A program made the translations under genes and the position numbers. From positions 1 to 62,460 of the IMG/VR virus record IMGVR_UViG_3300027852_000006: 62,460 nt of DNA. One strand, given 5' to 3'. The notes under the pieces are model-generated. The model was not told where the DNA came from. It did not search any database and saw only the letters and a program-made list of their open reading frames with translations. Origin of the DNA: a virus. Below, in pieces: positions 1-62,460 of the stretch; positions within the stretch are counted from its first letter, which is position 1, and every line of letters starts with the position of its first letter.

Positions 1-119
1 CACAGATATATTTTGACTTGCTACATTCTCGGCAATGTTGAAAGCTAGCACGGACTTGCCCATGCTAGGGCGACCAGCGACAACGATCATCTCGCCAGAA
101 TGCAAGCCGCCGGTTATCT
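1..119. repeat. Terminal direct repeat, left copy
   Basis: Bases 1-119 are identical to 62342-62460. The repeat lies inside the helicase gene, which reads in frame through the join. This is what a circular or circularly permuted genome looks like after assembly, rather than a biological terminal repeat. Confidence 0.95.
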
Positions 120-678
120 CATCGAGGTCAACGAAGCCGGTTGGTAATCCGTCCGCTCCATGAGTTGTGCGCCGTTTGATGTTATCTACAACATCAGGGA
201 GTATCTGGCTAATGAGTTGTGGTTTATCAATGTTGTGCCGCTGTGCAATAGTAAGCAACATTGACTCCGCGTGAGAAGCAAACACCTCCGACGTAGCGTC
301 TGGCTGGTAGGCCAATTGAACCAGATTTGAACAGCTTGAGATGTAACTACGCAGCAGTGACTTTCCCTTGACAATCTTGGCGTAGTAGCTGACGTTGGAC
401 GCCGATGGAACGCTTTCACCGAGACGGACAAGGTAGTCGACCCCTCCGACTTCTTTGAGTTTGCCCATTCGTTGTAATTCATCCCGCAGCGTAACTAGGT
501 CGATCGGTGTATTCACCCTGTGTAGATTGATCATTGCAGTGTATACGAGCCGGTGGTCGGGGCGGTAGAAGTCGTCGGCTTTTATTACATCAACAAACCT
601 ATCCATGGCGGCGTTATTCAGTATCAGACTGCCTAACGTGCATTGCTCAGCTTCCAGTGATTGCGGCGGTATTCTCAT
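1..678 (-). CDS. dnaB: Replicative DnaB-type helicase, N-terminal part (continues at 61721-62460)
   Basis: This is the first 226 codons of a 432-residue hexameric replicative helicase split by the linear ends of a circular map. It begins at the ATG at 678 with MRIPPQSLEAEQ, the usual DnaB opening, followed by the conserved N-terminal motif LGSLILNNAAMD and the hinge. The P-loop GRPSMGKS, at about residues 202-209, falls inside the duplicated 119 bases. The reading frame is kept across position 1/62342, which supports circularity. It is the last gene before the join in the leftward early unit and follows a nucleotidyltransferase-like gene. The partner initiator gene lies immediately downstream of its stop (60640-61716). 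No strong Shine-Dalgarno sequence precedes the ATG. Confidence 0.93.
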   Translation of the reverse strand, partial: MRIPPQSLEAEQCTLGSLILNNAAMDRFVDVIKADDFYRPDHRLVYTAMINLHRVNTPIDLVTLRDELQRMGKLKEVGGVDYLVRLGESVPSASNVSYYAKIVKGKSLLRSYISSCSNLVQLAYQPDATSEVFASHAESMLLTIAQRHNIDKPQLISQILPDVVDNIKRRTTHGADGLPTGFVDLDEITGGLHSGEMIVVAGRPSMGKSVLAFNIAENVASQNISV

Positions 679-710
679 GTTTTTTATTCTTGGGTTTGTG
701 GTTTTATTTC

Positions 711-1364
711 CTACATAGACAGAGTTAGAGGGTTAGTTTTGCAAAGCAGTTTTGATATGGCGTGCCCCATCCTTCTTTCTTCTGTTCCCGTTTTTTCAAG
801 ACCAATACCAGAAAACAGCCTAGCTGTTACGCCCGCCAGTGAATCAAGCGGAATGCGATATCCTCTGTGATGAAATTTTAACACTCTTAAAAGAGAGGCT
901 CCAACCTCTTCGATTTGTTCCGGATAACAATACGCCAGTCTTTTGGCGGCGAGGTCCTGATAAAATCTTTCACCGCAGAGGCTGTGCCAGTTATTTCTGC
1001 TAAACCAAACCATTGCCTTGACAATGGTAAAATCAAAAAACGGCAAGATATCCTCCGGTTTTTTGTATTTCTGTTGGTATATAAATTGAATAGGAAATTG
1101 CGACGCACCAAAGAGTATATATGTATAATCCGTTTCTGTAAGAAGGCATTTGTCGATTTTCGTCTCTAATTTTTCTGCTGCCTTTTTAGCAATATCTCTG
1201 GTTTTCGAGAATATATCAATATCGCTTGGTGTCTCCTTGACAATACACGATCGGATAAAATCGCCCGTCATTATTAAAGAACCACGAGATTCGACCAACA
1301 TGTCCTCCACTATTTTCGGCAATCTTCGCAGTACATATTGTAGGTCCTCTTGTAGTAGCTCCAT
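711..1364 (-). CDS. Nucleotidyltransferase-fold protein (poly(A) polymerase / CCA-adding head-like)
   Basis: A 217-residue protein. Residues about 28-55 read GSLIMTGDFIRS...SDIDIFSKT, matching the Gly-Ser turn and acidic DxD metal-binding motif of the polymerase-beta nucleotidyltransferase fold seen in tRNA CCA-adding enzymes and in many small phage proteins. The region around residues 110-175, with an LAAKRLAYC motif, resembles the helical part that follows the head domain in this family. The substrate is unknown. The start has an AAAGGAC ribosome site, and the preceding gene ends two bases upstream. It is co-directional with dnaB, so an early role is likely. Confidence 0.6.
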   Translation of the reverse strand: MELLQEDLQYVLRRLPKIVEDMLVESRGSLIMTGDFIRSCIVKETPSDIDIFSKTRDIAKKAAEKLETKIDKCLLTETDYTYILFGASQFPIQFIYQQKYKKPEDILPFFDFTIVKAMVWFSRNNWHSLCGERFYQDLAAKRLAYCYPEQIEEVGASLLRVLKFHHRGYRIPLDSLAGVTARLFSGIGLEKTGTEERRMGHAISKLLCKTNPLTLSM

Positions 1365-1365
1365 T

Positions 1366-1680
1366 TCAGTAGTCCTTTCTCTGTGTTTTTTTGTTCATAG
1401 CCTTGTTGGCTTGGGTTATAGCCTTGTGGCATTTCGCCAGTGCCCGCTTGGTGCGTTTCTGGTAATAACGACTTTCTTTGGACGCACACAACGGCACGTC
1501 GCTGGCAGGGACTCTGCCAGCTAACGCACCGTTGCTATCGCAGCCATGAAGGGATGAGTGACCGCGATGGTTAAGACCGTCAAATTCAGCAATCAGACCG
1601 TCCACGACCTTTTTAATCATAATTAACATGTCAATCGGTAATTTTCGCAGCATATTTAGTATGTCTATGAAATCTGTCAT
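1366..1680 (-). CDS. Hypothetical early protein
   Basis: A 104-residue protein not recognised. The start at 1680 overlaps the previous stop as ATGA and has an AAGGA site. A further-upstream start (1716) would place 12 extra residues inside the previous gene. The N-terminal third is helical and hydrophobic (IDILNMLRKLPIDML). The C-terminus is very basic (QKRTKRALAKCHKA), which could contact nucleic acid. Confidence 0.7.
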   Translation of the reverse strand: MTDFIDILNMLRKLPIDMLIMIKKVVDGLIAEFDGLNHRGHSSLHGCDSNGALAGRVPASDVPLCASKESRYYQKRTKRALAKCHKAITQANKAMNKKTQRKDY

Positions 1681-2174
1681 ATCTTCTTTTCCTTGAGATT
1701 TCCGCAGACAAACCAATACTGACAGTCAGGCTTGATTTTTATTCCATTTATTTCGTCACCCACTTTCGCGCAGTGGACTTTTTCAATACTCCAATTGTTG
1801 TTTAGATATCGCCAGTCTACCAGAACTATCCAGCCCTTCTCGGCTCTGGCCCTAGATTTTATTCCTAGCGAGCAAGAGATCGAGTTATCGCCAAAAGTGC
1901 TAGTGTTAGAGTTGCGACCAGTGGCGATAGCGTGGGAATGATTCCTGATTGTCCTAGCGTTAGACTTGAGCCCATCAGTATGGGCGTTGGAATCATTTCC
2001 AGCGGTGTCAGCGGGGGAATAGTCTCCGGCTGCGTAGGCGTTGGACTTGTGCCCGGCGGTACTAGCGGCTGAATAACAGCCAATGGTACTAGAATGGGAA
2101 TTGTAATCAGCAGTAAAGACGGAGCTATTATCACTAATTGTACTTCGTCCTTGCACGCTTGCGTACCTTTTCAT
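1677..2174 (-). CDS. Repeat protein with S/T-A-G beta-roll-type repeats and C-terminal cap
   Basis: About 165 residues. Residues roughly 10-95 are imperfect 7-residue units built on G-x-x-S-x-A-x-T (for example GNDSNAHTDG, GRNSNTSTFG). This periodicity recalls trimeric autotransporter (YadA-head) beta-rolls and the GAATAG-type repeats of DUF7666-like phage proteins. The last 60 residues form a conserved cap: GWIVLVDWR, then HCAKVGDEINGIKIKP, then YWF. The same architecture recurs at 10781-11227, and the cap alone at 2388-2687. No signal peptide is visible. Start at 2174 is chosen because it gives MKRYA, like MKTYE in the paralog; 2180 is also possible. Function unknown. Confidence 0.75.
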   Translation of the reverse strand: MKRYASVQGRSTISDNSSVFTADYNSHSSTIGCYSAASTAGHKSNAYAAGDYSPADTAGNDSNAHTDGLKSNARTIRNHSHAIATGRNSNTSTFGDNSISCSLGIKSRARAEKGWIVLVDWRYLNNNWSIEKVHCAKVGDEINGIKIKPDCQYWFVCGNLKEKKI

Positions 2175-2187
2175 TGTCATTGTCCCT

Positions 2188-2391
2188 TCATGTTTGTTCT
2201 TCGTCATTGTGGTTCATTTCCCGCAAACACTGCAAGCCCAACCCTATAAGATAATTAGTACGTGCGGTAATGGTTTTGTTTTCTGGTGGAAACCTTTCGC
2301 TTCTAATTTGTATCATGTATGCCTCGCGAATCATGATGGGCGATTTAGTCTCTCTTGGCCACTTTTTTCTTCCGCCCGTACTGGTTGTCAT
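2188..2391 (-). CDS. Small hypothetical early protein
   Basis: A 67-residue unrecognised protein. It starts with an ATGA overlap on the preceding gene and an AAAGGAC ribosome site six bases upstream, so it is very probably translated. It is rich in charged residues; the last third (ARTNYLIGLGLQCLREMNH) could form one amphipathic helix. Confidence 0.6.
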   Translation of the reverse strand: MTTSTGGRKKWPRETKSPIMIREAYMIQIRSERFPPENKTITARTNYLIGLGLQCLREMNHNDEEQT

Positions 2392-2687
2392 CGTTTTGTC
2401 CTTTCAGTAAGTTCACCGTTTACAAACCGATATCGGTAGCCTGGCTTGATTACTACACCGTTTACTTTGTCGCCCACTTTTGCTCGGTAGGAGCCGTGAA
2501 TCCGCCACATGCCTTTGAAGTAGGTCCAATCACCTATGTCAATCTGTTGATTGTAAGAGAACGAACCAAGCCCTTTGGCAGTCGTGTCAGAACTATGTAT
2601 AGTGGTTATGGCTGGGCTATCAGAACTATTCATAGCGGTAATGGCTGGCCTGTCAGGTTTGGTGGTGGTGGCTTCGTACGTTTTCAT
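2388..2687 (-). CDS. Short cap-domain paralog of the beta-roll repeat proteins
   Basis: 99 residues. The C-terminal half (GDWTYFKGMW..., then YRAKVGDKVNGVVIKPGYRYRFVNGEL) is clearly related to the C-terminal caps of the proteins at 1677-2174 and 10781-11227. The N-terminal half keeps only a few diverged units (PAITAMNSSDSPAITTIHSSD). It is either a minimal family member or one that has lost most repeats. Good GGAAGGAC ribosome site. Function unknown. Confidence 0.7.
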   Translation of the reverse strand: MKTYEATTTKPDRPAITAMNSSDSPAITTIHSSDTTAKGLGSFSYNQQIDIGDWTYFKGMWRIHGSYRAKVGDKVNGVVIKPGYRYRFVNGELTERTKR

Positions 2688-2738
2688 TTTATTGTCCTTC
2701 CAAGAAACACTTTAACATTAACACTTGCTGTTGTGCTC

Positions 2739-3134
2739 TCAAAAAGGGATTTCATCTCGCGGCGGCCCATCATCTGATGAACTAGCACCAGAATCTTGCT
2801 CTTGTTTCTTTGGCATAAGCTGGAAGCCGTTGATACGAATTGTATGCTTATTTCGCTCGCGGCCTTCTTTGTCTTCCCATTTTTCAAGGCGTAGTTCACC
2901 TTCAATTAGCAATAGATCGCCCTTGCCCACATACTTGTCAATTGTTTCGGCTTGCTTACCGAATGCTTTCACGTCGATGAAACATGTGTCGTCTACTTCT
3001 GTGCCATCTTTTTTTGTGTATCTTTTGTTGACTGCCATGCCAAAATTAACAACCGGCATTTGGCTTGGCAGATGCTTTAAGCTGGGGGTACGTGTTAGGC
3101 GGCCTAATAGTATCACTTTGTTGTAGTTTGACAT
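2739..3134 (-). CDS. ssb: Single-stranded DNA-binding protein
   Basis: A 131-residue bacterial-type SSB. Residues 1-105 form the OB fold with typical landmarks: N-terminal NKVILLGRLTRTP, then VVNFGMAVNKRYT, then the F-DVKAFGKQAE segment and GDLLLIEGELRLEKWED. A short flexible linker leads to the acidic-hydrophobic tip DEIPF that recruits replication and repair partners. It would coat single strands during phage replication and strand annealing. It overlaps the upstream gene by 22 bp and has a GAAAGGA site. Confidence 0.95.
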   Translation of the reverse strand: MSNYNKVILLGRLTRTPSLKHLPSQMPVVNFGMAVNKRYTKKDGTEVDDTCFIDVKAFGKQAETIDKYVGKGDLLLIEGELRLEKWEDKEGRERNKHTIRINGFQLMPKKQEQDSGASSSDDGPPRDEIPF

Positions 3135-3475
3135 TGTTTTTTCCTTTCAGTTTTATATTTTTCTTCATTGCGTAGTTTTTCAAAAAAAGTATTTACGTCC
3201 GCAAGGCAACCAGCAGACCATACCGTGTGTGGTTGTGGGCTTAATACATACTGTCGCCAATGACTATCATACTCAATTATACCTATTAGATTGCCGGATT
3301 TAGTGACTAGATCAAAGCGACACTTTGATACCGGGTCCTTGAAAACCGTAAAAAACTTATATTTGGCACAAGCAGGATTATGTTCCTCGCATATATTGCG
3401 GGCATGTTGTTCCTTCCAATCTGGCGATGTTATTTGGGGGACTGTCCCGCCATTTTTGTAATCGTAACACTTCAT
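3113..3475 (-). CDS. Conserved phage hypothetical protein
   Basis: 120 residues. The segment KCRFDLVTKSGNLIGIIEYDSHWRQY and VFSAGCLADVNTFF-like C-terminus match a pattern often seen in small early phage proteins of unknown function (a compact beta-rich domain with W-R-Q-Y). The start overlaps the previous stop as ATGA with an AGGAGA site. It is in the recombination/SSB cluster, so a DNA-processing accessory role is possible but unproven. Confidence 0.65.
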   Translation of the reverse strand: MKCYDYKNGGTVPQITSPDWKEQHARNICEEHNPACAKYKFFTVFKDPVSKCRFDLVTKSGNLIGIIEYDSHWRQYVLSPQPHTVWSAGCLADVNTFFEKLRNEEKYKTERKKQCQTTTK

Positions 3476-3897
3476 GTTTTGTCTCCTGATTTTTTTTGGT
3501 TAATTTTCCAATTTGGATCAGGTGGCAACACTGGACACTCAATAGACTCCATGTAATCAAATATATTCTCCATCCATTCGGTTGTCTGTTTGACCGTCAA
3601 TGTTGATTTGCTCAAGATGTGAAGTTCACCGCTGATCTCTTTGATAAATAAATGTCCTGCACATTCCTTTTTAAGTGTGTTTTCAGCATCCAACTTGCTG
3701 CATCCCTTGTGCTTAGCCAATAGAGCTATGGGGCCTTTGTTACAGTGGAGCCATGCCTTCTGTTGCAATGAAATTTCCCGGTTCTCATCGAGTTTGCGGA
3801 CCTCAATAACAAAGTGTCCATACTTGACGCAGGCGTCCTGTATTTTATCCCATCTTGCTGCTGGCTGGCCGTCGATTGTTTTGCCACGGAATATCAC
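3472..3897 (-). CDS. NinB-like recombination accessory protein (putative)
   Basis: 141 residues starting at GTG (GTGA overlap with the upstream stop; GAGGT site). The layout recalls lambda NinB/Orf: an N-terminal ISLQQKAWLHC helix, then a central K-KECAGHLF segment, then STLTVKQTTEWMENIFDYM and a final PPDPNWK motif. NinB-family proteins bind single strands and help load recombinases in place of RecFOR. The neighbouring SSB, exonuclease and RuvC-like genes fit. Assignment rests on motif pattern only. Confidence 0.5.
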   Translation of the reverse strand: MIFRGKTIDGQPAARWDKIQDACVKYGHFVIEVRKLDENREISLQQKAWLHCNKGPIALLAKHKGCSKLDAENTLKKECAGHLFIKEISGELHILSKSTLTVKQTTEWMENIFDYMESIECPVLPPDPNWKINQKKSGDKT

Positions 3898-4103
3898 TGG
3901 TTATCTACCTCGCGGCGATACTTAGCATTGACAGCATCTAGTATCTCCTGGTCATGGGCGTCAGAACCTATCTCTTGCCCACAGTTAATACATAGCTCCA
4001 CCGTAACTGGTACGGTGATTTCACGGCCATGCACAGTATAGGTTTCTTGCGTGTTGCTGATTTGTACAGCATGGTAACCTTCGCAATTGGGACAAAACTT
4101 CAT
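3894..4103 (-). CDS. MqsA/YgiT-type zinc-finger protein
   Basis: 69 residues: FCPNCEGYHAVQ near the N-terminus and ELCINCGQEIG in the middle form a two-CxxC zinc ribbon separated by a beta-hairpin (QETYTVHGREITVPV). This is the N-terminal half of MqsA-like antitoxins and a widespread small phage protein. No HTH follows, so a regulator or nuclease partner role is open. The start overlaps the upstream stop as ATGA. Confidence 0.65.
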   Translation of the reverse strand: MKFCPNCEGYHAVQISNTQETYTVHGREITVPVTVELCINCGQEIGSDAHDQEILDAVNAKYRREVDNQ

Positions 4104-4993
4104 GTCTTGCTTTCTTTTGATAAGTTTTTGTCCGTTTCGATGAGGTGTCCGCAAGCAACATTGCCGTTAATGAGACGACTGCAAATGATTTTCTCATCTT
4201 CATCGCTAATATCTCTCCAATCGCAAATCCCTGCGAAAATCCTCAATCCAACGTCTAACGTGGATTTACAAATAATTTGTGAACCACAGACGATGCTTCT
4301 GTCTGCTTTAATGATTCTGCCTGACTCAATGCTTCCGCCTGCTTTAATATATCCGCCTGATTTAATCAATGCTCCTGTAAGGCTTCCGCCTATCGTAATG
4401 TTCCCGTTAGACTCAATGATATTGTCTGCTTCAACATTCCCGCTAGATTCAATATTTTCGCCAGATTTAATACATGCGGCTGCTTCAATGTCTCCACCTG
4501 CTTTAATGCTTTCGCCTGATTGGATTGCCCAGCCAGATTTAATACTCCCGCCTGATTTAATACTTTCATCTGTTTCAACGTCTCCACCTGCTTTAATGTC
4601 TTTGCCTGTTTTAATTGCCCAGCCAGACTTGATGCTTCCGCCGGATTTAATACTTATGACTGCTTCAATGCTTCCGCCTATTGCAATGCTTCCGCGTGCT
4701 TTAATGTTTCCTCCTGCTTTGATACTTCCGCTTGTGTCAATGTCACAGAGTGCTACAATATCTTCGCTTGCTTCAATGCTTCCATCTACGTCAATGTCTC
4801 CGTCAGATTTAATGGTTCCGTTAGCTTTAATTCCTTGGTTAGATATAATGTCCCCGTCGGATATAAGGTTACCGTCGACATACAGTGGCTTGCTAAGTTT
4901 GATATGTATTGGCCCATATTCTTCGACCGAATCCTCAATCCTATATTCATATTTAACATTAACTAGTCCTTCAAATGTTTTGTCAATTATCAT
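4100..4993 (-). CDS. Bactofilin-like beta-solenoid repeat protein, copy 1
   Basis: 297 residues with three parts. N-terminal about 45 residues: IIDKTFEGLV, then IHIKLSKPLYVDGN. Middle, residues about 45-235: some 30 units of six residues of the form G-G-S/D-I-K/E-A/S (SGGSIKSGWAI and so on), the periodicity of a parallel beta-helix with isoleucine facing inward, as in bactofilins. C-terminal cap: IVCGSQIICKSTLDVGLRIFAG followed by about 40 residues ending in IETDKN. No signal peptide or membrane segment. Four paralogs follow in the same strand and all share the cap and N-module. A polymer-forming or scaffold role is inferred from the fold only. Confidence 0.8.
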   Translation of the reverse strand: MIIDKTFEGLVNVKYEYRIEDSVEEYGPIHIKLSKPLYVDGNLISDGDIISNQGIKANGTIKSDGDIDVDGSIEASEDIVALCDIDTSGSIKAGGNIKARGSIAIGGSIEAVISIKSGGSIKSGWAIKTGKDIKAGGDVETDESIKSGGSIKSGWAIQSGESIKAGGDIEAAACIKSGENIESSGNVEADNIIESNGNITIGGSLTGALIKSGGYIKAGGSIESGRIIKADRSIVCGSQIICKSTLDVGLRIFAGICDWRDISDEDEKIICSRLINGNVACGHLIETDKNLSKESKT

Positions 4994-5014
4994 GATACGC
5001 TCCTTTCGATTAGG

Positions 5015-6211
5015 CTAGTCCCTCCATGTCTCACCTGTTTCAGTGAGTTCTCCACAAATAATTTCCCCAAAAACGTGTTCACCGCAAATGATATTCTTTT
5101 CGTCTTTACTAACACTTTTGCGACGGCATCCCCCAGCAAAAATCTTTGTTTTAGCATTCAACTGGTATTTACAAATAATCTTACAACCACAGATAATACT
5201 TTTGCCTGAGTGAATATCTTCGCCCGACTCAATGTTTCCGCCCGCTTCAATATTCCAGTCAGATTCAATGTCCCCGCCGGATTTAATGTTCCCGTTTACT
5301 TCAATCTCCTCGTGGGATTTAATTCTCCCTCCAGATTCAATGTTTTTGTCGGTTTTAGTGCTTCCTTCTACTTCAATACATCCGCCTGCTTCAATACATC
5401 CACCTGCTTTAAGGTCTTTGCCGACTTTAATGTCACAGTCTGTCTTGATACCTCCACCTATTTCAATAAATTCACCAGCTTCAATTTTTTTTTTGGCTTT
5501 GACGCTGGACGCTTTGATATCTTCTTTTGCTTTAATGCACCCGCCGGATTCAATACTACCGGCTGCTTCAACGTCCACTTCTGCTTCAATGTCTCCGCCG
5601 GATATAATGCTTCCATCACGTGCAGTAATATGTTCGTCAACTTTAATATTTCCACCTGCTTTAATGTTGTATTCACAGTCAATGCAACCGTCACTGGATT
5701 GAATGTCCTTGGTTGCTTCAATGTTGTCGTAGGAAACAATGCTTCCGACAGATTCAATACTTCCCCCTGCTTTGATGTCGCCTGATTCAATTTCCCCGCC
5801 GCATTCAATGTTTCCGGCTGCTTCGATGTCCCCGTGCGTTTGCGATATAATGTCTCCGCCGGATATAATACTTCCGCCTGATTTAATGTCTCCGCCAGGT
5901 CTAATACCTTCGCCAGATTCAATATTTCCACCTGCTTCAATGTCTCCGCCAGTGTTAAAGTCTCCGCCAGATTTAATGGTTTTGTTTGCCCTAATGTTTC
6001 CATGACATATAATGTCTTTATCAGATGCAATGTCTCCGTCAGACGCAATGTATCCGTCAGATTTAATGTCTCCGTAGGATTTAATGTCCCCGCGGACATA
6101 CAACGGTTTATCAAGTTCAATATGTAGCGATTTGTTCGTTTTGATCGAACCCTTGATTTCATACGCCTGCCCAGTGTCAACTAGTTTTTTGTACGTTTTG
6201 TCAATCTTCAT
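5015..6211 (-). CDS. Bactofilin-like beta-solenoid repeat protein, copy 2 (longest)
   Basis: 398 residues from the ATG at 6211 (AAAGGGAC site, conserved MKIDKTYKKLVD opening; an upstream start at 6289 would overlap copy 3). Same three-part plan as copy 1, with roughly 45-50 hexapeptide-type units, many SGGDI/EAGGNI. The cap reads IICGCKIICKYQLNAKTKIFAG. The number of units varies freely between copies, suggesting gain and loss of repeats by recombination. The periodic coding creates long false open frames on the opposite strand. Confidence 0.8.
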   Translation of the reverse strand: MKIDKTYKKLVDTGQAYEIKGSIKTNKSLHIELDKPLYVRGDIKSYGDIKSDGYIASDGDIASDKDIICHGNIRANKTIKSGGDFNTGGDIEAGGNIESGEGIRPGGDIKSGGSIISGGDIISQTHGDIEAAGNIECGGEIESGDIKAGGSIESVGSIVSYDNIEATKDIQSSDGCIDCEYNIKAGGNIKVDEHITARDGSIISGGDIEAEVDVEAAGSIESGGCIKAKEDIKASSVKAKKKIEAGEFIEIGGGIKTDCDIKVGKDLKAGGCIEAGGCIEVEGSTKTDKNIESGGRIKSHEEIEVNGNIKSGGDIESDWNIEAGGNIESGEDIHSGKSIICGCKIICKYQLNAKTKIFAGGCRRKSVSKDEKNIICGEHVFGEIICGELTETGETWRD

Positions 6212-6222
6212 AATACGTCCCT

Positions 6223-6744
6223 TTAATTGTTTTCGTCCGTTTCGATAAGGTGCCCGTAAGCAACTTCCCCGATAATGAGTTGGCTGCAAATGATTTCCTT
6301 ATCTTTGTCATCAACTTTTTTCTGGCCACAGTAAACCCCAGCGAAGATTCTCAATTTAGCATACAATGCGGCCTTACAAATAATAGTACAACCACAGATG
6401 ATGCTTTTGTCTGATTGAATGTTTCCGCCGGATTTAATGTCTAAGTCTGCTATAATATGCCCGCCAGATAAAATACCTTCGCCTATTACAATGTTTCCGC
6501 CGGATTTAATGTCTCCGTAGGATATAATGCCACCTTTCGTTTTAATGTCCCAGCCGGATTCAATACACCCACCAGACTGAATACTTTCGGTTGATATAAG
6601 CTCTCCGCCGGATTTGATGTCTCTACAGACATACAACGGTTTGTCGAGATTGATATGTAGTGATTCGTCTGTTTCGATCGAGCCCCTAATCTTATACCTA
6701 TGTCTAATATCAATTAGCCCTTCATACGTTTTGTCAATTATCAT
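6223..6744 (-). CDS. Bactofilin-like beta-solenoid repeat protein, copy 3 (short)
   Basis: 173 residues. N-module MIIDKTYEGLIDIRHRYKIRG and LHINLDKPLYVCRDI, then only about 12-14 hexapeptide units, then the cap IICGCTIICKAALYAKLRIFAG and the tail ICSQLIIGEVAYGHLIETDE. The N-module and cap are closest to copy 1 in sequence. Ribosome site GAAAGGGATG. It shows the minimal complete family member. Confidence 0.8.
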   Translation of the reverse strand: MIIDKTYEGLIDIRHRYKIRGSIETDESLHINLDKPLYVCRDIKSGGELISTESIQSGGCIESGWDIKTKGGIISYGDIKSGGNIVIGEGILSGGHIIADLDIKSGGNIQSDKSIICGCTIICKAALYAKLRIFAGVYCGQKKVDDKDKEIICSQLIIGEVAYGHLIETDENN

Positions 6745-6756
6745 GATACATCCCTT

Positions 6757-6969
6757 TCAATCTTCGTCCTCGAATTTAACGTTCTCGCAGAACTGTGTCA
6801 GCAGTCGCAGATTTGGTACAACCAGGTCTTCGATGATTTTATCGTTGGCCGGATGATCTTTAAGCCCGTGCACGGCATTTCTTAAAAATCTTATACGTAG
6901 CGTTACATCCTTCTCTATCTGTCCCCAGATAGTGTCCATGTATCGTGAATCGTTCTTTTTTTTACTCAT
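6757..6969 (-). CDS. Small hypothetical early protein
   Basis: 70 residues, unrecognised, mostly helical and charged (IWGQIEKDVTLRIRFLRNAVHGL). TAAGGA sequence upstream. It sits directly before solenoid copy 3 in the same operon. Confidence 0.6.
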   Translation of the reverse strand: MSKKKNDSRYMDTIWGQIEKDVTLRIRFLRNAVHGLKDHPANDKIIEDLVVPNLRLLTQFCENVKFEDED

Positions 6970-6990
6970 ATAGTTGCTGTCCTTAAACTC

Positions 6991-7299
6991 CTAATCTTCC
7001 ATCTCAGGGTCGGTATAGTATTTCCGAGCAGTCTCAACCACCCAATTCCAGACAACCATACCTTCCGTCTCCAGTTCGCTTACGGTTACTAACTCGTTAA
7101 GTTTTTCGGGAGTAAAGTCCCTCATAAGCTGCCCAACGGCAAAATTAAAAAACGGTGAGGCGAATGCCTTGGTCCCGCTAAAATCTAGTTGAACATGTTC
7201 GCCTTTTTTTAACGGGCCGGATATTTCGTCAAAAACTTTCTGTCCATCTTCATGTGTAAGACAGAGCGGCCCGACGAGTTTTGCAATTTCCAGTTTCAT
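6991..7299 (-). CDS. STAS-like (DUF4325-type) domain protein
   Basis: 102 residues. The run HVQLDFSGTKAFASPFFNFA, then VGQLMRDF, matches the STAS-like DUF4325 fold, in which a beta-strand is followed by a loop and a helix (usually sSFaDEllGkL). DUF4325 modules usually regulate partners, often next to histidine-kinase-like ATPases, but none is encoded here. The start has an AAAGGAA site. Confidence 0.6.
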   Translation of the reverse strand: MKLEIAKLVGPLCLTHEDGQKVFDEISGPLKKGEHVQLDFSGTKAFASPFFNFAVGQLMRDFTPEKLNELVTVSELETEGMVVWNWVVETARKYYTDPEMED

Positions 7300-7314
7300 T
7301 TTATCAAATTCCTT

Positions 7315-7542
7315 TTACACTCTCTTGTTCCAGTGTTCAGCAACTACATTTTCCAGCCAAGAAAACCCACATCCCAGATGTTTCAGGGATGAAACTGCCC
7401 TTTCAACTCTACATTTAGGACATTTAATTCTAACTGTCCGTTTTTTTGTGTGGTCGTTTCCTTGGTATTTTAGGTTCGGTTGTGATCCACAAAAGGGGCA
7501 GTCGAGTAATTCGAGATTTTTAGTCCCATCCCAATTATTCAT
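7315..7542 (-). CDS. Lar-like restriction-alleviation zinc-ribbon protein
   Basis: 75 residues. [13 protein letters not shown] near the N-terminus, [12 protein letters not shown] in the middle, and VVAEHWNKR at the end match the Lar family: two CxxC pairs, then a W-N-x-R end. In lambda-type phages Lar modulates host type I restriction enzymes, so this may be an anti-restriction protein. Family match is by motif; activity is not shown. Confidence 0.7.
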
Positions 7543-7577
7543 TTTTTATTCTCCCAGACTGTCGTGTAACTCCGTCA

Positions 7578-8540
7578 TCAAGAGCACATTATCGTTTTTC
7601 GCCATTCCAATCGCTCACTAGCATCTTTTGCCGGTTGGGCTTTGAAATGCTTTTCGATCTGTTTCCAAGTAACAATCCATCTACCACAAGCTGTGTCTTG
7701 ACCCCGCACCAACAGTGAATCTCTTACCGCAGTTAGCTTTTTATATTCTTTAGCCGTCGGCTCCAGGTCCGCTATCTGATCTAATACAGCTTCTAATTCC
7801 CCATCGTCGCTGATTTTCAAATTCCCACCAGTCGAGTATTTCGGGCAGCAATGAGAAAAGAATTTGCATTGTGGGCATTCTTTGGGATCGTTAATCCCCT
7901 CCGGTGGAATTTCGTTTGCGATAGCTTGGTTAATTGTTTGGGCTTTTTTCAATAATTCCTCGCAATACTCCATGTCGATCGGGAAATCGATCATCTTCAT
8001 GTCATATAGATTCGTTTTGTTGACGCACAAAATAAAGCATTGTTCCAGGTTATGGGCCAGAGCATAAAGCATCAATTGCCCGCGGTAGCGTCGTGTCCAT
8101 GAGTACCTTGACAGACTGTCATAGCCAGTGATCTGAGGATAGATATTTGGACTCATTGTCTTAATGTCTATAACGCCCATCGTCTCCCATTTGCCTGCCG
8201 TCTCTGTTTGCAGGAACCCATCGATTGTCCCTGAAATTTGGTAGTCTTTTAATAGTTTGTCGTTGGTGGTTGTTTGTGTGCCAACGATACGAAATCTTGG
8301 TTCAGTCGCATATCCAACTTCTGAAACAATCCGCTCTATAACAGGCTCTAATATGTTGCCAGTCTCAAATATGCCTTGCAGCTTGTCGTCGGTCTCTGTC
8401 GCCTTGTTCCAGTCATGCCGGGCGAGATATAGCCGTCTAAGACACGGATCATCTAACGAGCTAATCCGGTTTACATGCTGTGGGAATGTTTTCTTTTTGC
8501 TTTGCAGTACAGAACTAAGTCCGTCGCTAATATCAATCAT
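7578..8540 (-). CDS. PD-(D/E)XK exonuclease, Cas4/RecB-like
   Basis: 320 residues. Features in order: an N-terminal SSLDDPCLRRLYLARHDW with the first cysteine, FETGNILEPVIERI, YQISGTIDGFLQ (first catalytic Asp), VIDIKTMS (the D-x-K core), RRYRGQLMLYAL (QxxxY motif IV) and a C-terminal CPQCKFFSHCCP cluster that could hold an iron-sulfur centre. This is the Cas4/AddB-type architecture. It would resect double-strand ends, and the adjacent gene product may anneal the strands. The two genes overlap by 8 bp, implying coupled expression. AGGAG site. Confidence 0.8.
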   Translation of the reverse strand: MIDISDGLSSVLQSKKKTFPQHVNRISSLDDPCLRRLYLARHDWNKATETDDKLQGIFETGNILEPVIERIVSEVGYATEPRFRIVGTQTTTNDKLLKDYQISGTIDGFLQTETAGKWETMGVIDIKTMSPNIYPQITGYDSLSRYSWTRRYRGQLMLYALAHNLEQCFILCVNKTNLYDMKMIDFPIDMEYCEELLKKAQTINQAIANEIPPEGINDPKECPQCKFFSHCCPKYSTGGNLKISDDGELEAVLDQIADLEPTAKEYKKLTAVRDSLLVRGQDTACGRWIVTWKQIEKHFKAQPAKDASERLEWRKTIMCS

Positions 8541-9483
8541 TTTGGTTACTCCTAGTCATAAGTTTTTTGGCTTTTTCCAAAGTGATTTCGAGCCGCTTGC
8601 CCTTAAGTTGGCTTGCAAGTAAACCGGACACTGTTTCCCCCTTTTTATTAGTGAATGACGACAGGGCTGTGCATATTCCCTTCGCTACTTCCAACGTTTC
8701 TCTGCCATCATTTACTAATAGCTCTCCCAGTTCCCACCCGTCTGGCGTTTGTGTAACAGTCTGGCCAGCGTTGGCAATTTCTATGCAAATCTCACCAAGT
8801 TCTTTTTGCAATTGCCTGTCGTCATTCGAGGTGCCTCCCTTTGTGCCTTTGGCGTATTGGACTTTCCCCGCTTTGCTACTATCTTCGCCAGTGGCGCCCA
8901 TAATGTCTTGGAACCGTCCAATGGGTATCCCTCGCAACCCCAGCAAAGCCTTAATAGCGTTACCTATGAATATGTGGTATGCGGCGTTGCGGATATGGTT
9001 TTCGTTGAGGTCCTCTACCGGTCGCCATTTTTTATTGGCCCAGCCCAAAAATTTCTCCCTGGTAGAGTACACTCCTTGTGCATAGACCACGCGACCACTC
9101 ATTGCAGCTTTACCGTCAAAAACATATCTATAGCTTTTGCCCTCTGCGTCGGTGAACTCCTCTCGCTTGCTTTCCACATCATAAAACTGTATGTCAAATA
9201 ATCGAGCGACCCGCTCGGCACCAGCACTCGACAGACACATCGTGCCGTCAAATTCCTTCCAATCTTCTGCGAAAGTCTGTGTTACCAGTATGGTGTTTAT
9301 GGCCTTACGGAATCGCGGGGCAAGATCGGCCTTACGCTCCAACAGTGCAAGCTGTGTGTCTGGGTCTCCTTCATTAAGGACTTGGGCCAATTCCATACTT
9401 GGGTTTTCAGCCGGTGTGACCTCTGAGTTGATTACAGGGTCATTGATGACAGCAGGTTCTTTTTCAGTATTATTGTTATTCAT
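8533..9483 (-). CDS. Possible single-strand annealing / recombination partner of the exonuclease
   Basis: 316 residues. An N-terminal acidic linker is followed by a compact domain (RKADLAPRFRKAINTILVTQT ... CLSSAGAERVARLFDIQ ... IRNAAYHIFIGNAIKALLGLRGIP) and a C-terminal region with SSFTNKKGETVSG. Proteins of this layout commonly sit next to Cas4-like exonucleases in phages and are often proposed to be recombination proteins. I cannot place it firmly in RecT, Erf or Rad52 groups. GAGGG site. Confidence 0.55.
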   Translation of the reverse strand: MNNNNTEKEPAVINDPVINSEVTPAENPSMELAQVLNEGDPDTQLALLERKADLAPRFRKAINTILVTQTFAEDWKEFDGTMCLSSAGAERVARLFDIQFYDVESKREEFTDAEGKSYRYVFDGKAAMSGRVVYAQGVYSTREKFLGWANKKWRPVEDLNENHIRNAAYHIFIGNAIKALLGLRGIPIGRFQDIMGATGEDSSKAGKVQYAKGTKGGTSNDDRQLQKELGEICIEIANAGQTVTQTPDGWELGELLVNDGRETLEVAKGICTALSSFTNKKGETVSGLLASQLKGKRLEITLEKAKKLMTRSNQND

Positions 9484-9498
9484 TTTTACCCTCAGATA

Positions 9499-9777
9499 TT
9501 AAGATTGTGTCTTGTTGTTTTCGCCGCAGGTATAACACATATTCCATCCACCTATTCCAATGCCTAGTCCCCCGCCGACCTCTTTAGCAGTCTCAAAGCA
9601 CGCTTCGCAAAAAACTTTTTCACACCAGTCGCAAAGGCATGAGTGTTCATCACACATTATCTGGCCACAGTCACAGGTAAGCGTATCCATGGTCTCACCG
9701 CAGACATAACATCCCTGTGGTTCCGGTCGATAACATTTTCCGCAACACTTGCCAGTTTCATGTAGTTCGTCGCACAT
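9499..9777 (-). CDS. Cysteine-rich zinc-binding protein
   Basis: 92 residues with 19 cysteines in CxxC-type pairs (CCGKC, CYVC, CDC, CLCDWC, CEAC, CYTC), suggesting several zinc knuckles like a small RING- or treble-clef array. It starts with the AAAGGATGAAACTATG cassette shared by its downstream neighbours. Function unknown. Confidence 0.65.
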   Translation of the reverse strand: MCDELHETGKCCGKCYRPEPQGCYVCGETMDTLTCDCGQIMCDEHSCLCDWCEKVFCEACFETAKEVGGGLGIGIGGWNMCYTCGENNKTQS

Positions 9778-9781
9778 AGTT

Positions 9782-9973
9782 TCATCCTTTTCTGGCCTTC
9801 AAGCGAGATGCCAAACATGTTATAACGCATAATAACAATACTGTAGCGTAGAGGCAGATTGCTATGTAATTAACTTCTGGCTTCCAGTAAAAAAATAACA
9901 ATGCTATACTAGTACCCGACACTATCACCATTTGCGCCCATAAACAAATGTCAATCAATTTGTCTGTATTCAT
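9782..9973 (-). CDS. Small two-TM membrane protein, family member 1
   Basis: 63 residues. Two hydrophobic helices: MVIVSGTSIALLFFYW and IAICLYATVLLLCVITCL, with a basic C-terminus SRLKARKG. It resembles the four other small membrane proteins in this region (N-terminal D-x-x-x-WAQ-type motif, two to three helices). Initiation cassette GAAAGGATGAAATAATG. Role unknown; membrane targeting is the only firm inference. Confidence 0.65.
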   Translation of the reverse strand: MNTDKLIDICLWAQMVIVSGTSIALLFFYWKPEVNYIAICLYATVLLLCVITCLASRLKARKG

Positions 9974-9985
9974 TATTTCATCCTT

Positions 9986-10234
9986 TCATGAAAGCCGGGG
10001 AGAGCCCGCTAAGTAAGACAAGAAAAATATCCAGCCTGCTGCGGAACAAGCAATGCCAGGCATAACACACAACATCGCACCCGTGAAGTATATATAAGCC
10101 GATAAAGAGGACACATCACATTCGTGTGCTGATACCCACAAAATCCATCCAATGAATAGCAACACAGCACCAATACTCAACAGTATTACTATTCGTAGCC
10201 ACGCCCAACTGCTAGTAGATTTGCCTATATTCAT
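9986..10234 (-). CDS. Small membrane protein, family member 2
   Basis: 82 residues with three predicted helices (WLRIVILLSIGAVLLFIGW; YIYFTGAMLCVMPGIACS; AGWIFFLSYLAG). Between helices 1 and 2 is the family motif ECDVSSLSAYIYF. GAAAGGATGAAACAATG cassette. Closest relative is the gene at 10280-10516. Confidence 0.65.
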   Translation of the reverse strand: MNIGKSTSSWAWLRIVILLSIGAVLLFIGWILWVSAHECDVSSLSAYIYFTGAMLCVMPGIACSAAGWIFFLSYLAGSPRLS

Positions 10235-10279
10235 TGTTTCATCCTTTCATAAATGCCGACTGGTTTATTAACTGTTTTT

Positions 10280-10516
10280 TTAATAAGAAAAATCTTTATC
10301 GAAGAAAAACAATAGGAATACTAAACCTACCGAGAAACAAACGACGCCTGGCAGAGCACACAACAAGCTAATGGCATAGAAATAAGCTGATATAAGGTAC
10401 ACGTCGCACGTATATGCTTCTGGCAGTAGCTTTACGCTACAGAATATCAATGTCCCACCGATGAGTATCAGTAGTATTATCCATGCCCACCTGTCGATAT
10501 GTTTGTTTGTACTCAT
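10280..10516 (-). CDS. Small membrane protein, family member 3
   Basis: 78 residues from the ATG at 10516 (GAGGAG site). Helices WAWIILLILIGGTLIFCSV, YFYAISLLCALPGVVC and FSVGLVFLLFFF; the loop YTCDVYLISAYFY matches member 2 (ECDVSSLSAYIYF) closely. Tandem duplication is the simple explanation. Confidence 0.65.
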   Translation of the reverse strand: MSTNKHIDRWAWIILLILIGGTLIFCSVKLLPEAYTCDVYLISAYFYAISLLCALPGVVCFSVGLVFLLFFFDKDFSY

Positions 10517-10530
10517 TGTTTCGTTTCTCC

Positions 10531-10776
10531 TCACCAATCAAAAAAGTCTTTAGAGCAAGACACCGAGACTATCAAGCCTACTATGAGACAAACAATACCT
10601 GGTATAGTGTATAGTATTATACTCATGACGTAAAGACAAACTGGCACGGTGTCCATCTCGTACTCACATGTTAATATCGTTAGTTGCTTGCCGTAGAATA
10701 ACAATGTCGCACCAATGCCTAGTATTATCATCACCTGCATCCACATCCGTTGGTTAATATATTCGCGTACATTCAT
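10531..10776 (-). CDS. Small membrane protein, family member 4
   Basis: 81 residues. Helices MIILGIGATLLFYG, VCLYVMSIILYTIPGIVC and VGLIVSV; the loop CEYEMDTVPVCLYV aligns with members 2 and 3, as does the PGIVC end of helix 2. GAAAGGATGAAACGATG cassette. Confidence 0.65.
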   Translation of the reverse strand: MNVREYINQRMWMQVMIILGIGATLLFYGKQLTILTCEYEMDTVPVCLYVMSIILYTIPGIVCLIVGLIVSVSCSKDFFDW

Positions 10777-10780
10777 CGTT

Positions 10781-11227
10781 TCATCCTTTCAACATTGCCT
10801 TGCTTTTTTTGATCTTACCATCTTCGAACCAATACCAGTAGTCAGATTCGATCTTCATGTTTTTTATTTTTCCGCCAACCTTTGCATGGTATATACCTAT
10901 AATAATATACGATTCGTCCTCTATTCGCCAGTCGACTAAAATAATCCATCCATTTTCGACTCTGGCTTTGGAGTGTTCCCCTAGGGCACAAGATATCGAG
11001 TTAAATCCTCTGGTACTAGCGTTAGATTCATAACCAACAGTAATAGCATGGGAGCTATTGCCATTAGCAAATGAGTGAGCTTCGTCGCCATTGGTGTATG
11101 CGTGGGACACAAAACCATAGGTGCTGGCATGAAAACCATTCTCGCTGGTGCTGACATGAAAATTGTAACCATTGTCTTGGGTACTAGTCATTTTCCCTAT
11201 TTCATCTTCGTTATCTTCTACGCTCAT
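10781..11227 (-). CDS. Repeat protein with beta-roll-type repeats and C-terminal cap, paralog 2
   Basis: 148 residues. Residues about 18-85 contain the 7-residue S/T-A-G units (GFVSHAYTNGDEAHSFANG, GNSSHAITVG, GFNSISCALG), followed by the same cap as 1677-2174: GWIILVDWR, then YHAKVGGKIKNMKIES, then YWYWFEDGKIK. The two genes share the junction NSISCxLGxxSxAR, showing common descent. AAGGGG site. It overlaps nothing and sits next to the small membrane proteins. Function unknown. Confidence 0.75.
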   Translation of the reverse strand: MSVEDNEDEIGKMTSTQDNGYNFHVSTSENGFHASTYGFVSHAYTNGDEAHSFANGNSSHAITVGYESNASTRGFNSISCALGEHSKARVENGWIILVDWRIEDESYIIIGIYHAKVGGKIKNMKIESDYWYWFEDGKIKKSKAMLKG

Positions 11228-11253
11228 AAGGTTTCACCCCTTTCTGTCTTGTC

Positions 11254-11514
11254 TTACTTTTCATCCTTTATTTGTGGCACCCCTTGAGGTGTCAACCACT
11301 TCCTACTTATTACATATTTTATTTTTGATCTATCGCCTTTTTCTTCGCCTTCGGCTGGCTCGAACCATCGCACTTCATAACCGTCTTGTCTGTCTTTTTG
11401 TATTTTCTCTTTAAGCTGTTTAAGCGTTGGACCGAAGATTTTCTCTTTACGCTCGTCTAGGGATGGTGGTTGTATCTGTGTCATGTGATTGCGTGCGTCT
11501 TTATTCGTTTTCAT
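11254..11514 (-). CDS. Hypothetical protein, MTQ-PSL family member 1
   Basis: About 86 residues from the ATG at 11514 (GGAAGGGAAC site). Internal segment MTQIQPPSLDERKEKIFGP resembles the start of the next gene upstream (MTQKQTPSLGDN), so the pair probably share an N-terminal module. Residues DGYEVRWFEPAEGE and YVISRKWLTPQGVP suggest a small beta domain. A start at the internal MTQ (11484) is possible. Confidence 0.55.
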   Translation of the reverse strand: MKTNKDARNHMTQIQPPSLDERKEKIFGPTLKQLKEKIQKDRQDGYEVRWFEPAEGEEKGDRSKIKYVISRKWLTPQGVPQIKDEK

Positions 11515-11734
11515 GCTCTGTTCCCTTCCCATATCGTACGCTGTTTGGGTCTTTGCTCTCTGCTTCCAGAATATTTTTTGTTGTGATCATTATACTATCT
11601 GGGTCTGTCGAGAAGAGCCATTCATACCAGTCCTCTATATACTTTTTATGTGTATCTTCTATCAACTGCTGAACTGCACTGTTCATAAACTCTACAAGAT
11701 TATCGCCTAGGGACGGTGTTTGTTTCTGTGTCAT
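11501..11734 (-). CDS. Hypothetical protein, MTQ-PSL family member 2
   Basis: 77 residues from the ATG at 11734, chosen to match MTQ-PSL in the neighbouring gene. Helical (VEFMNSAVQQLIEDTHKKY) followed by an acidic tail. It overlaps the start of the next gene by 14 bp. Confidence 0.55.
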   Translation of the reverse strand: MTQKQTPSLGDNLVEFMNSAVQQLIEDTHKKYIEDWYEWLFSTDPDSIMITTKNILEAESKDPNSVRYGKGTEHENE

Positions 11735-11738
11735 GTTA

Positions 11739-12179
11739 CTACTCTGCCTTTTTTGCAAGTGCTTTAGCTATTAACACTTGGATTTGGTGGAATGTCTCTT
11801 TGAGAGTTTGCGATTCTTCTCTGATTTTATGGAAATTCATGACGTTCTTGTCTGCGCTGGAGTTGTATTCGGCCTTCTCTGTACGTAGTTTACATAACTG
11901 AATAACGGCGGCACGGAATATGTGCATATAAGTTGTCTCTTGTACGCCGTTTGTTTGGCCTCTAACTATATGCTGTGCTGCTATCATATTACTGCATTGG
12001 GCTACTGTGGCGTCTGGGTAGTCAGTGTAGAAGCCCGCACTAGCTACTGCATCGTCCTTTTGCTGGTATGATGCTTTTTCCCAACATGGTTGTTCTTTGA
12101 AACTTACAAGTTCATTATATGCACGAGCTATCTCATACGCCGCCTTTGCTAGTTGTGTGCGGTTTATTTGTATTATCAT
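11739..12179 (-). CDS. Hypothetical phage protein, faintly RyR-domain-like
   Basis: 146 residues from the ATG at 12179 (GAAAGGACACAAAATG). AKAAYEIARAYNELVSF followed by PCWEKASYQQKDDAVASAGFY resembles the first part of phage RyR-domain proteins (helix, W-E, then Q-K-x-x-A-V-x-x-G), but the second half (LRTEKAEYNSSADKNV) does not keep the usual repeat. Treat as unknown. Confidence 0.5.
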   Translation of the reverse strand: MIIQINRTQLAKAAYEIARAYNELVSFKEQPCWEKASYQQKDDAVASAGFYTDYPDATVAQCSNMIAAQHIVRGQTNGVQETTYMHIFRAAVIQLCKLRTEKAEYNSSADKNVMNFHKIREESQTLKETFHQIQVLIAKALAKKAE

Positions 12180-12204
12180 TTTGTGTCCTTTCGTTTGCCT
12201 AGGC

Positions 12205-12612
12205 TCACTCGACATTTGCTTTTATCATGATACCTTTTATCTGTTCCACTTTCAGAGTTGCTGGAAATCTATAAGATACGGTTTCCATGTTAGTGTCACC
12301 TTTTAGCTTCTCCACATCGTCATTGACCATGTCCTTGTCACTGGCCTGTAAATACACAATGGAGTATTCCGGTGTTTTATTGTATATTTTCTCTGGTCTT
12401 TTTTTGCAATTTTCCATCTCCATCTTGTCGTATTCCGATTTCAATTTTGCGACTCGCTCCTCAATGTCAGACACGAGAGACTTGACCTCTTCTTTCACAT
12501 CGGCAAGTTTCTCTGCCAAAGCGTTTGCTATGTCTGTTTTCACAAAAGCCGCCTTGCCTAAGAGGTCTATTTCTTGTTCCATTGTTTTTATTTTCTGAGA
12601 TTTTTGGGTCAT
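12205..12612 (-). CDS. Coiled-coil early protein
   Basis: 135 residues. Residues 1-65 are heptad-rich (LLGKAAFVKTDIANALAEKL, VKEEVKSLVSDIEERVAKLK), a probable dimeric coiled coil, followed by a small C-terminal domain (YSIVYLQASDKD ... VSYRFPATLKVEQIKG). Start cassette AAAGGAATGAAACAATG. A nuclease inhibitor of the Gam type is one idea, without real support. Confidence 0.55.
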   Translation of the reverse strand: MTQKSQKIKTMEQEIDLLGKAAFVKTDIANALAEKLADVKEEVKSLVSDIEERVAKLKSEYDKMEMENCKKRPEKIYNKTPEYSIVYLQASDKDMVNDDVEKLKGDTNMETVSYRFPATLKVEQIKGIMIKANVE

Positions 12613-12616
12613 TGTT

Positions 12617-12832
12617 TCATTCCTTTATTTGTGGCGTGTAGTGTTCCTGGTAGTCACCACCAGGGCCAAAGACACACAGCGGGGCATCATTGATTGCCTT
12701 GATCTCCTTGAGGTCCTTCTCTAAAGCCTCGAGTACCTTCTCTGACGTGGTAAGTATTTTGTTTAGCACCTTCTCTGCCGCGTCTGTGTTTCCGAGAATG
12801 CTTTCAAGTAATTCGTCGATTTCTTTATTCAT
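12617..12832 (-). CDS. Small helical hypothetical protein
   Basis: 71 residues from the ATG at 12832 (GAAGGGACAAAAACAATG). Helical first part (ELLESILGNTDAAEKVLNKI) and a short tail with FGPGGDYQEHYTP. It overlaps the stop of the preceding small membrane gene by 8 bp. Not recognised. Confidence 0.55.
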   Translation of the reverse strand: MNKEIDELLESILGNTDAAEKVLNKILTTSEKVLEALEKDLKEIKAINDAPLCVFGPGGDYQEHYTPQIKE

Positions 12833-13061
12833 TGTTTTTGTCCCTTCTGAAATAATAGATAACCACACATGAACTGAGGAAAAGAATACATGGTATCGTG
12901 AATAGCACCACGCTTATAATGTTGAGGTATACTGATATGGACTCTATGTCGCATCCACGTGCTAATTTCAGCAGACACGAACCAGAGAGAATCGATGCCA
13001 TACCGATAGCCATCATCATCATTATCTGTGCCCATTTGTCAATGTCATTGTCACTGAGCAT
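12825..13061 (-). CDS. Small membrane protein, family member 5
   Basis: 78 residues from the ATG at 13061 (AAAGGG site; the TTG at 13067 is the other option). D-KWAQIMMMMAIGMASILSG, then CDIESISVYLNIISVVLFTI and FLSSCVVIYYF. The WAQ opening and the CDIESIS-VYL loop link it to the four-gene cluster at 9782-10776, although about 2 kb away. Confidence 0.6.
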   Translation of the reverse strand: MLSDNDIDKWAQIMMMMAIGMASILSGSCLLKLARGCDIESISVYLNIISVVLFTIPCILFLSSCVVIYYFRRDKNNE

Positions 13062-13117
13062 TGCCAACCCTTTTGTTGTCCCTTCTGGATATCATTGTAG
13101 GTGTTTTGTTTTTACCT

Positions 13118-13945
13118 TTACATCCGCGTGAATTTAGTTTTATGGGACGTTGTAACGATCCCGCCAGCTTTGATATCTTCGTAGGGCACAATCTTCCCGC
13201 CGAATTCAATACTTCCGTAGGTTTTAATGTCCCCACCGGCTTCAACTCTTTCGGTTGATATAAGTTCCCCACCGATTATGATATCCCCGCTAACATACAG
13301 CGGTTTATCAAGGTCGATGTGTAGCGATTCATCCGACTTGATCGAGCCATTGATTCTGTATGGCTGTTCAGGACCAGCATCAATTAACCTATTATGCGAT
13401 TTGTTGATTATCTCTGTCTCAACTTGATCTGTGCCCTGATTCCTGTTAATCCCAACGACAATACTCAATCCCACATCCAGCTTGGTTTTATAAATAACCC
13501 GTGAACAGCTAACGGTTTTGCCTGCTTCAACGCTCCCGCCCGATATAATGTCTTTGCTGGCTTCAATGCTTTCTTCCACTTTAATGTTCCCGCCAGCTTC
13601 TAGGACTCCTTCGAGTATAATGCTTTCCCCAGCTGTAATGTTTTTGCCCGCTCTAAGACTGCCGTCGGCTTTAATGGTTTTGCCAGATTTAATATTTTTC
13701 CCAGCTTGGATTCTTCCACCAGATATCATGTATCCGCGAGACACAACGCTCTTGGTTGCTATAATATCTCCATTGCAAATAATGTCTGTGTTCGATTTGA
13801 TGCTGCCGCCAGATTTCAAGTCTCCGACGACAAATAGAGGTCTGTCAAGTTTGATATATATTGATTCCTTCGACTCGACTGAGCCAACAATCTTATACCC
13901 ATGCTCGAAAACCTCTAACCTCTTGTACTTTTTGTTGATTTTCAT
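13118..13945 (-). CDS. Bactofilin-like beta-solenoid protein, copy 4: fusion of two paralogs
   Basis: 275 residues. Residues 1-175 form a complete member: N-module MKINKKYKRLEVFEHGYKIV, hexapeptide units (SGGRIQAGKNIKSGKTIKA...), and cap VSCSRVIYKTKLDVGLSIVVG. Residues about 180-265 then begin again with a second N-module (INKSHNRLIDAGPEQPYRI; LHIDLDKPLYVSGDI) and a few units, ending abruptly without a cap. A deletion or recombination between two tandem genes explains this. AAGGGATGAAACAATG cassette. Confidence 0.75.
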   Translation of the reverse strand: MKINKKYKRLEVFEHGYKIVGSVESKESIYIKLDRPLFVVGDLKSGGSIKSNTDIICNGDIIATKSVVSRGYMISGGRIQAGKNIKSGKTIKADGSLRAGKNITAGESIILEGVLEAGGNIKVEESIEASKDIISGGSVEAGKTVSCSRVIYKTKLDVGLSIVVGINRNQGTDQVETEIINKSHNRLIDAGPEQPYRINGSIKSDESLHIDLDKPLYVSGDIIIGGELISTERVEAGGDIKTYGSIEFGGKIVPYEDIKAGGIVTTSHKTKFTRM

Positions 13946-14004
13946 TGTTTCATCCCTTCAATAAATAATGCTTTTGCCTGCACTGGCTTCGCCGCTGGAT
14001 TTAA

Positions 14005-14706
14005 TTACTTAGTTCTGTTGCTTGATTTAATGCTACCAGCCACATTGGTGTTCTCAGGCTTGGGAATCATCCCGCCTGCTACAACATTCCCGTCGGATGT
14101 GAGGTAGATACATTCAATGTATTTCGCCACAATAACATCCTTGGCTGCGGTAATATGACCAATAGCCGCGATATAGCCGTCGGATTGTATTTTGCCGCCG
14201 GATTGCATGGATTTAGACGTCGATATATTGCCGCCCGATTCAATGCCTAATCCGACAAAAATATCTTTTCCGGCGCTGATGTCTTTGTCCGCAGTAAGGC
14301 TCCCTTTAACCTTAATCCCCCCATCCGTAACGATTGTCCCGTCGGATTGTATGTGCCCGTCGGATTCTATGGTTCTTGATGCAGCTATTTTGCCACCGGC
14401 TGTAATGCCGTCGACTGCATATATAGATTTATCCGACCCAATAGAACCGTCCACCTTGAGGCTGCCGCCCACACTTATGCACCCTTCTGCGTCAATGAGC
14501 CCAGAGACTTCCAGACTATTAAGTGACTCAAGGTTCCCGCCTACCCTGATGTTGCCTTGCAAAAACAGCGGTTTGTCGAGTTCGATTTTTACGTTGGTAT
14601 TACCGTCTATTCGATAACCTGCGTAGATATCTCCCGTGAATTTGTACGATTCACCATTGCCGACAAGGCCTTTGAGCGATGTGTCAATTTTTATGGTCTC
14701 TTCCAT
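14005..14706 (-). CDS. Bactofilin-like beta-solenoid protein, copy 5 (first gene of the early unit)
   Basis: 233 residues from the ATG at 14706 (GAAGGGAT site). N-module IKIDTSLKGLVGNGESYKF and IELDKPLFLQGNI, then about 25 hexapeptide units (SGGNISTSKSMQSGGKIQ...). The C-terminus lacks the usual IICK...IFAG cap and ends in CIYLTSDGNVVAGGMIP. It is the first gene after the sigma70-type promoter at 14773-14801, so it should be among the first phage products made. Confidence 0.75.
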   Translation of the reverse strand: MEETIKIDTSLKGLVGNGESYKFTGDIYAGYRIDGNTNVKIELDKPLFLQGNIRVGGNLESLNSLEVSGLIDAEGCISVGGSLKVDGSIGSDKSIYAVDGITAGGKIAASRTIESDGHIQSDGTIVTDGGIKVKGSLTADKDISAGKDIFVGLGIESGGNISTSKSMQSGGKIQSDGYIAAIGHITAAKDVIVAKYIECIYLTSDGNVVAGGMIPKPENTNVAGSIKSSNRTK

Positions 14707-14772
14707 TTTTTTAATCCCTTCTAAATGAAATCTTAACTTTCTAACCCACCACAACAGTAGGCTCTATTGTTA

Positions 14773-14801
14773 AGTATATCGTCAAAACATATAAAAGTCA
14801 A
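14773..14801 (-). promoter_or_regulatory. Strong sigma70-type leftward early promoter
   Basis: On the minus strand TTGACT (14801-14796), a 17-bp spacer and TATACT (14778-14773). It points at solenoid copy 5 and the long leftward unit. Spacing is ideal and both boxes match 5 of 6 consensus bases. Confidence 0.7.
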
Positions 14802-14809
14802 TAGAAAAA

Positions 14810-15725
14810 TATATATTTAATATGATTTTGTTCTAAGCATAGCAATACCAACAGGTTATACCAAAAAAAAGATTATAGAAAAACAACTGTTTTTTTGCAG
14901 ACGTGCTAATTTCCAGGGAACGCAAAAAGAATTGTAAACGTAAAATTGGATTTGTTTTTTATCTGTGATTGTAAGTATAGTAAAGACAATACTTTACAGA
15001 ATGAGCCATATAGGGGGACTGTGCTTGGTAGTGATTTTGGACTGAAATTGGGTAAATTTGGATAATAGTGATTGTGATTTGATTGTGTTTGTGATAAGAA
15101 GGTAATAAGGTTTAGTAGTTAATTTGAGCGATTAACGTGATAGATAACACACAGGGGTCGTCAACTGATCTTCGTTCAGCTGCCGACACACGTTAGAATA
15201 TTTTTCAGAGAATAGAAGAGAAGAATATGATATGCTTGTTTTCTCGTTTTGGGAATATAGGTAATATAGGGACATAAGAGAAAGATTGTAGTCTACTATA
15301 GTTCTGGAATACCCATCCCATCCCGTCCGCCCAACCCATGGTAAAAACTTTATTTATGTTTGTCTATAAGAAAAGAAACTTTTTTTAACTTCTTTGTTTG
15401 CTGGTAGTTATGGGTGTTTGGAGTTTGTTTTCTTTTGCTAAAAGTAAGCAACTCAAATAATTGCAGGGACGTTTTCGGGTGTTTTTATGCTCATTTTCGC
15501 TGAAAATCTGCGTTTTTGGGTTGTTATGGGGGTTTTTGGGGATAAAACTGCTATAGTCACTAAAAAACAGGTAATTCATAGACATTGAGAATACCTGCAA
15601 ATATGGGTAATTGCGATAAAAACTGCGTAAAAAATCAAGAAACAAGCTAAACTGAAAGCAAAACTGCGCAAAAAGGTGCAAAAAACTTTGATTAAAAATC
15701 ATCAAAAACCTGCTTTACGTGCGTG
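14810..15725. other. AT-rich non-coding stretch of the hub
   Basis: About 900 bp with no gene I can support. It is A/T-rich with G-tracts (for example GGGGGTTTTTGGGG near 15524-15540) and repeated AAAACTGCG(C/T)AAAAA words at 15620-15680. It lies beside the iterons at 15750, so an origin-unwinding or regulatory role is possible. The 106-codon minus-strand frame at 15385-15705 has phenylalanine-rich, non-protein-like composition and is not called. Confidence 0.4.
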
Positions 15726-15728
15726 TAT

Positions 15729-15782
15729 GGCTGTTTTTGGTGTTAAACACGTAACGGATACGTAACGGATACGTAACGGATG
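15729..15782. repeat. Three tandem 11-bp iterons with flank copied from the initiator gene
   Basis: CGTAACGGATA occurs at 15750-15760, 15761-15771 and, with a final G, 15772-15782. The 20 bases before them (GGCTGTTTTTGGTGTTAAAC, 15729-15748) match the initiator-gene segment at 61330-61351 read on the minus strand. This looks like a second copy of the presumed origin. Confidence 0.7.
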
Positions 15783-15867
15783 CGGCCCGTTTGCGTAATG
15801 TACGCGGGCATAGACTGTAACTACCTTATCGATGGTTATAAAAAAGGGCCCAATTAAGGGCCCGGAA

Positions 15868-15901
15868 GAATCACCCGCACGGATAGCCGTGGTTCGGATT
15901 C
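15868..15901. other. Hairpin in the non-coding hub
   Basis: GAATC...CACGG-ATAG-CCGTG...GATTC forms a long interrupted stem (15868-15901). It follows the smaller inverted repeat GGGCCCAATTAAGGGCCC (15846-15863). No T-run follows directly, so it is not a simple terminator. Confidence 0.5.
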
Positions 15902-15949
15902 TGATACATGTATTATAGCCTGTTATGTTGACTGTGTCAAATTATAAGT

Positions 15950-15978
15950 TTGACAATTTATCAAGGCCTGTCTATTAT
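15950..15978 (+). promoter_or_regulatory. Sigma70-type rightward promoter
   Basis: TTGACA at 15950-15955, exactly 17 bp, then TATTAT at 15973-15978. It faces a roughly 200-bp GC-richer segment without a convincing gene, so it may drive a small RNA or the rightward late unit. Confidence 0.65.
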
Positions 15979-15984
15979 ATAGAT

Positions 15985-16196
15985 AGACTTCTCTGTCAGC
16001 GGCAGTGGAAGATATCAAGGCCCGCGTGGAGCCAGCCTGGCGAATCTGCGTCAACGAGTATTCTACTGCCACGGGTGTAGTAAGAATATCAGTCGCCGTC
16101 GGTGTGAATTGGCGGCGACGGCTTTATAGCTCATCTGCCAGGTGCAGAAGTGAGAAACGGCGTCGTCCGGTTGGCGGCGTCAGTTTTTTTATGCTC
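15985..16196 (+). ncRNA. Candidate structured RNA
   Basis: Starts about 7 bases after the promoter at 15950-15978 and ends at a seven-T run (16189-16195). Inside are foldable elements: GTCGCCG...CGGCGAC (16092-16122) and CTCATCTGC-CAGG-TGCAG..TGAG (16130-16154). The base composition is distinctly more GC-rich than the surroundings. The GTG-started 67-codon frame here (16005-16208) has no ribosome site. Identity unknown. Confidence 0.35.
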
Positions 16197-16246
16197 GGAC
16201 CTCGATGAGACTGTGCTCGCACCTCAGCAGCTTATTGACACAAATG

Positions 16247-16282
16247 AAAAACCGGCGGAGACTCGTAAAAGCCTGCCGCCGG
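16247..16282 (-). terminator. Leftward intrinsic terminator
   Basis: Minus strand: CCGGCGG-c-AGGC, loop, GTCT-CCGCCGG, then TTTTT. It lies downstream of the minus-strand gene 16416-16727. A related terminator is at 16944-16975. Confidence 0.6.
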
Positions 16283-16389
16283 CCAAGAGGAGGAGGAAAA
16301 CGCTCGATTCGTTAATGATTTTTACGTTGTAAAGTCACAGAATTTTGCACGTCAACGCACTTTATGTCTTAAGCGTTCAACTCAACATT

Positions 16390-16423
16390 GTCAACGATTT
16401 AACCCAGTCAACGATTTAACCCA
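16390..16423. repeat. Exact tandem repeat of 17 bp
   Basis: GTCAACGATTTAACCCA occurs twice head to tail (16390-16406, 16407-16423). The second copy includes the stop codon of the minus-strand gene 16416-16727. Confidence 0.8.
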
Positions 16424-16727
16424 CAGTTATGGCCGTTGATCGATTGGTGTAGACACGCAATCCATCAGTCCAGAACCATTCATATTCCTCGGTCATGGCC
16501 ACACAAGCGATTGTAACGAATGGTCCATAGTCAACGCATAACCCTGTATTTTTGCCGCTACGCCGATTTTTACCGCTGCCACGCCCGCCGCCTTTACCAC
16601 CACTTGGGCCACCTGACGGACAAGCTCCTGTCTTTTTACCACCACGACGCCCGCCTGGTTTACCTTTACCGCCGCCACTGCCGTCTTGTGGTCTGGAACC
16701 ACCGCCCGGCCTTGTTTTTTTAGCCAT
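16416..16727 (-). CDS. Gly/Lys/Arg-rich protein fused to a decoration-protein fragment
   Basis: 103 residues from the ATG at 16727 (AAAGGATATGATTATGG, the same leader style as the capsid genes). Residues 1-60 are low-complexity GGGKGKPGGRRGGKK-type sequence. Residues about 66-103 (DYGPFVTIACVAMTEEYEWF and on) are homologous to the middle of the decoration protein at 30945-31553 (NYGPFAAVACVAMTDNYYGW). The similarity holds at DNA level over about 90 bp, so the fragment was copied fairly recently. It is transcribed opposite to the virion genes. The basic part could bind nucleic acid. Confidence 0.6.
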   Translation of the reverse strand: MAKKTRPGGGSRPQDGSGGGKGKPGGRRGGKKTGACPSGGPSGGKGGGRGSGKNRRSGKNTGLCVDYGPFVTIACVAMTEEYEWFWTDGLRVYTNRSTAITVG

Positions 16728-16892
16728 AATCATATCCTTTATTGCTATTTTTTGCCCCAATCCCACAGAACGCACCAGAATGCCCCAGAATGGACGACAG
16801 TGCGAAAAAGGTACATTGATACGTCTTGGTGCCTGTTTTGCCCGATCGTGGCAATCTGGGGCGATTATTATTTCATTTCCTCACTAAAACCA

Positions 16893-17075
16893 TCAGATCA
16901 TCGTTCTACGCAAATTACGCAGAATACGCAGAATGTTCCAAGCAAAAAACCGGCAACGGCTCATTAAAGCCTGCCACCAGCTAGAGGAGGCTGGAAATAC
17001 TTGATATTGCCGACGATCACCGCCAACCCAGAACCACCCATAACGATCATCAGTATCCTGTCTTTTTTCCGCCAT
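16893..17075 (-). CDS. Short protein with the same YGWFW decoration fragment
   Basis: 60 residues. Residues 7-20 (DTDDRYGWFWVGGD) copy the decoration-protein motif TDNYYGWFWTGG at 31327-31362, again at DNA level. The remainder is arginine- and tryptophan-rich and overlaps the terminator at 16944-16975, so transcripts may end inside the frame and the protein may be a decayed or leader product. A good promoter lies only about 8 bp before the ATG. Confidence 0.35.
   Translation of the reverse strand: MAEKRQDTDDRYGWFWVGGDRRQYQVFPASSSWWQALMSRCRFFAWNILRILRNLRRTMI
16944..16975 (-). terminator. Leftward intrinsic terminator inside a short reading frame
   Basis: Minus strand: GGCA, GGCT, loop TTAATG, AGCC, gt, TGCC, then GG and six Ts. 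Sequence and layout match the terminator at 16247-16282 (shared AAAACCGGC...AAAGCCTGCC), so the two are copies of one element. Confidence 0.5.
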
Positions 17076-17082
17076 GGTCTAC

Positions 17083-17111
17083 CTTATAATATATAATCAA
17101 GGCATTTTCAA
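17083..17111 (-). promoter_or_regulatory. Leftward sigma70-type promoter
   Basis: Minus strand TTGAAA (17111-17106), 17-bp spacer, TATAAG (17088-17083). Transcription would begin at or just before the ATG at 17075, giving a nearly leaderless message. Confidence 0.55.
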
Positions 17112-17140
17112 GGGTTATTTGAAATAAGGTGGTAAAATGT

Positions 17141-17155
17141 ATACATTATATGTAT
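17141..17155. promoter_or_regulatory. Palindromic operator candidate between divergent genes
   Basis: Perfect inverted repeat ATACAT-TAT-ATGTAT between the leftward start at 17075 and the rightward start at 17215, a typical place for a repressor site. Confidence 0.4.
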
Positions 17156-17214
17156 CTTGGTCTATGATTGGGCAACTTTTGTAAAGTTTATTGTCAAATA
17201 GGAGACAAGGTATC

Positions 17215-17931
17215 ATGGTAAAGAAATACGAAGAATACCCCCTGAAACAGGCTTTGCTGAGAGTAGACTTTCAGAATCCACTGGCTGGCTATGAGAACGG
17301 TGTTTGTCCCGCGGTAGAGCAAGCCATGCAAGAAACATTCCCTGGCAAGATGGAGCAAGCCACACAGCAAGATATGTGGGTGTGGGCGTATTTTTCAAAA
17401 GACGGCAAAAAACGGGCACAAATCGAACCAACCGCATTTTATATCAAATACAACAATACATGCAATAATCATGAAACGCTCATAAAGGACTTTAGTCTGG
17501 TGTTTAATGCCATAATAAAGCACTATCAAGACTTGGATATAACAAGAATCGGCTTAAGGTACGTTGACGAAATGGAAATAAGGGAATCAGACTTTTTTGG
17601 TTGGAAAGAATACCTTAGCCCTGAGTTGTATTCTATTCTTAGTTTGCCTGATAACAATGATCAACAATATATATCAAGAGCTCTTTCGGTTCTTGAGTTT
17701 AACTATGGCGACCATAACCTGATATTAAAATATGGCCGGCATAACCCAGATTACCCATCACCGATAAGGCGAAAGGTGTTTCTCTTGGATTCTGATGCTT
17801 ATAAGCAAGATGCTATACCTGAATCCGATGTTTTAAGCACTATTGAGCAATTACACAGTTGCGTTGACAATTTGTTAAACAAGAGGGTTTTAATCTCCGA
17901 GCCCTGGGAAGCTATGTATGGTAAGGGATAA
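17215..17931 (+). CDS. TIGR04255 family protein
   Basis: 238 residues from the ATG at 17215, set by AGGAG nine bases upstream (the TTG at 17191 would precede that site). Family landmarks: LKQALLRVDFQNPLA near the N-terminus, the RAQIEPTAFYIKY strand, DITRIGLRYVDEMEI and a helical C-terminus. TIGR04255 proteins are sporadic in bacteria and phages, often near defence or toxin-type genes; no function is established. First gene of the rightward unit. Intracellular, no signal peptide. Confidence 0.7.
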   Translation: MVKKYEEYPLKQALLRVDFQNPLAGYENGVCPAVEQAMQETFPGKMEQATQQDMWVWAYFSKDGKKRAQIEPTAFYIKYNNTCNNHETLIKDFSLVFNAIIKHYQDLDITRIGLRYVDEMEIRESDFFGWKEYLSPELYSILSLPDNNDQQYISRALSVLEFNYGDHNLILKYGRHNPDYPSPIRRKVFLLDSDAYKQDAIPESDVLSTIEQLHSCVDNLLNKRVLISEPWEAMYGKG

Positions 17932-17960
17932 CGTCCAAGGTATCAAATGAGGTGTAGGCG

Positions 17961-18122
17961 ATGAGCAAGAAAAAGAGCAAACTGTTTCGATCATTGCAGG
18001 AATATCGGGATTTTTATCGTAATCCCCCACCAAGGGAAAAAGTGGCAAGAAACAAATATTACCAGATGGGGGTAGATGCTGTCCGTCTGGCTCTCAAGCG
18101 ATTGCCAGCAAAGGAGTTATAA
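17961..18122 (+). CDS. Small basic hypothetical protein
   Basis: 53 residues, highly basic (MSKKKSKLFRSLQEYRDF..., ending RLALKRLPAKEL), with GAGGTG upstream of the ATG. Not recognised; probably co-transcribed with the TIGR04255 gene. Confidence 0.5.
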   Translation: MSKKKSKLFRSLQEYRDFYRNPPPREKVARNKYYQMGVDAVRLALKRLPAKEL

Positions 18123-18155
18123 GTTTGTTTCCATTTTCTGCAAGATGTATACAAA

Positions 18156-18232
18156 GTCGCAGAACGGTCGGAATATAGTCGGAAAATGGTCGCAGAATGG
18201 TCGCAAGTTGGTCGCAGAATGGTCGCAGGAAT
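18156..18232. repeat. Seven tandem 11-bp iteron-like units
   Basis: The unit GTCGCAGAATG repeats without gaps seven times from 18156 to 18232, with variation in units 2, 3, 5 and 7. Strict 11-bp phasing places each unit on the same face of the helix, as in iterons or an operator array. It lies between two small genes. Confidence 0.8.
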
Positions 18233-18263
18233 AGGTTGGTTTGTCTTTATATGTGGGGTCATT

Positions 18264-18701
18264 ATGGTTATTCGATTAAAATGGCAGGAAGCTGAAAAGC
18301 GGGTGTTTGTCTCAAAGGGGGATGAAGATTGTTTTGCTAAGGTAATCCAAGCGGCCGCAAGGGCAAGCTATGCGGATGAAAACTCCACAAAGTTCGATGG
18401 TAAGTTTCGCGAGCTACTTAAATACCTCACAGAGTCAATCAACACCGATTTTCGTCAATTCAGCATAAAAGACGTATATTTGACTATCCACCGCACTTAC
18501 CTTCTGTTTGTGCTTGTAACTGATGATATGGAATATAATTGTGATCTTGAAGATAGGTTAAGTGATTTGGAGCTTGCTGTTGCCCGCAATCCTGATTTTA
18601 GTTTGATTTGTCTCAGCGCCTTGTGTTTGCCGCCTGTTTCTTCGGATTCAATGTCGAGTTTTCTTAATTCTGATTACACGCTAGTTTTCCCACATATCTA
18701 A
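18264..18701 (+). CDS. Hypothetical protein
   Basis: 145 residues from the ATG at 18264. Mostly helical (EDCFAKVIQAAARASYADEN, FRELLKYLTESI), with a final LPPVSSDSMSS linker. The upstream in-frame extension to 18186 would be made of the iteron array and is rejected. No family recognised. Confidence 0.55.
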   Translation: MVIRLKWQEAEKRVFVSKGDEDCFAKVIQAAARASYADENSTKFDGKFRELLKYLTESINTDFRQFSIKDVYLTIHRTYLLFVLVTDDMEYNCDLEDRLSDLELAVARNPDFSLICLSALCLPPVSSDSMSSFLNSDYTLVFPHI

Positions 18702-18703
18702 CA

Positions 18704-18721
18704 TTGTGACATAGATCACAA
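18704..18721. promoter_or_regulatory. CRP-like palindrome 1
   Basis: TTGTGACATAGATCACAA contains TGTGA-N6-TCACA, the full consensus for CRP/FNR-superfamily regulators, followed by TCTAT. It is 179 bp before terS. Confidence 0.6.
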
Positions 18722-18804
18722 TCTATTGGCTCGGAATAAGCACAGGAATGGGCCCAAAGTCACTTAAAAGTTAAGATAGGTAAACCTCGTGTATATATAG
18801 GTAA

Positions 18805-18822
18805 TTGTGACATAGGTCACAA
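18805..18822. promoter_or_regulatory. CRP-like palindrome 2
   Basis: TTGTGACATAGGTCACAA, one base different from the first copy and again followed by TCTAT, 101 bp downstream of it and 78 bp before terS. Two near-identical sites argue for a real regulator of terminase or late genes. Confidence 0.6.
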
Positions 18823-18899
18823 TCTATAGTTATTGCTGTATAAGACTTGTAATTCTTAATTTCCCTGTCAATTTAGGTAGTTTAGGTAATTGTGGTAAA

Positions 18900-19496
18900 A
18901 TGGGTAAACCAACAACAGGTGGGAAAAAAACCAAGGGTCGGCTTACGGCAGCTAATAAAAAGGCCTTTTTGCGTGCGTATCGCAAGACCGGCAATATAAC
19001 CAGTTCAGCTAAATCAGCCAAAATATGCAACACTTCCTTTTATAATATGGCCAAAAGGGACGAAGCATTTGCTGCCGATTGTGCTGCGGCTTTGGACGAA
19101 TACGCCGACTCATTGGAATTGGAAGCCGATAGACGGGCACGGGAAGGGGTAGAGGACCCTGTTTTCTATCAAGGCCAGCAGGTGGCCACCAGGCTCAAGT
19201 ATTCGGATTCTCTGCTGGCTTTATTGTTATGTGCCAATAGACCGGCCAAATTCGCAAGGAATCAGCAGCAGCAGGTGGTTGTCGGTGGCGAGGTGCAGCA
19301 TATCCACAAGCTCGAGCCAGAGGCACAGCGTCGGCAGGCAATGGAGATGGGTGAGCGTATGTCTGCATTGGGCTTATTGGATAAGCAAGACAGTGGATTG
19401 TTTGGCGGGCCGAAGGTGATAACGGAACCGGAACCAGTAGCGGTAGAGGTGGCAGCAACAGAACCGGCAGAGGAATCGGTAATAAAAGATGACTAA
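18900..19496 (+). CDS. terS: Terminase small subunit
   Basis: 198 residues. An N-terminal basic stretch and helix-turn-helix (FLRAYRKTGNITSSAKSAKI, NTSFYNMAKRDEAF) recognise packaging DNA; the middle (DEYADSLELEADRRA, then ATRLKYSDSLLALLLCANRP) is the conserved oligomerisation region of this TerS group. The C-terminal tail is acidic and low-complexity. It overlaps the large subunit by 8 bp. The start ATG at 18900 has no good Shine-Dalgarno sequence but is preceded by a repeated TTTAGGTA motif. Confidence 0.88.
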   Translation: MGKPTTGGKKTKGRLTAANKKAFLRAYRKTGNITSSAKSAKICNTSFYNMAKRDEAFAADCAAALDEYADSLELEADRRAREGVEDPVFYQGQQVATRLKYSDSLLALLLCANRPAKFARNQQQQVVVGGEVQHIHKLEPEAQRRQAMEMGERMSALGLLDKQDSGLFGGPKVITEPEPVAVEVAATEPAEESVIKDD

Positions 19497-21276
19497 TACT
19501 ATGTTGGCAGATGCTAGTCCATTACCACAAGACGTATGTGATGACCTTGCAAGACTTCGTCAGACTGTCCCTGCGTTCTGGATTGAGGACCATTGTAAGA
19601 TTGTCAGTAAAAGCGGCGAGCTTATTCCGCTGGCGTACAATGAAAGTCAGTGCCATACGGACCGGATTATCGGTGAAATGGAACTGGCTAAGATGCCGGT
19701 CAGGGTTATCCACCTCAAAGCTCGTCAGTTGGGTGAGACTACCAGGGGATGTGCCAGAATTTACAATAACGCTTGTACTCTCACGAACCGCAGATGTTTA
19801 ATAAGTGCTCACGACAGTGACAGTTCGATCAACATTTTCCGTAAGATTCAGTTATTTCAGGAGTGCAATCCGGAGAAAATAGCACATAAGTACAGTTCTC
19901 GCAAGGAGTTGACATTCAGTTCTGCCAACAATAGTTCAAGTATCTTGGTTGAGACTGCTGGTAAGGAGAAACTGGGTCGTGGTAGTACATTCGATGACTT
20001 TCACGGCTCTGAGGTAGCATTCTGGGACAATGCTGGCACGACCATGTTGTCAGTAAATCAGTGCATTCCGGGTATGCCTGGCACGATGTCGATTTTAGAG
20101 TCGACTGCAAATGGTGTTGGCGGTTATTTCTACGAAACATACAGGAAAGCCAAAAAGGCCAAATGTGACATTGACAATAAGGCGATGGTGATTCCTGAAC
20201 CTGACAAGCAGGATTGGAACGGTTATTACCGGGTGTTTAATCCATGGTTTGTATGCAGTGAATACAGGTCGGTGGTACCGAGTGATTTTGTCAGGTCTCG
20301 TGACGAGCAGCTTTTGGTTGATAGATACGGACTTGACAACGAGCAGTTGCAATGGCGACGCAAGGTGATATCTAGCGAGTGCAATGGTGACGGTGACTTA
20401 TTCAGGCAAGAATATCCATCTGACGACAGTGAAGCGTTTTTGGTTTCTGGTCGTGGGGTATTCGATTCGTTCATAATCAAGTCGATGGTTGACAATTGCA
20501 GGCCTGCTAAGCATATTGGTCAGATGGGCGGTCCGCAGGAATGTCCTGAATTTGACGAATACAACATGAAGTGGTTAGAGGTTTGGCAGTTACCATCGGT
20601 TAATAAGGATGATATATACGCTATTGGCGTTGACACATCGGAGGGGTTGGACCCTGAGCAGAGCAATAATCCTGACGCTCATAGTGCTCATGTTATTCAC
20701 GTCAATTCGGCTCGTGTGGTTGCCAAGATAAGTGGTCGATTTGACCCGGACATTTTCGGTGAACAGTTGGATTTGCTTGGTCGCTGGTATAATTGTGCAT
20801 TGCTTGGCGTTGAGGTGAATAATACAAGTGGTGGCAGTGTTCGCAGTATATTAAAGCGTTTGTGTTATCCCAATTTGTATTACAGGGAGATACTTACCAA
20901 GGAAATCAACACTGAGACTGACACAATTGGGTGGTATACTGACAAGGTAAGTCGTGGCATACTTGTGACTGACGGCACTAAGATGGTACGTGAGAGGTCG
21001 TTATATATACCATCTATACAGACCATATATCAGATGCAACAGTGGATTTTTGACAAGAACGGTCGGGCCACTCATACTGTTGGTGAGCATGACGACGATG
21101 TAATCAGTTTACTGATTTCATGGCAGATGGCAGCCATAGCGACTATTGTTGGAGCCAGACAGATAGTGGATACTACCGGAGAATACGCTGACGGTAGCAA
21201 TAGTGACGGTGTTCGTTTCACCTCTGACATGGTGGTTGGCGGTCATGAGTCACCTATGAGTTACCTTGACGAATAG
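19489..21276 (+). CDS. terL: Terminase large subunit (packaging ATPase and nuclease)
   Basis: 595 residues. ATPase: Walker A-like KARQLGET at about residues 77-84 (the lysine-first variant common in TerL) and the GSEVAFW segment near 173 in the Walker B/C-motif region. Nuclease: RNase H-like fold with GVDTSEG (about 380), LGVEVNN (about 440) and HDDDV (about 535) supplying acidic residues. It forms the motor on the portal and cuts concatemers. Together with the 693-residue portal it defines the head module. Confidence 0.92.
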   Translation: MTNTMLADASPLPQDVCDDLARLRQTVPAFWIEDHCKIVSKSGELIPLAYNESQCHTDRIIGEMELAKMPVRVIHLKARQLGETTRGCARIYNNACTLTNRRCLISAHDSDSSINIFRKIQLFQECNPEKIAHKYSSRKELTFSSANNSSSILVETAGKEKLGRGSTFDDFHGSEVAFWDNAGTTMLSVNQCIPGMPGTMSILESTANGVGGYFYETYRKAKKAKCDIDNKAMVIPEPDKQDWNGYYRVFNPWFVCSEYRSVVPSDFVRSRDEQLLVDRYGLDNEQLQWRRKVISSECNGDGDLFRQEYPSDDSEAFLVSGRGVFDSFIIKSMVDNCRPAKHIGQMGGPQECPEFDEYNMKWLEVWQLPSVNKDDIYAIGVDTSEGLDPEQSNNPDAHSAHVIHVNSARVVAKISGRFDPDIFGEQLDLLGRWYNCALLGVEVNNTSGGSVRSILKRLCYPNLYYREILTKEINTETDTIGWYTDKVSRGILVTDGTKMVRERSLYIPSIQTIYQMQQWIFDKNGRATHTVGEHDDDVISLLISWQMAAIATIVGARQIVDTTGEYADGSNSDGVRFTSDMVVGGHESPMSYLDE

Positions 21277-21287
21277 GGATTAAGGCG

Positions 21288-21464
21288 ATGGATTTTGATC
21301 GTATAATATTTTTATCTGGTTTTTTATCTGGTGGTTTTATTTTCGCTTTAGGCTGTTGGTTTGGTGCCAGGATAGTATTACGTGCTATTGGTGGGAGTGG
21401 CAATGTAGTTTTTAATGGCGAATCTGACAGCATAGGTGATACGGCTGGTGAGATTTTACAATAA
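21288..21464 (+). CDS. Small single-TM protein
   Basis: 58 residues: one hydrophobic helix (IIFLSGFLSGGFIFALGCWF) near the N-terminus and a short polar C-terminus. ATG at 21288 with TAAGG upstream. Its place after terL is also used by holins in some phages, but a single helix proves little. Confidence 0.5.
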   Translation: MDFDRIIFLSGFLSGGFIFALGCWFGARIVLRAIGGSGNVVFNGESDSIGDTAGEILQ

Positions 21465-21479
21465 TAGAGGCACGTTGAT

Positions 21480-21812
21480 ATGAGTCATCCACTTTTTGAA
21501 AAACTAAAGCAGGCTATGGACGCTGAACATGCGACACCTTGGCAGGCTGGGGAAAAGACAAAAGAACAAATAGAGACCGCTCTTGATGTGGCTCCAAAGC
21601 AGTTGTCTGATAATTTTATTGCTAATGCCAGGACATGGGTGGTCCGTGAGCTTCAGGATGCCGAAAACGAAAAAGTCAGGGCATCGTTAATGGCAAGTTT
21701 ACCGAAGACGTTGACAGATAAGTTCCCTGCCGTTCAGTCAAGGTTCGATGGCCGCCACAGTAAGATCATAATCTATCTTGACGGTATATCTGTTGGGGCG
21801 GAAGATGACTGA
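21480..21812 (+). CDS. Hypothetical protein before the spike genes
   Basis: 110 residues, helical, unrecognised (ANARTWVVRELQDAENEKVR). It ends with ATGACTGA, overlapping the start of the first beta-helix protein, so the two are likely translationally coupled. Confidence 0.6.
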   Translation: MSHPLFEKLKQAMDAEHATPWQAGEKTKEQIETALDVAPKQLSDNFIANARTWVVRELQDAENEKVRASLMASLPKTLTDKFPAVQSRFDGRHSKIIIYLDGISVGAEDD

Positions 21813-23334
21813 TTATTACGCGAATAACGTAATGGTTGGCGATAGCCCTCCTGTTCCAATGGGCTTTAGGGAAACTATAACTCCTTGTCTTTTTTCAGGA
21901 GCATCCGCTAATATAGTAGGCCAAACAGATGCATTTACTAATGTTTCGGCAGGTGATCCGCTTTACATATGCGATGTTGGCGATGGAGCGGCGATTGTCG
22001 GGATGTATCGCGTTGAAACTAAGACTGACGACGAACACTTAACTCTTGACCGGAATGGGGCATCCGCTGAAGCAATGAATATAACAGTAGCGGCCAACCC
22101 TCGCAATGGGTTGCTTGAGACTGGTTCAGGTGGATTGGAATACGGGCCTTTCCCATCAATCAAATACGCTCTTGATGGACAACTATCGGCAGGCGACATT
22201 TTATGGGTCAAATCGGGCGATGGTTGGATACTTGATAATATAGATCAACAAGCAAGCACAATTACTGTATCTAGTTGCGGTGTGGTTGCAAACAATACAC
22301 GGGTATCAATCAAGGGCTACTACGAAACGAAAGGAGATATGTGTCCCGGCGGTACGTATCATGGAACACCAATGGACGCACTACTTGACTCCCTAAGCCT
22401 GCCAATGCTCAACCCAAACGCTAAGTGGGTGGATATTGACGGTGATGGGATAGCTGCTCATTTAATCAGTACCGCAGATGACAACATATTCTGGCATAAT
22501 TTTTCTATACACGGAACAACAGGTAATTATAATGCAATTATGACAACGGCGGCAGTTGTCGGTGGCGGGGCCGTTAATTGTGTATTCGACGACGTATTTG
22601 GAGCGGTATACTACCATACGTCATCACGCGGCGTTCTTTTTCGTAATTGCGCTGTTGGATTAAACACTGTTTTGCGGTCATCTGGAAGTTCAATCGCGAT
22701 GCGAGGTAGTGGATGCCTGGTGTTAAATAATATTGGCAAAGAGGCAAACGGCAGGAGGCACTTAGGTTTGGAATACGTAGGAGAGGATGAAACATATGGC
22801 GGCGCTGTGATAGGTAATTTATTTATCGGTGGCACTAGTTCTCGAAGCCAGACGGTAGGCTCTGTCTGGGCGAATAATACGTTCTGGGACTGTGAGCGGA
22901 CCAGCGATCCAACAGAGACTGGAGCGATCAATATTGTTGCTGGCACTAGTGGGCAAGACGCGATAAGTTTTATCTTCAACAATGTCATGTCTCCCAAACA
23001 CATCACTGGTTATGGCGTCAAGATAGATTCAGGAAAGGGTTCCGTGAGTGTCAACGACAACAATTTGATTTATAGTCAGACGGCTGGAGCCGTCTTGACT
23101 AATAAATATGGTTCCGGTGGCAACACAATTCCCGACGGAACCGGAATCATTGAGGTTGACCCGCAGTTAGCTACGAACTCATACGAGCCACGAAACAGGA
23201 ATGTATTAAATGGCGGACATTCGGGTATAGCCGGTTTGGCTTCTGGTATGGGCGTTAGACTCCCAGAGTTTATAGGTGGTAGTTTTGCCAGGCGTACAAG
23301 GTATCAGTCAGGTTTATTAAAATACAAGTGGTAA
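21805..23334 (+). CDS. Beta-helix spike/decoration protein A
   Basis: 509 residues from the ATG at 21805. Begins MTDYYANNVMVGDSPPVPMG. The middle, about residues 200-440, is rich in short turns with N/G/V-I patterns (VVGGGAVNCVFDDV, CLVLNNIGKEANG, GAVIGNLFIGG, AINIVAG) typical of a right-handed parallel beta-helix, as in tailspikes. The C-terminus (RYQSGLLKYKW) is basic-aromatic. No catalytic residues recognised. The next gene but one encodes a paralog of exactly the same length. Confidence 0.7.
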   Translation: MTDYYANNVMVGDSPPVPMGFRETITPCLFSGASANIVGQTDAFTNVSAGDPLYICDVGDGAAIVGMYRVETKTDDEHLTLDRNGASAEAMNITVAANPRNGLLETGSGGLEYGPFPSIKYALDGQLSAGDILWVKSGDGWILDNIDQQASTITVSSCGVVANNTRVSIKGYYETKGDMCPGGTYHGTPMDALLDSLSLPMLNPNAKWVDIDGDGIAAHLISTADDNIFWHNFSIHGTTGNYNAIMTTAAVVGGGAVNCVFDDVFGAVYYHTSSRGVLFRNCAVGLNTVLRSSGSSIAMRGSGCLVLNNIGKEANGRRHLGLEYVGEDETYGGAVIGNLFIGGTSSRSQTVGSVWANNTFWDCERTSDPTETGAINIVAGTSGQDAISFIFNNVMSPKHITGYGVKIDSGKGSVSVNDNNLIYSQTAGAVLTNKYGSGGNTIPDGTGIIEVDPQLATNSYEPRNRNVLNGGHSGIAGLASGMGVRLPEFIGGSFARRTRYQSGLLKYKW

Positions 23335-23337
23335 TAC

Positions 23338-23397
23338 ATGTTTGAGCAAATAGAAATAGAAGTCACTTCTGGTGGCTATGGGCGAGGTGGACAATGA
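23338..23397 (+). CDS. Possible 19-codon leader between the spike genes
   Basis: ATG at 23338 to TGA at 23397, encoding MFEQIEIEVTSGGYGRGGQ; its TGA overlaps the ATG of spike B (ATGA). It may serve translational coupling, or be a remnant of the duplicated border. Confidence 0.25.
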   Translation: MFEQIEIEVTSGGYGRGGQ

Positions 23398-24923
23398 CTG
23401 ATTATTACGCGAATAATGCGATGATTGGCGATAGCCCACCTATGCCGATCGGGTTTAGAGAATCTAATGCTCTGTGTTCTTTTGCCGGAGCGGCCACCAC
23501 GATAACAGGCCCGGCGAGTGTGTTTACTAATGTTTCGGCGGGCGACCCACTTTACATATGCGATGTTGGCAACGGCGCGGCAATCGTTGGGATGTATCGT
23601 GTCGAGACTAAAACTGATACAGAAAACTTAGTACTCGATCGCAATGGGGCGTCTGCTGCGGCGACAGGTGTAACAGCGGCATTTGTTCCGCACGATGGGA
23701 CGGCTGAGGATGGCACATACGTGCCATCAGACCACGGACCTTTTCCATCAATCAAATACGCTCTCGATGGTCAATTGACGGCAGGTGACACTTTATGGAT
23801 TAAGGCGGGCAGCGGTTGGACGCTTGACAACATAGATCAGCAGGCAAGTACGATTGATGTCACTAGCGGCGGTGTAGTACTAAACAATACACGGGTGTCG
23901 GTCAAGGGATATTATGAGACGATAGGAGACATGTGTCCCGGTGGTGCGTATCATGGGACGCCTATGGATACTTTGCTTGATTCCTTAAGTTTGTCAATGC
24001 TCAACCCGAACGCCAAATGGGTAGACATTGACGGTGATGGGTTAGGGGACCATTTGATTGGCATTGCAGACAATAACATATTCTTTCATAACTTCTCTAT
24101 ACACGGGACGACAGGTAGCCATTATGGAATCATAACATCGTCCGCAGTTGTCGGTGGCGGTGCCATAAATTGCGTGATTGATGACGTGCATGTAGCGTTT
24201 TACTGCCCACCTTCATCGTATGGCGTCCTCTTAAAGGATTGCTCTATCGGGCTAAATATCGACGTGCGAGCAACTGGTTATTTAATCGGGATGCGAGGTA
24301 GTGGATGTCTGGTATTGAATAACATTGCCAAGGCGGTAAGCGGTCGTGCGCATTTAAGGGTGGGTAGTGCAGGGGCGGATGAAATATACGGCGGCGCTGC
24401 AATAGGTAATTTGTTTATCGGCGGCACTCACTCCCAGGGTTACGCGATAGGAGTTGTATGGAAAAATAATACCTTCTGGGACTGTGAGAACACAAGTAGT
24501 CCAGCACTGGCAGGGGCGATAAATGTTGTTGCTGGCTCTGGCGGGCAAGACCCTCTGTCTTTTGTTTTCAGTAATATCATGTCTCCCAAATATATCACGG
24601 GTTATGGAATTAAGATAGATTCGGGTAAAGGGTCTGTAAATATCAACGATAATAATCTGATGTATAGCCAGACGGCTGGAGCCGTCTTAACCAATAAATA
24701 CGGCTCCGGTGGCAACACAATCACTGATGGAACTGGAATATTGGAGGTTGACCCACATCTGTCAGAAAACGTATACGAGCCACAAAACCACTTAGTACTA
24801 AGTGGTGGCCTACCAGACATAACTGGCTCGGCCACTGGCATGGGAGCGAGATTGCCTGAGTTTATAAGAAGGTCTATTAGACGCATAAGATATCATGTGG
24901 GATCGTTTATATATAAGTGGTGA
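23394..24923 (+). CDS. Beta-helix spike/decoration protein B (tandem paralog)
   Basis: 509 residues starting MTDYYANNAMIGDSPPMPIG with GAGGTGG upstream. Closely similar to protein A over most of the length (for example LTNKYGSGGNTI near the end in both), with differences concentrated at residues about 15-45, 90-110 and 250-330. Two same-length copies suggest alternative receptor specificities or a hetero-oligomeric spike. Confidence 0.7.
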   Translation: MTDYYANNAMIGDSPPMPIGFRESNALCSFAGAATTITGPASVFTNVSAGDPLYICDVGNGAAIVGMYRVETKTDTENLVLDRNGASAAATGVTAAFVPHDGTAEDGTYVPSDHGPFPSIKYALDGQLTAGDTLWIKAGSGWTLDNIDQQASTIDVTSGGVVLNNTRVSVKGYYETIGDMCPGGAYHGTPMDTLLDSLSLSMLNPNAKWVDIDGDGLGDHLIGIADNNIFFHNFSIHGTTGSHYGIITSSAVVGGGAINCVIDDVHVAFYCPPSSYGVLLKDCSIGLNIDVRATGYLIGMRGSGCLVLNNIAKAVSGRAHLRVGSAGADEIYGGAAIGNLFIGGTHSQGYAIGVVWKNNTFWDCENTSSPALAGAINVVAGSGGQDPLSFVFSNIMSPKYITGYGIKIDSGKGSVNINDNNLMYSQTAGAVLTNKYGSGGNTITDGTGILEVDPHLSENVYEPQNHLVLSGGLPDITGSATGMGARLPEFIRRSIRRIRYHVGSFIYKW

Positions 24924-24972
24924 TAACAAAAAGCTGTCATGTCTATTTTTAGTAATGCAGAAAGGGTAAACG

Positions 24973-25236
24973 ATGGATGATTATGTAAAGGTATTTGTAA
25001 AGATTATTGGTGATGATGACGCTCACTCTATGGCGGTATCAAGGGAAGATTCTAAGGTTTTAATCCAGAAATTTGACGAGCAATTATCTTTGGTTATTAC
25101 TGGCAAGATAATAGAGTGCAGTGGTTTTCCAAAAAATGACATAATCACCAACAAAGATGTCACTGTTTTATTAAAGAAAGATTCTTTATCTTATATAGAG
25201 ATAACAGAAATAGGGATTGAAGGCGAAGAATGCTAG
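24973..25236 (+). CDS. Hypothetical protein
   Basis: 87 residues, beta-rich (VKVFVKIIGDDD, EQLSLVITGKII, DVTVLLKKDSLSYIEITEI). AAAGGG upstream. Position between spikes and portal suggests a virion or assembly role, not shown by sequence. Confidence 0.6.
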   Translation: MDDYVKVFVKIIGDDDAHSMAVSREDSKVLIQKFDEQLSLVITGKIIECSGFPKNDIITNKDVTVLLKKDSLSYIEITEIGIEGEEC

Positions 25237-25267
25237 ATAATTATTTGATATGTAAGGAAATTTAATT

Positions 25268-26101
25268 ATGAATCTTGACACACCACAAGATGCGTGGAAG
25301 GTTATGAACCAGGCGACGCAGACGGTAGCCGCTGGCATTGATGGTTCTATACTATCGTCTGCTGGTAGTACTTTAACGGTTAATGCTCCTGTATTAGCTT
25401 ATGGTTCTACCTGGGCTAATGCGGCGCAAAATCCAGCTAAGTGGCCGTCGGTGTCGAATCGCATACCAGCAGGCGAAGGTTATAATGGTATGATATTACG
25501 TTTTTTAGTTGCTGATAGTGATAATGATGAGGTAACGGCAACTATTTGGAATAGGGATGATACAAGCGGCTCTCCTTTTAATTTTTTAGTGCTTAATCCG
25601 ATCCGTGCTGGTACTGCGGTTTGTAATACTCATCCAGTAGCCAATACGGCTATTGGTAATTCTTTAATTAACCTTGCTTTTACTTCTGGTGGTACTGCCG
25701 CTGTTGTGGCAGGTGATACTATTACTGGGGCTACAAGTGGAAGCACTGCTACTGTAACTGGTGTTACGGTTACTTCTGGAACATGGTTGGGTGGTGATGC
25801 TGTAGGGATAATTTATGTTTCTTCTCCGTCTGCCGCTTTTCAATCGGAGAATCTAAATACTGGCACACAGGACAATATATGCACTATTGCTGCTGACGTT
25901 ACTTATTTTCGTTACGCGGATACAATTACAATAGCCACTAATCACTGTGAAGCAACATCGCTTGGCACCGCAGGTGACAATGGTATTATTGAAACAACTT
26001 TTGATTTGTTGGGCAATATGGATGCTTTTTGTGATTTTGATTGTGATTTAGGTAGTGGTACTGACGGCACTGACGCGATATGCTTATATAAACTCTTTTG
26101 A
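25268..26101 (+). CDS. Virion structural protein, probable head decoration
   Basis: 277 residues, S/T/G/A-rich beta protein (AGSTLTVNAPVLAYGSTW, GDTITGATSGSTATVTGVTV). The repeated TGATSG-type turns are typical of surface-exposed head or fibre proteins. No signal peptide. It lies just before the portal gene. Confidence 0.55.
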   Translation: MNLDTPQDAWKVMNQATQTVAAGIDGSILSSAGSTLTVNAPVLAYGSTWANAAQNPAKWPSVSNRIPAGEGYNGMILRFLVADSDNDEVTATIWNRDDTSGSPFNFLVLNPIRAGTAVCNTHPVANTAIGNSLINLAFTSGGTAAVVAGDTITGATSGSTATVTGVTVTSGTWLGGDAVGIIYVSSPSAAFQSENLNTGTQDNICTIAADVTYFRYADTITIATNHCEATSLGTAGDNGIIETTFDLLGNMDAFCDFDCDLGSGTDGTDAICLYKLF

Positions 26102-26112
26102 GATTTTAGTTA

Positions 26113-28194
26113 ATGAGTAAAAAGAGCAAAAAAAAGGCTTATAATCAGGATATTAAGCTCAACTGTAAAATTGACAGCATGGTGTCCGTTGGTCGTAAGC
26201 GTGTCCAGCAATTTGCTGATATGAACCGGTTGGGTGTTCGGTATATTTATGGCGATCAGATAAGCAAGAAACGTAAAAAGAACTGGGATTATCCGGTAAT
26301 CAATCGTTGTTATGCTGACATGACTCAAGAGATAGCGATATTAACTGCTAATAATCCTCGAATAGAAGTTTTACCAAGAGAAGATGGTGATATTGATGTA
26401 GCCAAGAATGCTGGAATTGCATTGAAGGGCTATTGGTCTGATGTACTCAAGATGCGGATAAAAATCATTCAGGCCGAATATGATTGTCATATAAATGGGG
26501 TAATGATAGCTAAATGGTTTTACGAGCCTAAATCTAAGTGGAATCATAAAAAAGCCGATCAAACGGGTGATGGATGGGAAGGCGAAATCAATGTAAACAT
26601 TGTGCGACCATGTTATTTTGGTTGTGACCCTGACGTTGAGTTAGCTGTTGAGATACCCACTAAGGCAAGATTTATTTTCACTGAACGCTGGGTGGATAAG
26701 CGATGGGCGGCTCATCGTTGGCCTAAATACGCCAAGTATTTGCAGGATTGTGGTGAAATAGACAAAGAGGGCAACTTTATAAGTGATGAAATAGAGGTTG
26801 ATGATACAGGTGGCGGAATAGGTGCCGACCAGATTGGTTTTGACCAGTCAACTAACGATTGGAATGGCAAAGAAAGTGATAATCTTAGCGAAGAACAATT
26901 ACAAAAAAGGCTAGCCAATGTGATATTGGGGGTGAATGATAGCGGTAAATCTGATGATTCTTCGTCAAATAATATGTCAGTAAGAGTTCAGGAGATATAT
27001 TTTCGGGATTATACCACAAAAACTGTTGAGTCATTGAAAAGTGACTGGCCTGCTGGTCAAGGTGAAGCTGAACACATATATCAACAGGATGACGACCCAA
27101 CTTATTATGATTCTACCAAGCCTAAATATGACGAAAATGACAACACTGTTGGGCATGAAGCATTTACTGGTGATTGGCCACAGAAGGAGATAAGGCCGGA
27201 ATATCAAGAACCGTTATATCCTACTGGCAGATTTGTCATCAGGTTGGGTGGTGATGTTATTGTTGAAGATAGGGCATGGGAATATGATAATTGGCCGTTT
27301 GCGGTAGCTCCATATTATCTATTGCCTCATATATGGCAGGGCGTCAATTGCGTAGAGCTTTCCCGTGGGTTCCAAGACTGGATGAATACAATTGCCAGTC
27401 ATCTGACTAATTACATCAAGTATTTTTCTGATCCTCACATATGGGTGGAAGAGGAAGCGTTAGTTAGGGACAGTGACAAGAAAAAACAAACTTTTCCTAA
27501 TTGGGCTGGTTCTATTGTACGATTCGCCAGGGGCAAGATAGGCCGTGCTATTCGACATGAACCACCTTCATTGCCACCAACATTATTTCAGATATTTGAA
27601 TTATTTAGAAGTTCTGACCAAGATTTGAAGGGTGTGCATGATGTAACCCAAGGCAAAGCGTCCACAGGAAAAAACACATTGGGCGAAATGGATATGCTCA
27701 ATCGCAATTCACGCCAGAGGCTTGCCTTGCAAGGTGCTTTTTTAGATGTATTCTTGCATCAGATTAACACCGGTATATTAGAGTTGATGCAAAGGCATTT
27801 AGACCCCGGCAAATGGATAAGATGGACTGGCGATAATGCTGATTCGGCAAAATCTTCTATTCAGTGGACGCAGGAAATGGTAGACTCTGAATTTGATGTG
27901 ATATTGGAGCCAGTTTCTACGCTTCCATACGACGAGGAACGCGAGTCAGGTAAATATAAGATGGCTTTAGATGTGGTCGGCCCGGCTATGCTGGAAGATT
28001 TTCTAAAGAAATTAAAGATTCAGAACGTACCTAAAATTATGGCTAACCATGAAATTGTTGGTCCATTGACTCAACTATTGGAAATGGCTAAACAAAGTGG
28101 CGTGGGACCTGAACAGTTACTTATTGCTGTAAAAGCTCAATTGGATCAGGTTAAGATTATGACAGAAAAAGGAGAAACTGATGGTATCGAATAA
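26113..28194 (+). CDS. Portal protein (P22-like size class)
   Basis: 693 residues. NRLGVRYIYGDQISKKRKKN, then NRCYADMTQEIAILTANNPR is the typical portal opening; ECDCHINGV-type wing segments, RFVIRLGGDVIVEDRAWEYD, then FPNWAGSIVRF and DVTQGKASTGKNTLGEMDML (the crown/tunnel region of P22-type portals) follow. It forms the dodecameric DNA entry ring and docks TerL. The C-terminal helices are short compared with P22 (no barrel), so the particle may differ. Confidence 0.85.
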   Translation: MSKKSKKKAYNQDIKLNCKIDSMVSVGRKRVQQFADMNRLGVRYIYGDQISKKRKKNWDYPVINRCYADMTQEIAILTANNPRIEVLPREDGDIDVAKNAGIALKGYWSDVLKMRIKIIQAEYDCHINGVMIAKWFYEPKSKWNHKKADQTGDGWEGEINVNIVRPCYFGCDPDVELAVEIPTKARFIFTERWVDKRWAAHRWPKYAKYLQDCGEIDKEGNFISDEIEVDDTGGGIGADQIGFDQSTNDWNGKESDNLSEEQLQKRLANVILGVNDSGKSDDSSSNNMSVRVQEIYFRDYTTKTVESLKSDWPAGQGEAEHIYQQDDDPTYYDSTKPKYDENDNTVGHEAFTGDWPQKEIRPEYQEPLYPTGRFVIRLGGDVIVEDRAWEYDNWPFAVAPYYLLPHIWQGVNCVELSRGFQDWMNTIASHLTNYIKYFSDPHIWVEEEALVRDSDKKKQTFPNWAGSIVRFARGKIGRAIRHEPPSLPPTLFQIFELFRSSDQDLKGVHDVTQGKASTGKNTLGEMDMLNRNSRQRLALQGAFLDVFLHQINTGILELMQRHLDPGKWIRWTGDNADSAKSSIQWTQEMVDSEFDVILEPVSTLPYDEERESGKYKMALDVVGPAMLEDFLKKLKIQNVPKIMANHEIVGPLTQLLEMAKQSGVGPEQLLIAVKAQLDQVKIMTEKGETDGIE

Positions 28195-28486
28195 TGGAGA
28201 TTTGAACGAACGGGAAAAGGCGTTAAAGGAAGGCCATACTTGTGGTAGTTGTTCATTTGCTGCTTTAGTGGCTATTCCAGCGATACCGCCGAATGATCAT
28301 GTAGCTACTCCGGGCAAGATAATGGCGGCGTTTTTGGTTAGTTGTATGAACAGGGACAGTCAAAAATTTACTGATGCCGTAACTGTGAACTATAGTTGTT
28401 CTTTATGGAATCAGCGGGAAAAGCAAAAGGAATCAAAAATAATCACATTGCCAAAAGGTAGTAAGCTGGCGGACAGAATACAATAA
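28181..28486 (+). CDS. Cysteine-containing hypothetical protein
   Basis: 101 residues, overlapping the portal end by 14 bp. Cysteines in HTCGSCSF, LVSCMNRDS and NYSCSLW suggest one metal site or disulfide cluster. Not recognised. AAGGAG precedes it within the portal gene. Confidence 0.55.
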   Translation: MVSNNGDLNEREKALKEGHTCGSCSFAALVAIPAIPPNDHVATPGKIMAAFLVSCMNRDSQKFTDAVTVNYSCSLWNQREKQKESKIITLPKGSKLADRIQ

Positions 28487-28500
28487 AAGGAACATACAAA

Positions 28501-28722
28501 ATGAGTCAACATGAAGATTCAATGATTAAAATAGGAAAGTATTTTGATTATTTTCTAAATCAGCAGCCAAGATTTTATGGTTCTGTGAAGATCAATTTTC
28601 AAAATGGAGTGCCAGGCAAATTTGTTAATATCGAGGGCACTGACAGTATGTCGAAAGATTCAACAGAATGTACAATTGATTCTGGCATAGATACTGATGA
28701 TAAAGGTTGTGAGTCGACATAA
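28501..28722 (+). CDS. Small hypothetical protein
   Basis: 73 residues. KYFDYFLNQQPRFYGSVKIN and FQNGVPGKFVNIE suggest a compact fold also seen as a DNA-binding-type small protein in phages; the C-terminus is acidic. AAAGGAACATACAAAATG start. It is followed by a terminator. Confidence 0.55.
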   Translation: MSQHEDSMIKIGKYFDYFLNQQPRFYGSVKINFQNGVPGKFVNIEGTDSMSKDSTECTIDSGIDTDDKGCEST

Positions 28723-28766
28723 GACCACAGTGTTATAAAATAATTAGGTATTTGGAAAAACCAAAG

Positions 28767-28801
28767 CCCTAGCCAAACTTATATTGGTTGGGGTTTTTTT
28801 T
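28767..28801 (+). terminator. Rightward intrinsic terminator
   Basis: CCCTAGCCAA, loop ACTTATA, TTGGTTGGGG, then eight Ts. It separates the portal group from the scaffold/capsid group, letting capsid genes be expressed at a different level. Confidence 0.75.
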
Positions 28802-28833
28802 GTGTATAGCCCAATATATAACTAATTGAATCA

Positions 28834-28917
28834 TTTTTGGACATGTGCTGAAATGACAATTGGTGAGTATTATTGGGATTAAACTATTTTATTGGTGTGA
28901 TTTGGACATGTGCTGAA
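28834..28917 (+). promoter_or_regulatory. Repeated TTGGACATGTGCTGAA boxes before scaffold and capsid genes
   Basis: TTGGACATGTGCTGAA occurs at 28837-28852 and 28902-28917, 65 bp apart, between a terminator and the scaffold start. A phage-specific promoter or activator site is a fair inference. Confidence 0.5.
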
Positions 28918-28940
28918 TCGCAAAAATGAAAGGATATAAA

Positions 28941-29747
28941 ATGTCTGACAAAGAAAAAGCATCTGAAGTTTTGGATCAAAAAAATGATGATGCAGGAGAT
29001 GGTGTATTAGAAGATGGCAACGTAATCGGTGATGGTGCAAAAGAAGTTGAATCTGATATTCCAGAAGCTAACTCTTCGGATGGCGACTGGGACAAGCAGC
29101 GGCAATTTCGCGATGAACTTTCAGCGGCCAATAAACGTCAGCTACAAGCCGAGCAACACATCAAAGAGTTGACCGACAAAGCTGACGCGGCCCAATCGCA
29201 GTTGGAAGAAATTAAAAGAGAAAATGCCAACAACGACGATCCTGACCTTGACGAATATGATGATATGCAAAAGCATGTCAAGAATATGACTAGCAAGTTA
29301 AGTGATCTGGAAGGACAAGTCGTAGATTCTCGTACAAAAGCTATTGAGGCTCAATCTCAATTAACTGAACTTCAAAATCAGATAATTGACAGGGAAGCCA
29401 GGGCTGAAGGCACAAGGCTGCTTAATCAGGAAATCAAAAACAATGAGAAGCGATTGGGCACCACCAAACATACCAATAAGATTTTGGATTTGGTTAATAA
29501 AGAATACGATGACAATCAAATACATCTAATGCCAGACAAACCACGAAAGGCGTGGATACAAAATACGTTAAAATTGCGGTTCACTGAAGCTGCTGAAAAA
29601 GCAGGTTCTTCTACCGCTAAAACTAAAAACGCCAATGCTCCAGTAGACACTGGTTCTGGTGGTAGCGGTCCTCCTGACGCTGAGATTACTGAAGGCAACA
29701 TAAATGATGTTGTTGCTCAAATGAAAGCCAAGTATGAGGGCGGCTAA
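28941..29747 (+). CDS. Scaffolding protein
   Basis: 268 residues from the ATG at 28941 (AAAGGAT site; an ATG at 28926 precedes it). Acidic N-terminus, a long coiled coil (residues about 55-150: KRQLQAEQHIKELTDKADAA... LSDLEGQVVDS) and a short C-terminal tail, the standard layout of head scaffolds. Directly upstream of the major capsid gene. It would be lost from the maturing head; no protease gene is near. Confidence 0.8.
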   Translation: MSDKEKASEVLDQKNDDAGDGVLEDGNVIGDGAKEVESDIPEANSSDGDWDKQRQFRDELSAANKRQLQAEQHIKELTDKADAAQSQLEEIKRENANNDDPDLDEYDDMQKHVKNMTSKLSDLEGQVVDSRTKAIEAQSQLTELQNQIIDREARAEGTRLLNQEIKNNEKRLGTTKHTNKILDLVNKEYDDNQIHLMPDKPRKAWIQNTLKLRFTEAAEKAGSSTAKTKNANAPVDTGSGGSGPPDAEITEGNINDVVAQMKAKYEGG

Positions 29748-29781
29748 TTTCTTAAAAGAAAATGAAAGGATGTGATTTTTT

Positions 29782-30915
29782 ATGGCTAGTAATTTAACTG
29801 AAGCGACCAGGGAAATGGTCGATAAAACATGGAGAAGCGCTGTAAGTTATGGCAGTCCATTGTTTACTCGTTTGATTGAACGTAAGCAAGTGATTGAAGG
29901 TGGTCTTAAATTCCAGCAATTGCTTGAAACTTCTGATATGCAATCACTTGTGCAGGAATATGGGCCCAATGACGGTCTTGTTGGTGGTTCAAAAGAATTT
30001 ATTGATAAGCCGGAGTTTGTAAGGGCTTTCATTCAAGTTCCTTTGGAAAAGAGTGTTGACGAAAGTGTCATGAATGCTCCGAAGGGCGACCATCAGTTGC
30101 TCAATATTGCCAAGAAAAATACGCAGCGTGGCATAAAGGGCGTCAAATTACAAATGATGCACCGTATGTATGGCTGTGCTACTGATACTGAAATTGACGC
30201 ATATCATACTTATATGCAGGGTCTACCGTCAGCTTTGCTGGAAAATACCACTTATGGTAGTATTGCCAGGTCTGGTACTACTACTGGTGGCTTTTGGCAA
30301 TCTGCCGATTATTCAGCATGGGACACAGCGGTCAATATTAACAAATACAATGTTAATACATGGCTTGACTCTTGCTTGGAATACTCAGAAGATCGCGGCG
30401 AATTTCTCATTGTCATGGGTAATACACTTTATAACCGGCTCAAAGGCATTTTTGAGGCATCTAACACATACACGCCAAAGGCTAATAAATCTGAACAGGG
30501 GTTTGAGTCGATGGAATTTGATGGCATAGAGATCGCCAAGTGTTATTTGCTTGATAGAATGGTTTCGACTGGTTCAACCAATAACCAGGGAAGTGTTTCT
30601 ATTTTGCATAATGGGTCCAAGACAATCAATTCCGATATAGGAGCAACTACATCCGCTGGTCTATGCGGAAATTCCTCTTATGATGGCAATCAGTATGTCT
30701 TTGTTCTTGACTTGCGAACGTGGAACTTGAGATATAGTTTTAATCCAGATGACAGTGGTAAAAGGGCTGGTGATAGTCCTTTCATCATCACTGATTATTT
30801 CGATCAATCTCAGCTTGAGGGTGGTGTTGAAAAAGCACTAGCTCGCGTTAAGTTCCGTGGCAATCTATGTTGTGACCTTCCCAATCATAATCTTATGAGA
30901 GCGAATGTCTCTTAA
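29782..30915 (+). CDS. Major capsid protein (main head)
   Basis: 377 residues. Starts MASNLTEATREMVDKTWRSA, with AFIQVPLEKSVDESVMNAPKGDHQLLNIAKKN and WNLRYSFNPDD later, a pattern seen in HK97-fold coat proteins of podovirus-like phages without a maturation protease. It follows the scaffold and precedes decoration genes. Leader AATGAAAGGATGTGATTTTT before its ATG is repeated before the next gene (30925-30944). Distinct from the DUF5309-type capsid protein at 55337-56491. Confidence 0.8.
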   Translation: MASNLTEATREMVDKTWRSAVSYGSPLFTRLIERKQVIEGGLKFQQLLETSDMQSLVQEYGPNDGLVGGSKEFIDKPEFVRAFIQVPLEKSVDESVMNAPKGDHQLLNIAKKNTQRGIKGVKLQMMHRMYGCATDTEIDAYHTYMQGLPSALLENTTYGSIARSGTTTGGFWQSADYSAWDTAVNINKYNVNTWLDSCLEYSEDRGEFLIVMGNTLYNRLKGIFEASNTYTPKANKSEQGFESMEFDGIEIAKCYLLDRMVSTGSTNNQGSVSILHNGSKTINSDIGATTSAGLCGNSSYDGNQYVFVLDLRTWNLRYSFNPDDSGKRAGDSPFIITDYFDQSQLEGGVEKALARVKFRGNLCCDLPNHNLMRANVS

Positions 30916-30944
30916 TTTTTTCTAATGAAAGGATGTGATTTCTT

Positions 30945-31553
30945 ATGGCAGAATCAACAATGGATCCTTCGACATTATTTCTTTACGATTTAGTGCCGGG
31001 GCCGATAACTTATGATTTGCCCCCAGCGGATGCTTCTGGGGATGTGTTTGGTAATGCTACTCATTGTAATGTGGCTACCGCCGCATATCAGATAGGTAAA
31101 AAAGTAGGAGTATATTCAACTGCTACAGATGGAACAACTTCTCAGCCTGGCTGGTCTGTTCTAACCTATCTGAGGTTTCAGAAGGGTGCTGACACAGACG
31201 CGGCAATTGGTGATTTGTGTTGCAAGCCTCTTAGCGCGACGGTGCCGTGGTATGATGTAACCCAGGACGGCGATTCGGCTGCTGTTAATTATGGACCATT
31301 CGCTGCAGTTGCTTGTGTCGCCATGACTGATAATTACTATGGGTGGTTCTGGACTGGTGGAGTGTGTCCGTATCAGCACGCACCAGACTTAGCGGCTGAT
31401 ACGACTTGTATTGTTTCAGCCACAGATGATGTGGCTGCTGGCGACGCCTTGGTTTTGGCAGACGCTTCAACGGCAAAGCAGTTGGGTGTTGATAATGTTG
31501 GTACTTTGACTTTACCGATTATTGGTTATGCTTTGACTGATGACGCCGAATAG
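30945..31553 (+). CDS. Head decoration protein (source of the YGWFW fragment)
   Basis: 202 residues. The C-terminus (TDDVAAGDALVLADASTAKQ ... IIGYALTDD) resembles capsid-decoration (DUF2190-like) proteins. The middle NYGPFAAVACVAMTDNYYGW is copied in two minus-strand genes at 16416-16727 and 16893-17075. Shares its leader sequence with the major capsid gene, suggesting high, coordinated expression. Confidence 0.6.
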   Translation: MAESTMDPSTLFLYDLVPGPITYDLPPADASGDVFGNATHCNVATAAYQIGKKVGVYSTATDGTTSQPGWSVLTYLRFQKGADTDAAIGDLCCKPLSATVPWYDVTQDGDSAAVNYGPFAAVACVAMTDNYYGWFWTGGVCPYQHAPDLAADTTCIVSATDDVAAGDALVLADASTAKQLGVDNVGTLTLPIIGYALTDDAE

Positions 31554-31571
31554 AAAGGTGGTATATAGATT

Positions 31572-32219
31572 ATGGCTAATTATTTCGATAATCCTATCAC
31601 CGGTTATAAGCAATATCGTGGTAAGTTCGATGGTGGTTTTATAGAACATGGAGAGTATTCGTTTACGACTACCTCGACCACCGTGTCAGTTCCAACTTAT
31701 TTCAGTAAGATTGTTGCGGTTATGATTACACCGCAGGAAACACTGGGATATAATGAAACTCTTTTTGCCGATCTTACTATTGCCACTGGAACAATCACTG
31801 TTTCACGGGTAGCGAATACTAAGTACCGTGAATTTCATTTTGCTATCGACAATGGTCAGTTTGCCAGTGATGATTTATCGGCAACTCCTTTGATGATAGC
31901 TCAATCGGCAATGACTTTGACAGCGGTAGAGGTGTATTGCGGTACAATAAATACTGGTACACCGATATTTGATCTTGGCGATGCGGTCGATGACGATGAG
32001 TATGTAGAATCTGAATCGGTGACTGGCGGCGATGGTGCTACAATTGAGTGTACTATTGACGATTCTACTGTGGCTGCTGATGACGTGCTTATTGCTCAGA
32101 CAACTGGTGGTACTGGTGGTACGCCTGCGGATTGGTGTATAAGTTTGGCTGCTACCGAAGCTGCGGGCTCTTACACGAGTGCATTAACCTTTAACTATAT
32201 GTTTGTCGGCATCTATTAA
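31572..32219 (+). CDS. Small beta structural protein, triplicate family copy 1
   Basis: 215 residues: HGEYSFTTTSTTVSVPTYFS, then KIVAVMITPQETL, an ATPLMIAQSAMTL segment and the end LTFNYMFVGIY. The same plan recurs in the two following genes. Probably decorates the head or tail. Confidence 0.6.
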   Translation: MANYFDNPITGYKQYRGKFDGGFIEHGEYSFTTTSTTVSVPTYFSKIVAVMITPQETLGYNETLFADLTIATGTITVSRVANTKYREFHFAIDNGQFASDDLSATPLMIAQSAMTLTAVEVYCGTINTGTPIFDLGDAVDDDEYVESESVTGGDGATIECTIDDSTVAADDVLIAQTTGGTGGTPADWCISLAATEAAGSYTSALTFNYMFVGIY

Positions 32220-32235
32220 GAAAGGCAGGTGTGAT

Positions 32236-32994
32236 ATGGCGGTAGATATTACCAATCACTTTGCCGGTCATATGAATGGGGTGCAGATTGAATATGGTCA
32301 AAGTTCTTTTAGCGGAACAGGGTTGACGGTGCAAGTGCCTTGTAGTTTCGGTAAAATTACAGGTTGTTTCATAACGCCTAAACAAGAGACAAACAGTGCA
32401 GAGCGTTATGTTTGCGATTTGGTTTCCGACGGTGGTGTTACGACTGTGACACGAGTGTGTGCGTTGCGGCAGGTGAGTTTTCCTATTGATAATGCTCAAT
32501 CGGAAAGCTCCAATTTGCCATTTACGCCATTGATGATTGCTCAGCGTGGCATGGTATTGTCAAATGTCAATTGGTTTCATGGCACAAGCTGGGGGCCAAG
32601 TAGTCCTTTGTTTTATCTTGGCACTTCAGCTAGCAATGGAGCCTATATCAATGGTTCTGCGATAAGTGGTGCAGCGACTAACAACACAGCGACTACATTT
32701 AGTAGTTTTGTTGCTTCCAGTATTGATGATGGAACAGTTATCGGTTTTAAGACGACTGATGGGCTTGGCCAATCCTCTACGCCGTCTGCGACTTCTACGG
32801 GCACTCCTAGTGCAACGTCAACCGGTTCTGCGTCTCCGTCATCTACCCAATCAATTACTGCATCCGCAACGGATTCGGCGACCGCTTCTGCTTCTGTACA
32901 AGCAGAGCAGCCGTCTGACTGTTTTGTTGCAGTCAATTATTTTACGCCGGAAAGTGATTTGCAGTTTAGCTATATCATTTTAGGTATATGGTGA
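32236..32994 (+). CDS. Small beta structural protein, triplicate family copy 2 with S/T-rich insert
   Basis: 252 residues from the ATG at 32236 (AAAGGCAGG site). YGQSSFSGTGLTVQVPCSFG, KITGCFITPKQ and LPFTPLMIAQRGMVL align with copy 1. Between residues about 185 and 225 is an inserted PSATSTGTPSATSTG-type low-complexity stretch, also present in the unrelated protein at 37690-39582. Ends LQFSYIILGIW. Confidence 0.6.
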   Translation: MAVDITNHFAGHMNGVQIEYGQSSFSGTGLTVQVPCSFGKITGCFITPKQETNSAERYVCDLVSDGGVTTVTRVCALRQVSFPIDNAQSESSNLPFTPLMIAQRGMVLSNVNWFHGTSWGPSSPLFYLGTSASNGAYINGSAISGAATNNTATTFSSFVASSIDDGTVIGFKTTDGLGQSSTPSATSTGTPSATSTGSASPSSTQSITASATDSATASASVQAEQPSDCFVAVNYFTPESDLQFSYIILGIW

Positions 32995-33024
32995 TAGTTA
33001 TGTTTTTTAAGTAAGGATAACATT

Positions 33025-33324
33025 ATGGCATTTGATGAAAATACAATGTTTACCAGTTCAATTAGTGGGTTTGTAGTTGATCTTGGCGAATACTCCTTTG
33101 TTACTACAGGCACAACCGTGGAAATTCCGACTAGGCTATCTGTCTGTTACGCTTCATACGTTATGTCCAAAGTAACCATGACAAGCGGCATAGAGATTTT
33201 TTTCAGTGATAAAATTATCACTAATGGGGCTATTACAGTTAGTAGATTAGCTCAGACAGATACCGGGGGATCACCAGGTTATACAAGTGGACTGACAATT
33301 AGTTATATGTTCATCGGTGTTTGA
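33025..33324 (+). CDS. Small beta structural protein, triplicate family copy 3 (shortened)
   Basis: 99 residues: LGEYSFVTTGTTVEIPTRLS, then ITNGAITVSRLAQ, ending LTISYMFIGV. It lacks the middle half of the other copies, consistent with an internal deletion. Followed by a strong terminator. Confidence 0.6.
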   Translation: MAFDENTMFTSSISGFVVDLGEYSFVTTGTTVEIPTRLSVCYASYVMSKVTMTSGIEIFFSDKIITNGAITVSRLAQTDTGGSPGYTSGLTISYMFIGV

Positions 33325-33347
33325 AAGTTATCGTTCCTTTTCTCCTG

Positions 33348-33396
33348 CTTGCAGTCGGCGTAAGACTAAGGTTTTGCGTCGGCTGTAAGTTTTTTT
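33348..33396 (+). terminator. Very stable rightward terminator
   Basis: A 16-bp stem (5' arm CTTGCAGTCGGCGTAA, 3' arm TTGCGTCGGCTGTAAG, several G-U pairs), 10-base loop, then seven Ts. It ends the capsid/decoration operon. Confidence 0.8.
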
Positions 33397-33429
33397 GAAA
33401 AGGGAGTATTTGTTCTAGGAGAAAATCTT

Positions 33430-36144
33430 TTGAGTAATGAAAAACTGGCAATAGTTATACCGGCTCGGAACGAGATATATCTACAGAGAACCATTGATGG
33501 AATATTGGAAAAAGCTGAAGGTGATATAGAAGTTATTGCTATCTTAGATGGTTACGATGTGCCTGTGACCCAAGAGGGTAAAGACTCACGGGTAAAAGTA
33601 ATTCGTAACAAGACTTCTATAGGCCAACGGGCGTCAACTAATCTTGGAGCAAGAAGTAGTGACGCTAAGTATTTCATGAAATGCGACGCTCACGTATCGT
33701 TCGATCAAGGCTTTGATGTTAAATTAGAGGCTGATTTTGAGGACGATTGGACGGTAATGCCGCAGATGTATATTATTGATGGACAGGAAAGGATTGCGAC
33801 CTGTCCGAAATGTCACACCAGAACAACCTCGAAGAAAGACAGCAAGGGCAAAAAACACCCTTACTATTGCAAAGCGTGTGATAGATTATATGAGGAACAG
33901 GATTGCTTAGTTATAGATAATCCATCTTTTTGGCAGCCGAAATGGCATAAGAAAATGGATTTTATGTATATTTCCAATGAACCTGGGTTAGTCCATAGGG
34001 CCCAATACTGGTATAAGTTTGCCAAGCGACCAGAAGCTAAGCAAGATTTGGTAGAAGTAATGACTGGCCAGGGAGCGGTATGGTTTCAAGACAGGAAGAG
34101 ATTTTTGGACCTTGGCGGCCTTGACGAAGGTCATGGAAGTTGGGGTCAAGTTGGAATGGAGGTAGCTTGTAAGGCATGGTTGTCTGGTGGTCGACATTTA
34201 ATCAATAAAAAAACATGGTTTGCTCATTGGTTCCGCGGTAATAATCCTGGGTTTCCTTATCCTTTACGACAAAAGGATATGAATTACGCTAGGGATTATT
34301 CAAGAGACTTGTGGCGTAACAGCAAATGGCCATTACAAAAACTACCACTTACATGGCTAGTACGTAAGTTTTGGCCGGTACCAACATGGACTGATGAAGC
34401 GATAACTGAATTAGATAAAACATGTAACAAAAAAGCAATTATTTATTATACAGATGGCACTTTGGATAGCATACTAGCTGAACAAATACGCAAGAGATTG
34501 AAAGAAGCTGCTGGCGATATACCAATTATATCTGTATCACAAAAGAAAATGTATTTTGAAACCGATGTCCGCGTTGGCAAAATAGGCAGATCACATTTGT
34601 CAATGTTCAAACAGATATTGGCAGGACTGGAAAAAGCTAAGGAAATGGGAGTTAATGTTGTATTTTTGGCAGAACATGATTGTCTTTATAGCCCTGAACA
34701 TTTCAAGGTTTCTCTTTACAGTGATAAAAAGTTTTTCTATAACAATAATTTCCTGTGGGTACGACATGGAGGAAAGAAACATGGTCAGTACTCAAAGCCC
34801 CCCAAGTCTCGCAAGTTGATGTCACAATTGACATGTAACAGAGAGTGTCTGACTAAAGCAATAAAAGAGAGAATTGCTATGTTGGAAAAAGGCTTGGAAA
34901 TGCCACGTGGTATAGTTGGTATATGTGAGCCTGGCGCCAATGAGCAGGTATTAAAGAGAAAAATACTAGAACAATGCAAAGACAAGAATATAGACACAGG
35001 ATTTCTTGATGGATTTTTTGATTGGAAATCAGAAGATTTTGCCACAAAACGATCTAATTTGGATATCAGGCATGGTGGGAATTGGACTGGTACCCGTAAT
35101 GGAACTGATGTTTCTGACACCGCTCCATATTGGGGAAAGATGTTACATGCTTTATCTGGTTTGTCTTACAGGGTTATTGACAGTAAATGGTATCAACCTG
35201 CGACTATAGACGGAGTCAAAATGTTGGCACGATTTTCACGGTCGCGGCAGAGTAAGTTTTATGGGCAAGGTAGGTGGGATAATTTTATAGAACCGCTTAT
35301 TCCATTCAAAGACTGTAAGAATCGTGTTTTCGTAGACGCCGGATGTAATGCTGGCATGTATCTTGTTAATGCCGCCGATATGGGATTTGGGAAAGTTATA
35401 GGCATTGAAGCAAATAAAACTTATTTCGATCAAGCCTGTTTTTTGCTGGAGCATTATGACCATAAAATAAAAGTGATCAATAAAACTATTGGTGGTGATA
35501 TGCAATTAAAAGAATTGCCAATCGCTGATATTACATTAGCCGCCAATGTATTATATTGGATCAAACCTAAGTTGGTTCAACAATATGTAGATCAGTTAGC
35601 AGAAAAAACACTTTATTGTTTAGTGGTTAGCAGGGATATGGAGAGCAGGAAATTTGCCAGCAAGGCTAATGGTGATTTCGTTAAAGCGATGTTTGGTTCT
35701 AACTGGCAGTTGGAAAAAGTCATTGAAAATGTGGATCAATTTGGTGATCCGGCACCAACGCCAATGTTCAGTATGCTATTTAAGAGTAATCTTATAACAA
35801 GATATAAAGTTGATGATCTTTATAACGAAGAAACATTTTGCAACAAAGCCGTATACAGAGATAGTTATAAAAAATTCAACGAAAAAGCAATGATTGGCCG
35901 TATTTTTGATGTGAGGACTACAGACTTTTATAAGTATGTAGTTAGTCGGGGTAAATGGGGCAATGATCCAATTGCAAGAGTAAGGAAGTGGGGACAGACG
36001 GCTTATGATATCAAGAAAAATGGACAAAAGACTCCTATTGAAATCAACTCGAACGGTTCGATAGAACATGGACTCCATCGATTGATTGTCTGTCATCAGT
36101 TAAATAAGGAATATATTGTAGCATACACCAAAAGAAAGAAATAG
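33430..36144 (+). CDS. Four-part glycosyltransferase-methyltransferase-ParB-like protein
   Basis: 904 residues, TTG start (33430) fixed by AGGAG upstream. Residues about 1-310: GT-A fold family 2-like (AIVIPARNE; FMKCDAHVSFD as acidic metal motif), with a zinc-ribbon insert CPKCHT...YCKAC. Residues about 330-540: a second GT-like domain (KAIIYYTDGTLDSILAEQIR, FLAEHDCLYSPEHF). Residues about 625-800: class I SAM methyltransferase (RVFVDAGCNAGMYLVNAADM, VIGIEAN). The last 60 residues (KTPIEINSNGSIEHGLHRLI) resemble the ParB/sulfiredoxin nuclease fold. It may decorate virion proteins or host surface glycans. Confidence 0.75.
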   Translation: MSNEKLAIVIPARNEIYLQRTIDGILEKAEGDIEVIAILDGYDVPVTQEGKDSRVKVIRNKTSIGQRASTNLGARSSDAKYFMKCDAHVSFDQGFDVKLEADFEDDWTVMPQMYIIDGQERIATCPKCHTRTTSKKDSKGKKHPYYCKACDRLYEEQDCLVIDNPSFWQPKWHKKMDFMYISNEPGLVHRAQYWYKFAKRPEAKQDLVEVMTGQGAVWFQDRKRFLDLGGLDEGHGSWGQVGMEVACKAWLSGGRHLINKKTWFAHWFRGNNPGFPYPLRQKDMNYARDYSRDLWRNSKWPLQKLPLTWLVRKFWPVPTWTDEAITELDKTCNKKAIIYYTDGTLDSILAEQIRKRLKEAAGDIPIISVSQKKMYFETDVRVGKIGRSHLSMFKQILAGLEKAKEMGVNVVFLAEHDCLYSPEHFKVSLYSDKKFFYNNNFLWVRHGGKKHGQYSKPPKSRKLMSQLTCNRECLTKAIKERIAMLEKGLEMPRGIVGICEPGANEQVLKRKILEQCKDKNIDTGFLDGFFDWKSEDFATKRSNLDIRHGGNWTGTRNGTDVSDTAPYWGKMLHALSGLSYRVIDSKWYQPATIDGVKMLARFSRSRQSKFYGQGRWDNFIEPLIPFKDCKNRVFVDAGCNAGMYLVNAADMGFGKVIGIEANKTYFDQACFLLEHYDHKIKVINKTIGGDMQLKELPIADITLAANVLYWIKPKLVQQYVDQLAEKTLYCLVVSRDMESRKFASKANGDFVKAMFGSNWQLEKVIENVDQFGDPAPTPMFSMLFKSNLITRYKVDDLYNEETFCNKAVYRDSYKKFNEKAMIGRIFDVRTTDFYKYVVSRGKWGNDPIARVRKWGQTAYDIKKNGQKTPIEINSNGSIEHGLHRLIVCHQLNKEYIVAYTKRKK

Positions 36145-36146
36145 TA

Positions 36147-36335
36147 ATGGCGAAGAAAAAAACAAAAAGTAAGAGTGCTGTGCCTAGTTATCCAGTCTTG
36201 CAAAGAATTAACGCTTCTATTACAAAAGCCAAAAATGGTTATGTAGTTGAATCTTACGGGCCAAATGGTGAATCAACTTATATAGCTAAAACTAAAAAAG
36301 AGGCCAAAGAGCGGGCAGCTAAACTTTTGGGATAA
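36147..36335 (+). CDS. Small basic protein
   Basis: 62 residues, lysine-rich (MAKKKTKSKSAVPSYP, ending AKTKKEAKERAAKLLG) with a VVESYGPNGEST turn in the middle. Starts 3 bp after the glycosyltransferase stop. Not recognised. Confidence 0.55.
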   Translation: MAKKKTKSKSAVPSYPVLQRINASITKAKNGYVVESYGPNGESTYIAKTKKEAKERAAKLLG

Positions 36336-36341
36336 AAAATA

Positions 36342-37034
36342 ATGGCTCTTAATTTCACAGAACTTGGGACAGAGTTGCAAGCTGAACTTGGCAAAACTGG
36401 CGACACTTCTCTTATTACAACCACAAGGGTTGGAAGATGGATTAACCAGTCATTGATAGATATTATTTATCAATGGCCCGGTTTGCGTGATGTGAATGTT
36501 TTGGATAAACATACATGGCAATGTCAAAGTGATACGTATGAATATGATGTAAAGGATTTTATTGATAAGCCGATAGCTCATATTATAAAGATCAGGTATG
36601 TTGACACAACGAATAGTAATTATCGTCAGATAGAGCCATTTACTGGTGGGCTGGATCAATGGGATGCCCAATATCCTTATATTCCTAATTTAAGCACTGG
36701 TATTCCGACGTGTTATTGCAGACGTGGTAATACAGTCGAGTTGGCTCCGATGCCTGGAAGTGACCAGGACTTAGTTCCTATCTGGATAGAATACACTTAT
36801 TTGCCGCGGGCATTGTCTGGGACCGACACTCCTGTTTTAACTAATTTTGATGAATGTTTAATTCAATGGGGCAAGTCTTATGCGATGCGGCTATTAGGTA
36901 AAACCAACGAAGATACTGCTATGTTGATGGCAGCTAACGAGCAAAAACAATATGCCATGCAATTAGTAGGTGATCGAGTAAAAGGTGAAAGGGATTGGGA
37001 TTACATGGACCAGATTCCTTACAATGGTCCGTAA
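36342..37034 (+). CDS. Head-to-tail connector / adaptor protein
   Basis: 230 residues. N-terminal helices with TTTRVGRWINQSLIDI, then a beta insertion (VRYVDTTNSNYRQIEPFTGG) and C-terminal helices (CLIQWGKSYAMRLLG, ANEQKQYAMQLVGDRV): the alpha-helical plan of podovirus adaptor proteins (gp4/gp11-type). It would ring the portal underside. Confidence 0.65.
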   Translation: MALNFTELGTELQAELGKTGDTSLITTTRVGRWINQSLIDIIYQWPGLRDVNVLDKHTWQCQSDTYEYDVKDFIDKPIAHIIKIRYVDTTNSNYRQIEPFTGGLDQWDAQYPYIPNLSTGIPTCYCRRGNTVELAPMPGSDQDLVPIWIEYTYLPRALSGTDTPVLTNFDECLIQWGKSYAMRLLGKTNEDTAMLMAANEQKQYAMQLVGDRVKGERDWDYMDQIPYNGP

Positions 37035-37061
37035 GTTATAAAAATCTTTGAGAGGCAACCC

Positions 37062-37286
37062 ATGATATTAGAACTATTGGCACAAGGAAATCTTGCTGTA
37101 GAACCTGGGATTACAATTGGTACTGGAGCGGCTGGGTTGATGGTTGGTATTATTGCTAAACATTATTGGCCAAAAAATGGGAGATATACCACAAAAGAAT
37201 TATGTAATGAAAAACATAAAAACCTTGAGGGGTGGATGAAACGCATTGATTGCAAATTAGACGATGCCTTAAATAACCGGAGGTAA
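37062..37286 (+). CDS. Small membrane protein, holin or adaptor candidate
   Basis: 74 residues. One hydrophobic segment (ITIGTGAAGLMVGIIAKHYW) then a basic C-terminal half (LEGWMKRIDCKLDDALNNRR). GAGAGGCAACCCATG start. A holin or inner-membrane anchor is possible; nothing in the sequence proves lysis function. Confidence 0.45.
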   Translation: MILELLAQGNLAVEPGITIGTGAAGLMVGIIAKHYWPKNGRYTTKELCNEKHKNLEGWMKRIDCKLDDALNNRR

Positions 37287-37291
37287 AACTA

Positions 37292-37690
37292 ATGGCAGGG
37301 ACAGCTACCGTTAGAATAATGGCAGCGATAACTGATTTAGGTCAGGTAGCACCATTATCAACGACATATACAGTAAGTGGAGTGGATGAATATGCAGGTC
37401 CTTTTTATGAAGAACTCGCCGCTACAACTACAGTCGAGGTGAGCAGTGGACAAATTGATACAGTAACAGGAATGTATATTAAATTAGTATCTGGGGGGAC
37501 AACTGCGGCAACTGGATTATCAATTGATATAGCCGCTGCTTCTGACTGGACTACGGGAGACATGGTTTTGGTGTCCGGTCAATCAATCTTCTTTGTGCCT
37601 GTTTACACAGCAGGCGATGAAACCTATATTAAAAACCTGAATAGCTCGGCAGCAACGATACAATATCTTGTTTTTGGTGATAGTACCTGA
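37292..37690 (+). CDS. Virion structural protein, small
   Basis: 132 residues, beta-rich with an N-terminal MAGTATVRIMAAITDL and VEVSSGQIDTVTGMYIKLVS. Its TGA overlaps the ATG of the next gene. Likely tail or neck component by position. Confidence 0.5.
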   Translation: MAGTATVRIMAAITDLGQVAPLSTTYTVSGVDEYAGPFYEELAATTTVEVSSGQIDTVTGMYIKLVSGGTTAATGLSIDIAAASDWTTGDMVLVSGQSIFFVPVYTAGDETYIKNLNSSAATIQYLVFGDST

Positions 37691-39582
37691 TGCCTGCTGT
37701 AAAACCTATTGTAATACCAGGAATCTTTGGCGGTCTTAATAGCGGTTCTCCCAGAGAACTTATCAGTCCGATTGAATCTCCGTCGATAACAAATTTTATA
37801 GTTAAAGACGGCGTATTACAGAAACGAACAGGTTATACTGATAATTCAGGGGCAATAAGTACTAGCTCTGCTACTCCGAGTGCGACTATCACTGGGACAG
37901 GCAGTGCCAGCCCAACTACAACAGGCACACCGAGTGCTACGACAACAGGTACACCAAGTGCCACTACAACGGGCACGCCGTCTGCTTCATCAGGTCAATC
38001 TGACTCGATTACACAATCAGCTACCCAATCAATTACGCAGTCGGCTACCCAATCTATCACACAGTCGGCAACTTCATCTTTAAGTACAACATCTAGTGCG
38101 ACTCAGTCTATTACCGCTACGGCAAGTGCGACAGGATCGGTATCAGGTTCGGTAGGTGCTACGCTTGCCAAGTTTTTTCATGGTCATCACTATCAGGACG
38201 GCGTATCTGGTGATAAACGGTTCTGGTTATTTGGTGAGGATGTTTTATATAAAGATGGTATAGATGATATGTGGCACTCTGGGGCTGGGACTAATGACTT
38301 TCTAACAAATAGCGCTGAAGATTATTATTTTACTACAACAGAGATTGTCGAGTTAGACGATTATAAAAACTATATGATTGTTAATCAGTCGGATACCAAG
38401 CGTATTGGCGGTACGTTCCGAAAAGTATGTTATTCAAGTAGTCCTACATCACCATTGGTTATACTTGCCGGTGGTGATGGTTATAATGGCACCGGCACTG
38501 ATCATTATTGCAAACGGGTAATAAGTTATGGTGACCATTTGCATTTACTTCATACAAAAGAACATCTTGGCGGTGAATGGCTGGATATGTTCCAACGCCA
38601 CAGATGGAGTAATCTTGCCCATTTTACTGCTACCGCCGATTGGAATGATGTTGCTACAGCGGGAGCAGGATACAAAGACTTGAAAACAGATTTTGGGTCT
38701 ATAATGAATGGCGAAGTTTTAGTAGATACTCTTTATGATTATCTGGAAGGTGCCATTTATGCGTGTTATAGAACTGGAAGTAGCACTGATCCATTTCATT
38801 TTGAGCCAATGCTGGCTGGATTAGGATTATATTCGCCTCGTCTTTTAGCAAGTAATGGCGAGTCTCATTTTTTCGTTGGTAGCGATCATAATATATATCA
38901 GTATTATGGTGGTAGGAATAAAGTGCCAATTGGCGATAAGATAAAAACTGAATTTTTCGACAATATCAATAATACTCAAAGTAGTGGTTATGCTAGAGCG
39001 GATCGGTCATGGGCTTTTGTTTTGCGTGATATTGAAGCTGTGATATTTGCCATACCAACTGGTAGTGGTAATACTGATCCAACATTGTTTTATGTTTATT
39101 TTTGGCGTGATGGTCGTTGGGATAAATGGGACTACATTGATACTATTTGTGGAATGGGTAATTATGAACGACCATCAGCAATGAGTGTAAACGATTTGCC
39201 GATATTTTCTGATAGCAATGGTTGTATTTATCAATACGATTATTCGTCAACCGATGATGACGGTATAGCTATAGACGCGACAGTAGAGACTAAAGATTTT
39301 GTAATTGATTTGAAAAATGAATATCGGGATATGAATGTTTGGTTTGAGGCTAGTGGCGATGGAGCATCTTCGTCAGTTGACGTGTCGGTTAGTGTTGATT
39401 CTGGAAATACTTTCAGCACTGCTGTTACTAAGACAATAACGAGTACTTGGGATTTGTATAAAGCGAATTTCAATGTTTCTGGTTATGTGATGCGATTCAA
39501 ATTCCGTAATAATACAGTAGGGAAAAAATTGTTGTTGGGTAGAATAAGATCGGAACTCGTGAAAAGCAACGAAAAGGGTTAG
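37690..39582 (+). CDS. Tail structural protein with S/T-rich linker
   Basis: 630 residues. N-terminal IVIPGIFGGLNSGSPRELIS, then residues about 55-155 of low-complexity TGTPSATTTGTPSATT and SATQSITQ repeats, then a globular beta region (HHYQDGVSGDKRFWLFGEDV ... GMGNYERPSAMSVNDL, beta-propeller-like) and a C-terminal beta domain (VFEASGDGASSSVDVSVSV-like). The same linker type is in copy 2 of the decoration family. Likely a tail or receptor-proximal subunit. Confidence 0.6.
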   Translation: MPAVKPIVIPGIFGGLNSGSPRELISPIESPSITNFIVKDGVLQKRTGYTDNSGAISTSSATPSATITGTGSASPTTTGTPSATTTGTPSATTTGTPSASSGQSDSITQSATQSITQSATQSITQSATSSLSTTSSATQSITATASATGSVSGSVGATLAKFFHGHHYQDGVSGDKRFWLFGEDVLYKDGIDDMWHSGAGTNDFLTNSAEDYYFTTTEIVELDDYKNYMIVNQSDTKRIGGTFRKVCYSSSPTSPLVILAGGDGYNGTGTDHYCKRVISYGDHLHLLHTKEHLGGEWLDMFQRHRWSNLAHFTATADWNDVATAGAGYKDLKTDFGSIMNGEVLVDTLYDYLEGAIYACYRTGSSTDPFHFEPMLAGLGLYSPRLLASNGESHFFVGSDHNIYQYYGGRNKVPIGDKIKTEFFDNINNTQSSGYARADRSWAFVLRDIEAVIFAIPTGSGNTDPTLFYVYFWRDGRWDKWDYIDTICGMGNYERPSAMSVNDLPIFSDSNGCIYQYDYSSTDDDGIAIDATVETKDFVIDLKNEYRDMNVWFEASGDGASSSVDVSVSVDSGNTFSTAVTKTITSTWDLYKANFNVSGYVMRFKFRNNTVGKKLLLGRIRSELVKSNEKG

Positions 39583-39585
39583 GTC

Positions 39586-41799
39586 ATGGCAAATACATCA
39601 GTGCTTGGTTACAGCGGATTGGACATGTTGCCTCCAATGCCGCAAGCCGGTGCGAATCAGCAAGAGACTATAGACAACTTGCTTGATTTTTGTCAGAAGA
39701 TGCTTTTGGCCAATAGTGATTTACTGGCCAGATTGCATACACAGGCCAATATTGGTTTTTTGTCTTATACTGACGGGACGAATACTGAATACTCTAAAGA
39801 CGATTCAGCTTTGGACTTGTCGTCTCTTGCGGCAACTATTGATTTTGATTTGCCATTAACGGAAGGCATTACATGGTCGGTAGATAATGGTGTTCCAAAA
39901 TGGACATCTGGGACAGTAAGTTATGGTGGAACTAATTATACAATAACCGCATGGCAAAGCGGTAATACAACAAATAGTACAAGAGGGATATATTGGGACT
40001 TATCCAGTCCGACTGTCTTAAGTGGTAGTGATTTGCCAACATCTGCGTCCAATCGTTGGTATTTGGCGTTTTTTGATGGGACTGAAATTTATTCGGCAAT
40101 GCAAAGTACCATTATTCACGGTGGTCTGATTCAAGGTAGCACGATTACAGCAAACAAGATAATACTGTCAGAGATCAATACATCAGATATTACTAATGAT
40201 TCTAATTGGGATGATACCAATACAGTACTTAATAATACGACAATTACCGGTGGAAAGATTGATATAGATACATTGTATCAAAATACATCTACCGGAACTT
40301 ACAATTTGGTAAAGAGAGCATCGCTGACATCAACAGGGCTAGTCGTATGGTCACAGATAGATGACGATGATCTCAAAAAACCTGACGATAATGCTGATGT
40401 TACTGGCGATAATGTAGCTGCCTCTATAGTTGGTCAACAAGCTCTAGCAACTGCTACACATGCTGCGTGGGCAACACAACTATCAGGCATACCAAGTTAT
40501 CTTGGTACTGCTGCTGGCGGTATACCTGCCGGTCATTCAGGAGTAATTATAACAGCCGCTGCTCTAGGTTATTATGATACAGGTGTCTTAAAATCATATA
40601 TAGATAATACTGGTGTTTGTTATTTTGGAGATGGTACTGACCCTGCTACTGATTCAGGTAATTATCTTTATTTTAATCCATCAACAAATAAAATCAAGAT
40701 ACGGGCCGAGTATGGTTATCTGGGCTCAGCGGACACGTATCTAAACATTGACTCTGGAAAATTGGTGCTTAAAGGTTCTAGTTGGAAACTAACTGGTGAT
40801 GACGATTTAGGGATTAGAATAGACCCGTATAACGCTATCAATGCTATAACCGTGATTGATGCGGCCGGAATAGATTGTTATGTAAAGTCAGTTAATACAT
40901 ATAATGGAATATATATAAGGGCTACATCAGATATCTACGCCCAACTGACGGCAACATATTATGGAGCCGGTGCACCAGCTATAAACCCACAGTTTATGGT
41001 GAGGGACAGAAATAGCTACGGATCGTCGACTAAGTACATTCAGTATGAAACATCTGGGACCAGCACAACGTTCAACATAAAAGGCCCAAGCGTATCTTAT
41101 GCTGACTTGTCAAGCTCTACAATTGCTAAAACATGCACAGCAACAAGCAGTTTTACTACCATAGCTTCAGGTGGTAGCGTGTATGGAAGTAACATTGTCG
41201 AAACATACGGAGCATCCTCAGAGTACTCCTACATGATGCTGCGTAAGTCAAAGTCGAACACAGATGGAACAGTGGCTGCTACATCATCTGGTGATAATTT
41301 AGGGTCTGTTCGTATACATGGTGCAAACTCTGCTGGTACACCTGCATTTGCTTATGGTGGTTATATTCGCGTTATGCAAGAGGGCGCTGCCACTACTACG
41401 TACTGCCCTAGCAGGATGGAGTTTACTGTAGCTGACGCTGCTGGTACTGGTTTAGAAACCATGACATTTGATAGCAATGGTGACTTGGATGTACCTGGTG
41501 ATATAGTAGTTGATGGTGATACATCAGACTTGATTAAAAATGCTTGGTTTAAAGGTAATACCTATACTGGTGATGGCAATGCTACTCAATCTATAACACA
41601 CGGTTTAGGTAGAACACCTAAATTTGTAATTGTTGGCAGTCACGTACATATTAGTAGGAATACACAGACATGGTCAATAGGTGGTGGAAGCTCAAAAATA
41701 ACAAGTGTTGGTGGTACCACATTCACAGTTAATGACAGTGCAGCTAATTATCACGCATTAAATACTAATACTGTGGGTTACTATTGGGTATGTTTCTAA
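39586..41799 (+). CDS. Tail fibre protein
   Basis: 737 residues. N-terminal particle-binding part (VLGYSGLDMLPPMPQ), a middle with the frequent fibre motif IINTSDITNDSNW-like (NTSDITNDSNWDD, ITGGKIDIDTLY), then Gly/Thr-rich repeats and a C-terminal knob-like domain (NATQSITHGLGRTPKFVIVG, the T7/T4-style last strand set). Receptor binding is the expected role. Confidence 0.7.
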   Translation: MANTSVLGYSGLDMLPPMPQAGANQQETIDNLLDFCQKMLLANSDLLARLHTQANIGFLSYTDGTNTEYSKDDSALDLSSLAATIDFDLPLTEGITWSVDNGVPKWTSGTVSYGGTNYTITAWQSGNTTNSTRGIYWDLSSPTVLSGSDLPTSASNRWYLAFFDGTEIYSAMQSTIIHGGLIQGSTITANKIILSEINTSDITNDSNWDDTNTVLNNTTITGGKIDIDTLYQNTSTGTYNLVKRASLTSTGLVVWSQIDDDDLKKPDDNADVTGDNVAASIVGQQALATATHAAWATQLSGIPSYLGTAAGGIPAGHSGVIITAAALGYYDTGVLKSYIDNTGVCYFGDGTDPATDSGNYLYFNPSTNKIKIRAEYGYLGSADTYLNIDSGKLVLKGSSWKLTGDDDLGIRIDPYNAINAITVIDAAGIDCYVKSVNTYNGIYIRATSDIYAQLTATYYGAGAPAINPQFMVRDRNSYGSSTKYIQYETSGTSTTFNIKGPSVSYADLSSSTIAKTCTATSSFTTIASGGSVYGSNIVETYGASSEYSYMMLRKSKSNTDGTVAATSSGDNLGSVRIHGANSAGTPAFAYGGYIRVMQEGAATTTYCPSRMEFTVADAAGTGLETMTFDSNGDLDVPGDIVVDGDTSDLIKNAWFKGNTYTGDGNATQSITHGLGRTPKFVIVGSHVHISRNTQTWSIGGGSSKITSVGGTTFTVNDSAANYHALNTNTVGYYWVCF

Positions 41800-42123
41800 A
41801 TGAAGTTTAGTTGTCAAAGATGTGGAAGTTGTTGTAAGTTAGCTTTCGTTAAGGTATTGGCTGAGCCTGAATTGGCTGATGTGTTTATATGTCGAGAGGA
41901 CGGCAGTTGCGGTCATCTTAAAAAAAATAAAGAAGGTGTATATTATTGTGATATATACCAAACTCGGCCTAATTCTTGTAGATCAGATTGGGTAGTTAAA
42001 AACTTAGGCCCATCTTTGAGTATGAAAACTGAAGATTATGATTCTATCGCGCCAAGGATATGCAGAGCCTTGAGGGCTTTTTTGCGAGGTGAAAATTATG
42101 AATATATTGATCAGTACCATTGA
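41800..42123 (+). CDS. YkgJ-family cysteine-cluster protein
   Basis: 107 residues. FSCQRCGSCCKLAF, then CREDGSCGHL, YYCDIYQTRPNSCR: the CxxCxxCC...C pattern of the YkgJ/CxxCxxCC family, thought to bind a zinc or iron-sulfur site. Biochemical role unknown. It starts directly after the fibre stop codon and overlaps the next gene. Confidence 0.75.
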   Translation: MKFSCQRCGSCCKLAFVKVLAEPELADVFICREDGSCGHLKKNKEGVYYCDIYQTRPNSCRSDWVVKNLGPSLSMKTEDYDSIAPRICRALRAFLRGENYEYIDQYH

Positions 42124-44416
42124 CACCAATGGCAGCCTTTTTAGGATAGAAAAAAGCCCAATTGCAATGGGGCGTATCTTTCTTACAAAAGGACCTACGA
42201 ATAAAGGACGTAACCAACGGTGGGAGCCTATATCTACGGGGCTTGCTGCGGCTGGTGCTGCGGCTGGTACTGGTGCTGCTGCTGGTAGTTCGTTAGGGTC
42301 ATATATACTTGGCGGTTCTGCTATTATGGGCGGGTCCCAGTTGGCAGGTGGATTACTTGGCGGTGGAACCAAAAGCCCAAAAGCTAAAACCACATTTAGC
42401 CCACAGCAAAAACAAATGAATCAATTGATTTTTGATTTCTTGATGGGTATAGAACGGGACGCAAAAGGCAGGGAAATCAGTCGCAACCCTTTGTTGACTC
42501 AAATGAAAGATCGACCGGTTCCTAAAATGCGGAAAGCACCATTGACTGGTAGCCAAAAACAAGGACTTAATCTAGCTCAAGGCATGATGGGTAAAATAGG
42601 GGCCAGCAGGCCAGATACCAGTTATACAAGTCAGTTGAAAAAGGGGATATTGCCTACTGATCCCAGATTTAAGGGCAATACCAGGTTTTTGAAAGATGGT
42701 GGCAAAATTAAACCTGGGGAATCAGCTATTGTTGGCGAAGCTGGACTCCCAGAAAAGATAATAGCTTTACCCAAAGGCGGGGTAGAGGTTATACCAAACC
42801 CTAAAACTTTTTCCAGTAGAAAAACCTTGTCTGATGCCATAAGTAAATCTAAAAAAGCTGAACGAAAATTTAGATTGCCTGCCAAAGCATTAGGAACATT
42901 AACACCAAAACGTCAATATGGTGATTATTTCTTGGATTATGATGCCAATATAAGTGATGCTAATTATTGGGATTATGATAAACCGTATACTACTGATACT
43001 AAAAAAGGTTTTGAAGATTGGTTAGGAGAAAACAGAGGCGATGAACTTTGGTATAAACGATTGATGGGCACGGACAGAAACAATCCTCTTTTCCAGACGT
43101 GGGGGCGTACTAGAGATACATTTAAGCCCGGTGATATTTCCAGTATTCCTACCAGAAGGGGCGTTAATAGTGTGCCGTATGCTCCGGGGTCGCCTACCGG
43201 TCAAGTGCATGAAGGTTATTCTGGTGCTTTACAAGAATGGTGGAAACAACTGCCACAGGTTTCTGGTAACACATCTTTGGATACTCTTTTGGGTACTATA
43301 CCGGATGATCAGCGATCTGATTTTGGTGATTGGCTGACAAATTATGGCCAAAAATATGGGCCAGACGCAGCAACCAATCAGTATGGATTGCGAGAAGGTC
43401 AATACAGTTTTGAGGACCCTTATAATGTAGATTTGGCTAGTTTAGGCTTGGGAATCAATAAATATATGACTGACCAAGGTTATGAGCAAGCAGATGGGCA
43501 ATGGGCGGCTCCTAATGCTGTCGAAGAAACACCGATGGATTGGAGCGGCTTATTGGGCCAATTGACCCCAGATCAATATAGCAACTTCAATAAGTACTTG
43601 GAAAATTATCAGGGTGGGGCTTTGGCCGATCAAGGTCTTGTATGGAATCCTGAAACTGGCAAAGCTGAATTTGTAGCACCAGATAATTATTATGTTGGTA
43701 TGGGGCAAGCGGTATCTGACTTCTTAGGCCAGCCGCCAGCAGACCCTAACGCTATAGCTGGACAGCCTACGCCGACTACACCAACTGATACATCTGGTCA
43801 AATTATCAATAATTTAACGCCACTCATTACTGGTCTGGCAACGTCGAAATTTGACCCAACTAAATACCAAGAGCAATTTCAAGCGGGGGTTGCTGATCCT
43901 GCTTATAAACGATTTGAAGAATCTACTCGACCAGCCATTAGGGAGACTTTTGGTGGGGGAAATTTATTTGGTTCAGCTAGAGAGAAAGCTGAATTGAAAG
44001 GTCAGAGCGATCTTGATTCAGCATTAGCGGCTAAGCAAGCTGAATATATGGTGGGTGCCGAGGAAGGTTTTGAGAACAGGCGAAGTACAGCGATAAACCA
44101 GGCAATGAATCTAGCTAAATTGCCGTCTGATATTGCTGGCCAAACAGCATCTACTGATTATAAAAAGGCCGCTGCTGCTGGAATGTTCCATGATATGGAA
44201 CTCCAGGAAGCGGTTGTAAATTCAAATCTTGATAATCAAGACATCGTGATGTTGCAAAGTTTAATGAGTATTTATCAGATAGAACAAAATCAAATAGATA
44301 GCGAGTTCAAGACTTCATTTATCAATGCGATGCAAGGTCCGTATGGGTTTGATTGGAATACAATCATGTCTCTTTTGAGTGGATATCAGGGGCAGTCCCA
44401 GATTGCTTATACATAA
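42098..44416 (+). CDS. Internal virion protein, hydrophobic N-terminus
   Basis: 772 residues from the ATG at 42098 (GAGGTG six bases upstream). Residues about 45-90 are Gly/Ala-rich and hydrophobic (AAGAAAGTGAAAGSSLGSYI), suited to forming a channel, like the podovirus internal core proteins. Later there are phage-common motifs (IVGEAGLPEKIIALPKGGVE) and helical C-terminal parts. Together with the two following genes it probably forms the DNA ejection set. Confidence 0.6.
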   Translation: MNILISTIDTNGSLFRIEKSPIAMGRIFLTKGPTNKGRNQRWEPISTGLAAAGAAAGTGAAAGSSLGSYILGGSAIMGGSQLAGGLLGGGTKSPKAKTTFSPQQKQMNQLIFDFLMGIERDAKGREISRNPLLTQMKDRPVPKMRKAPLTGSQKQGLNLAQGMMGKIGASRPDTSYTSQLKKGILPTDPRFKGNTRFLKDGGKIKPGESAIVGEAGLPEKIIALPKGGVEVIPNPKTFSSRKTLSDAISKSKKAERKFRLPAKALGTLTPKRQYGDYFLDYDANISDANYWDYDKPYTTDTKKGFEDWLGENRGDELWYKRLMGTDRNNPLFQTWGRTRDTFKPGDISSIPTRRGVNSVPYAPGSPTGQVHEGYSGALQEWWKQLPQVSGNTSLDTLLGTIPDDQRSDFGDWLTNYGQKYGPDAATNQYGLREGQYSFEDPYNVDLASLGLGINKYMTDQGYEQADGQWAAPNAVEETPMDWSGLLGQLTPDQYSNFNKYLENYQGGALADQGLVWNPETGKAEFVAPDNYYVGMGQAVSDFLGQPPADPNAIAGQPTPTTPTDTSGQIINNLTPLITGLATSKFDPTKYQEQFQAGVADPAYKRFEESTRPAIRETFGGGNLFGSAREKAELKGQSDLDSALAAKQAEYMVGAEEGFENRRSTAINQAMNLAKLPSDIAGQTASTDYKKAAAAGMFHDMELQEAVVNSNLDNQDIVMLQSLMSIYQIEQNQIDSEFKTSFINAMQGPYGFDWNTIMSLLSGYQGQSQIAYT

Positions 44417-44428
44417 GGAAGTATTAAG

Positions 44429-45589
44429 ATGCCGTCAATACAATATATGCCAAGACGACCAGATGCCAGACGGGAATCATTAGCCCGTGGTATTACGGGG
44501 ATGGGGCAAGCCATGGGACAAGGGCTAAAAGATTTTGGTATGATTAAAAATCAGGAAAATCTTAGATTAGACAGACAGCAATATATAGAAGATAAGAACT
44601 TTGAACGGTTTGCTTCTATGTATAGCAAATCTACCGATCCCTTACAGCGTAAAAGTCTTGAAAGTATGGGCCAGTCGTTTGGATACGATAAGCGTTTCCC
44701 TGAAAAGTGGAAAATAATTACTAATCCTGACATTAACTTTGGTCCAACTATGCCTGAGAAGGTTGAGAAAGAGCTTGAAAGGTTTAGTGGGTGGCCTGAC
44801 GACTATGAAGGTGACAAGGGCCAAGATATTGTTAATTATACTAGCAGGGTTCTTGACCGTTTAGGGCAAAGTGCGGTGGATGAAATAGGACATCAATTTC
44901 CAGCGGGGTATCCTGAATATGCCGAAAATATAAGAACTGCCGTAGATAATTGGAGAAAGAAGAATCCAGCAACAGCGGATACACCTGCAACAGCGGAATC
45001 TGTTTCTACGCCAGCGAGTGTATTGAGTCAAGGCATGACAGCAAGAAAAGACCCTAATCAACCTTCGTCATTGCAAGAATTAGCTACACTTGCAATGCGG
45101 CCTGAGCCGACAACAGAGACAACCGCTCCGAACAGATTATCTGGTGTAGAAGATTTAACGACTCCTTCCGAATGGTCTGGCATAAATGCTCCGCTACCTG
45201 ATCCATCTAGTGTTTTGCCTCCTGGTTCTATGTCTGGTATGGGTTCATTTCAGAATCTGCCGCCAATACCGGAGTCACCGGCAAGGGACCCAAATCAGCC
45301 GATTACACCGCCATCTACACTACAGGAACTAGCCGTAGCTTCCATGCAGCCAGCGACAGCGAATAATATGGACCAAGGAATGGCTACGACTCAACAAACG
45401 CCTGCGACTATTCCGGCCGATGTCCAAGAATGGCTGGATTATCTTGGGAAAACATCACCAGATATAATGAAGTTAGCTATGAAGTCAAGAAAGACTACAG
45501 GTAGAGATTGGAATGAGATATTTCAGGCAATTCAGGAAAGTGGTATTTTCAATAATAGTAAATGGGGACAGAACCGAGGGGCAAGATAA
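44429..45589 (+). CDS. Internal virion / ejection protein, proline- and threonine-rich
   Basis: 386 residues. N-terminal basic helix (MPSIQYMPRRPDARRESLAR, GMGQAMGQGLKDFG) then a long low-complexity region with repeated PSSLQELATLAM and PSTLQELAVASM units. No enzymatic motif. Order (after the channel-like protein, before the giant protein) fits an internal core role. Confidence 0.55.
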   Translation: MPSIQYMPRRPDARRESLARGITGMGQAMGQGLKDFGMIKNQENLRLDRQQYIEDKNFERFASMYSKSTDPLQRKSLESMGQSFGYDKRFPEKWKIITNPDINFGPTMPEKVEKELERFSGWPDDYEGDKGQDIVNYTSRVLDRLGQSAVDEIGHQFPAGYPEYAENIRTAVDNWRKKNPATADTPATAESVSTPASVLSQGMTARKDPNQPSSLQELATLAMRPEPTTETTAPNRLSGVEDLTTPSEWSGINAPLPDPSSVLPPGSMSGMGSFQNLPPIPESPARDPNQPITPPSTLQELAVASMQPATANNMDQGMATTQQTPATIPADVQEWLDYLGKTSPDIMKLAMKSRKTTGRDWNEIFQAIQESGIFNNSKWGQNRGAR

Positions 45590-45595
45590 ATATAA

Positions 45596-48500
45596 ATGGC
45601 AACTGTATTAGAACAACTTGAGCAAAGATTACTAACTCCCAAGCCAGAACCGATAGTAACACATGATCCCGCTGTTATTAAATCGCTTGAAACTGGGTTA
45701 GCGGATTCTCCACCGCCACAAACGGACCCATTTGTGGTAAAGACCCTTGAGGATAAACTTCTGTCTCAGCCACATTCTAGCGTATCAACTGGTGCATCGA
45801 CTGGCGTGTCGCCTGGTCAGTCTCCATATAAGAGCCCTGTATTTGCAAAAGAAAGCGGTTTGCCTAAAGTGTCAACTGGGCTGGAGGGTGGACTGAGCAA
45901 TAAGCCAGTTTATGATGATTTTGGCTATGGTGTCGGTGGCTCGTGGGACGAACCGGACCCGCATACGACTCGCATGACTGGTATGAAGGACGCTTATGTT
46001 GAAGAAATACTAAAAATGTCACCCAATAAACGTCGGGCGTGGATGGGTGCTCATGCTAACGATGAGTTTTTTGGCCTTAATGAATGGATGAGCCGAAAAA
46101 ACATTCACCCTACTGAATGGTTGCAATACTTGTTTGATGGCGTGGACGTAAGAGGCTTTAACGCTGCCGAAAAAGCTGCGATAGAAAAAGTGGTCTCTGA
46201 ATCGCCTCTAAAAGAAAAGGTTATTCAAGGGGCTGCGTCTGTTCCCCGTCTGGCTGTTGAGTTTGGTGCGACAGGTATGGGGTTGGGTGCGTTAGCAAAA
46301 ACGGCTGGTCTTGGGAGCAAGATATCGGGTTCTGCTCCGCTTGTAGACAGGGCTCTATCGAGTGCTGGCAAGGCGGCGGCTGTATTCGGGGCCCACGAGG
46401 GTATGCAGGCTCCGAGGAAAGACGAGACGATACCTGGTAGGGTTGCCAGTACTGTTGGTGCCGCTGGCACTGGGGTTATGCTGGGAGCTCTTGGAGCGGC
46501 TGTTCCATCCACAGCAATTAGGGCCCCGGCGGTTATTGCTGGTTTCGGCGGAAAAACCTATATGGAGACCGGCGGAGACGTAGACGCTACTATTGAGGCG
46601 ATGGTTCAGATAGCGGCTTTTGAGGCACTTGGATTAAGCAAGCAAGCTGCCAGATACGGAAAAAGCCGATATGAGTCCTACCGGGCAGGCGATAAACTGG
46701 CTGTAGCCGAAGCCGTCAAGCGAACATCCGCTGATCTGTTCAGAATGAGATCGAAAGCACTCGAAGAACTAGGGTTAGGGCCAGAGGCCACATCTGAACA
46801 GATTAGACAAGCCAAGCGCCAAGCTGGAATGAAACTCCACCCGGACATCGCTGGTAAACAGGCTGAACCGGCTTTTAAGCAGAAAATCGCCGCTGCGGAG
46901 TTTTTGGAGGGTAAGCGAGGTCAGTTTGTCCCAGAAACCGCGAAAATTCGCCCGTTTCCTGCCCAAGGCTTAACGAAAACAAAAAAAACGACTCCAAGTA
47001 CGTCTTTAGCAACAAAGTCCACTACAGAGCAAGCTAGGGCCCCTGAAGCGAAAACCGTGTTTTCCAGGATGCCAGACGACATATTAAAGCAGCAAGCAGA
47101 TCATGGAGTGCTAGGGGCCCAAAAAGAGCAGGTTTTGCGACAGTCAGGCCCCAAGGCAGTAGAATCACAAAAGAAGCCAGGTAAACCGCCCAAACCATCT
47201 TTTAAGCAAAAAATTGAACCAGAACAGACTACTGTGCAGGAACCCGCCTCCCAAGTGGCCCCGACACGGCAGCCAGGACCGCAGGAACCAATGGAACCGG
47301 TCGGGGAAAAGGCGGGGACGAAAGAACTTGCTAAGGCAGAAAAAACCCAAATAGCTAAAGAAGCAAATCTGAAACAGAAAGATATTTCCCCCGCAAAAGA
47401 AAAACAACAGTTGGCTGAAAAAACTGGCGAAACTATCAAGCCAGAGGTTGTTACGCCAGACGCAAAAGAGATAGTGCCAATTAAAACGCACAGGGTTACT
47501 ATTGAAGGCACTACCCAAATTGCGAAAAAATTGTTTGTTCGCAAGCAATTACAAAATATAATCAAGACGTTACCTGAAAAAACTACTACAGAACATCAGA
47601 ATTTGCTTAATGAATTAGCTAAACGGGATGTAAGAAGGGCATGGGTAGAAACAGGAGATGAAAAAGACAAAATCAAAAAACTTACAGCCCTACTCCGGTC
47701 GCATTCTGTAAAGGTCGAATTTGACAATGACACAACTCTTTGGATACCAAATAGCCGAGATGTTATTGACCGTGATCCAAAATGGATAAATAAGTCTGTT
47801 GGCGCAGTTATAGCAACCTCAGCTAAACCTAGAAAAAAGATTACTTTACCTGTTGCACGTAAAAAAACTAAGATTAGTTCTCCGCAATTGAAAGCTGGCA
47901 AAGATTATGTAAAACTTGTTCACATTGCCGCTGCTAGTAAAGTAACCGAGAAAGGACAATCGTTAAGCGGGGTAAAAGCTACTGAAGATGAGATTGTGGC
48001 TACTGATGGCCGCATATTGTTTACTATAAAACGCGAAGGAGCATTTAAGGATGTTGCCCAAGTCTATAAAGATAATAAAGGTATGTTTTTAGGCAAAGAT
48101 GGAAAGCCAATTACTAATGAAAACTTATCATTTCCTACGCATGAAAAAGTCATACCTGAAGATAATTTAATAACCACTGAAACTGATTTGCAGCAATTAT
48201 TTAGAAACATTAAAAAGGCTAGTCTGTTTGCTGGCAAAGCAAAAGACCCCGAAAAAGAAGGTGTTCATGCTTACTTGAATCCAGATAAAACATTAGGTTT
48301 TACCTGCCTTGAACCATCAACAACGTCCAAAGTCAATGTTCAAGACGGAGCTAGTTACGTTGCATCTATGAATCCCCATAATTTAATGAGGTTGATAACG
48401 GCCCATATTAAGGTTGGTAGCAAAAAACTAAAAATACATATAAAAGAAGGCGAGAATAATTTTGGTGTATTAAAACTTGTTGGGGAAAAAGGGGACACAA

Positions 48501-51064
48501 GTGTAATAATTGGACCTTTTGGTGAAAAAGAGTATGGTGATATATATAACAAATCAGAAGCTGGTTTTGCTGCAATTCCAGATTGGAATGATGCTAAAGA
48601 GTTTATGTCTTTGCCACACAAAACAGCTAAGGGGATTGCATCGCTTGGCGGTAGATTTACTCAACAAAGCGTTGATCAATTAGCTAAATGGGCGCCTATA
48701 TCAGGCAAGGCTCTCGGTGACAGCTTCTTTACTATCACACATAGAGAGAGTGAATTAGTCGGTCTTTGGATGGACGAAATGCGTAACGCTATGGGGAAAA
48801 TGACAAAGGCAGAACAGGATAACTACCGCAGGGCTGTACGTGGCAATGCTACCGCAACAAATAAAAAAGTAAAAACAGCTATTGATTTGACTTTGAAATT
48901 GTCCGATAAAATGGGTGTTTTGAAAGAAGATGTCGGACTAAGCTCTTATGGCCCTAAAGGCGAAACGCCATTTAAGCTATTGCAGAAGCAGTACCCCTTA
49001 CGGTTGAGCAAACAAGCAAGAGAATCAATCCAGAAAGAAAGCGGTAAGGAGTATGAAGATTTAGCGGAATGGATAGCTCTTGATATGGATAAAAGGGGAA
49101 TCGAGTATGTAGAAAAACAGATAAGGGAAAAGACTAAAAATAGATCAAAGGCAACCTATATTAAACAAGCTAAAAGGTTTTTAAGAGATTCACGCAAATA
49201 TAGCCCATCTGGTCAAGAACTGGAGGAATTATATTTACGCTTATCTCAAGGCAAAAAAACAGGCCCTAGATTTGAGAGTAAAATAGCTAAATGGCAGTAC
49301 CATCGAGCTTTTGAGTATCCTGATATGTTTTTGGATAAGAATCCTTATAAGGTGTGGGAACAACATATTTATTCATCAGGACGACGAATAGCTGAAGCGG
49401 AGGTATGGGGGCCAAAAAGTGACAGGCTTAAAAAAACTATTAAAGCCGGGTATGTGGAAACTGGCAAGATAGCTCGCAAAAAAGGTAAGGACATTGACAG
49501 GGAACAACAATCATTCCTAGATGCAGCTAGCCACCTTGTAGGTTACGAAAGTGATATTGGGGGGTTGAAAACCCAGCCGTCTAAAGTTTCAGTTAAGATG
49601 ATGCGTGGGGGGCGGATAGCTACTGGTGCTATTCACTTGTTTAATCTCACCGCTCCACTCCGTAACACTATATGGGGACAAGCGGCATCTATGACGCACT
49701 TTGGATCGTTAATGCCACACGCTCAGTATTTACGGGTTATATTTCAACCGAAATCGATTAAGGAAGCTCGGAAAGCGGGGGCCTTAGAGCATAGCGGAAC
49801 AAATCATTTCTTTGCTGAAGGTGTTGCTCCAGAAATCGTATCGGTTGCAAGACTACCAATGGGTATAGCAGAAATCATGTTACGGACCACATCTGCTTTT
49901 ACTGGGGCCGGTGTTTGGAGCAGGGCAGTTAAACGAGCAAACAAAAAGTACAAAAAAACCGGAAAGATTCATAAAGATAATTGGTTGATACGAGAACTGA
50001 CAAATAGGGATGTTGGGTTTACCAAAGAGCAATGTATCGACATGATCAAGCGTGGTTCTGTGAGTACCGCTGAGAGATACCGCATGATGCGAGGCGCTGT
50101 GAACGTCACACAGTTCAGTGCTGACGCTAAAGATATTCCGCTTTCATGGTCTACTGAAGGCGGACGATTCTGGACACAATTTTATTCAATGGCGTATAAG
50201 CATACGCAAAATACTATTGGTTACGCACTCGAAGAATTGGGACATGTCAGACTAAAACCATTATTGAGGTTTGCGATTGCGGCTATATTCGCCGGATGGT
50301 CCATAGAAAAAGTCCGCGAAGTGTTTAGTGGTAAGATGCCAGGCAAAAAAGATGTAGACAGGCTTGATAAGTGGTTGAGGCGTATTGGCAATGCTTTGGG
50401 TGTCATAGAGGTTCCAATACGTCTTTTGTCTACCAGTGATCCAGGGCAAGTTTTGCGGACAATTACCCCTGCACCTGTTGGCACTGCTGCTAACTTAGTA
50501 GCGGCAGCACATAAGGCAGCAGCAACTTACGCAGGGCCAGAGGCAACTACCGAAAAAAAACAACAAAAGAAAGAAGCATCGGCTATTAAAGGAGTTGCGA
50601 CAACAACGGGATTGGGAAGGAATATTTATGGTATATTACAAAAAGCCAGGCAAGGACGGCCGTTGCTTGGGATACAAGCGGTGTCAGAAAAAGAAGATAC
50701 TGTAGCTGAGTATTATCGACGTAAGCTGGCTAACCTATACAGAGAAAGTAAACCAGAATCAGAGATTAAAAAACATGATGATTGGGCTAGGAAAAAGGGT
50801 ATAAATATCAAAAAGGAGAAGGAAAAAGCTCAAATAACTGTACGTTCAGAGTTATATGACGAATTATATATGGCTAAAAAGAAAGAAGATTCAGTTAAAT
50901 ATGATGCAATCAATGAACGTCTAAAGACTCAATTGGGAACCAAGTCGTCCAATATTCGCCAAGCCATAGAAAACCGTACAGCTAATGATGAAGATCGTAA
51001 GCCACGGAAAGTTGGTGGTTCTTCAAGAAGAAATAGACGCAGTCGAGCAAGACGTAGCCGCTAG
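45596..51064 (+). CDS. Giant ejection-type polyvalent virion protein with J-domain-like and clamp-like parts
   Basis: 1822 residues, the largest gene. Residues about 195-315 contain Gly/Ala-rich hydrophobic stretches (GATGMGLGALAKTAGLG; GAAGTGVMLGALGAAVP). Residues about 385-440 resemble a J-domain with HPD at 415-417 (ELGLGPEATSEQIRQAKRQA, MKLHPDIAG). Residues about 470-640 are low-complexity KP/E/T linker. Residues about 766-980 resemble a sliding-clamp-like fold (SGVKATEDEIVATDGRILFT ... IIGPFGEKEYGD). Residues about 1340-1640 match the large polyvalent-protein C-terminal region. It probably enters the cell with the DNA. Confidence 0.65.
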   Translation: MATVLEQLEQRLLTPKPEPIVTHDPAVIKSLETGLADSPPPQTDPFVVKTLEDKLLSQPHSSVSTGASTGVSPGQSPYKSPVFAKESGLPKVSTGLEGGLSNKPVYDDFGYGVGGSWDEPDPHTTRMTGMKDAYVEEILKMSPNKRRAWMGAHANDEFFGLNEWMSRKNIHPTEWLQYLFDGVDVRGFNAAEKAAIEKVVSESPLKEKVIQGAASVPRLAVEFGATGMGLGALAKTAGLGSKISGSAPLVDRALSSAGKAAAVFGAHEGMQAPRKDETIPGRVASTVGAAGTGVMLGALGAAVPSTAIRAPAVIAGFGGKTYMETGGDVDATIEAMVQIAAFEALGLSKQAARYGKSRYESYRAGDKLAVAEAVKRTSADLFRMRSKALEELGLGPEATSEQIRQAKRQAGMKLHPDIAGKQAEPAFKQKIAAAEFLEGKRGQFVPETAKIRPFPAQGLTKTKKTTPSTSLATKSTTEQARAPEAKTVFSRMPDDILKQQADHGVLGAQKEQVLRQSGPKAVESQKKPGKPPKPSFKQKIEPEQTTVQEPASQVAPTRQPGPQEPMEPVGEKAGTKELAKAEKTQIAKEANLKQKDISPAKEKQQLAEKTGETIKPEVVTPDAKEIVPIKTHRVTIEGTTQIAKKLFVRKQLQNIIKTLPEKTTTEHQNLLNELAKRDVRRAWVETGDEKDKIKKLTALLRSHSVKVEFDNDTTLWIPNSRDVIDRDPKWINKSVGAVIATSAKPRKKITLPVARKKTKISSPQLKAGKDYVKLVHIAAASKVTEKGQSLSGVKATEDEIVATDGRILFTIKREGAFKDVAQVYKDNKGMFLGKDGKPITNENLSFPTHEKVIPEDNLITTETDLQQLFRNIKKASLFAGKAKDPEKEGVHAYLNPDKTLGFTCLEPSTTSKVNVQDGASYVASMNPHNLMRLITAHIKVGSKKLKIHIKEGENNFGVLKLVGEKGDTSVIIGPFGEKEYGDIYNKSEAGFAAIPDWNDAKEFMSLPHKTAKGIASLGGRFTQQSVDQLAKWAPISGKALGDSFFTITHRESELVGLWMDEMRNAMGKMTKAEQDNYRRAVRGNATATNKKVKTAIDLTLKLSDKMGVLKEDVGLSSYGPKGETPFKLLQKQYPLRLSKQARESIQKESGKEYEDLAEWIALDMDKRGIEYVEKQIREKTKNRSKATYIKQAKRFLRDSRKYSPSGQELEELYLRLSQGKKTGPRFESKIAKWQYHRAFEYPDMFLDKNPYKVWEQHIYSSGRRIAEAEVWGPKSDRLKKTIKAGYVETGKIARKKGKDIDREQQSFLDAASHLVGYESDIGGLKTQPSKVSVKMMRGGRIATGAIHLFNLTAPLRNTIWGQAASMTHFGSLMPHAQYLRVIFQPKSIKEARKAGALEHSGTNHFFAEGVAPEIVSVARLPMGIAEIMLRTTSAFTGAGVWSRAVKRANKKYKKTGKIHKDNWLIRELTNRDVGFTKEQCIDMIKRGSVSTAERYRMMRGAVNVTQFSADAKDIPLSWSTEGGRFWTQFYSMAYKHTQNTIGYALEELGHVRLKPLLRFAIAAIFAGWSIEKVREVFSGKMPGKKDVDRLDKWLRRIGNALGVIEVPIRLLSTSDPGQVLRTITPAPVGTAANLVAAAHKAAATYAGPEATTEKKQQKKEASAIKGVATTTGLGRNIYGILQKARQGRPLLGIQAVSEKEDTVAEYYRRKLANLYRESKPESEIKKHDDWARKKGINIKKEKEKAQITVRSELYDELYMAKKKEDSVKYDAINERLKTQLGTKSSNIRQAIENRTANDEDRKPRKVGGSSRRNRRSRARRSR

Positions 51065-51092
51065 CTGTCCTCATATAGTTCATAACATGCAA

Positions 51093-51560
51093 TCAGTTTT
51101 TCAATGATGTCTTGTAGTATTTTTCGATTAGTTCATTGTCTATTGTAAGCCCCTTTGGCAAAACACCTATTAACATGTATGGTTCAATGGTAACCCACCA
51201 TGGTGTCCCTTTTTGATGTGTCAATGCGGACAGTTGTAGTCCAAAATAGTTTTTGTATCCATCCCAAATGGCCTCCAGAAATTTTATTCCATCGCAGTCA
51301 TCTGGTGGCACACAATATTCTATTGGTGCAGTGATTGGGTTGTTGCGATGTTTTTTAAGACTCTGGTATATAGATTCTATTGCAGGACCATATTTCCATG
51401 CTTCGGCGCGCTCTTCAAACAAAGGCTTACTCAACAACGCTAAATGCCAACCATGGGCAATATAAGTCAATTTATTGCCTTGTATGGGTGTTATAGGCAC
51501 CTTTTCTTCAATTCCCTTTCTTATAAAGAAATTTACGATTTGTTGTGGGTCATAATTCAT
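51093..51560 (-). CDS. Panacea (DUF4065) domain protein, antitoxin-like
   Basis: 155 residues from the ATG at 51560 (GAGGG site, one base after the upstream stop). IQGNKLTYIAHGWHLALLSK, FEERAEAWKYGPAIESIYQS and YFGLQLSALTHQKGTPW are the hallmarks of the Panacea/GepA-SocA domain, a small fold that neutralises many different toxins. The neighbouring upstream gene (zincin-like) overlaps its control region, so the two may form one unit. It is the last gene of the leftward transcript. Confidence 0.8.
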   Translation of the reverse strand: MNYDPQQIVNFFIRKGIEEKVPITPIQGNKLTYIAHGWHLALLSKPLFEERAEAWKYGPAIESIYQSLKKHRNNPITAPIEYCVPPDDCDGIKFLEAIWDGYKNYFGLQLSALTHQKGTPWWVTIEPYMLIGVLPKGLTIDNELIEKYYKTSLKN

Positions 51561-51561
51561 G

Positions 51562-51924
51562 TTAGCCCTCACATTTCATTTGTTTTTCTAACACCCTAAC
51601 TAATCGTTCATTTTCTTCGTTTATCTCATTTTCTGTTGTGTAGCGACTTTCTGCTAACCACGATATTTTACTTAAGAATAAGTGCATTGCCTCGTGCCTT
51701 GCGTGTGACTCTGGTGTACAGTACTCGCCTACATCGCTTTTGTCTATTTCAGTACAAAGGGTGACAACCGCAAGTTTTGCTGGCTCACTTACATGTATTG
51801 ATGCGTAGGCTCCGTTAATTGGTTCATGGCGATAAGTAATGCGGTATCCATTCAAACCCAACTTGTCAATATACCGATCAAACTCACGCTTGAATCTGTT
51901 AAAATGAGTCTTTGTTATACGCAT
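51562..51924 (-). CDS. Zincin-like (HExxH) protein, possible Panacea partner
   Basis: 120 residues from the ATG at 51924 (AAAGGAAAATTCGATG). HARHEAMHLFL supplies an HExxH zinc-protease signature, and the downstream AESRYTTENEINEENERL offers a Glu as third ligand, like small phage zincins of unknown target. A further-upstream start at 51945 is possible. Next to the Panacea gene, it could be a toxin or an unrelated peptidase. Confidence 0.6.
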   Translation of the reverse strand: MRITKTHFNRFKREFDRYIDKLGLNGYRITYRHEPINGAYASIHVSEPAKLAVVTLCTEIDKSDVGEYCTPESHARHEAMHLFLSKISWLAESRYTTENEINEENERLVRVLEKQMKCEG

Positions 51925-52009
51925 CGAATTTTCCTTTCTAATCATGGCATGTAACTTACTGCGAAATAAGGTGTTATGTGAATTGCAAATTTTTGTTGCA
52001 TCGGCAAGC

Positions 52010-52015
52010 TATAAT
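52010..52015 (+). promoter_or_regulatory. Perfect -10 box of a possible small-RNA promoter
   Basis: TATAAT preceded by GC, with only a weak -35 17 bp upstream. It lies in the 250-bp gap between the zincin and methyltransferase genes. Confidence 0.45.
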
Positions 52016-52021
52016 TCGTAT

Positions 52022-52102
52022 ACTTCAATGTACTCGGTGGCCATTGGTTTCCCATGTAAGAGCCGAAGGAGATGGACTCGCCTTTGAGCGGGTCTTTTTT
52101 TT
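52022..52102 (+). ncRNA. Candidate 80-nt small RNA
   Basis: Starts about 7 bases after TATAAT and ends in the strong terminator at 52075-52102. It opposes the direction of both flanking genes and has no reading frame of its own. A regulatory or decoy RNA is possible; expression is unproven. Confidence 0.4.
52075..52102 (+). terminator. Rightward intrinsic terminator
   Basis: GACTCGC, loop CTTTGA, GCGGGTC (one G-U pair), then eight Ts. No rightward protein gene precedes it within 1 kb, which is why an RNA is suspected; it could also stop late transcripts running on from 51064. Confidence 0.75.
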
Positions 52103-52123
52103 AACAAATCCTATCTTTATATG

Positions 52124-52189
52124 TCCTCTGGGTATATAAATACTTTATTTCTTTTGTTTCTCCCTGATTATGTCAGATATACCTACGAC
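52124..52189. repeat. 66-bp direct repeat, copy A (at the 3' end of the methyltransferase gene)
   Basis: About 80 percent identical to 53314-53379. In copy B it is the end of the gene 53335-53520 (GIADIIKEKQKK and stop); copy A keeps the same codons (GISDIIREKQKK, stop) but out of frame with the methyltransferase, whose last codons it overlaps. Confidence 0.7.
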
Positions 52190-53309
52190 CACGGCAGTGC
52201 TGGTTGTCTTTCTTGCTAAACTTCTTGCCATACTCCTCAATATGTTTAATGAAACTTTTCCCTATAACTTCGCCGAGTTTTACGGGTACTGCATTGCCAA
52301 TCAATCGACCGATAGTTTTGCGTTGAATAGGATATCCTGTTCGCACAAATTTGTAAGCCTTTGGAAAGCCCTGCAGAATTGCTCCTTCCCTGAGTGATAT
52401 CGCTCTATTTTGCTTTGGATGTCCGAAACGACCGTTGCCAAAACCATAAAACTGAGTCGTGATTGTAGGTGCTACTTCATCCCATTGCATACGACCATAT
52501 ACACCAGAATAAGTCTTGCCTGTTTTTTTCTTATGGCATTGTGCAACTAATTTGAAATTCCAATCTCGCCATGTACCTCCAGGTTTGGAAGCCTTGATGC
52601 GTTTCAAATTTATTGGTGACAACATACTTGACTGATGTATCGGATCCTTTTCGTAAACACCACCGGCTACTATCGGTGGTAATTTACCAATAGCGTCACG
52701 AACGGTTTTGAGCTTTGTTTTTTTCTGACGAGAAAGCATTTGTATTGGTCCTAATTTGGATGCTAACAGTACAAGCCTTCGCCTATGTTGAGGAATGCCA
52801 TAATTAGAACATCTGACAATCTGATAATTCACTTCGTAGCCTTCTTGCTTCAGATCCGAAATGAATCCATCAAATATATCATATTTTACCAAGCCTGGGA
52901 CATTTTCCATCGCGACAAGTTCGGGGGATAGTTCTTTTATGAGCCGGAAAAACCCTATCAACAACCACCAGCGGTGATCTTCAAAATTGGCCTTAGCAAT
53001 TTTTTGATTGTAGGACGAAAACGTTTGGCAAGGAGCACATCCAGCCAATAAACGTATTGTTCTTGGAACATATTTAGATTCAATTTCTTCCAATTCCACA
53101 TCATGAACGGATTTCAAAAGAAATTCAGAATTATTGTTTGCTGTATACGGATATTCACACGCAGGATCAATGTCAACTCCAAGCCTTACATCAATTCCTG
53201 CTTTTTCTAAACCCTTAGTTAAGCCACCCACACCACAGAATAAATCTATAGCAGATATTTTTGTTTTAGTCTCAAAGGAGCTCTCTATTTTTCTTTTGCG
53301 ATTTACCAT
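52173..53309 (-). CDS. DNA (cytosine-5-) methyltransferase
   Basis: 378 residues with all core motifs in order: I ISAIDLFCGVGGLTKGL, IV LLAGCAPCQTFSS (catalytic Cys), VI VAMENVPGLV, VIII SNYGIPQHRRRLVLL, IX TITTQFYGFGNGRF, X IGNAVPVKLGEV. The 150-residue target-recognition part between VIII and IX sets the unknown target. It probably protects phage DNA from host restriction, alongside the Lar-like protein. It is flanked by 66-bp direct repeats, so it may have been inserted. AGAAGGAAAT start. Confidence 0.93.
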   Translation of the reverse strand: MVNRKRKIESSFETKTKISAIDLFCGVGGLTKGLEKAGIDVRLGVDIDPACEYPYTANNNSEFLLKSVHDVELEEIESKYVPRTIRLLAGCAPCQTFSSYNQKIAKANFEDHRWWLLIGFFRLIKELSPELVAMENVPGLVKYDIFDGFISDLKQEGYEVNYQIVRCSNYGIPQHRRRLVLLASKLGPIQMLSRQKKTKLKTVRDAIGKLPPIVAGGVYEKDPIHQSSMLSPINLKRIKASKPGGTWRDWNFKLVAQCHKKKTGKTYSGVYGRMQWDEVAPTITTQFYGFGNGRFGHPKQNRAISLREGAILQGFPKAYKFVRTGYPIQRKTIGRLIGNAVPVKLGEVIGKSFIKHIEEYGKKFSKKDNQHCRGRRYI

Positions 53310-53313
53310 ATTT

Positions 53314-53379
53314 CCTTCTGGGCATCTAAGTATTTTATTTTTTTTGTTTTTCTTTGATTATGTCAGCTATACCTACGAC
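53314..53379. repeat. 66-bp direct repeat, copy B
   Basis: Partner of 52124-52189. It begins 4 bp upstream of the methyltransferase start codon on the coding strand and contains the stop of the previous gene. Confidence 0.7.
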
Positions 53380-53520
53380 TCTTTCCGGCCAATAGCCATG
53401 TATTTCCTGTTGTTCAAACAACTGGCCGCTGGGTGTCCGCAGCCATTGCCTCCTTACGTTGCATACTTTCGTATCCAATCCCCATTGATCTATATCTTCT
53501 CGGCTATATGGTAAACTCAT
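53335..53520 (-). CDS. Small hypothetical protein
   Basis: 61 residues, unrecognised (YSREDIDQWGLDTKVCNVRR, QWLRTPSGQLFEQQEIHGYW). Its 3' end lies in the 66-bp repeat. Overlaps the next upstream gene by 4 bp. Confidence 0.55.
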   Translation of the reverse strand: MSLPYSREDIDQWGLDTKVCNVRRQWLRTPSGQLFEQQEIHGYWPERVVGIADIIKEKQKK

Positions 53521-53777
53521 AATTGCTCTATTTTTTGTCGTTTTTTTTGTTTGCTATGATGCCTTCTGGCAAAATTTATTACTGTTTTTGTTAAGTACGA
53601 TTGAATGTTGCGTATATGACTGCGATCCATGGACATTACGCTAACAAAAGCATCTTGGATAGCATCTTCGGCTGACCCACTGTCTCCCCTTAGTATTTTT
53701 GTTGCAATCATCAACAATTTATCGTGCATATCTCTATATATATCACCTAGATCATTCAATATGTTTGTCCAAACCAA
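53517..53777 (-). CDS. Truncated ECF-type sigma factor (region 2 only)
   Basis: 86 residues. IYRDMHDKLLMIATKILRGD, SAEDAIQDAFVSVMSMDRS, IRNIQSYLTKTVINFARRHH follow the region 2 pattern of ECF sigma factors (core-binding helix, then DAxQDxF-like motif, then L-x-x-xIxxNxxRR). The region 4 half that contacts -35 is missing. It may redirect host RNA polymerase with another protein, or act as an anti-host decoy. Confidence 0.6.
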   Translation of the reverse strand: MVWTNILNDLGDIYRDMHDKLLMIATKILRGDSGSAEDAIQDAFVSVMSMDRSHIRNIQSYLTKTVINFARRHHSKQKKRQKIEQL

Positions 53778-54037
53778 GCGTTAATAGCCATATTATAGCC
53801 TTGATCAGTTAGGCTAAAAGCGACTATTTTATTATTTTGTTTGTGTATTTTTATGGTTCCTTTTGTCTTGCCATTGATACGTGATACAACTTGCATAAGG
53901 TTTTCTTGGGTTATATTGTCCATCATGGTTTTTATTTCTTCAATAGGCGTTGGTTTTTTGCTCAATAATGTTAATAGTTGCTGGCCTAAAGTTAAAAATT
54001 GGCCCATTGTTTTGTCGTATTGTCGTGGTGTTTTCAT
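53756..54037 (-). CDS. Winged-helix-like small protein
   Basis: 93 residues, overlapping the sigma-like gene by 22 bp. LTLLSKKPTPIEEIKTMMDN, then LMQVVSRINGKTKGTIKIHK and NNKIVAFSLTDQGYNMAIN read as helix-helix-helix-wing. If so it could supply DNA contact for the region-2-only sigma protein; this is inference. Confidence 0.5.
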   Translation of the reverse strand: MKTPRQYDKTMGQFLTLGQQLLTLLSKKPTPIEEIKTMMDNITQENLMQVVSRINGKTKGTIKIHKQNNKIVAFSLTDQGYNMAINAWFGQTY

Positions 54038-54441
54038 TGATTCTTATTTGCCTCACGAATAGCGACGATAGTTTGTCTAATACTCCAGCCATCCTCAATA
54101 GCCTCAACTTGAATTGCGTTATGCTCGCCCGCACAAGCATCATTGATTCCCTTAATACGATCACGCTCGTCAATTCTAGCCTTCGCGATGATGGCAGCCT
54201 TATCGATTACTTCTGTTTTCTTGTGATTCTTCATTCTTTTCCCTTTCCTTTTGTCTGGCAAGGAATACCAATCCTTGAATGCGTGGATTTTCCAGCCATC
54301 TTTGCTTGCATTTTTGATAATTTCTATGGTCAGATCCGTATCGCGTTCGGTATTAGTGCCAAACATATACTTTGTGATGTCTCTAATATGAGCCGGGTCT
54401 GGATTCAGATAGGCCAATAGCTTTGTGGTTAGTTTTATCAT
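54034..54441 (-). CDS. Hypothetical protein, N-terminal HTH-like, C-terminal ERxRIKGI tail
   Basis: 135 residues. IKLTTKLLAYLNPDPAHIRD, ITKYMFGTNT resembles a small HTH; the tail ARIDERDRIKGINDACAGEH is similar to tails found at the end of some phage prohead proteases. It lies immediately downstream of the protease-like gene. Confidence 0.5.
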   Translation of the reverse strand: MIKLTTKLLAYLNPDPAHIRDITKYMFGTNTERDTDLTIEIIKNASKDGWKIHAFKDWYSLPDKRKGKRMKNHKKTEVIDKAAIIAKARIDERDRIKGINDACAGEHNAIQVEAIEDGWSIRQTIVAIREANKNQ

Positions 54442-54462
54442 GGTGAGATTCCTTTTTTTGTT

Positions 54463-54930
54463 TTATGAGCCGCTAGTCAGGCTGAATATTGTCCTGACTG
54501 GCGTCTGCTCGGTGTTGGTGGTATTGATGTCCACGATGGAAATTTCCTGCGATGTCGATTGTTTAATGTGATAGAATGGTGCTTTGTGTTTGATGCCATT
54601 TATTTCACGAGTTCCCTTTCTGACAAGTTCGATGTTGATAGATTCCGTATCAATAGAAACTTGCCATCTAGCCGTAGACACGGTTTGTTTAATAACATCC
54701 TTAGTAAATCCCTTGGTAATGCTAAAATCAACTTCAAGCATCAACGAATCGTTTTCGATTATGACGGATGCCACGCCCAGGGCACGTTTCTTACGTTTTT
54801 TATGATTGATTGAAAGTCCCGTATTACAGCGACCTTGCAATCCTTCCAAGTCTACCACGACTGGACGTTCCCTGTTGGGAAAGTTTGTTTTGCCACCATC
54901 GTAAATCTGAATTTTTTCGGTTACACTCAT
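54463..54930 (-). CDS. Prohead-protease-like protein
   Basis: 155 residues. The segment ARWQVSIDTESINIELVRKG, then REINGIKHKAPFYHIKQSTS and QEISIVDINTT matches the conserved core of a phage prohead-protease family (W-Q-x-S-I, then xNG, then P-x-Y/H-I, then EISxV). That family normally accompanies HK97-like capsid genes. Here it sits by the DUF5309 capsid gene, away from the main head genes. Active-site state uncertain. Confidence 0.6.
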   Translation of the reverse strand: MSVTEKIQIYDGGKTNFPNRERPVVVDLEGLQGRCNTGLSINHKKRKKRALGVASVIIENDSLMLEVDFSITKGFTKDVIKQTVSTARWQVSIDTESINIELVRKGTREINGIKHKAPFYHIKQSTSQEISIVDINTTNTEQTPVRTIFSLTSGS

Positions 54931-54953
54931 TGTGTTATCTCCTTGCGAGTAGT

Positions 54954-55301
54954 TTATCTTTTGCCCTTCCTAAACCTGCTGATTAGCCAGATTTGATAAC
55001 TTTCTTTTCCATCAGTTTTCCCGTTGGCAATCTCCAGCAGAACATCTGCATGGCATGGCCGATCTAGCGGACACCAACAAGCTAAGTTTTTTCCTTTTAA
55101 TTCTTTTATGATTTCCTCTGTTGATGGCGGTTTCGGATAATCCATAAGGTCTCCCGCCAGATATTTTTTGTATAAATCAACTTGAGCGTATGGATTAGCC
55201 CAACGGCTCGGCCTGCCGACATAAACAACTGGCAGCCCATTAGGTGATTCTAGCCTAGCGCCTTTACGGCGACTGCGTTGTAGTCTGACTGGCTTTATCA
55301 T
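54954..55301 (-). CDS. DUF4326 domain protein
   Basis: 115 residues from the ATG at 55301 (GGAGAG site). KPVRLQRSRRKGARLESPNG, VYVGRPSRWANPYA and GKNLACWCPLDRPCHADVLL are the complete DUF4326 signature, frequent in phages and of unknown chemistry; the C-x-C-P...CHAD part may bind a metal. A longer start (55421) would overlap the capsid-like gene. Confidence 0.8.
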   Translation of the reverse strand: MIKPVRLQRSRRKGARLESPNGLPVVYVGRPSRWANPYAQVDLYKKYLAGDLMDYPKPPSTEEIIKELKGKNLACWCPLDRPCHADVLLEIANGKTDGKESYQIWLISRFRKGKR

Positions 55302-55336
55302 TTTTTCTCTCCGCGTCATAGTAGTTTTTGGACATT

Positions 55337-56491
55337 TTAGCCGGTAGCCAAACCTCTGATATACCCATGCGCTTCTTCGTTTCGTATTTCCAGAGTATAT
55401 TCTCCGATCAGTTCCCCACATTCGTAATCTCCGTTGGACGTCAGAGGTTTGAAGTGGAAACTTCGTCCTCTTAACGGCGTCACCGACAATCTTGTGCTAT
55501 CAAGCAATAGTACTGCATCTTGCGGCATCCATCGCGACACGATAACCTTGCAAAGTCCGAAGTCACTTTCATAGAGGATCATCAAATCTCTGTATTTTTG
55601 GTCTTCGGCCCCGAATTTTCGGTTGCTGCTCATAAAGTCATTGATTTGTCGTTTTTGGTATTCATTAACAACGATGAGGTTGGTATTGCCGCTGCTATTT
55701 TCCCATATATGTCTCAGCGCGTAATTGATTTTTGCTTCGTCAAGCGTTGTCCCGCTCGGAAATCCAGCATCTCCTGTCTGAAACTGATTTGTTGTAATGC
55801 TTTGGAAAATACCTCTCAAAGTTCTTCGTACCGTATCCGACCCTTGTGGATTACTGGTTGGTGATCCACCATTTATGATGGTATTTTCCAGGTCTCTCAA
55901 CAGTTCTCTGAGTCGTTCCTGTTTCTGGTAGTCCAGTTCATCTGATACCGCCATTTGTCGTGCCATCATGGCACTTCCTGAGACTTTTATCGCTGCGGTG
56001 AATATCTGTGTATAGTTTCCTTTTCTGGTTCGGTTGGTGAATCTCACTGTTGGTTTGCCACTGCCTTCAAGAGCGGCATTCCCCAGAATGTTGATGACCA
56101 GGTTGTCCTTGAGGTCCTCTGCCGTTGTGCCTCCATACCCCCGCACCACGGTTAGCGTGTCACTGTTGATGTTAGTCACCATCATTAGTTCTTTGCTGCT
56201 CTCAACTTGGATTTGATCACCCACTTGGAATCTGCTGCCGTTATCCACAACGAACTCAGTATCTTTCGCCGGATCAGTGAAAGTACTATCATTGATAGCA
56301 TCTTTGTTGGGCAACAGGTGGTCCTCCAGCCATTCATGGTATGTGTTCGTTGCTGGGCGTAGTGGGTCTTCTAGTATATCCAATAATGGCGTCTCATAGG
56401 GCGATACAATGTTTACTATGTCTGCCACATCTTCTGCTGTTCCCGGTAGACTTGTGTCTGCCGAGTATGTTGATTTTCCTGTAAAAGACAT
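55337..56491 (-). CDS. Second major capsid protein (DUF5309 / SU10-type)
   Basis: 384 residues. Opening DVADIVNIVSPYETPLLDIL, then NTYHEWLEDHLLPNKDAIND, an inserted beta domain with VRGYGGTTAEDL, then NRTRKGNYTQIFTAAIKVSG, DLENTIINGG, and the end SDFGLCKVIVSRWMPQDAVL ... GEYTLEIRNEEAHG. This is the full-length DUF5309 pattern, known in SU10-like phages as the HK97-fold coat protein. It lies on the early strand with a protease-like gene nearby, 25 kb from the scaffold/capsid operon. Confidence 0.8.
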   Translation of the reverse strand: MSFTGKSTYSADTSLPGTAEDVADIVNIVSPYETPLLDILEDPLRPATNTYHEWLEDHLLPNKDAINDSTFTDPAKDTEFVVDNGSRFQVGDQIQVESSKELMMVTNINSDTLTVVRGYGGTTAEDLKDNLVINILGNAALEGSGKPTVRFTNRTRKGNYTQIFTAAIKVSGSAMMARQMAVSDELDYQKQERLRELLRDLENTIINGGSPTSNPQGSDTVRRTLRGIFQSITTNQFQTGDAGFPSGTTLDEAKINYALRHIWENSSGNTNLIVVNEYQKRQINDFMSSNRKFGAEDQKYRDLMILYESDFGLCKVIVSRWMPQDAVLLLDSTRLSVTPLRGRSFHFKPLTSNGDYECGELIGEYTLEIRNEEAHGYIRGLATG

Positions 56492-56492
56492 T

Positions 56493-56879
56493 TTAGATTT
56501 CCTTTCTTTTGTTTATGCAACATTTCTTAAACTTCTTTCCGCTGCCGCAAGGGCATGGTTGGTTTCGGCCAACAGCTTCTGTTTTTACAGAGACAAAACC
56601 TCTTTGCTTTGACTCCTCACGAGCCGCATCAATTGCGGCATCTAGTGAGCCATAAAAATCGCGTGTTTCTATCGTTTCTATTTTTTTTATTGCTTTCATT
56701 CTTGATACCTCCGTTTCCCACCACTCGCTTTCGCTGACAAAACCTTTTTGCTTTGATGCCTCACAAATTGCATCAATTGCCGCCGGTGAGTCAGCATATT
56801 TTTTCGCTGCGGCAATGCTTTCGCTCATTCTTTCGGCAAATGCTTTGGTGATTTCATCGCGTGTTTCTATTGTCTTCAT
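56493..56879 (-). CDS. SEC-C motif protein with internal duplication
   Basis: 128 residues. The C-terminus [18 protein letters not shown] is the SecA-type zinc motif (CxCxSGxxFKxCC). Before it two 40-residue units repeat: [11 protein letters not shown]...[13 protein letters not shown] and [14 protein letters not shown]...[11 protein letters not shown]. Role unknown; SEC-C proteins are often adaptors. Confidence 0.65.
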
Positions 56880-56954
56880 TTTTAATGCTTCCGTTCCCCC
56901 GCCCGCTTACGATTGCGGACGGGGGCTTGTGATTGGGACTCATTGTCTTAATGT

Positions 56955-57458
56955 CTATAACCCCGGCTCCGCGGCAGGGCTTGGCCTTGTTTTGCCTGCA
57001 ATAACCTTATCCTTACGCCTGCCGTCCAAATAGGAACTACCGCCGAATAGCGTTAATGCCAATAAAGACACCGCACCAACAGCGTTGACAGGATTGATGT
57101 TGCCGGTGACAATGCCAATGGCAAATTCGCCCAACGTGTTGATGACGTTCTCGCGTACTTCGTATTGCCTGGCTAACTCATCGAAAGCAAGGGCCGACTG
57201 GCTCGCGAACGCCTCGACCTGGGCGTTGTGTGCGACTATTGCGGCATCAAGTTCAGCTTGCTGTCTGGCAAGGACTGCCTGCTGATTAGCTACCTCCATC
57301 TGTAACGTCGCATCATCCACCTTGTTGCCAGATACCGGACTGACAACTGTTGGCTGGCAACCTACCAGCCATACCGCCACAACAGCCGCCAACACAATGC
57401 CGAGCGTTTTGTACCTGTTGTGGTCCACAGCTTTGAGTAATTTGTTAAACACATCCAT
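56955..57458 (-). CDS. Membrane-anchored coiled-coil protein, lipobox-like
   Basis: 167 residues. N-terminal hydrophobic segment (TLGIVLAAVVAVWLVGC) ending in a lipobox-like LVGC, a Q/A-rich coiled coil (QMEVANQQAVLARQQAELDA) and a second hydrophobic segment (AVGAVSLLALTLFGGS). A spanin-like or membrane-scaffold role is possible. AAGGTG start. Confidence 0.5.
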   Translation of the reverse strand: MDVFNKLLKAVDHNRYKTLGIVLAAVVAVWLVGCQPTVVSPVSGNKVDDATLQMEVANQQAVLARQQAELDAAIVAHNAQVEAFASQSALAFDELARQYEVRENVINTLGEFAIGIVTGNINPVNAVGAVSLLALTLFGGSSYLDGRRKDKVIAGKTRPSPAAEPGL

Positions 57459-57487
57459 AACACACCTTCTTTCCGCTGGTTTTCCAG

Positions 57488-59257
57488 CTAAGTTAAAACG
57501 ACAGGCAATGGTTTTACGGATACCTTCTCCGCCGGAGCGATTACAACATCTCCCTGTTGATACCAGTTGGCCCCATTGCTGCTAATTGGATATTCCTTAA
57601 ACCAATCTGGTTTACGGAAATGCAATGCCTTTTCCACAGTATCACAATCGTCAAGCACACCCTCGATATGAATGATTTCATTTTCCGGCGTTGACAGTGA
57701 CGGGTTAATCATCTTTAACATGGTCCATGCGGTTTCACCACCAACATCAAGCTGTATTACTTCGTATTTGTGCCGAAAAACATCATCACCATTACTTATT
57801 AAGATATTTTGTTTATCCAACGTTTTCCCGCCCAGTTTGTAATATAACCGTTCGTAGCCGACTTTGCGGATAAACTCTCGGCGCACTTCATCGTTAGCTA
57901 TCTCTTTAATCATAGAGACATCAATTTGATCGCCAGGTGTTTCCGCGAGCCATTGGGGAACACGAACGCCATTCAATGACCACACTTTCACATACCCACC
58001 TGCGTATTCAATCGACGGTGAGCCGTCGGAATGTAGTTTGCCATCCACAAATTTAATGTGTGTCGGCTTTTGCGAAACAACACAGAAATCATCAAGCGGA
58101 TAAACCGGACCCAGATCACAACATTTTTTGAAATGGGAATAACCTTTTATGCCAGAGAAATCTATACCAACTACTTGCTCCATGTAGTCGAAAAAGGCAT
58201 ACCAGTTAGAAAAAAAGGAACCTTCAAAGTAAGGGAAGAAAAAATCTTTGAATTGATTCTTGACTTGCCCATTGGTTTGTTCCTTGATTTGACCTATAAC
58301 TTGATCCCAGACATGGCCCTCAACTTGACCCATGACTTGATTCCAGACATGGCCCTTGACTTGAGCCTTGACTTGATTCATGGCCTGAGTCTCGATCCGA
58401 GTCCTGACTTGAGTCAAGACTTGGTCTACGATCTGATTATAGACTTGAGCCCAGACTTGATCCACGGCCGTAGCCGCGACCTGAGGCCCAACTTGCTCTC
58501 TGGTCTGTTCCTTGACTTGAACTATGGCTTGATCCAAGAATTGGTCCCTGACATAATTCCTAAGCTGATCTCCGACCTGCTCTCTAACTTGAGCCTCGAT
58601 ATAAAACCAGACCTGAGCCCAGACTTGTTTATCAGCTTGATCTCCGACCTGATCCCAGACCTTATCCACGACTTGATTTTCAGCTTGAGCCTTAACTTGA
58701 TCGCCGACTTGGGCCCTGGCTTGATTCCAAATCTTAGGCCTGACCTTATCCACGACCTGGGCATGGACATGATCCCTGACTTGGGCCTCAACCTTCTCCC
58801 AGACATGATTGCAGACCCGAGCCTCAAACTGACTCTGGGAAAGGACCTTGGCCTGAAAATTAATCTGATCCCTGATATGATCCTCGGCCTGAGCCTTAAC
58901 TTGATCGCCGACTTGAGCTACAACCTGATTCTCGGCCCGTTCCCAGACCTGAGCCTTAACCTGATCCCAGACATGATCCATGACCTGTTCCTTGAAATAT
59001 CCTATGGACAGATCGTTTTTACCGGCCTGGCAATTAACCTGAGCACAAAGCATCACCGCCAAATACGCTTGCAACGGATCGTCCATCAGTAAAATTATCT
59101 GTGGAGGTTTCTTTTTCAGAACGTATTCATAGAAACCGTTAATCTTCGGTCTGACCTCCGATAGCTTAAGTCTATCTGTGGATAATCCGTTCTTTACCCA
59201 TTTGTCTGCATATATTGGCATTTGATCTTCTTGTTGTTTTGTAAGTTCGGTAATCAT
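57488..59257 (-). CDS. DUF6745 protein with large DQV-type repeat block
   Basis: 589 residues. N-terminal YADKWVKNGLSTDRL and PQIILLMDDPLQAYLAVMLC; residues about 100-340 consist of some 60 short units of the form D/A-Q-V-x (for example WDQVKAQVWERAENQVVAQV); then a conserved C-terminal half (YAFFDYMEQVVG, VVSQKPTHIKFVDGKLHSDG, VKVWSLNGVRVPQWL, then EVRREFIRKVGYERL) of the DUF6745 family. Family members elsewhere have similar variable repeat blocks. It is coupled to the next gene by a TAATG overlap. Function unknown. Confidence 0.8.
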   Translation of the reverse strand: MITELTKQQEDQMPIYADKWVKNGLSTDRLKLSEVRPKINGFYEYVLKKKPPQIILLMDDPLQAYLAVMLCAQVNCQAGKNDLSIGYFKEQVMDHVWDQVKAQVWERAENQVVAQVGDQVKAQAEDHIRDQINFQAKVLSQSQFEARVCNHVWEKVEAQVRDHVHAQVVDKVRPKIWNQARAQVGDQVKAQAENQVVDKVWDQVGDQADKQVWAQVWFYIEAQVREQVGDQLRNYVRDQFLDQAIVQVKEQTREQVGPQVAATAVDQVWAQVYNQIVDQVLTQVRTRIETQAMNQVKAQVKGHVWNQVMGQVEGHVWDQVIGQIKEQTNGQVKNQFKDFFFPYFEGSFFSNWYAFFDYMEQVVGIDFSGIKGYSHFKKCCDLGPVYPLDDFCVVSQKPTHIKFVDGKLHSDGSPSIEYAGGYVKVWSLNGVRVPQWLAETPGDQIDVSMIKEIANDEVRREFIRKVGYERLYYKLGGKTLDKQNILISNGDDVFRHKYEVIQLDVGGETAWTMLKMINPSLSTPENEIIHIEGVLDDCDTVEKALHFRKPDWFKEYPISSNGANWYQQGDVVIAPAEKVSVKPLPVVLT

Positions 59258-59505
59258 TAGTCCACAGCTCTCCTAACTGCTTCTGAAGCTGAATCATATA
59301 CCAATACCTGGTCGCTTCTGTACTTGCCTGGTGGTAACTGGATTGTGCCATGCTCTTGATGCTCGACTTCCGTCGCCTCCTCGGTAATGACTTTTAGCGA
59401 GTCATCACCAAAAGCATCCTCGAACACCTCGGCATTGGGGCCCACCTTATGATAGTGCCCAGTTGCTTCGCCTTCTGCCAAATGATTGTTCTTTCGCTTT
59501 TTCAT
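59257..59505 (-). CDS. DUF6745-partner protein
   Basis: 82 residues from the ATG at 59505 (AGGTG site). LAEGEATGHYHKV, then EVEHQEHGTIQLPPGKY and VLVYDSASEAVRRAVD repeat the pattern of a small gene that commonly precedes DUF6745 genes in bacteria. The two probably act together. Confidence 0.7.
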   Translation of the reverse strand: MKKRKNNHLAEGEATGHYHKVGPNAEVFEDAFGDDSLKVITEEATEVEHQEHGTIQLPPGKYRSDQVLVYDSASEAVRRAVD

Positions 59506-59539
59506 AACACACCTACTTTCTGCCCTATTGGGCAATTGG

Positions 59540-59995
59540 TTATCCCTCCATGCTTATGCCAGTACTCAAAATCCACAGAGCATCAGCGACATTATCGTCG
59601 TCGCCGTCGTATCCAAATGTTTCCCTCGCGGCATTGATCATAGCTTGTTTGCCAGCGTTGCCCTTGCCTGTAGCATGTTTCTTGATTGTGCCGACGTGAA
59701 TCCCGCAATATGGAATCTTGTGTTTCTCACACCACAGTTGCAAAGTCGCAAGAAAACCACCGTAGACATGAGCCGCAGCAGTGCCTTTGTGTCTGGCGAC
59801 CAACTCATAATACACCACGTCAGGGCAAGGTTTGAAATTCTCCAAGTATAGATTGAATTTGAGATATCGCATACCGCCACCCTCGTGCCTGCTGTTTGTA
59901 AAGTCCAAACAGTCAAAACGGAAACTTTTGAGTTCACGGTCCTTATCATACGCGACGCCGCAATGTGTACCTAGATCAAACGCAAGTCTAAACAT
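59540..59995 (-). CDS. RuvC-like Holliday junction resolvase
   Basis: 151 residues. RNase H-fold pattern: LAFDLGTHCGVAYD (first Asp), DVVYYELVARH (Glu), GGFLATLQLWCEKHKIPYCG, GTIKKHATGKGNAGKQAMI and DDDNVADALWIL (last Asp pair). Phage RuvC proteins resolve branched DNA before packaging. Fits the recombination genes and terminase. Confidence 0.8.
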   Translation of the reverse strand: MFRLAFDLGTHCGVAYDKDRELKSFRFDCLDFTNSRHEGGGMRYLKFNLYLENFKPCPDVVYYELVARHKGTAAAHVYGGFLATLQLWCEKHKIPYCGIHVGTIKKHATGKGNAGKQAMINAARETFGYDGDDDNVADALWILSTGISMEG

Positions 59996-60170
59996 TTTTT
60001 TGCCCTTTCGCCTTATTTTGTTTGCTGTTAAGTCCTATATCGCACTGATGTCTACCGATCTTCTTGAAGGCACAATCTTCACAATAAAACTTTTCGTAGC
60101 TTGTAAAAAGTGTAAGTATCATTGTCATTGATTCTTTATCACATTGTTTCAAACAGCCGTCACACTTCAT
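59988..60170 (-). CDS. Small zinc-finger-like protein
   Basis: 60 residues from the ATG at 60170. MKCDGCLKQCDKE and FYCEDCAFKKIGRHQCDI give CxxC...CxxC with His/Cys ligands. Overlaps the RuvC start by 8 bp. The start site is weak; a longer frame to 60230 exists. Confidence 0.5.
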   Translation of the reverse strand: MKCDGCLKQCDKESMTMILTLFTSYEKFYCEDCAFKKIGRHQCDIGLNSKQNKAKGQKNV

Positions 60171-60247
60171 GTTTTTTAAGTTCTGACTCCCGGCGGTCGG
60201 TTTAATTGTCCAGCTTCCGATAACGACCACCGGGAGTATTTGTTTTA

Positions 60248-60478
60248 TTATGTGGCATCGTCAGAATCAAACAGCGGGAACAATTGGCCACGTTTATAAG
60301 CCAACGAGCCCAAACGTATCATAGTTTCGCTAAGCATTTTCCGGGCTGTCTTGCATTCTAAGTGCTTTCGTTCCATGATTGAATGTAAATATTGGGCGCG
60401 CCGTTCCAGTCTAGCTATGTCAGAATCAAGCTCCTTTGCCTTGCTCTCAACATCCATTTCTTTTTCTTTTTTTCCCAT
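60248..60478 (-). CDS. Coiled-coil hypothetical protein
   Basis: 76 residues, helical (ESKAKELDSDIARLERRAQY, ECKTARKMLSETMIRLGSLA). Preceded by AGGAG. Not recognised. Confidence 0.5.
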   Translation of the reverse strand: MGKKEKEMDVESKAKELDSDIARLERRAQYLHSIMERKHLECKTARKMLSETMIRLGSLAYKRGQLFPLFDSDDAT

Positions 60479-60639
60479 TTCTTATTACTCCTGTTTTTTG
60501 GTCGGCCCATTATTTGAGCAAAAACGGATAGGCATGCCTGTCTTTGCTCCTGGAACCACCAAATTTCGCCCGTTTTCTATCCATAGCTTGACGATAATTC
60601 AAAAAACGACTCCCAATGCGTCTTTTTAGATAAAGTCTC

Positions 60640-61716
60640 TTACGGTGAAAGCCAGGCACCTTGTAGGGAAAATCCGCTTTTTTCGCTTTTTTTAGGATTA
60701 TCCAATTCTTCCAAAGCCTGGTCCGCCCAATCTTCACCGGCGAACAATCTCAAATCTTTGGCTGACACTGGCTTGCCTGATTCTACCTTAGCCCGCAGAT
60801 ATGGACGGTTGCGTTCCCTTGCTTCACGCTTGGTCTGCTCTACGCCGTCGAATACATCACCCATGGACGGCGATTGCGAAGCGCATTCGTCAAGCCACCT
60901 CTCTTGATTAAGCCACGTCGATGGATTCGGAATAAACTGCCCATGTTCACTCTGCCATTGCTGTGACCCACATTGTTTTTTCACCGCGGCGATTATGTCC
61001 TCAGTCAATTCTGGCGATGGCTTAATCTTGAGCCATTTACTCCGGGCGGCCCCCTTGCCAATCTTGCGGGGGTATGACTCCCAGAATTTATCGAACTGAG
61101 CGAGCAGGGCTTTCTTCGCAATGGCAGATTTTTTTTTCTTCACTGAAGAACTCTCGTTGGTGACCGTTTCGGTCGCCGACCCCTGTGGGCTGGGCTGTTC
61201 AGTGTGTGACGTATCCGTTACGCGTTCGGGGTATGTAGTTGTAGTTGTAGTTGTAGTTGAATATAGCGGCCCGCGTCCGTTACGCGCCCGTTCCGGGTCC
61301 TGTAACGTATCCGTTACGCGTCCGTTACGTGCGGAATCATCAAAAACAGCCTTTTCGTGTGCGTAAGGCGGGAATCTGATGTCTTGCTTGATGTCTTTCC
61401 GTAGGTGTTTCTTGCACTTTTTTATGTGGATATATATTTCGTTTTCGTGGCGAAATTTTACGATCAGTCCAATTTCGACCAACTCTTTGACCCATTTTTT
61501 GATTTTTCGCTCAGAAACTTGTCCGTTTTTTTTGCGTTCTGCGAAAAGTTTGCATAAAATTAGTGAAGAGTCTCCATCAAAATTGGCTCCATCATCGCTC
61601 CTGGCAATGAGTCTGGTGAACAAAGTTTCGGCCTCGAAACTGACAGCATTTACCTTTTTGCTATCGGGATACGAACACCGTAAAGGTGTCCATGGATCGC
61701 GTATAGGCTCTGCCAT
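60640..61716 (-). CDS. Replication initiator / helicase loader (lambda O-like layout)
   Basis: 358 residues, starting five bases after the dnaB stop with AAGGAG. Residues 1-110 are winged-helix-like (SFEAETLFTRLIARSDDGAN, RKIKKWVKELVEIGLIVKF). The linker (about 120-200) is low-complexity and contains eight Thr encoded by a short repeat. The C-terminal part (FDKFWESYPRKIGKGAARSK, QFIPNPSTWLNQERWLDEC) is the helicase-interacting module found in phage replisome organisers. The linker DNA holds four iteron cores, as the lambda origin lies inside O. Confidence 0.75.
   Translation of the reverse strand: MAEPIRDPWTPLRCSYPDSKKVNAVSFEAETLFTRLIARSDDGANFDGDSSLILCKLFAERKKNGQVSERKIKKWVKELVEIGLIVKFRHENEIYIHIKKCKKHLRKDIKQDIRFPPYAHEKAVFDDSARNGRVTDTLQDPERARNGRGPLYSTTTTTTTTYPERVTDTSHTEQPSPQGSATETVTNESSSVKKKKSAIAKKALLAQFDKFWESYPRKIGKGAARSKWLKIKPSPELTEDIIAAVKKQCGSQQWQSEHGQFIPNPSTWLNQERWLDECASQSPSMGDVFDGVEQTKREARERNRPYLRAKVESGKPVSAKDLRLFAGEDWADQALEELDNPKKSEKSGFSLQGAWLSP
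61214..61329. repeat. Iteron cores inside the initiator gene (presumed origin)
   Basis: TCCGTTACG occurs at 61214-61222, 61276-61284, 61310-61318 and 61321-61329; the last two are 11 bp apart like the intergenic iterons (CGTAACGGA is its complement). They encode the linker of the initiator. Confidence 0.75.
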
Positions 61717-61720
61717 TACT

Positions 61721-62460
61721 TTACTCCTTACTTGTGAATCTCATCGAGTTGCCTTCCCAGTCGAGTCGGACTTCGCCGGTCGGCCCAGACCTCTGTTTGG
61801 CCAAAACAATAATTCCCTCACCGGTCTTTTTGGTCTCGTCACGGATGTAATAATCCGGTCTGTAGAGCAACATAACCGTGTCGGCATCCTGTTCGATATT
61901 GCCAGATTCGCGTAGATCGGATAGCCTGGGCCGGTGGTTTTCTCGCGTCTCGGCTTCACGATTCAACTGGCAGACGACCATCACTGGTATCTTTAATTCA
62001 CGTGCCAAGAGTTTTAATTGCCGCGAACATTCGCCGACCTTTTCATATCGCTTTTTATCCCCAGGCAGGTCCATGAGTTGCATATAATCAACCACTATGA
62101 GCTTTATGTCGTGTGTTCGCTTTAGTGCCCTTGCTTGGCTTCGCAGGGATGTAGGCGTGAGCTTCGGCGTATCGTTAATCAACAGCGGCATCTGTGATAT
62201 TTCGTGAGCCGTTTCGTCAAGCGTGCGAATACCGTCATCATTGAGATAGCCCTTTTGCATCTGGTGCATACCAAGATTGCTATGGCGGGCGATAGACCGT
62301 TCGCCTAGCTGCAATTTTGACATCTCCAGCGAAAAAACTACCACAGATATATTTTGACTTGCTACATTCTCGGCAATGTTGAAAGCTAGCACGGACTTGC
62401 CCATGCTAGGGCGACCAGCGACAACGATCATCTCGCCAGAATGCAAGCCGCCGGTTATCT
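61721..62460 (-). CDS. dnaB: Replicative DnaB-type helicase, C-terminal part (continues from 1-678)
   Basis: Codes for the RecA-like ATPase domain of the 432-residue helicase: GRPSMGKS (P-loop), FSLEMSKLQLGERSIA (the H1a/SLEM segment), IKLIVVDYMQLMD (Walker B), VMVVCQLNREAETR and LRESGNIEQDADTVMLLYRP (the H4/arginine-finger region). Bases 62342-62460 duplicate 1-119. Ends with TAA at 61721, five bases before the initiator gene start. In the cell it unwinds DNA ahead of a host polymerase, as no phage polymerase is visible. Confidence 0.95.
   Translation of the reverse strand, partial: ITGGLHSGEMIVVAGRPSMGKSVLAFNIAENVASQNISVVVFSLEMSKLQLGERSIARHSNLGMHQMQKGYLNDDGIRTLDETAHEISQMPLLINDTPKLTPTSLRSQARALKRTHDIKLIVVDYMQLMDLPGDKKRYEKVGECSRQLKLLARELKIPVMVVCQLNREAETRENHRPRLSDLRESGNIEQDADTVMLLYRPDYYIRDETKKTGEGIIVLAKQRSGPTGEVRLDWEGNSMRFTSKE
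62342..62460. repeat. Terminal direct repeat, right copy
   Basis: Identical to 1-119; defines a unique circular length of 62,341 bp. Confidence 0.95.

Follow-up and report, generated by a model that had tools for sequence, protein, structure and literature searches.

A complete SU10-type major capsid protein gene of foreign origin in the early arm of a phage with its own, unrelated capsid protein

The early arm and the extra capsid gene

The window analysed here, the whole 62,460-nucleotide stretch of IMG/VR record IMGVR_UViG_3300027852_000006, begins and ends with the same 119 bases, and the two parts of dnaB join at this point. The identical ends and the joining of the dnaB halves indicate a complete genome of about 62.34 kb. 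Since the genome closes at this junction, the minus arm is continuous, running from 16.8 kb to position 1 and then from 62.46 kb to 51.09 kb, and it converges with the late plus arm at 51.08 kb. At the distal end of this early-strand arm lies a gene for a second, SU10-type major capsid protein (MCP), hereafter the extra MCP (Table 1).

Table 1. Coordinates of the extra MCP gene, its neighbours and the resident head genes in the window.
Feature	Position	Strand	Basis
Terminal direct repeat	1..119	.	Identical to 62342-62460; closes genome inside dnaB
Resident terminase large subunit (TerL)	19489..21276	+	PHROG 2
Resident portal, SU10 type	26113..28194	+	PF23899, PHROG 156
Resident scaffold-like coiled-coil protein	28926..29747	+	Position; homolog in L138 at 9197-9958
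Resident MCP, 377 aa	29782..30915	+	48% identity to syntenic L138 MCP; L108/L094 homologs in PHROG 9953
Resident SU10-type adaptor	36342..37034	+	PF24175
SocA/Panacea-domain protein, last minus-arm gene	51093..51572	-	PF13274, 60 bits
C5-cytosine DNA methyltransferase	52173..53309	-	PF00145, 191 bits
Sigma-70 region-2-only protein, 86 aa	53517..53777	-	PF04542, 33 bits
Hypothetical protein, same accessory run	54034..54441	-	ORF, without Pfam match
Protein originally called prohead-protease-like	54463..54930	-	Without S78, Pfam, PHROG or PDB support
DUF4326 protein, next gene downstream of extra MCP	54954..55421	-	PF14216, PHROG 464
Extra SU10-type (DUF5309) MCP, 384 aa, foreign	55337..56491	-	PF17236, PHROG 1328
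Small helical protein, C-terminal SEC-C zinc motif	56493..56879	-	PF02810

The original prediction had described this gene as a complete coat protein gene of the DUF5309/SU10 type, without stops, and both the completeness and the identity were confirmed. The ORF list gives an intact frame of 384 codons, and the product matches the Pfam SU10_MCP profile along its full length (279 bits, E 6e-83, residues 13-381, curated cut-off 24.1) as well as the PHROG family annotated as 'major head protein', with all SU10_MCP regions present. The profile of the family in turn matches the solved capsid chains 9in6, 9ny2 and 7z45, and from this we infer an HK97 fold for the extra MCP. The profile comparisons show the predicted product to be a full-length HK97-family capsid protein. 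The protein family is already known, and it is the placement and the retention of the gene that are unusual.

The extra MCP gene lies outside any head module, its neighbours being the SEC-C and DUF4326 genes, unassigned ORFs, the sigma region 2 gene and the C5-methyltransferase gene; the profile matches in Table 1 bear out the earlier description of a capsid gene mixed with DUF4326, sigma-like and methyltransferase genes. The stop codon of the SEC-C protein gene stands directly before the start of the extra MCP gene, with a spacing of 1 base, and an AAAGGA ribosome-binding site precedes the ATG, and the two genes probably share an operon. The DUF4326 protein may start at an ATG at about 55300. 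The SocA/Panacea protein is antitoxin-like and is without an evident toxin partner, and a 589-aa protein at 57488-59257 contains long coiled repeats of the VWDQV/AQVWEQV type and matches DUF6745.

The adjacent product of 54463-54930 had been called prohead-protease-like, and this assignment could not be confirmed. Searches of Pfam, PHROG, NCBIfam and PDB gave chance-level matches only, the Peptidase_S78 profile had zero matches in the whole window at E<=10, and no relatives were found in several collection scans. A His...WQ-x-SI...EIS pattern, seen by eye only, recalls S78 in its spacing; no homolog carrying it was found in the loci compared. No second portal or scaffold stands beside the extra MCP gene either, so the proposed second capsid module was not upheld; as the protease is unconfirmed, the locus is better described as a lone extra capsid gene.

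The resident head genes

The resident MCP had zero direct matches in Pfam and PHROG, and its family could be anchored only once a terminase-alignment scan had brought in the loci L108 and L094, whose counterparts match both the resident MCP and the PHROG 9953 family, 'major head protein'. A further scan yielded L138, in which the order TerL, portal, scaffold, MCP, next gene and adaptor is kept, and portal-scaffold-MCP synteny with the resident module was found in L138, L139, L140, L141 and L143. The synteny and the PHROG 9953-matching homologs therefore identify the gene following the scaffold as that of the resident MCP, in agreement with the original prediction that the phage already has a scaffold and a separate MCP. 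The resident MCP showed no similarity to the Mu gpT, cap_E, capsid_3 or SU10 types of related loci, and comparison of the extra with the resident MCP detected no sequence similarity, remote similarity included. AlphaFold models of the resident MCP were of low confidence, both with 6 sequences (pLDDT 34, pTM 0.38) and with a single sequence; a fold search with the low-confidence model returned phage capsids as the top PDB neighbours at E>0.1, which is suggestive at most.

Several other features of the late arm are recorded here. Two closely similar proteins of ~510 aa, without a family match, are encoded in tandem between TerL and portal (21778-23334 and 23394-24923). A 904-aa protein (33430-36144) is glycosyltransferase-like by sequence, with methyltransferase and ParB-like matches, and structural proteins at 37690-39582 and 32203-32994 contain Ser/Ala/Thr-rich repeat linkers (SATITGTGSASPTTTGTPSATTTG). 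In L140, the gene following the MCP gene, a homolog of window 30945-31553, is present in four tandem copies (11484-14202) and is perhaps a head-decoration or tail gene.

Loci with a related terminase, most of them also with a related portal, use SU10_MCP, Mu gpT/Phage_capsid_4, cap_E or Phage_capsid_3 (L011, L013, L015, L016, L018, L020, L034 and L067 compared with L009 and others), and from these comparisons MCP replacement seems to be frequent in this terminase lineage. In related podoviruses, group I introns divide the SU10_MCP genes into two or three ORFs; Rfam Intron_gpI gave 12 matches (57-97 bits) within or next to the MCP genes of 8 loci (L028, L031, L041, L044, L050, L053, L055 and L072).

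Relatives of the extra capsid protein and selection on its gene

The closest relatives of the extra MCP, found by a two-sequence alignment scan, are L149 with 70% identity and L144 with 63%. In a tree of 64 sequences the window copy is joined first by L149 (99/93) and next by L144 (100/100), and this group lies outside the SU10_MCPs of phages that share the resident TerL/portal type, so the extra MCP is foreign to the resident head genes; its inheritance from the resident head lineage is rejected by the same tree. The MCP gene of L149 sits in an integrase-bearing, prophage-like element, where it follows portal-like and scaffold-like genes; the contig also has DnaB and terminase small subunits, the match of the portal is limited to its C-terminal part, and no TerL was recognised on the contig. 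The window copy has the full-length family match in common with such ordinary SU10-type MCPs, but differs from them in standing outside a head module in a phage that already has an unrelated MCP. The other window genes had zero matches in L149 and L144, and the gene neighbours are not common to them. Plasmids and bacterial genome contigs were also searched, and neither MCP had a close relative among them.

L144 (IMG/VR 3300033145_000895) provides a second case. The ends of its contig overlap by 109 bases, so this contig is also complete, and its own head genes encode a portal of the P22 type, a scaffold-like protein and an MCP that matches Phage_capsid_3 (154 bits). As in the window phage, it has another MCP in the head module and its SU10_MCP gene lies among genes of nucleic-acid metabolism and methyltransferases: RecT and a PD-(D/E)XK exonuclease precede it, and DNA methyltransferases and a primosomal protein follow. 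Unlike the window phage, L144 has an unrelated genome with different neighbours, and its SU10_MCP gene is codirectional with the late genes and upstream of TerL. Two unrelated phages thus each carry their own MCP and an SU10-type MCP outside the head module. These are the only two cases of such placement found, and the tree does not discriminate between a single and a double origin of the arrangement. L144 shows that the spare MCP is not a one-off of this contig, and the parallel suggests a coat gene kept for a purpose rather than debris. The search in relatives that the original prediction called for was thus answered in part: this kind of extra MCP occurs in the unrelated L144 but is absent from the resident-type relatives searched, the records of which may be partial.

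As dS was saturated, codon-position and branch-specific counts were used instead of a formal dN/dS. With L144 as outgroup, the window-specific changes at the three codon positions number 39/32/85, and the amino-acid counts of the two branches are equal (37 for the window, 38 for L149). L149 and L144 have the same codon at 87 sites, and at these the window copy has 46 synonymous and 11 nonsynonymous changes, whereas 80% nonsynonymous changes are expected under neutrality; the binomial p of about 1e-22 for this count is overstated, because the sites were chosen as conserved, and under the equivalent choice of codons L149 has 41 synonymous and 12 nonsynonymous changes. The purifying-selection check proposed at the outset thus came out in favour of constraint, and the counts show MCP-like purifying selection as far as it can be read from codon changes, part of which could date from the donor lineage. 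In the alignment of the window MCP with that of L149, gaps occur at the ends only.

The third positions of the extra MCP gene (GC3 0.465, A 0.34, T 0.20) fit those of the minus-arm genes, and its codon usage is the most early-like among the 45 genes compared. GC3 is higher in the relatives, 0.635 in L149 and 0.713 in L144, and 57 of the 85 window-specific third-position changes are from G/C to A/T. This pattern fits a long residence under constraint, a donor of like composition being the alternative. At family-conserved columns the window copy matches 39/46 compared with 45/46 for L149 (p=0.06), a hint of slight relaxation, and its value lies at the median of the other family members. A remnant of another phage in the sense of recent debris, as one of the original readings had it, is nevertheless disfavoured: recent debris is unlikely because the ORF is intact and near-gapless against L149, it is under MCP-like constraint, it has early-strand codon usage and a second, unrelated case exists.

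Possible roles of a spare capsid protein

The retention of the extra MCP as an accessory gene is well supported. That it is an assembly artefact, with the DNA of another phage joined into the contig, is very improbable: the contig is metagenome-derived, but it closes on itself, the composition, strand asymmetry and codon usage of the extra MCP gene fit the flanking minus-strand genes, and its nearest relative is only 70% identical. A possibility of more weight, albeit one that we consider unlikely, is that the captured gene is now a functionless passenger, whose conservation reflects only its essential role as an MCP in the donor up to a fairly recent time. It is a lone gene whose neighbours are shared with neither L149 nor L144, the slight deficit at family-conserved columns would agree with loss of function, and it is missing from the partial relatives examined; on the other hand, its third positions match those of the early arm with few accompanying amino-acid changes, it probably shares an operon with the gene 1 base upstream and has a ribosome-binding site, and a second, unrelated phage keeps such a gene. 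In general, phage genomes shed useless DNA, which also speaks against a passenger.

The SU10-type protein could instead enter the particles of the phage itself, either building a second type of shell or contributing minority subunits, for example at the vertices, perhaps conditionally. The gene is intact and constrained, the resident portal and adaptor are of the SU10 type, and in several relatives such portals usually go together with SU10_MCP. We nevertheless regard an alternative or mosaic capsid as doubtful and place it below the passenger, since the two MCPs have no detectable sequence similarity and neither a second scaffold nor a confirmed protease adjoins the extra gene, which occupies the distal end of the opposite, early-type strand. 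L144, moreover, combines the same arrangement with a portal of the P22 type and another resident MCP, so a structural role common to both phages is less likely. The HK97 fold is common to encapsulins, and in both phages the gene lies among early nucleic-acid genes (methyltransferases, and in L144 RecT and the exonuclease), so that an encapsulin-like or DNA-protecting compartment, used early in infection and encoded next to DNA-modification and recombination genes, might also be envisaged; no cargo peptide or partner was identified, the sequence is still that of an ordinary SU10_MCP, and we give this early shell little credence.

As the most likely function of the extra MCP we tentatively favour interference with the head assembly of a competitor that uses the same capsid type, and we think that it ranks ahead of both the passenger and the alternative capsid. 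A working MCP gene would have been captured from a different phage lineage, long enough ago for early-strand codon composition to be acquired, and retained among the accessory genes that end the early arm, as a 'moron'. Its product, presumably made earlier than the phage's own head proteins or independently of them, and acting in trans, would fold and oligomerise as a capsid protein and would disturb the head assembly of competing phages or resident prophages with this capsid type (compare the prophage-like element of L149), either by co-assembly with the rival MCP or by titration of the rival scaffold or portal. The resident, unrelated MCP would be unaffected, and cross-assembly with self is unlikely because the resident scaffold and MCP belong to an unrelated family.

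Phage T4 has two related capsid subunits, gp23 and gp24, and this pair as well as 10A/10B of T7 resemble the present case in that one phage has more than one HK97-fold shell protein. These pairs, however, are co-assembling frameshift products or paralogs, whereas the two MCPs described here belong to unrelated families and are encoded 25 kb apart on opposite strands. The T7 products are likewise two related capsid subunits in one phage (PMC8785237). A parallel may be drawn to the capsid-interference proteins of phage satellites, namely TcaP of PLE and the redirection by SaPI, in which the protein of one element alters the head assembly of another phage (PMC10945586, PMC12409344). The satellite proteins are scaffolds or redirect capsid size (PMC10945586, PMC12409344), whereas here a complete foreign MCP is carried by a phage and would interfere. 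The literature searched contained no earlier example of a single phage with two unrelated MCPs, which is weak evidence given the many journals outside the search.

MCP genes are treated as a one-per-genome hallmark in the classification of tailed phages, and a phage that retains a second MCP, unrelated to the first, under MCP-like constraint and away from its head genes violates this assumption. It is possible, if still speculative, that phages more generally take up complete foreign MCP genes and retain them, in accessory or early regions, as weapons that act in trans and poison head assembly in rival phages or prophages of that capsid type; if true, such genes would form a new class devoted to competition between phages, represented here in two unrelated genomes. 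The finding leads to the testable claim that capsid proteins can be kept as accessory genes and may serve as weapons between phages.

What the first reader, a model, noticed from the sequence alone, without database searches (positions are those of the whole stretch)
60640..61716. Origin inside the initiator gene, with a second copy in the intergenic hub
TCCGTTACG cores occur four times in the linker of the lambda O-like initiator (61214-61329). The hub at 15729-15782 has three perfect 11-bp iterons with the same core plus a 20-bp flank (GGCTGTTTTTG...) matching the initiator gene next to its cores. Thus a segment of the initiator gene exists as non-coding DNA 16.6 kb away on the circle (at the divergent promoters). 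Either two origins exist or the hub copy titrates the initiator to regulate early transcription.
Basis: partly seen in the sequence, partly recalled or inferred. Interest (0 to 1): 0.75.

Follow-up and report, generated by a model that had tools for sequence, protein, structure and literature searches.

The report
Duplicated phage replication-initiator binding array
This phage carries the repeats that its replication-starting protein probably binds twice: once inside that protein's own gene, where such phages usually keep their origin, and again in a non-coding control region 16.8 kb away, a rare pairing best known from Bacillus phage SPP1.

Summary
The window is a complete circular phage genome. 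Its initiator gene (60640-61716, minus strand) encodes an 11-bp iteron array in a disordered linker. The non-coding hub carries the same five-unit module in register (15748-15802), with three units perfect. One 113-bp block (73% identity) joins the two copies; nothing else in the genome comes close. Other phages support an origin inside the gene: CGTAACGG arrays sit in initiator linkers of many otherwise dissimilar phages, in both orientations and several codon phases, so selection is on DNA. Two iteron sets also show a simple-repeat tract just 3' of the iterons. This gene has that tract; the hub does not. The hub instead borders the least stable DNA in the genome, at the junction of the two transcription arms, with divergent promoters. 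None of 27 comparison phages, including the nearest relative found, has a distant second array. SPP1 oriL/oriR is the known precedent. Most likely the gene copy is the origin and the hub is a duplicated initiator-binding site acting as a second (late) origin or fork-switch site; pure titration or gene regulation remains possible. No binding or replication was measured.

The parts
60640..61716 (-). Replication initiator, 358 aa: winged-helix N-terminal domain, disordered linker (about residues 107-185) encoding the iterons, helical C-terminal domain
   Evidence: PHROG_270 E 4.8e-30; AlphaFold2 model pLDDT 74-91 at residues 21-100 and below 50 at 115-189; Foldseek's best PDB hits are mostly winged-helix DNA-binding proteins, none with E below 0.001
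61270..61331 (-). Intragenic five-unit 11-bp iteron array: CACGTAACGGA CGCGTAACGGA TACGTTACAGGA CCCGGAACGGG CGCGTAACGGA
   Evidence: the CGTAACG core is read in two codon frames in this gene
61234..61259 (-). Simple-repeat tract (CAACTA)n just 3' of the intragenic array; putative unwinding or initiator-loading tract
   Evidence: repeat score 20, the 99th percentile of background; same polarity in most other initiator genes examined
61213..61223 (-). Detached iteron GCGTAACGGAT beyond the tract
15700..15809 (+). Hub block homologous to the initiator gene segment 61269-61381
   Evidence: 113 columns, 73% identity; E 6e-14 against the rest of the own genome
15748..15802 (+). Hub five-unit array: three intact iterons (15749-15781), then two degenerate units, same register as the gene array
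15697..15743 (+). Inverted repeat beside the hub iterons (AATCATCAAAAAC ... GTTTTTGGTGTT); can form a hairpin or cruciform
   Evidence: fold z-score -2.5; exact 13-mer shared only with 61335-61347
14755..15747 (.). AT-rich non-coding region beside the hub array, bordering the genome's lowest duplex stability (centred near 14.8 kb)
   Evidence: least stable 100-, 300- and 900-bp windows of the genome start at 14,784, 14,705 and 14,686; G 206 against C 128, p=2e-5
15912..15940 (-). Consensus sigma-70-type promoter, TTGACA-17-TATAAT, leftward
   Evidence: 12 of 12 match
15846..15863 (-). Intrinsic-terminator-like hairpin between the leftward promoter and the iterons
   Evidence: 4 found, 3.3 expected, so weak
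15950..15978 (+). Sigma-70-type promoter, TTGACA-17-TATTAT, rightward
   Evidence: 11 of 12 match
61721..62446 (-). DnaB-type replicative helicase gene (cut by the contig end)
   Evidence: Pfam DnaB_C E 2e-86
59540..59995 (-). RuvC-like Holliday junction resolvase
   Evidence: PHROG_159 E 2e-24
7578..8540 (-). Cas4/RecE-type exonuclease
   Evidence: PHROG_1990 E 4e-21
2739..3134 (-). Single-strand DNA-binding protein
   Evidence: PHROG_44 E 6e-39

Best explanation
Both arrays are binding sites of the phage's own initiator. The copy in the gene, iterons plus a 3' simple-repeat tract, is the main origin, laid out like the intragenic origins of other phages. The hub is a copy of the iteron half of that origin, placed in non-coding DNA between the two transcription arms and beside the genome's least stable DNA. 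It most likely acts as a second, SPP1 oriR-like initiator site: a secondary or late origin, or a site where bound initiator stalls forks and starts concatemer synthesis, 3 kb upstream of the terminase genes. Shown here: sequence identity of the arrays, their register, their uniqueness in the genome, the initiator family, and DNA-level conservation of such arrays in other initiators. Inferred: binding, unwinding, direction and timing of replication, and the direction of the duplication.
For: 113-bp module shared only by these two places; five units in register; all seven CCGTTACG of the genome lie in them. The nearest relative found (G001, N-terminal domain 72% identical, unrelated C-terminal part) keeps ACGTAACG twice in its linker and nowhere else, so the core appears to go with the DNA-binding domain. 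CGTAACG is 49-fold enriched in the initiator genes of pattern-selected phages even without the pair used to select them, in both orientations and several codon phases; phages sharing only the C-terminal domain have other repeats or none. SPP1 has just such a pair: direct repeats inside gene 38 (oriL) and in a non-coding region about 13 kb away (oriR), both bound by gp38 (PMC6316719, PMC3485210). The phage encodes a helicase, SSB, exonuclease and Holliday junction resolvase comparable to the set used in the SPP1 switch. The hub abuts the global minimum of duplex stability and is the divergence point of the two gene arms.
Against: The hub lacks the 3' tract (score 8 against 20 in the gene) and has only three intact iterons. 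The stability minimum lies about 0.9 kb from the iterons. Skew is confounded with coding strand. No relative preserves the pair, so there is no evolutionary test of hub function.
Confidence: 0.5

Rival explanations
1. Regulatory or titration site: initiator bound at the hub represses, activates or measures early transcription, or soaks up initiator, without ever starting replication there (compare plasmid iteron control).
For: The hub has iterons but no 3' tract; it lies among strong divergent promoters with a terminator-like hairpin between the leftward promoter and the array.
Against: The iterons lie 130-200 bp from the promoters and the terminator-like hairpin separates the leftward promoter from them, so simple promoter blocking is unlikely; an unusually unstable DNA segment beside the array is not needed for titration.
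Confidence: 0.23
2. The hub is the main bidirectional origin and the copy in the gene is an ancestral or backup origin.
For: Forks leaving the hub would be co-directional with nearly all genes; cumulative GC-skew minimum 1 kb from the iterons; most regular iterons; least stable DNA.
Against: Skew extremes fall at coding-strand switches; the gene copy has the complete iteron-plus-tract anatomy shared with many phages.
Confidence: 0.13
3. Non-functional relic of a duplication of part of the initiator gene.
For: Only 73% identical, with indels; two of the five hub units are decayed.
Against: Three hub iterons are perfect while the flanks have diverged, and the site sits at the best-placed non-coding region of a genome that is about 90% coding.
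Confidence: 0.1
4. Remote control by looping, as between the gamma array and the alpha and beta origins of plasmid R6K: the hub array loads initiator and activates the origin in the gene at a distance.
For: Two arrays of one specificity in one replicon.
Against: 16.8 kb is far; nothing in the sequence points specifically to looping. The R6K comparison rests on the writer's own knowledge.
Confidence: 0.04

Closest known systems
Bacillus phage SPP1 oriL/oriR with gp38 (PMC6316719, PMC3485210)
   Same: Initiator-binding direct repeats inside the initiator gene plus a second copy in non-coding DNA about 13 kb away, with AT-rich DNA, and a comparable set of helicase, SSB, exonuclease and Holliday junction resolvase.
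   Different: Relation of the initiator to gp38 was not tested; the hub is at the divergent junction of the two arms beside the terminase genes; the hub copy lacks the 3' tract; binding is untested.
Phage lambda and lambdoid ori in gene O (PMC7466680, PMC3985674)
   Same: Iterons and an AT-rich or repeat tract inside the initiator gene.
   Different: Different iteron (11 bp, CGTAACGG core); adjacent helicase of its own; no second array is described for lambda in the papers read.
Phage P1 oriL in repL and oriR (PMC9948254)
   Same: A lytic origin placed within its initiator gene and a second origin elsewhere.
   Different: In P1 the two belong to different replicons; here both arrays share one sequence. 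No partition, integrase or repressor gene was recognised in the proteins scanned.
Iteron plasmids with control arrays (P1 incA, R6K; own knowledge)
   Same: Extra iterons can titrate or couple initiator.
   Different: Those arrays lie near the origin; here the second is 16.8 kb away.

Membership tests
Intragenic phage origin (lambda O type) | Replication initiator with a DNA-binding N-terminal domain and iterons encoded in its linker | tested here: met
Intragenic phage origin (lambda O type) | AT-rich or repeat tract beside the iterons, where unwinding starts | tested here: met
   Simple-repeat tract in this gene and with the same polarity in other initiator genes; its unwinding role is inferred
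SPP1-type paired origins | Second array of the same repeats in distant non-coding DNA | tested here: met
SPP1-type paired origins | Both sites have repeats plus an AT-rich unwinding region | tested here: inconclusive
   Hub lacks the 3' tract but borders the least stable DNA of the genome
SPP1-type paired origins | Initiator binds both sites | not testable with these tools
   needs purified protein
SPP1-type paired origins | Theta to sigma switch triggered at the second site | not testable with these tools
   needs infected cells; recombination genes are present
SPP1-type paired origins | Homology to SPP1 gp38 | not tested
   SPP1 was not found in the collection under either accession tried
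Iteron titration locus | Extra iterons lower initiation without origin activity | not testable with these tools
   needs copy-number or replication assays

The most novel reading that the evidence does not exclude
The hub is a purpose-made initiator-binding site that copies only the binding half of the origin and lacks the loading tract. It would be a built-in switch by which rising initiator turns the phage from origin firing in the gene to fork stalling and concatemer synthesis beside the terminase genes. This would fit a general two-part design of phage origins, iterons followed by a 3' tract of mostly 4-7-bp repeats.
Probability: 0.2. Interest if true: 0.75.

Novelty: new variant of a known kind. 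Interest (0 to 1): 0.5.

Why it matters
Why some phages carry two sites for one initiator, and how theta replication gives way to concatemers, is understood mainly from SPP1. A second such pair, with one complete and one tract-less copy, separates binding from unwinding and would make the fork-block model directly testable. The comparison also suggests a simple sequence signature for locating origins in uncultured phages: 11-bp-spaced iterons followed by a short-period tract inside initiator genes.

Tried and rejected
Chance: rejected. Protein-repeat explanation: rejected, because the core is read in several frames and both orientations and many tract periods are not multiples of three. Relatives by terminase, capsid protein or initiator (alignment) in viral or genome contigs: none useful except G001 and a distant one, G002, which has no iterons detected. 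Rfam: no RNA family in the window or hub. DnaA boxes: only two TTATCCACA, far from the hub and not above chance. GC skew as proof of origin: rejected as confounded. The count of 46 contigs with the CGTAACGG pair is not itself evidence: a reversed-letter pattern meant as a control gave more loci and turned out to hit another iteron family in initiator genes, so only the position of the arrays is used. SPP1 could not be fetched as a positive control. Iterons in 12 phages sharing the C-terminal domain: other sequences or none.

Full report
What is there. The window is a circular phage genome (62,341 unique bp, 119-bp terminal repeat). Genes run leftward from 14,754 through the contig ends to about 51 kb and rightward from 17.2 to 51 kb. 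The initiator gene (60640-61716, minus strand) matches replication-initiation PHROGs (E 4.8e-30) and lies next to a DnaB helicase gene. Its model has a winged-helix N-terminal domain, a disordered linker and a poorly modelled helical C-terminal part; mean pLDDT is 57.8, so only the N-terminal domain is used.

The two arrays. All seven CCGTTACG of the genome lie in two places: four in the DNA of the initiator linker, three in the non-coding hub. They are parts of one 113-bp block, 73% identical, with a score far beyond shuffles and the rest of the genome. Both copies contain five 11-bp units in the same register before CGCGGGC. In the gene, units 1, 2 and 5 are intact; in the hub, units 1-3. 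The hub also carries an inverted repeat made of two versions of the flank element AATCATCAAAAAC. The separation is 16,761 bp on the circle.

Why these are initiator sites. The nearest relative found, G001 (43,056 bp, 51-bp terminal repeat), has an initiator whose first 118 residues are 72% identical and whose C-terminal part is unrelated. Its linker holds ACGTAACG twice, as an inverted repeat, and its genome has no other copy. A pattern scan of IMG/VR for two CGTAACGG cores 11 bp apart gave 46 contigs; most matches lie in initiator-like ORFs, by profile search and PHROG assignment, although a handful lie in non-coding DNA or in unassigned ORFs. In 23 initiator genes there are 100 CGTAACG sites against 53 in the rest of the genomes; leaving out the selecting pair the enrichment is 49-fold. 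Sites occur in both orientations and every codon phase that avoids a stop. This is conservation of DNA, not protein. Phages that share only the C-terminal domain have other repeats or none.

A caution on that scan. A reversed-letter pattern, meant as a control, gave more loci, not fewer, and a quarter of its places also lie in initiator-like ORFs. These turned out to be another iteron family, GGCATTGCC at 11-bp spacing. So 11-bp-spaced repeats in initiator linkers are a general design, CGTAACGG is one of at least two recurring specificities, and the number of contigs alone proves nothing.

The 3' tract. In both families a simple-repeat tract, mostly of period 4-7, follows the iterons on the 3' side of the gene: 3' exceeds 5' in 20 of 21 informative genes in each set (some genes in each set are related to each other, and the two sets were scored with slightly different period limits). 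Many periods are not multiples of three, so the constraint is again on DNA. The window gene has (CAACTA)n there and G001 a 12-bp repeat; the hub has none. The hub is therefore a copy of the binding half of the origin. On its other side lies the least stable DNA of the genome, but the minimum itself is about 0.9 kb away.

Is the pair common? No distant second array was found when the 46 whole records were searched with one mismatch allowed, in the 26 comparison records read through for clusters (a few loose clusters elsewhere in G011, G028, G030, G039 and G043 do not repeat the 11-bp array), or when 27 comparison phages were tested by k-mer clusters and blastn of the initiator gene against the rest of the genome; only the window scored. 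Several of these records may be incomplete.

Mechanism. SPP1 is the closest precedent: gp38 binds direct repeats inside gene 38 (oriL) and in a distant non-coding region (oriR), and gp38 at oriR is thought to stall forks and start concatemer synthesis (PMC6316719, PMC3485210). This phage has a comparable toolkit. I therefore favour an origin in the gene plus an oriR-like second site in the hub, at about even odds, with titration or regulation and hub-as-main-origin as serious rivals. The promoters and skew do not decide: the skew extremes coincide with the coding-strand switches. No binding or replication was measured.

Noticed in passing
L212, L206, L264 and 19 other loci; L191-L302: A second iteron family, GGCATTGCC at 11-bp spacing, followed by a 3' tract such as (GAAAAT)n, in initiator-like genes of many phages; found through a reversed-letter control pattern.
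   Followed up: partly
L153-L157 (G042, G007, G046, G020), e.g. G042:25548-25763: Non-coding CGTAACGG arrays upstream of an ORF with CxxC motifs (zinc-ribbon-like), in fragments where no initiator was recognised; perhaps origins outside the initiator gene.
   Followed up: partly
L139 (G014) 1051-1131: CGTAACG sites on both sides of an AT-rich non-coding core in a 14-kb fragment.
   Followed up: no
L005:4428-5964: Relative G001 keeps the initiator N-terminal domain but has an unrelated C-terminal part and a following P-loop ATPase (helicase-loader-like) in place of the DnaB neighbour: domain swap at the origin-bearing linker.
   Followed up: partly
window 16247-16308 and 16945-17005: Two similar elements (78% and 74%): a GC-rich inverted repeat followed by AGAGGAGG, like a leader hairpin before a ribosome-binding site; no Rfam match.
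   Followed up: no
window 15846-15912 and 15985-16181: Each divergent hub promoter is followed by a terminator-like hairpin, which could give two short non-coding transcripts of about 65 and 200 nt.
   Followed up: no
window 4100-6289: Two genes with FapA-type beta-solenoid matches, repeat-rich proteins unusual for a phage replication arm; weak matches also at 14005-14754.
   Followed up: no
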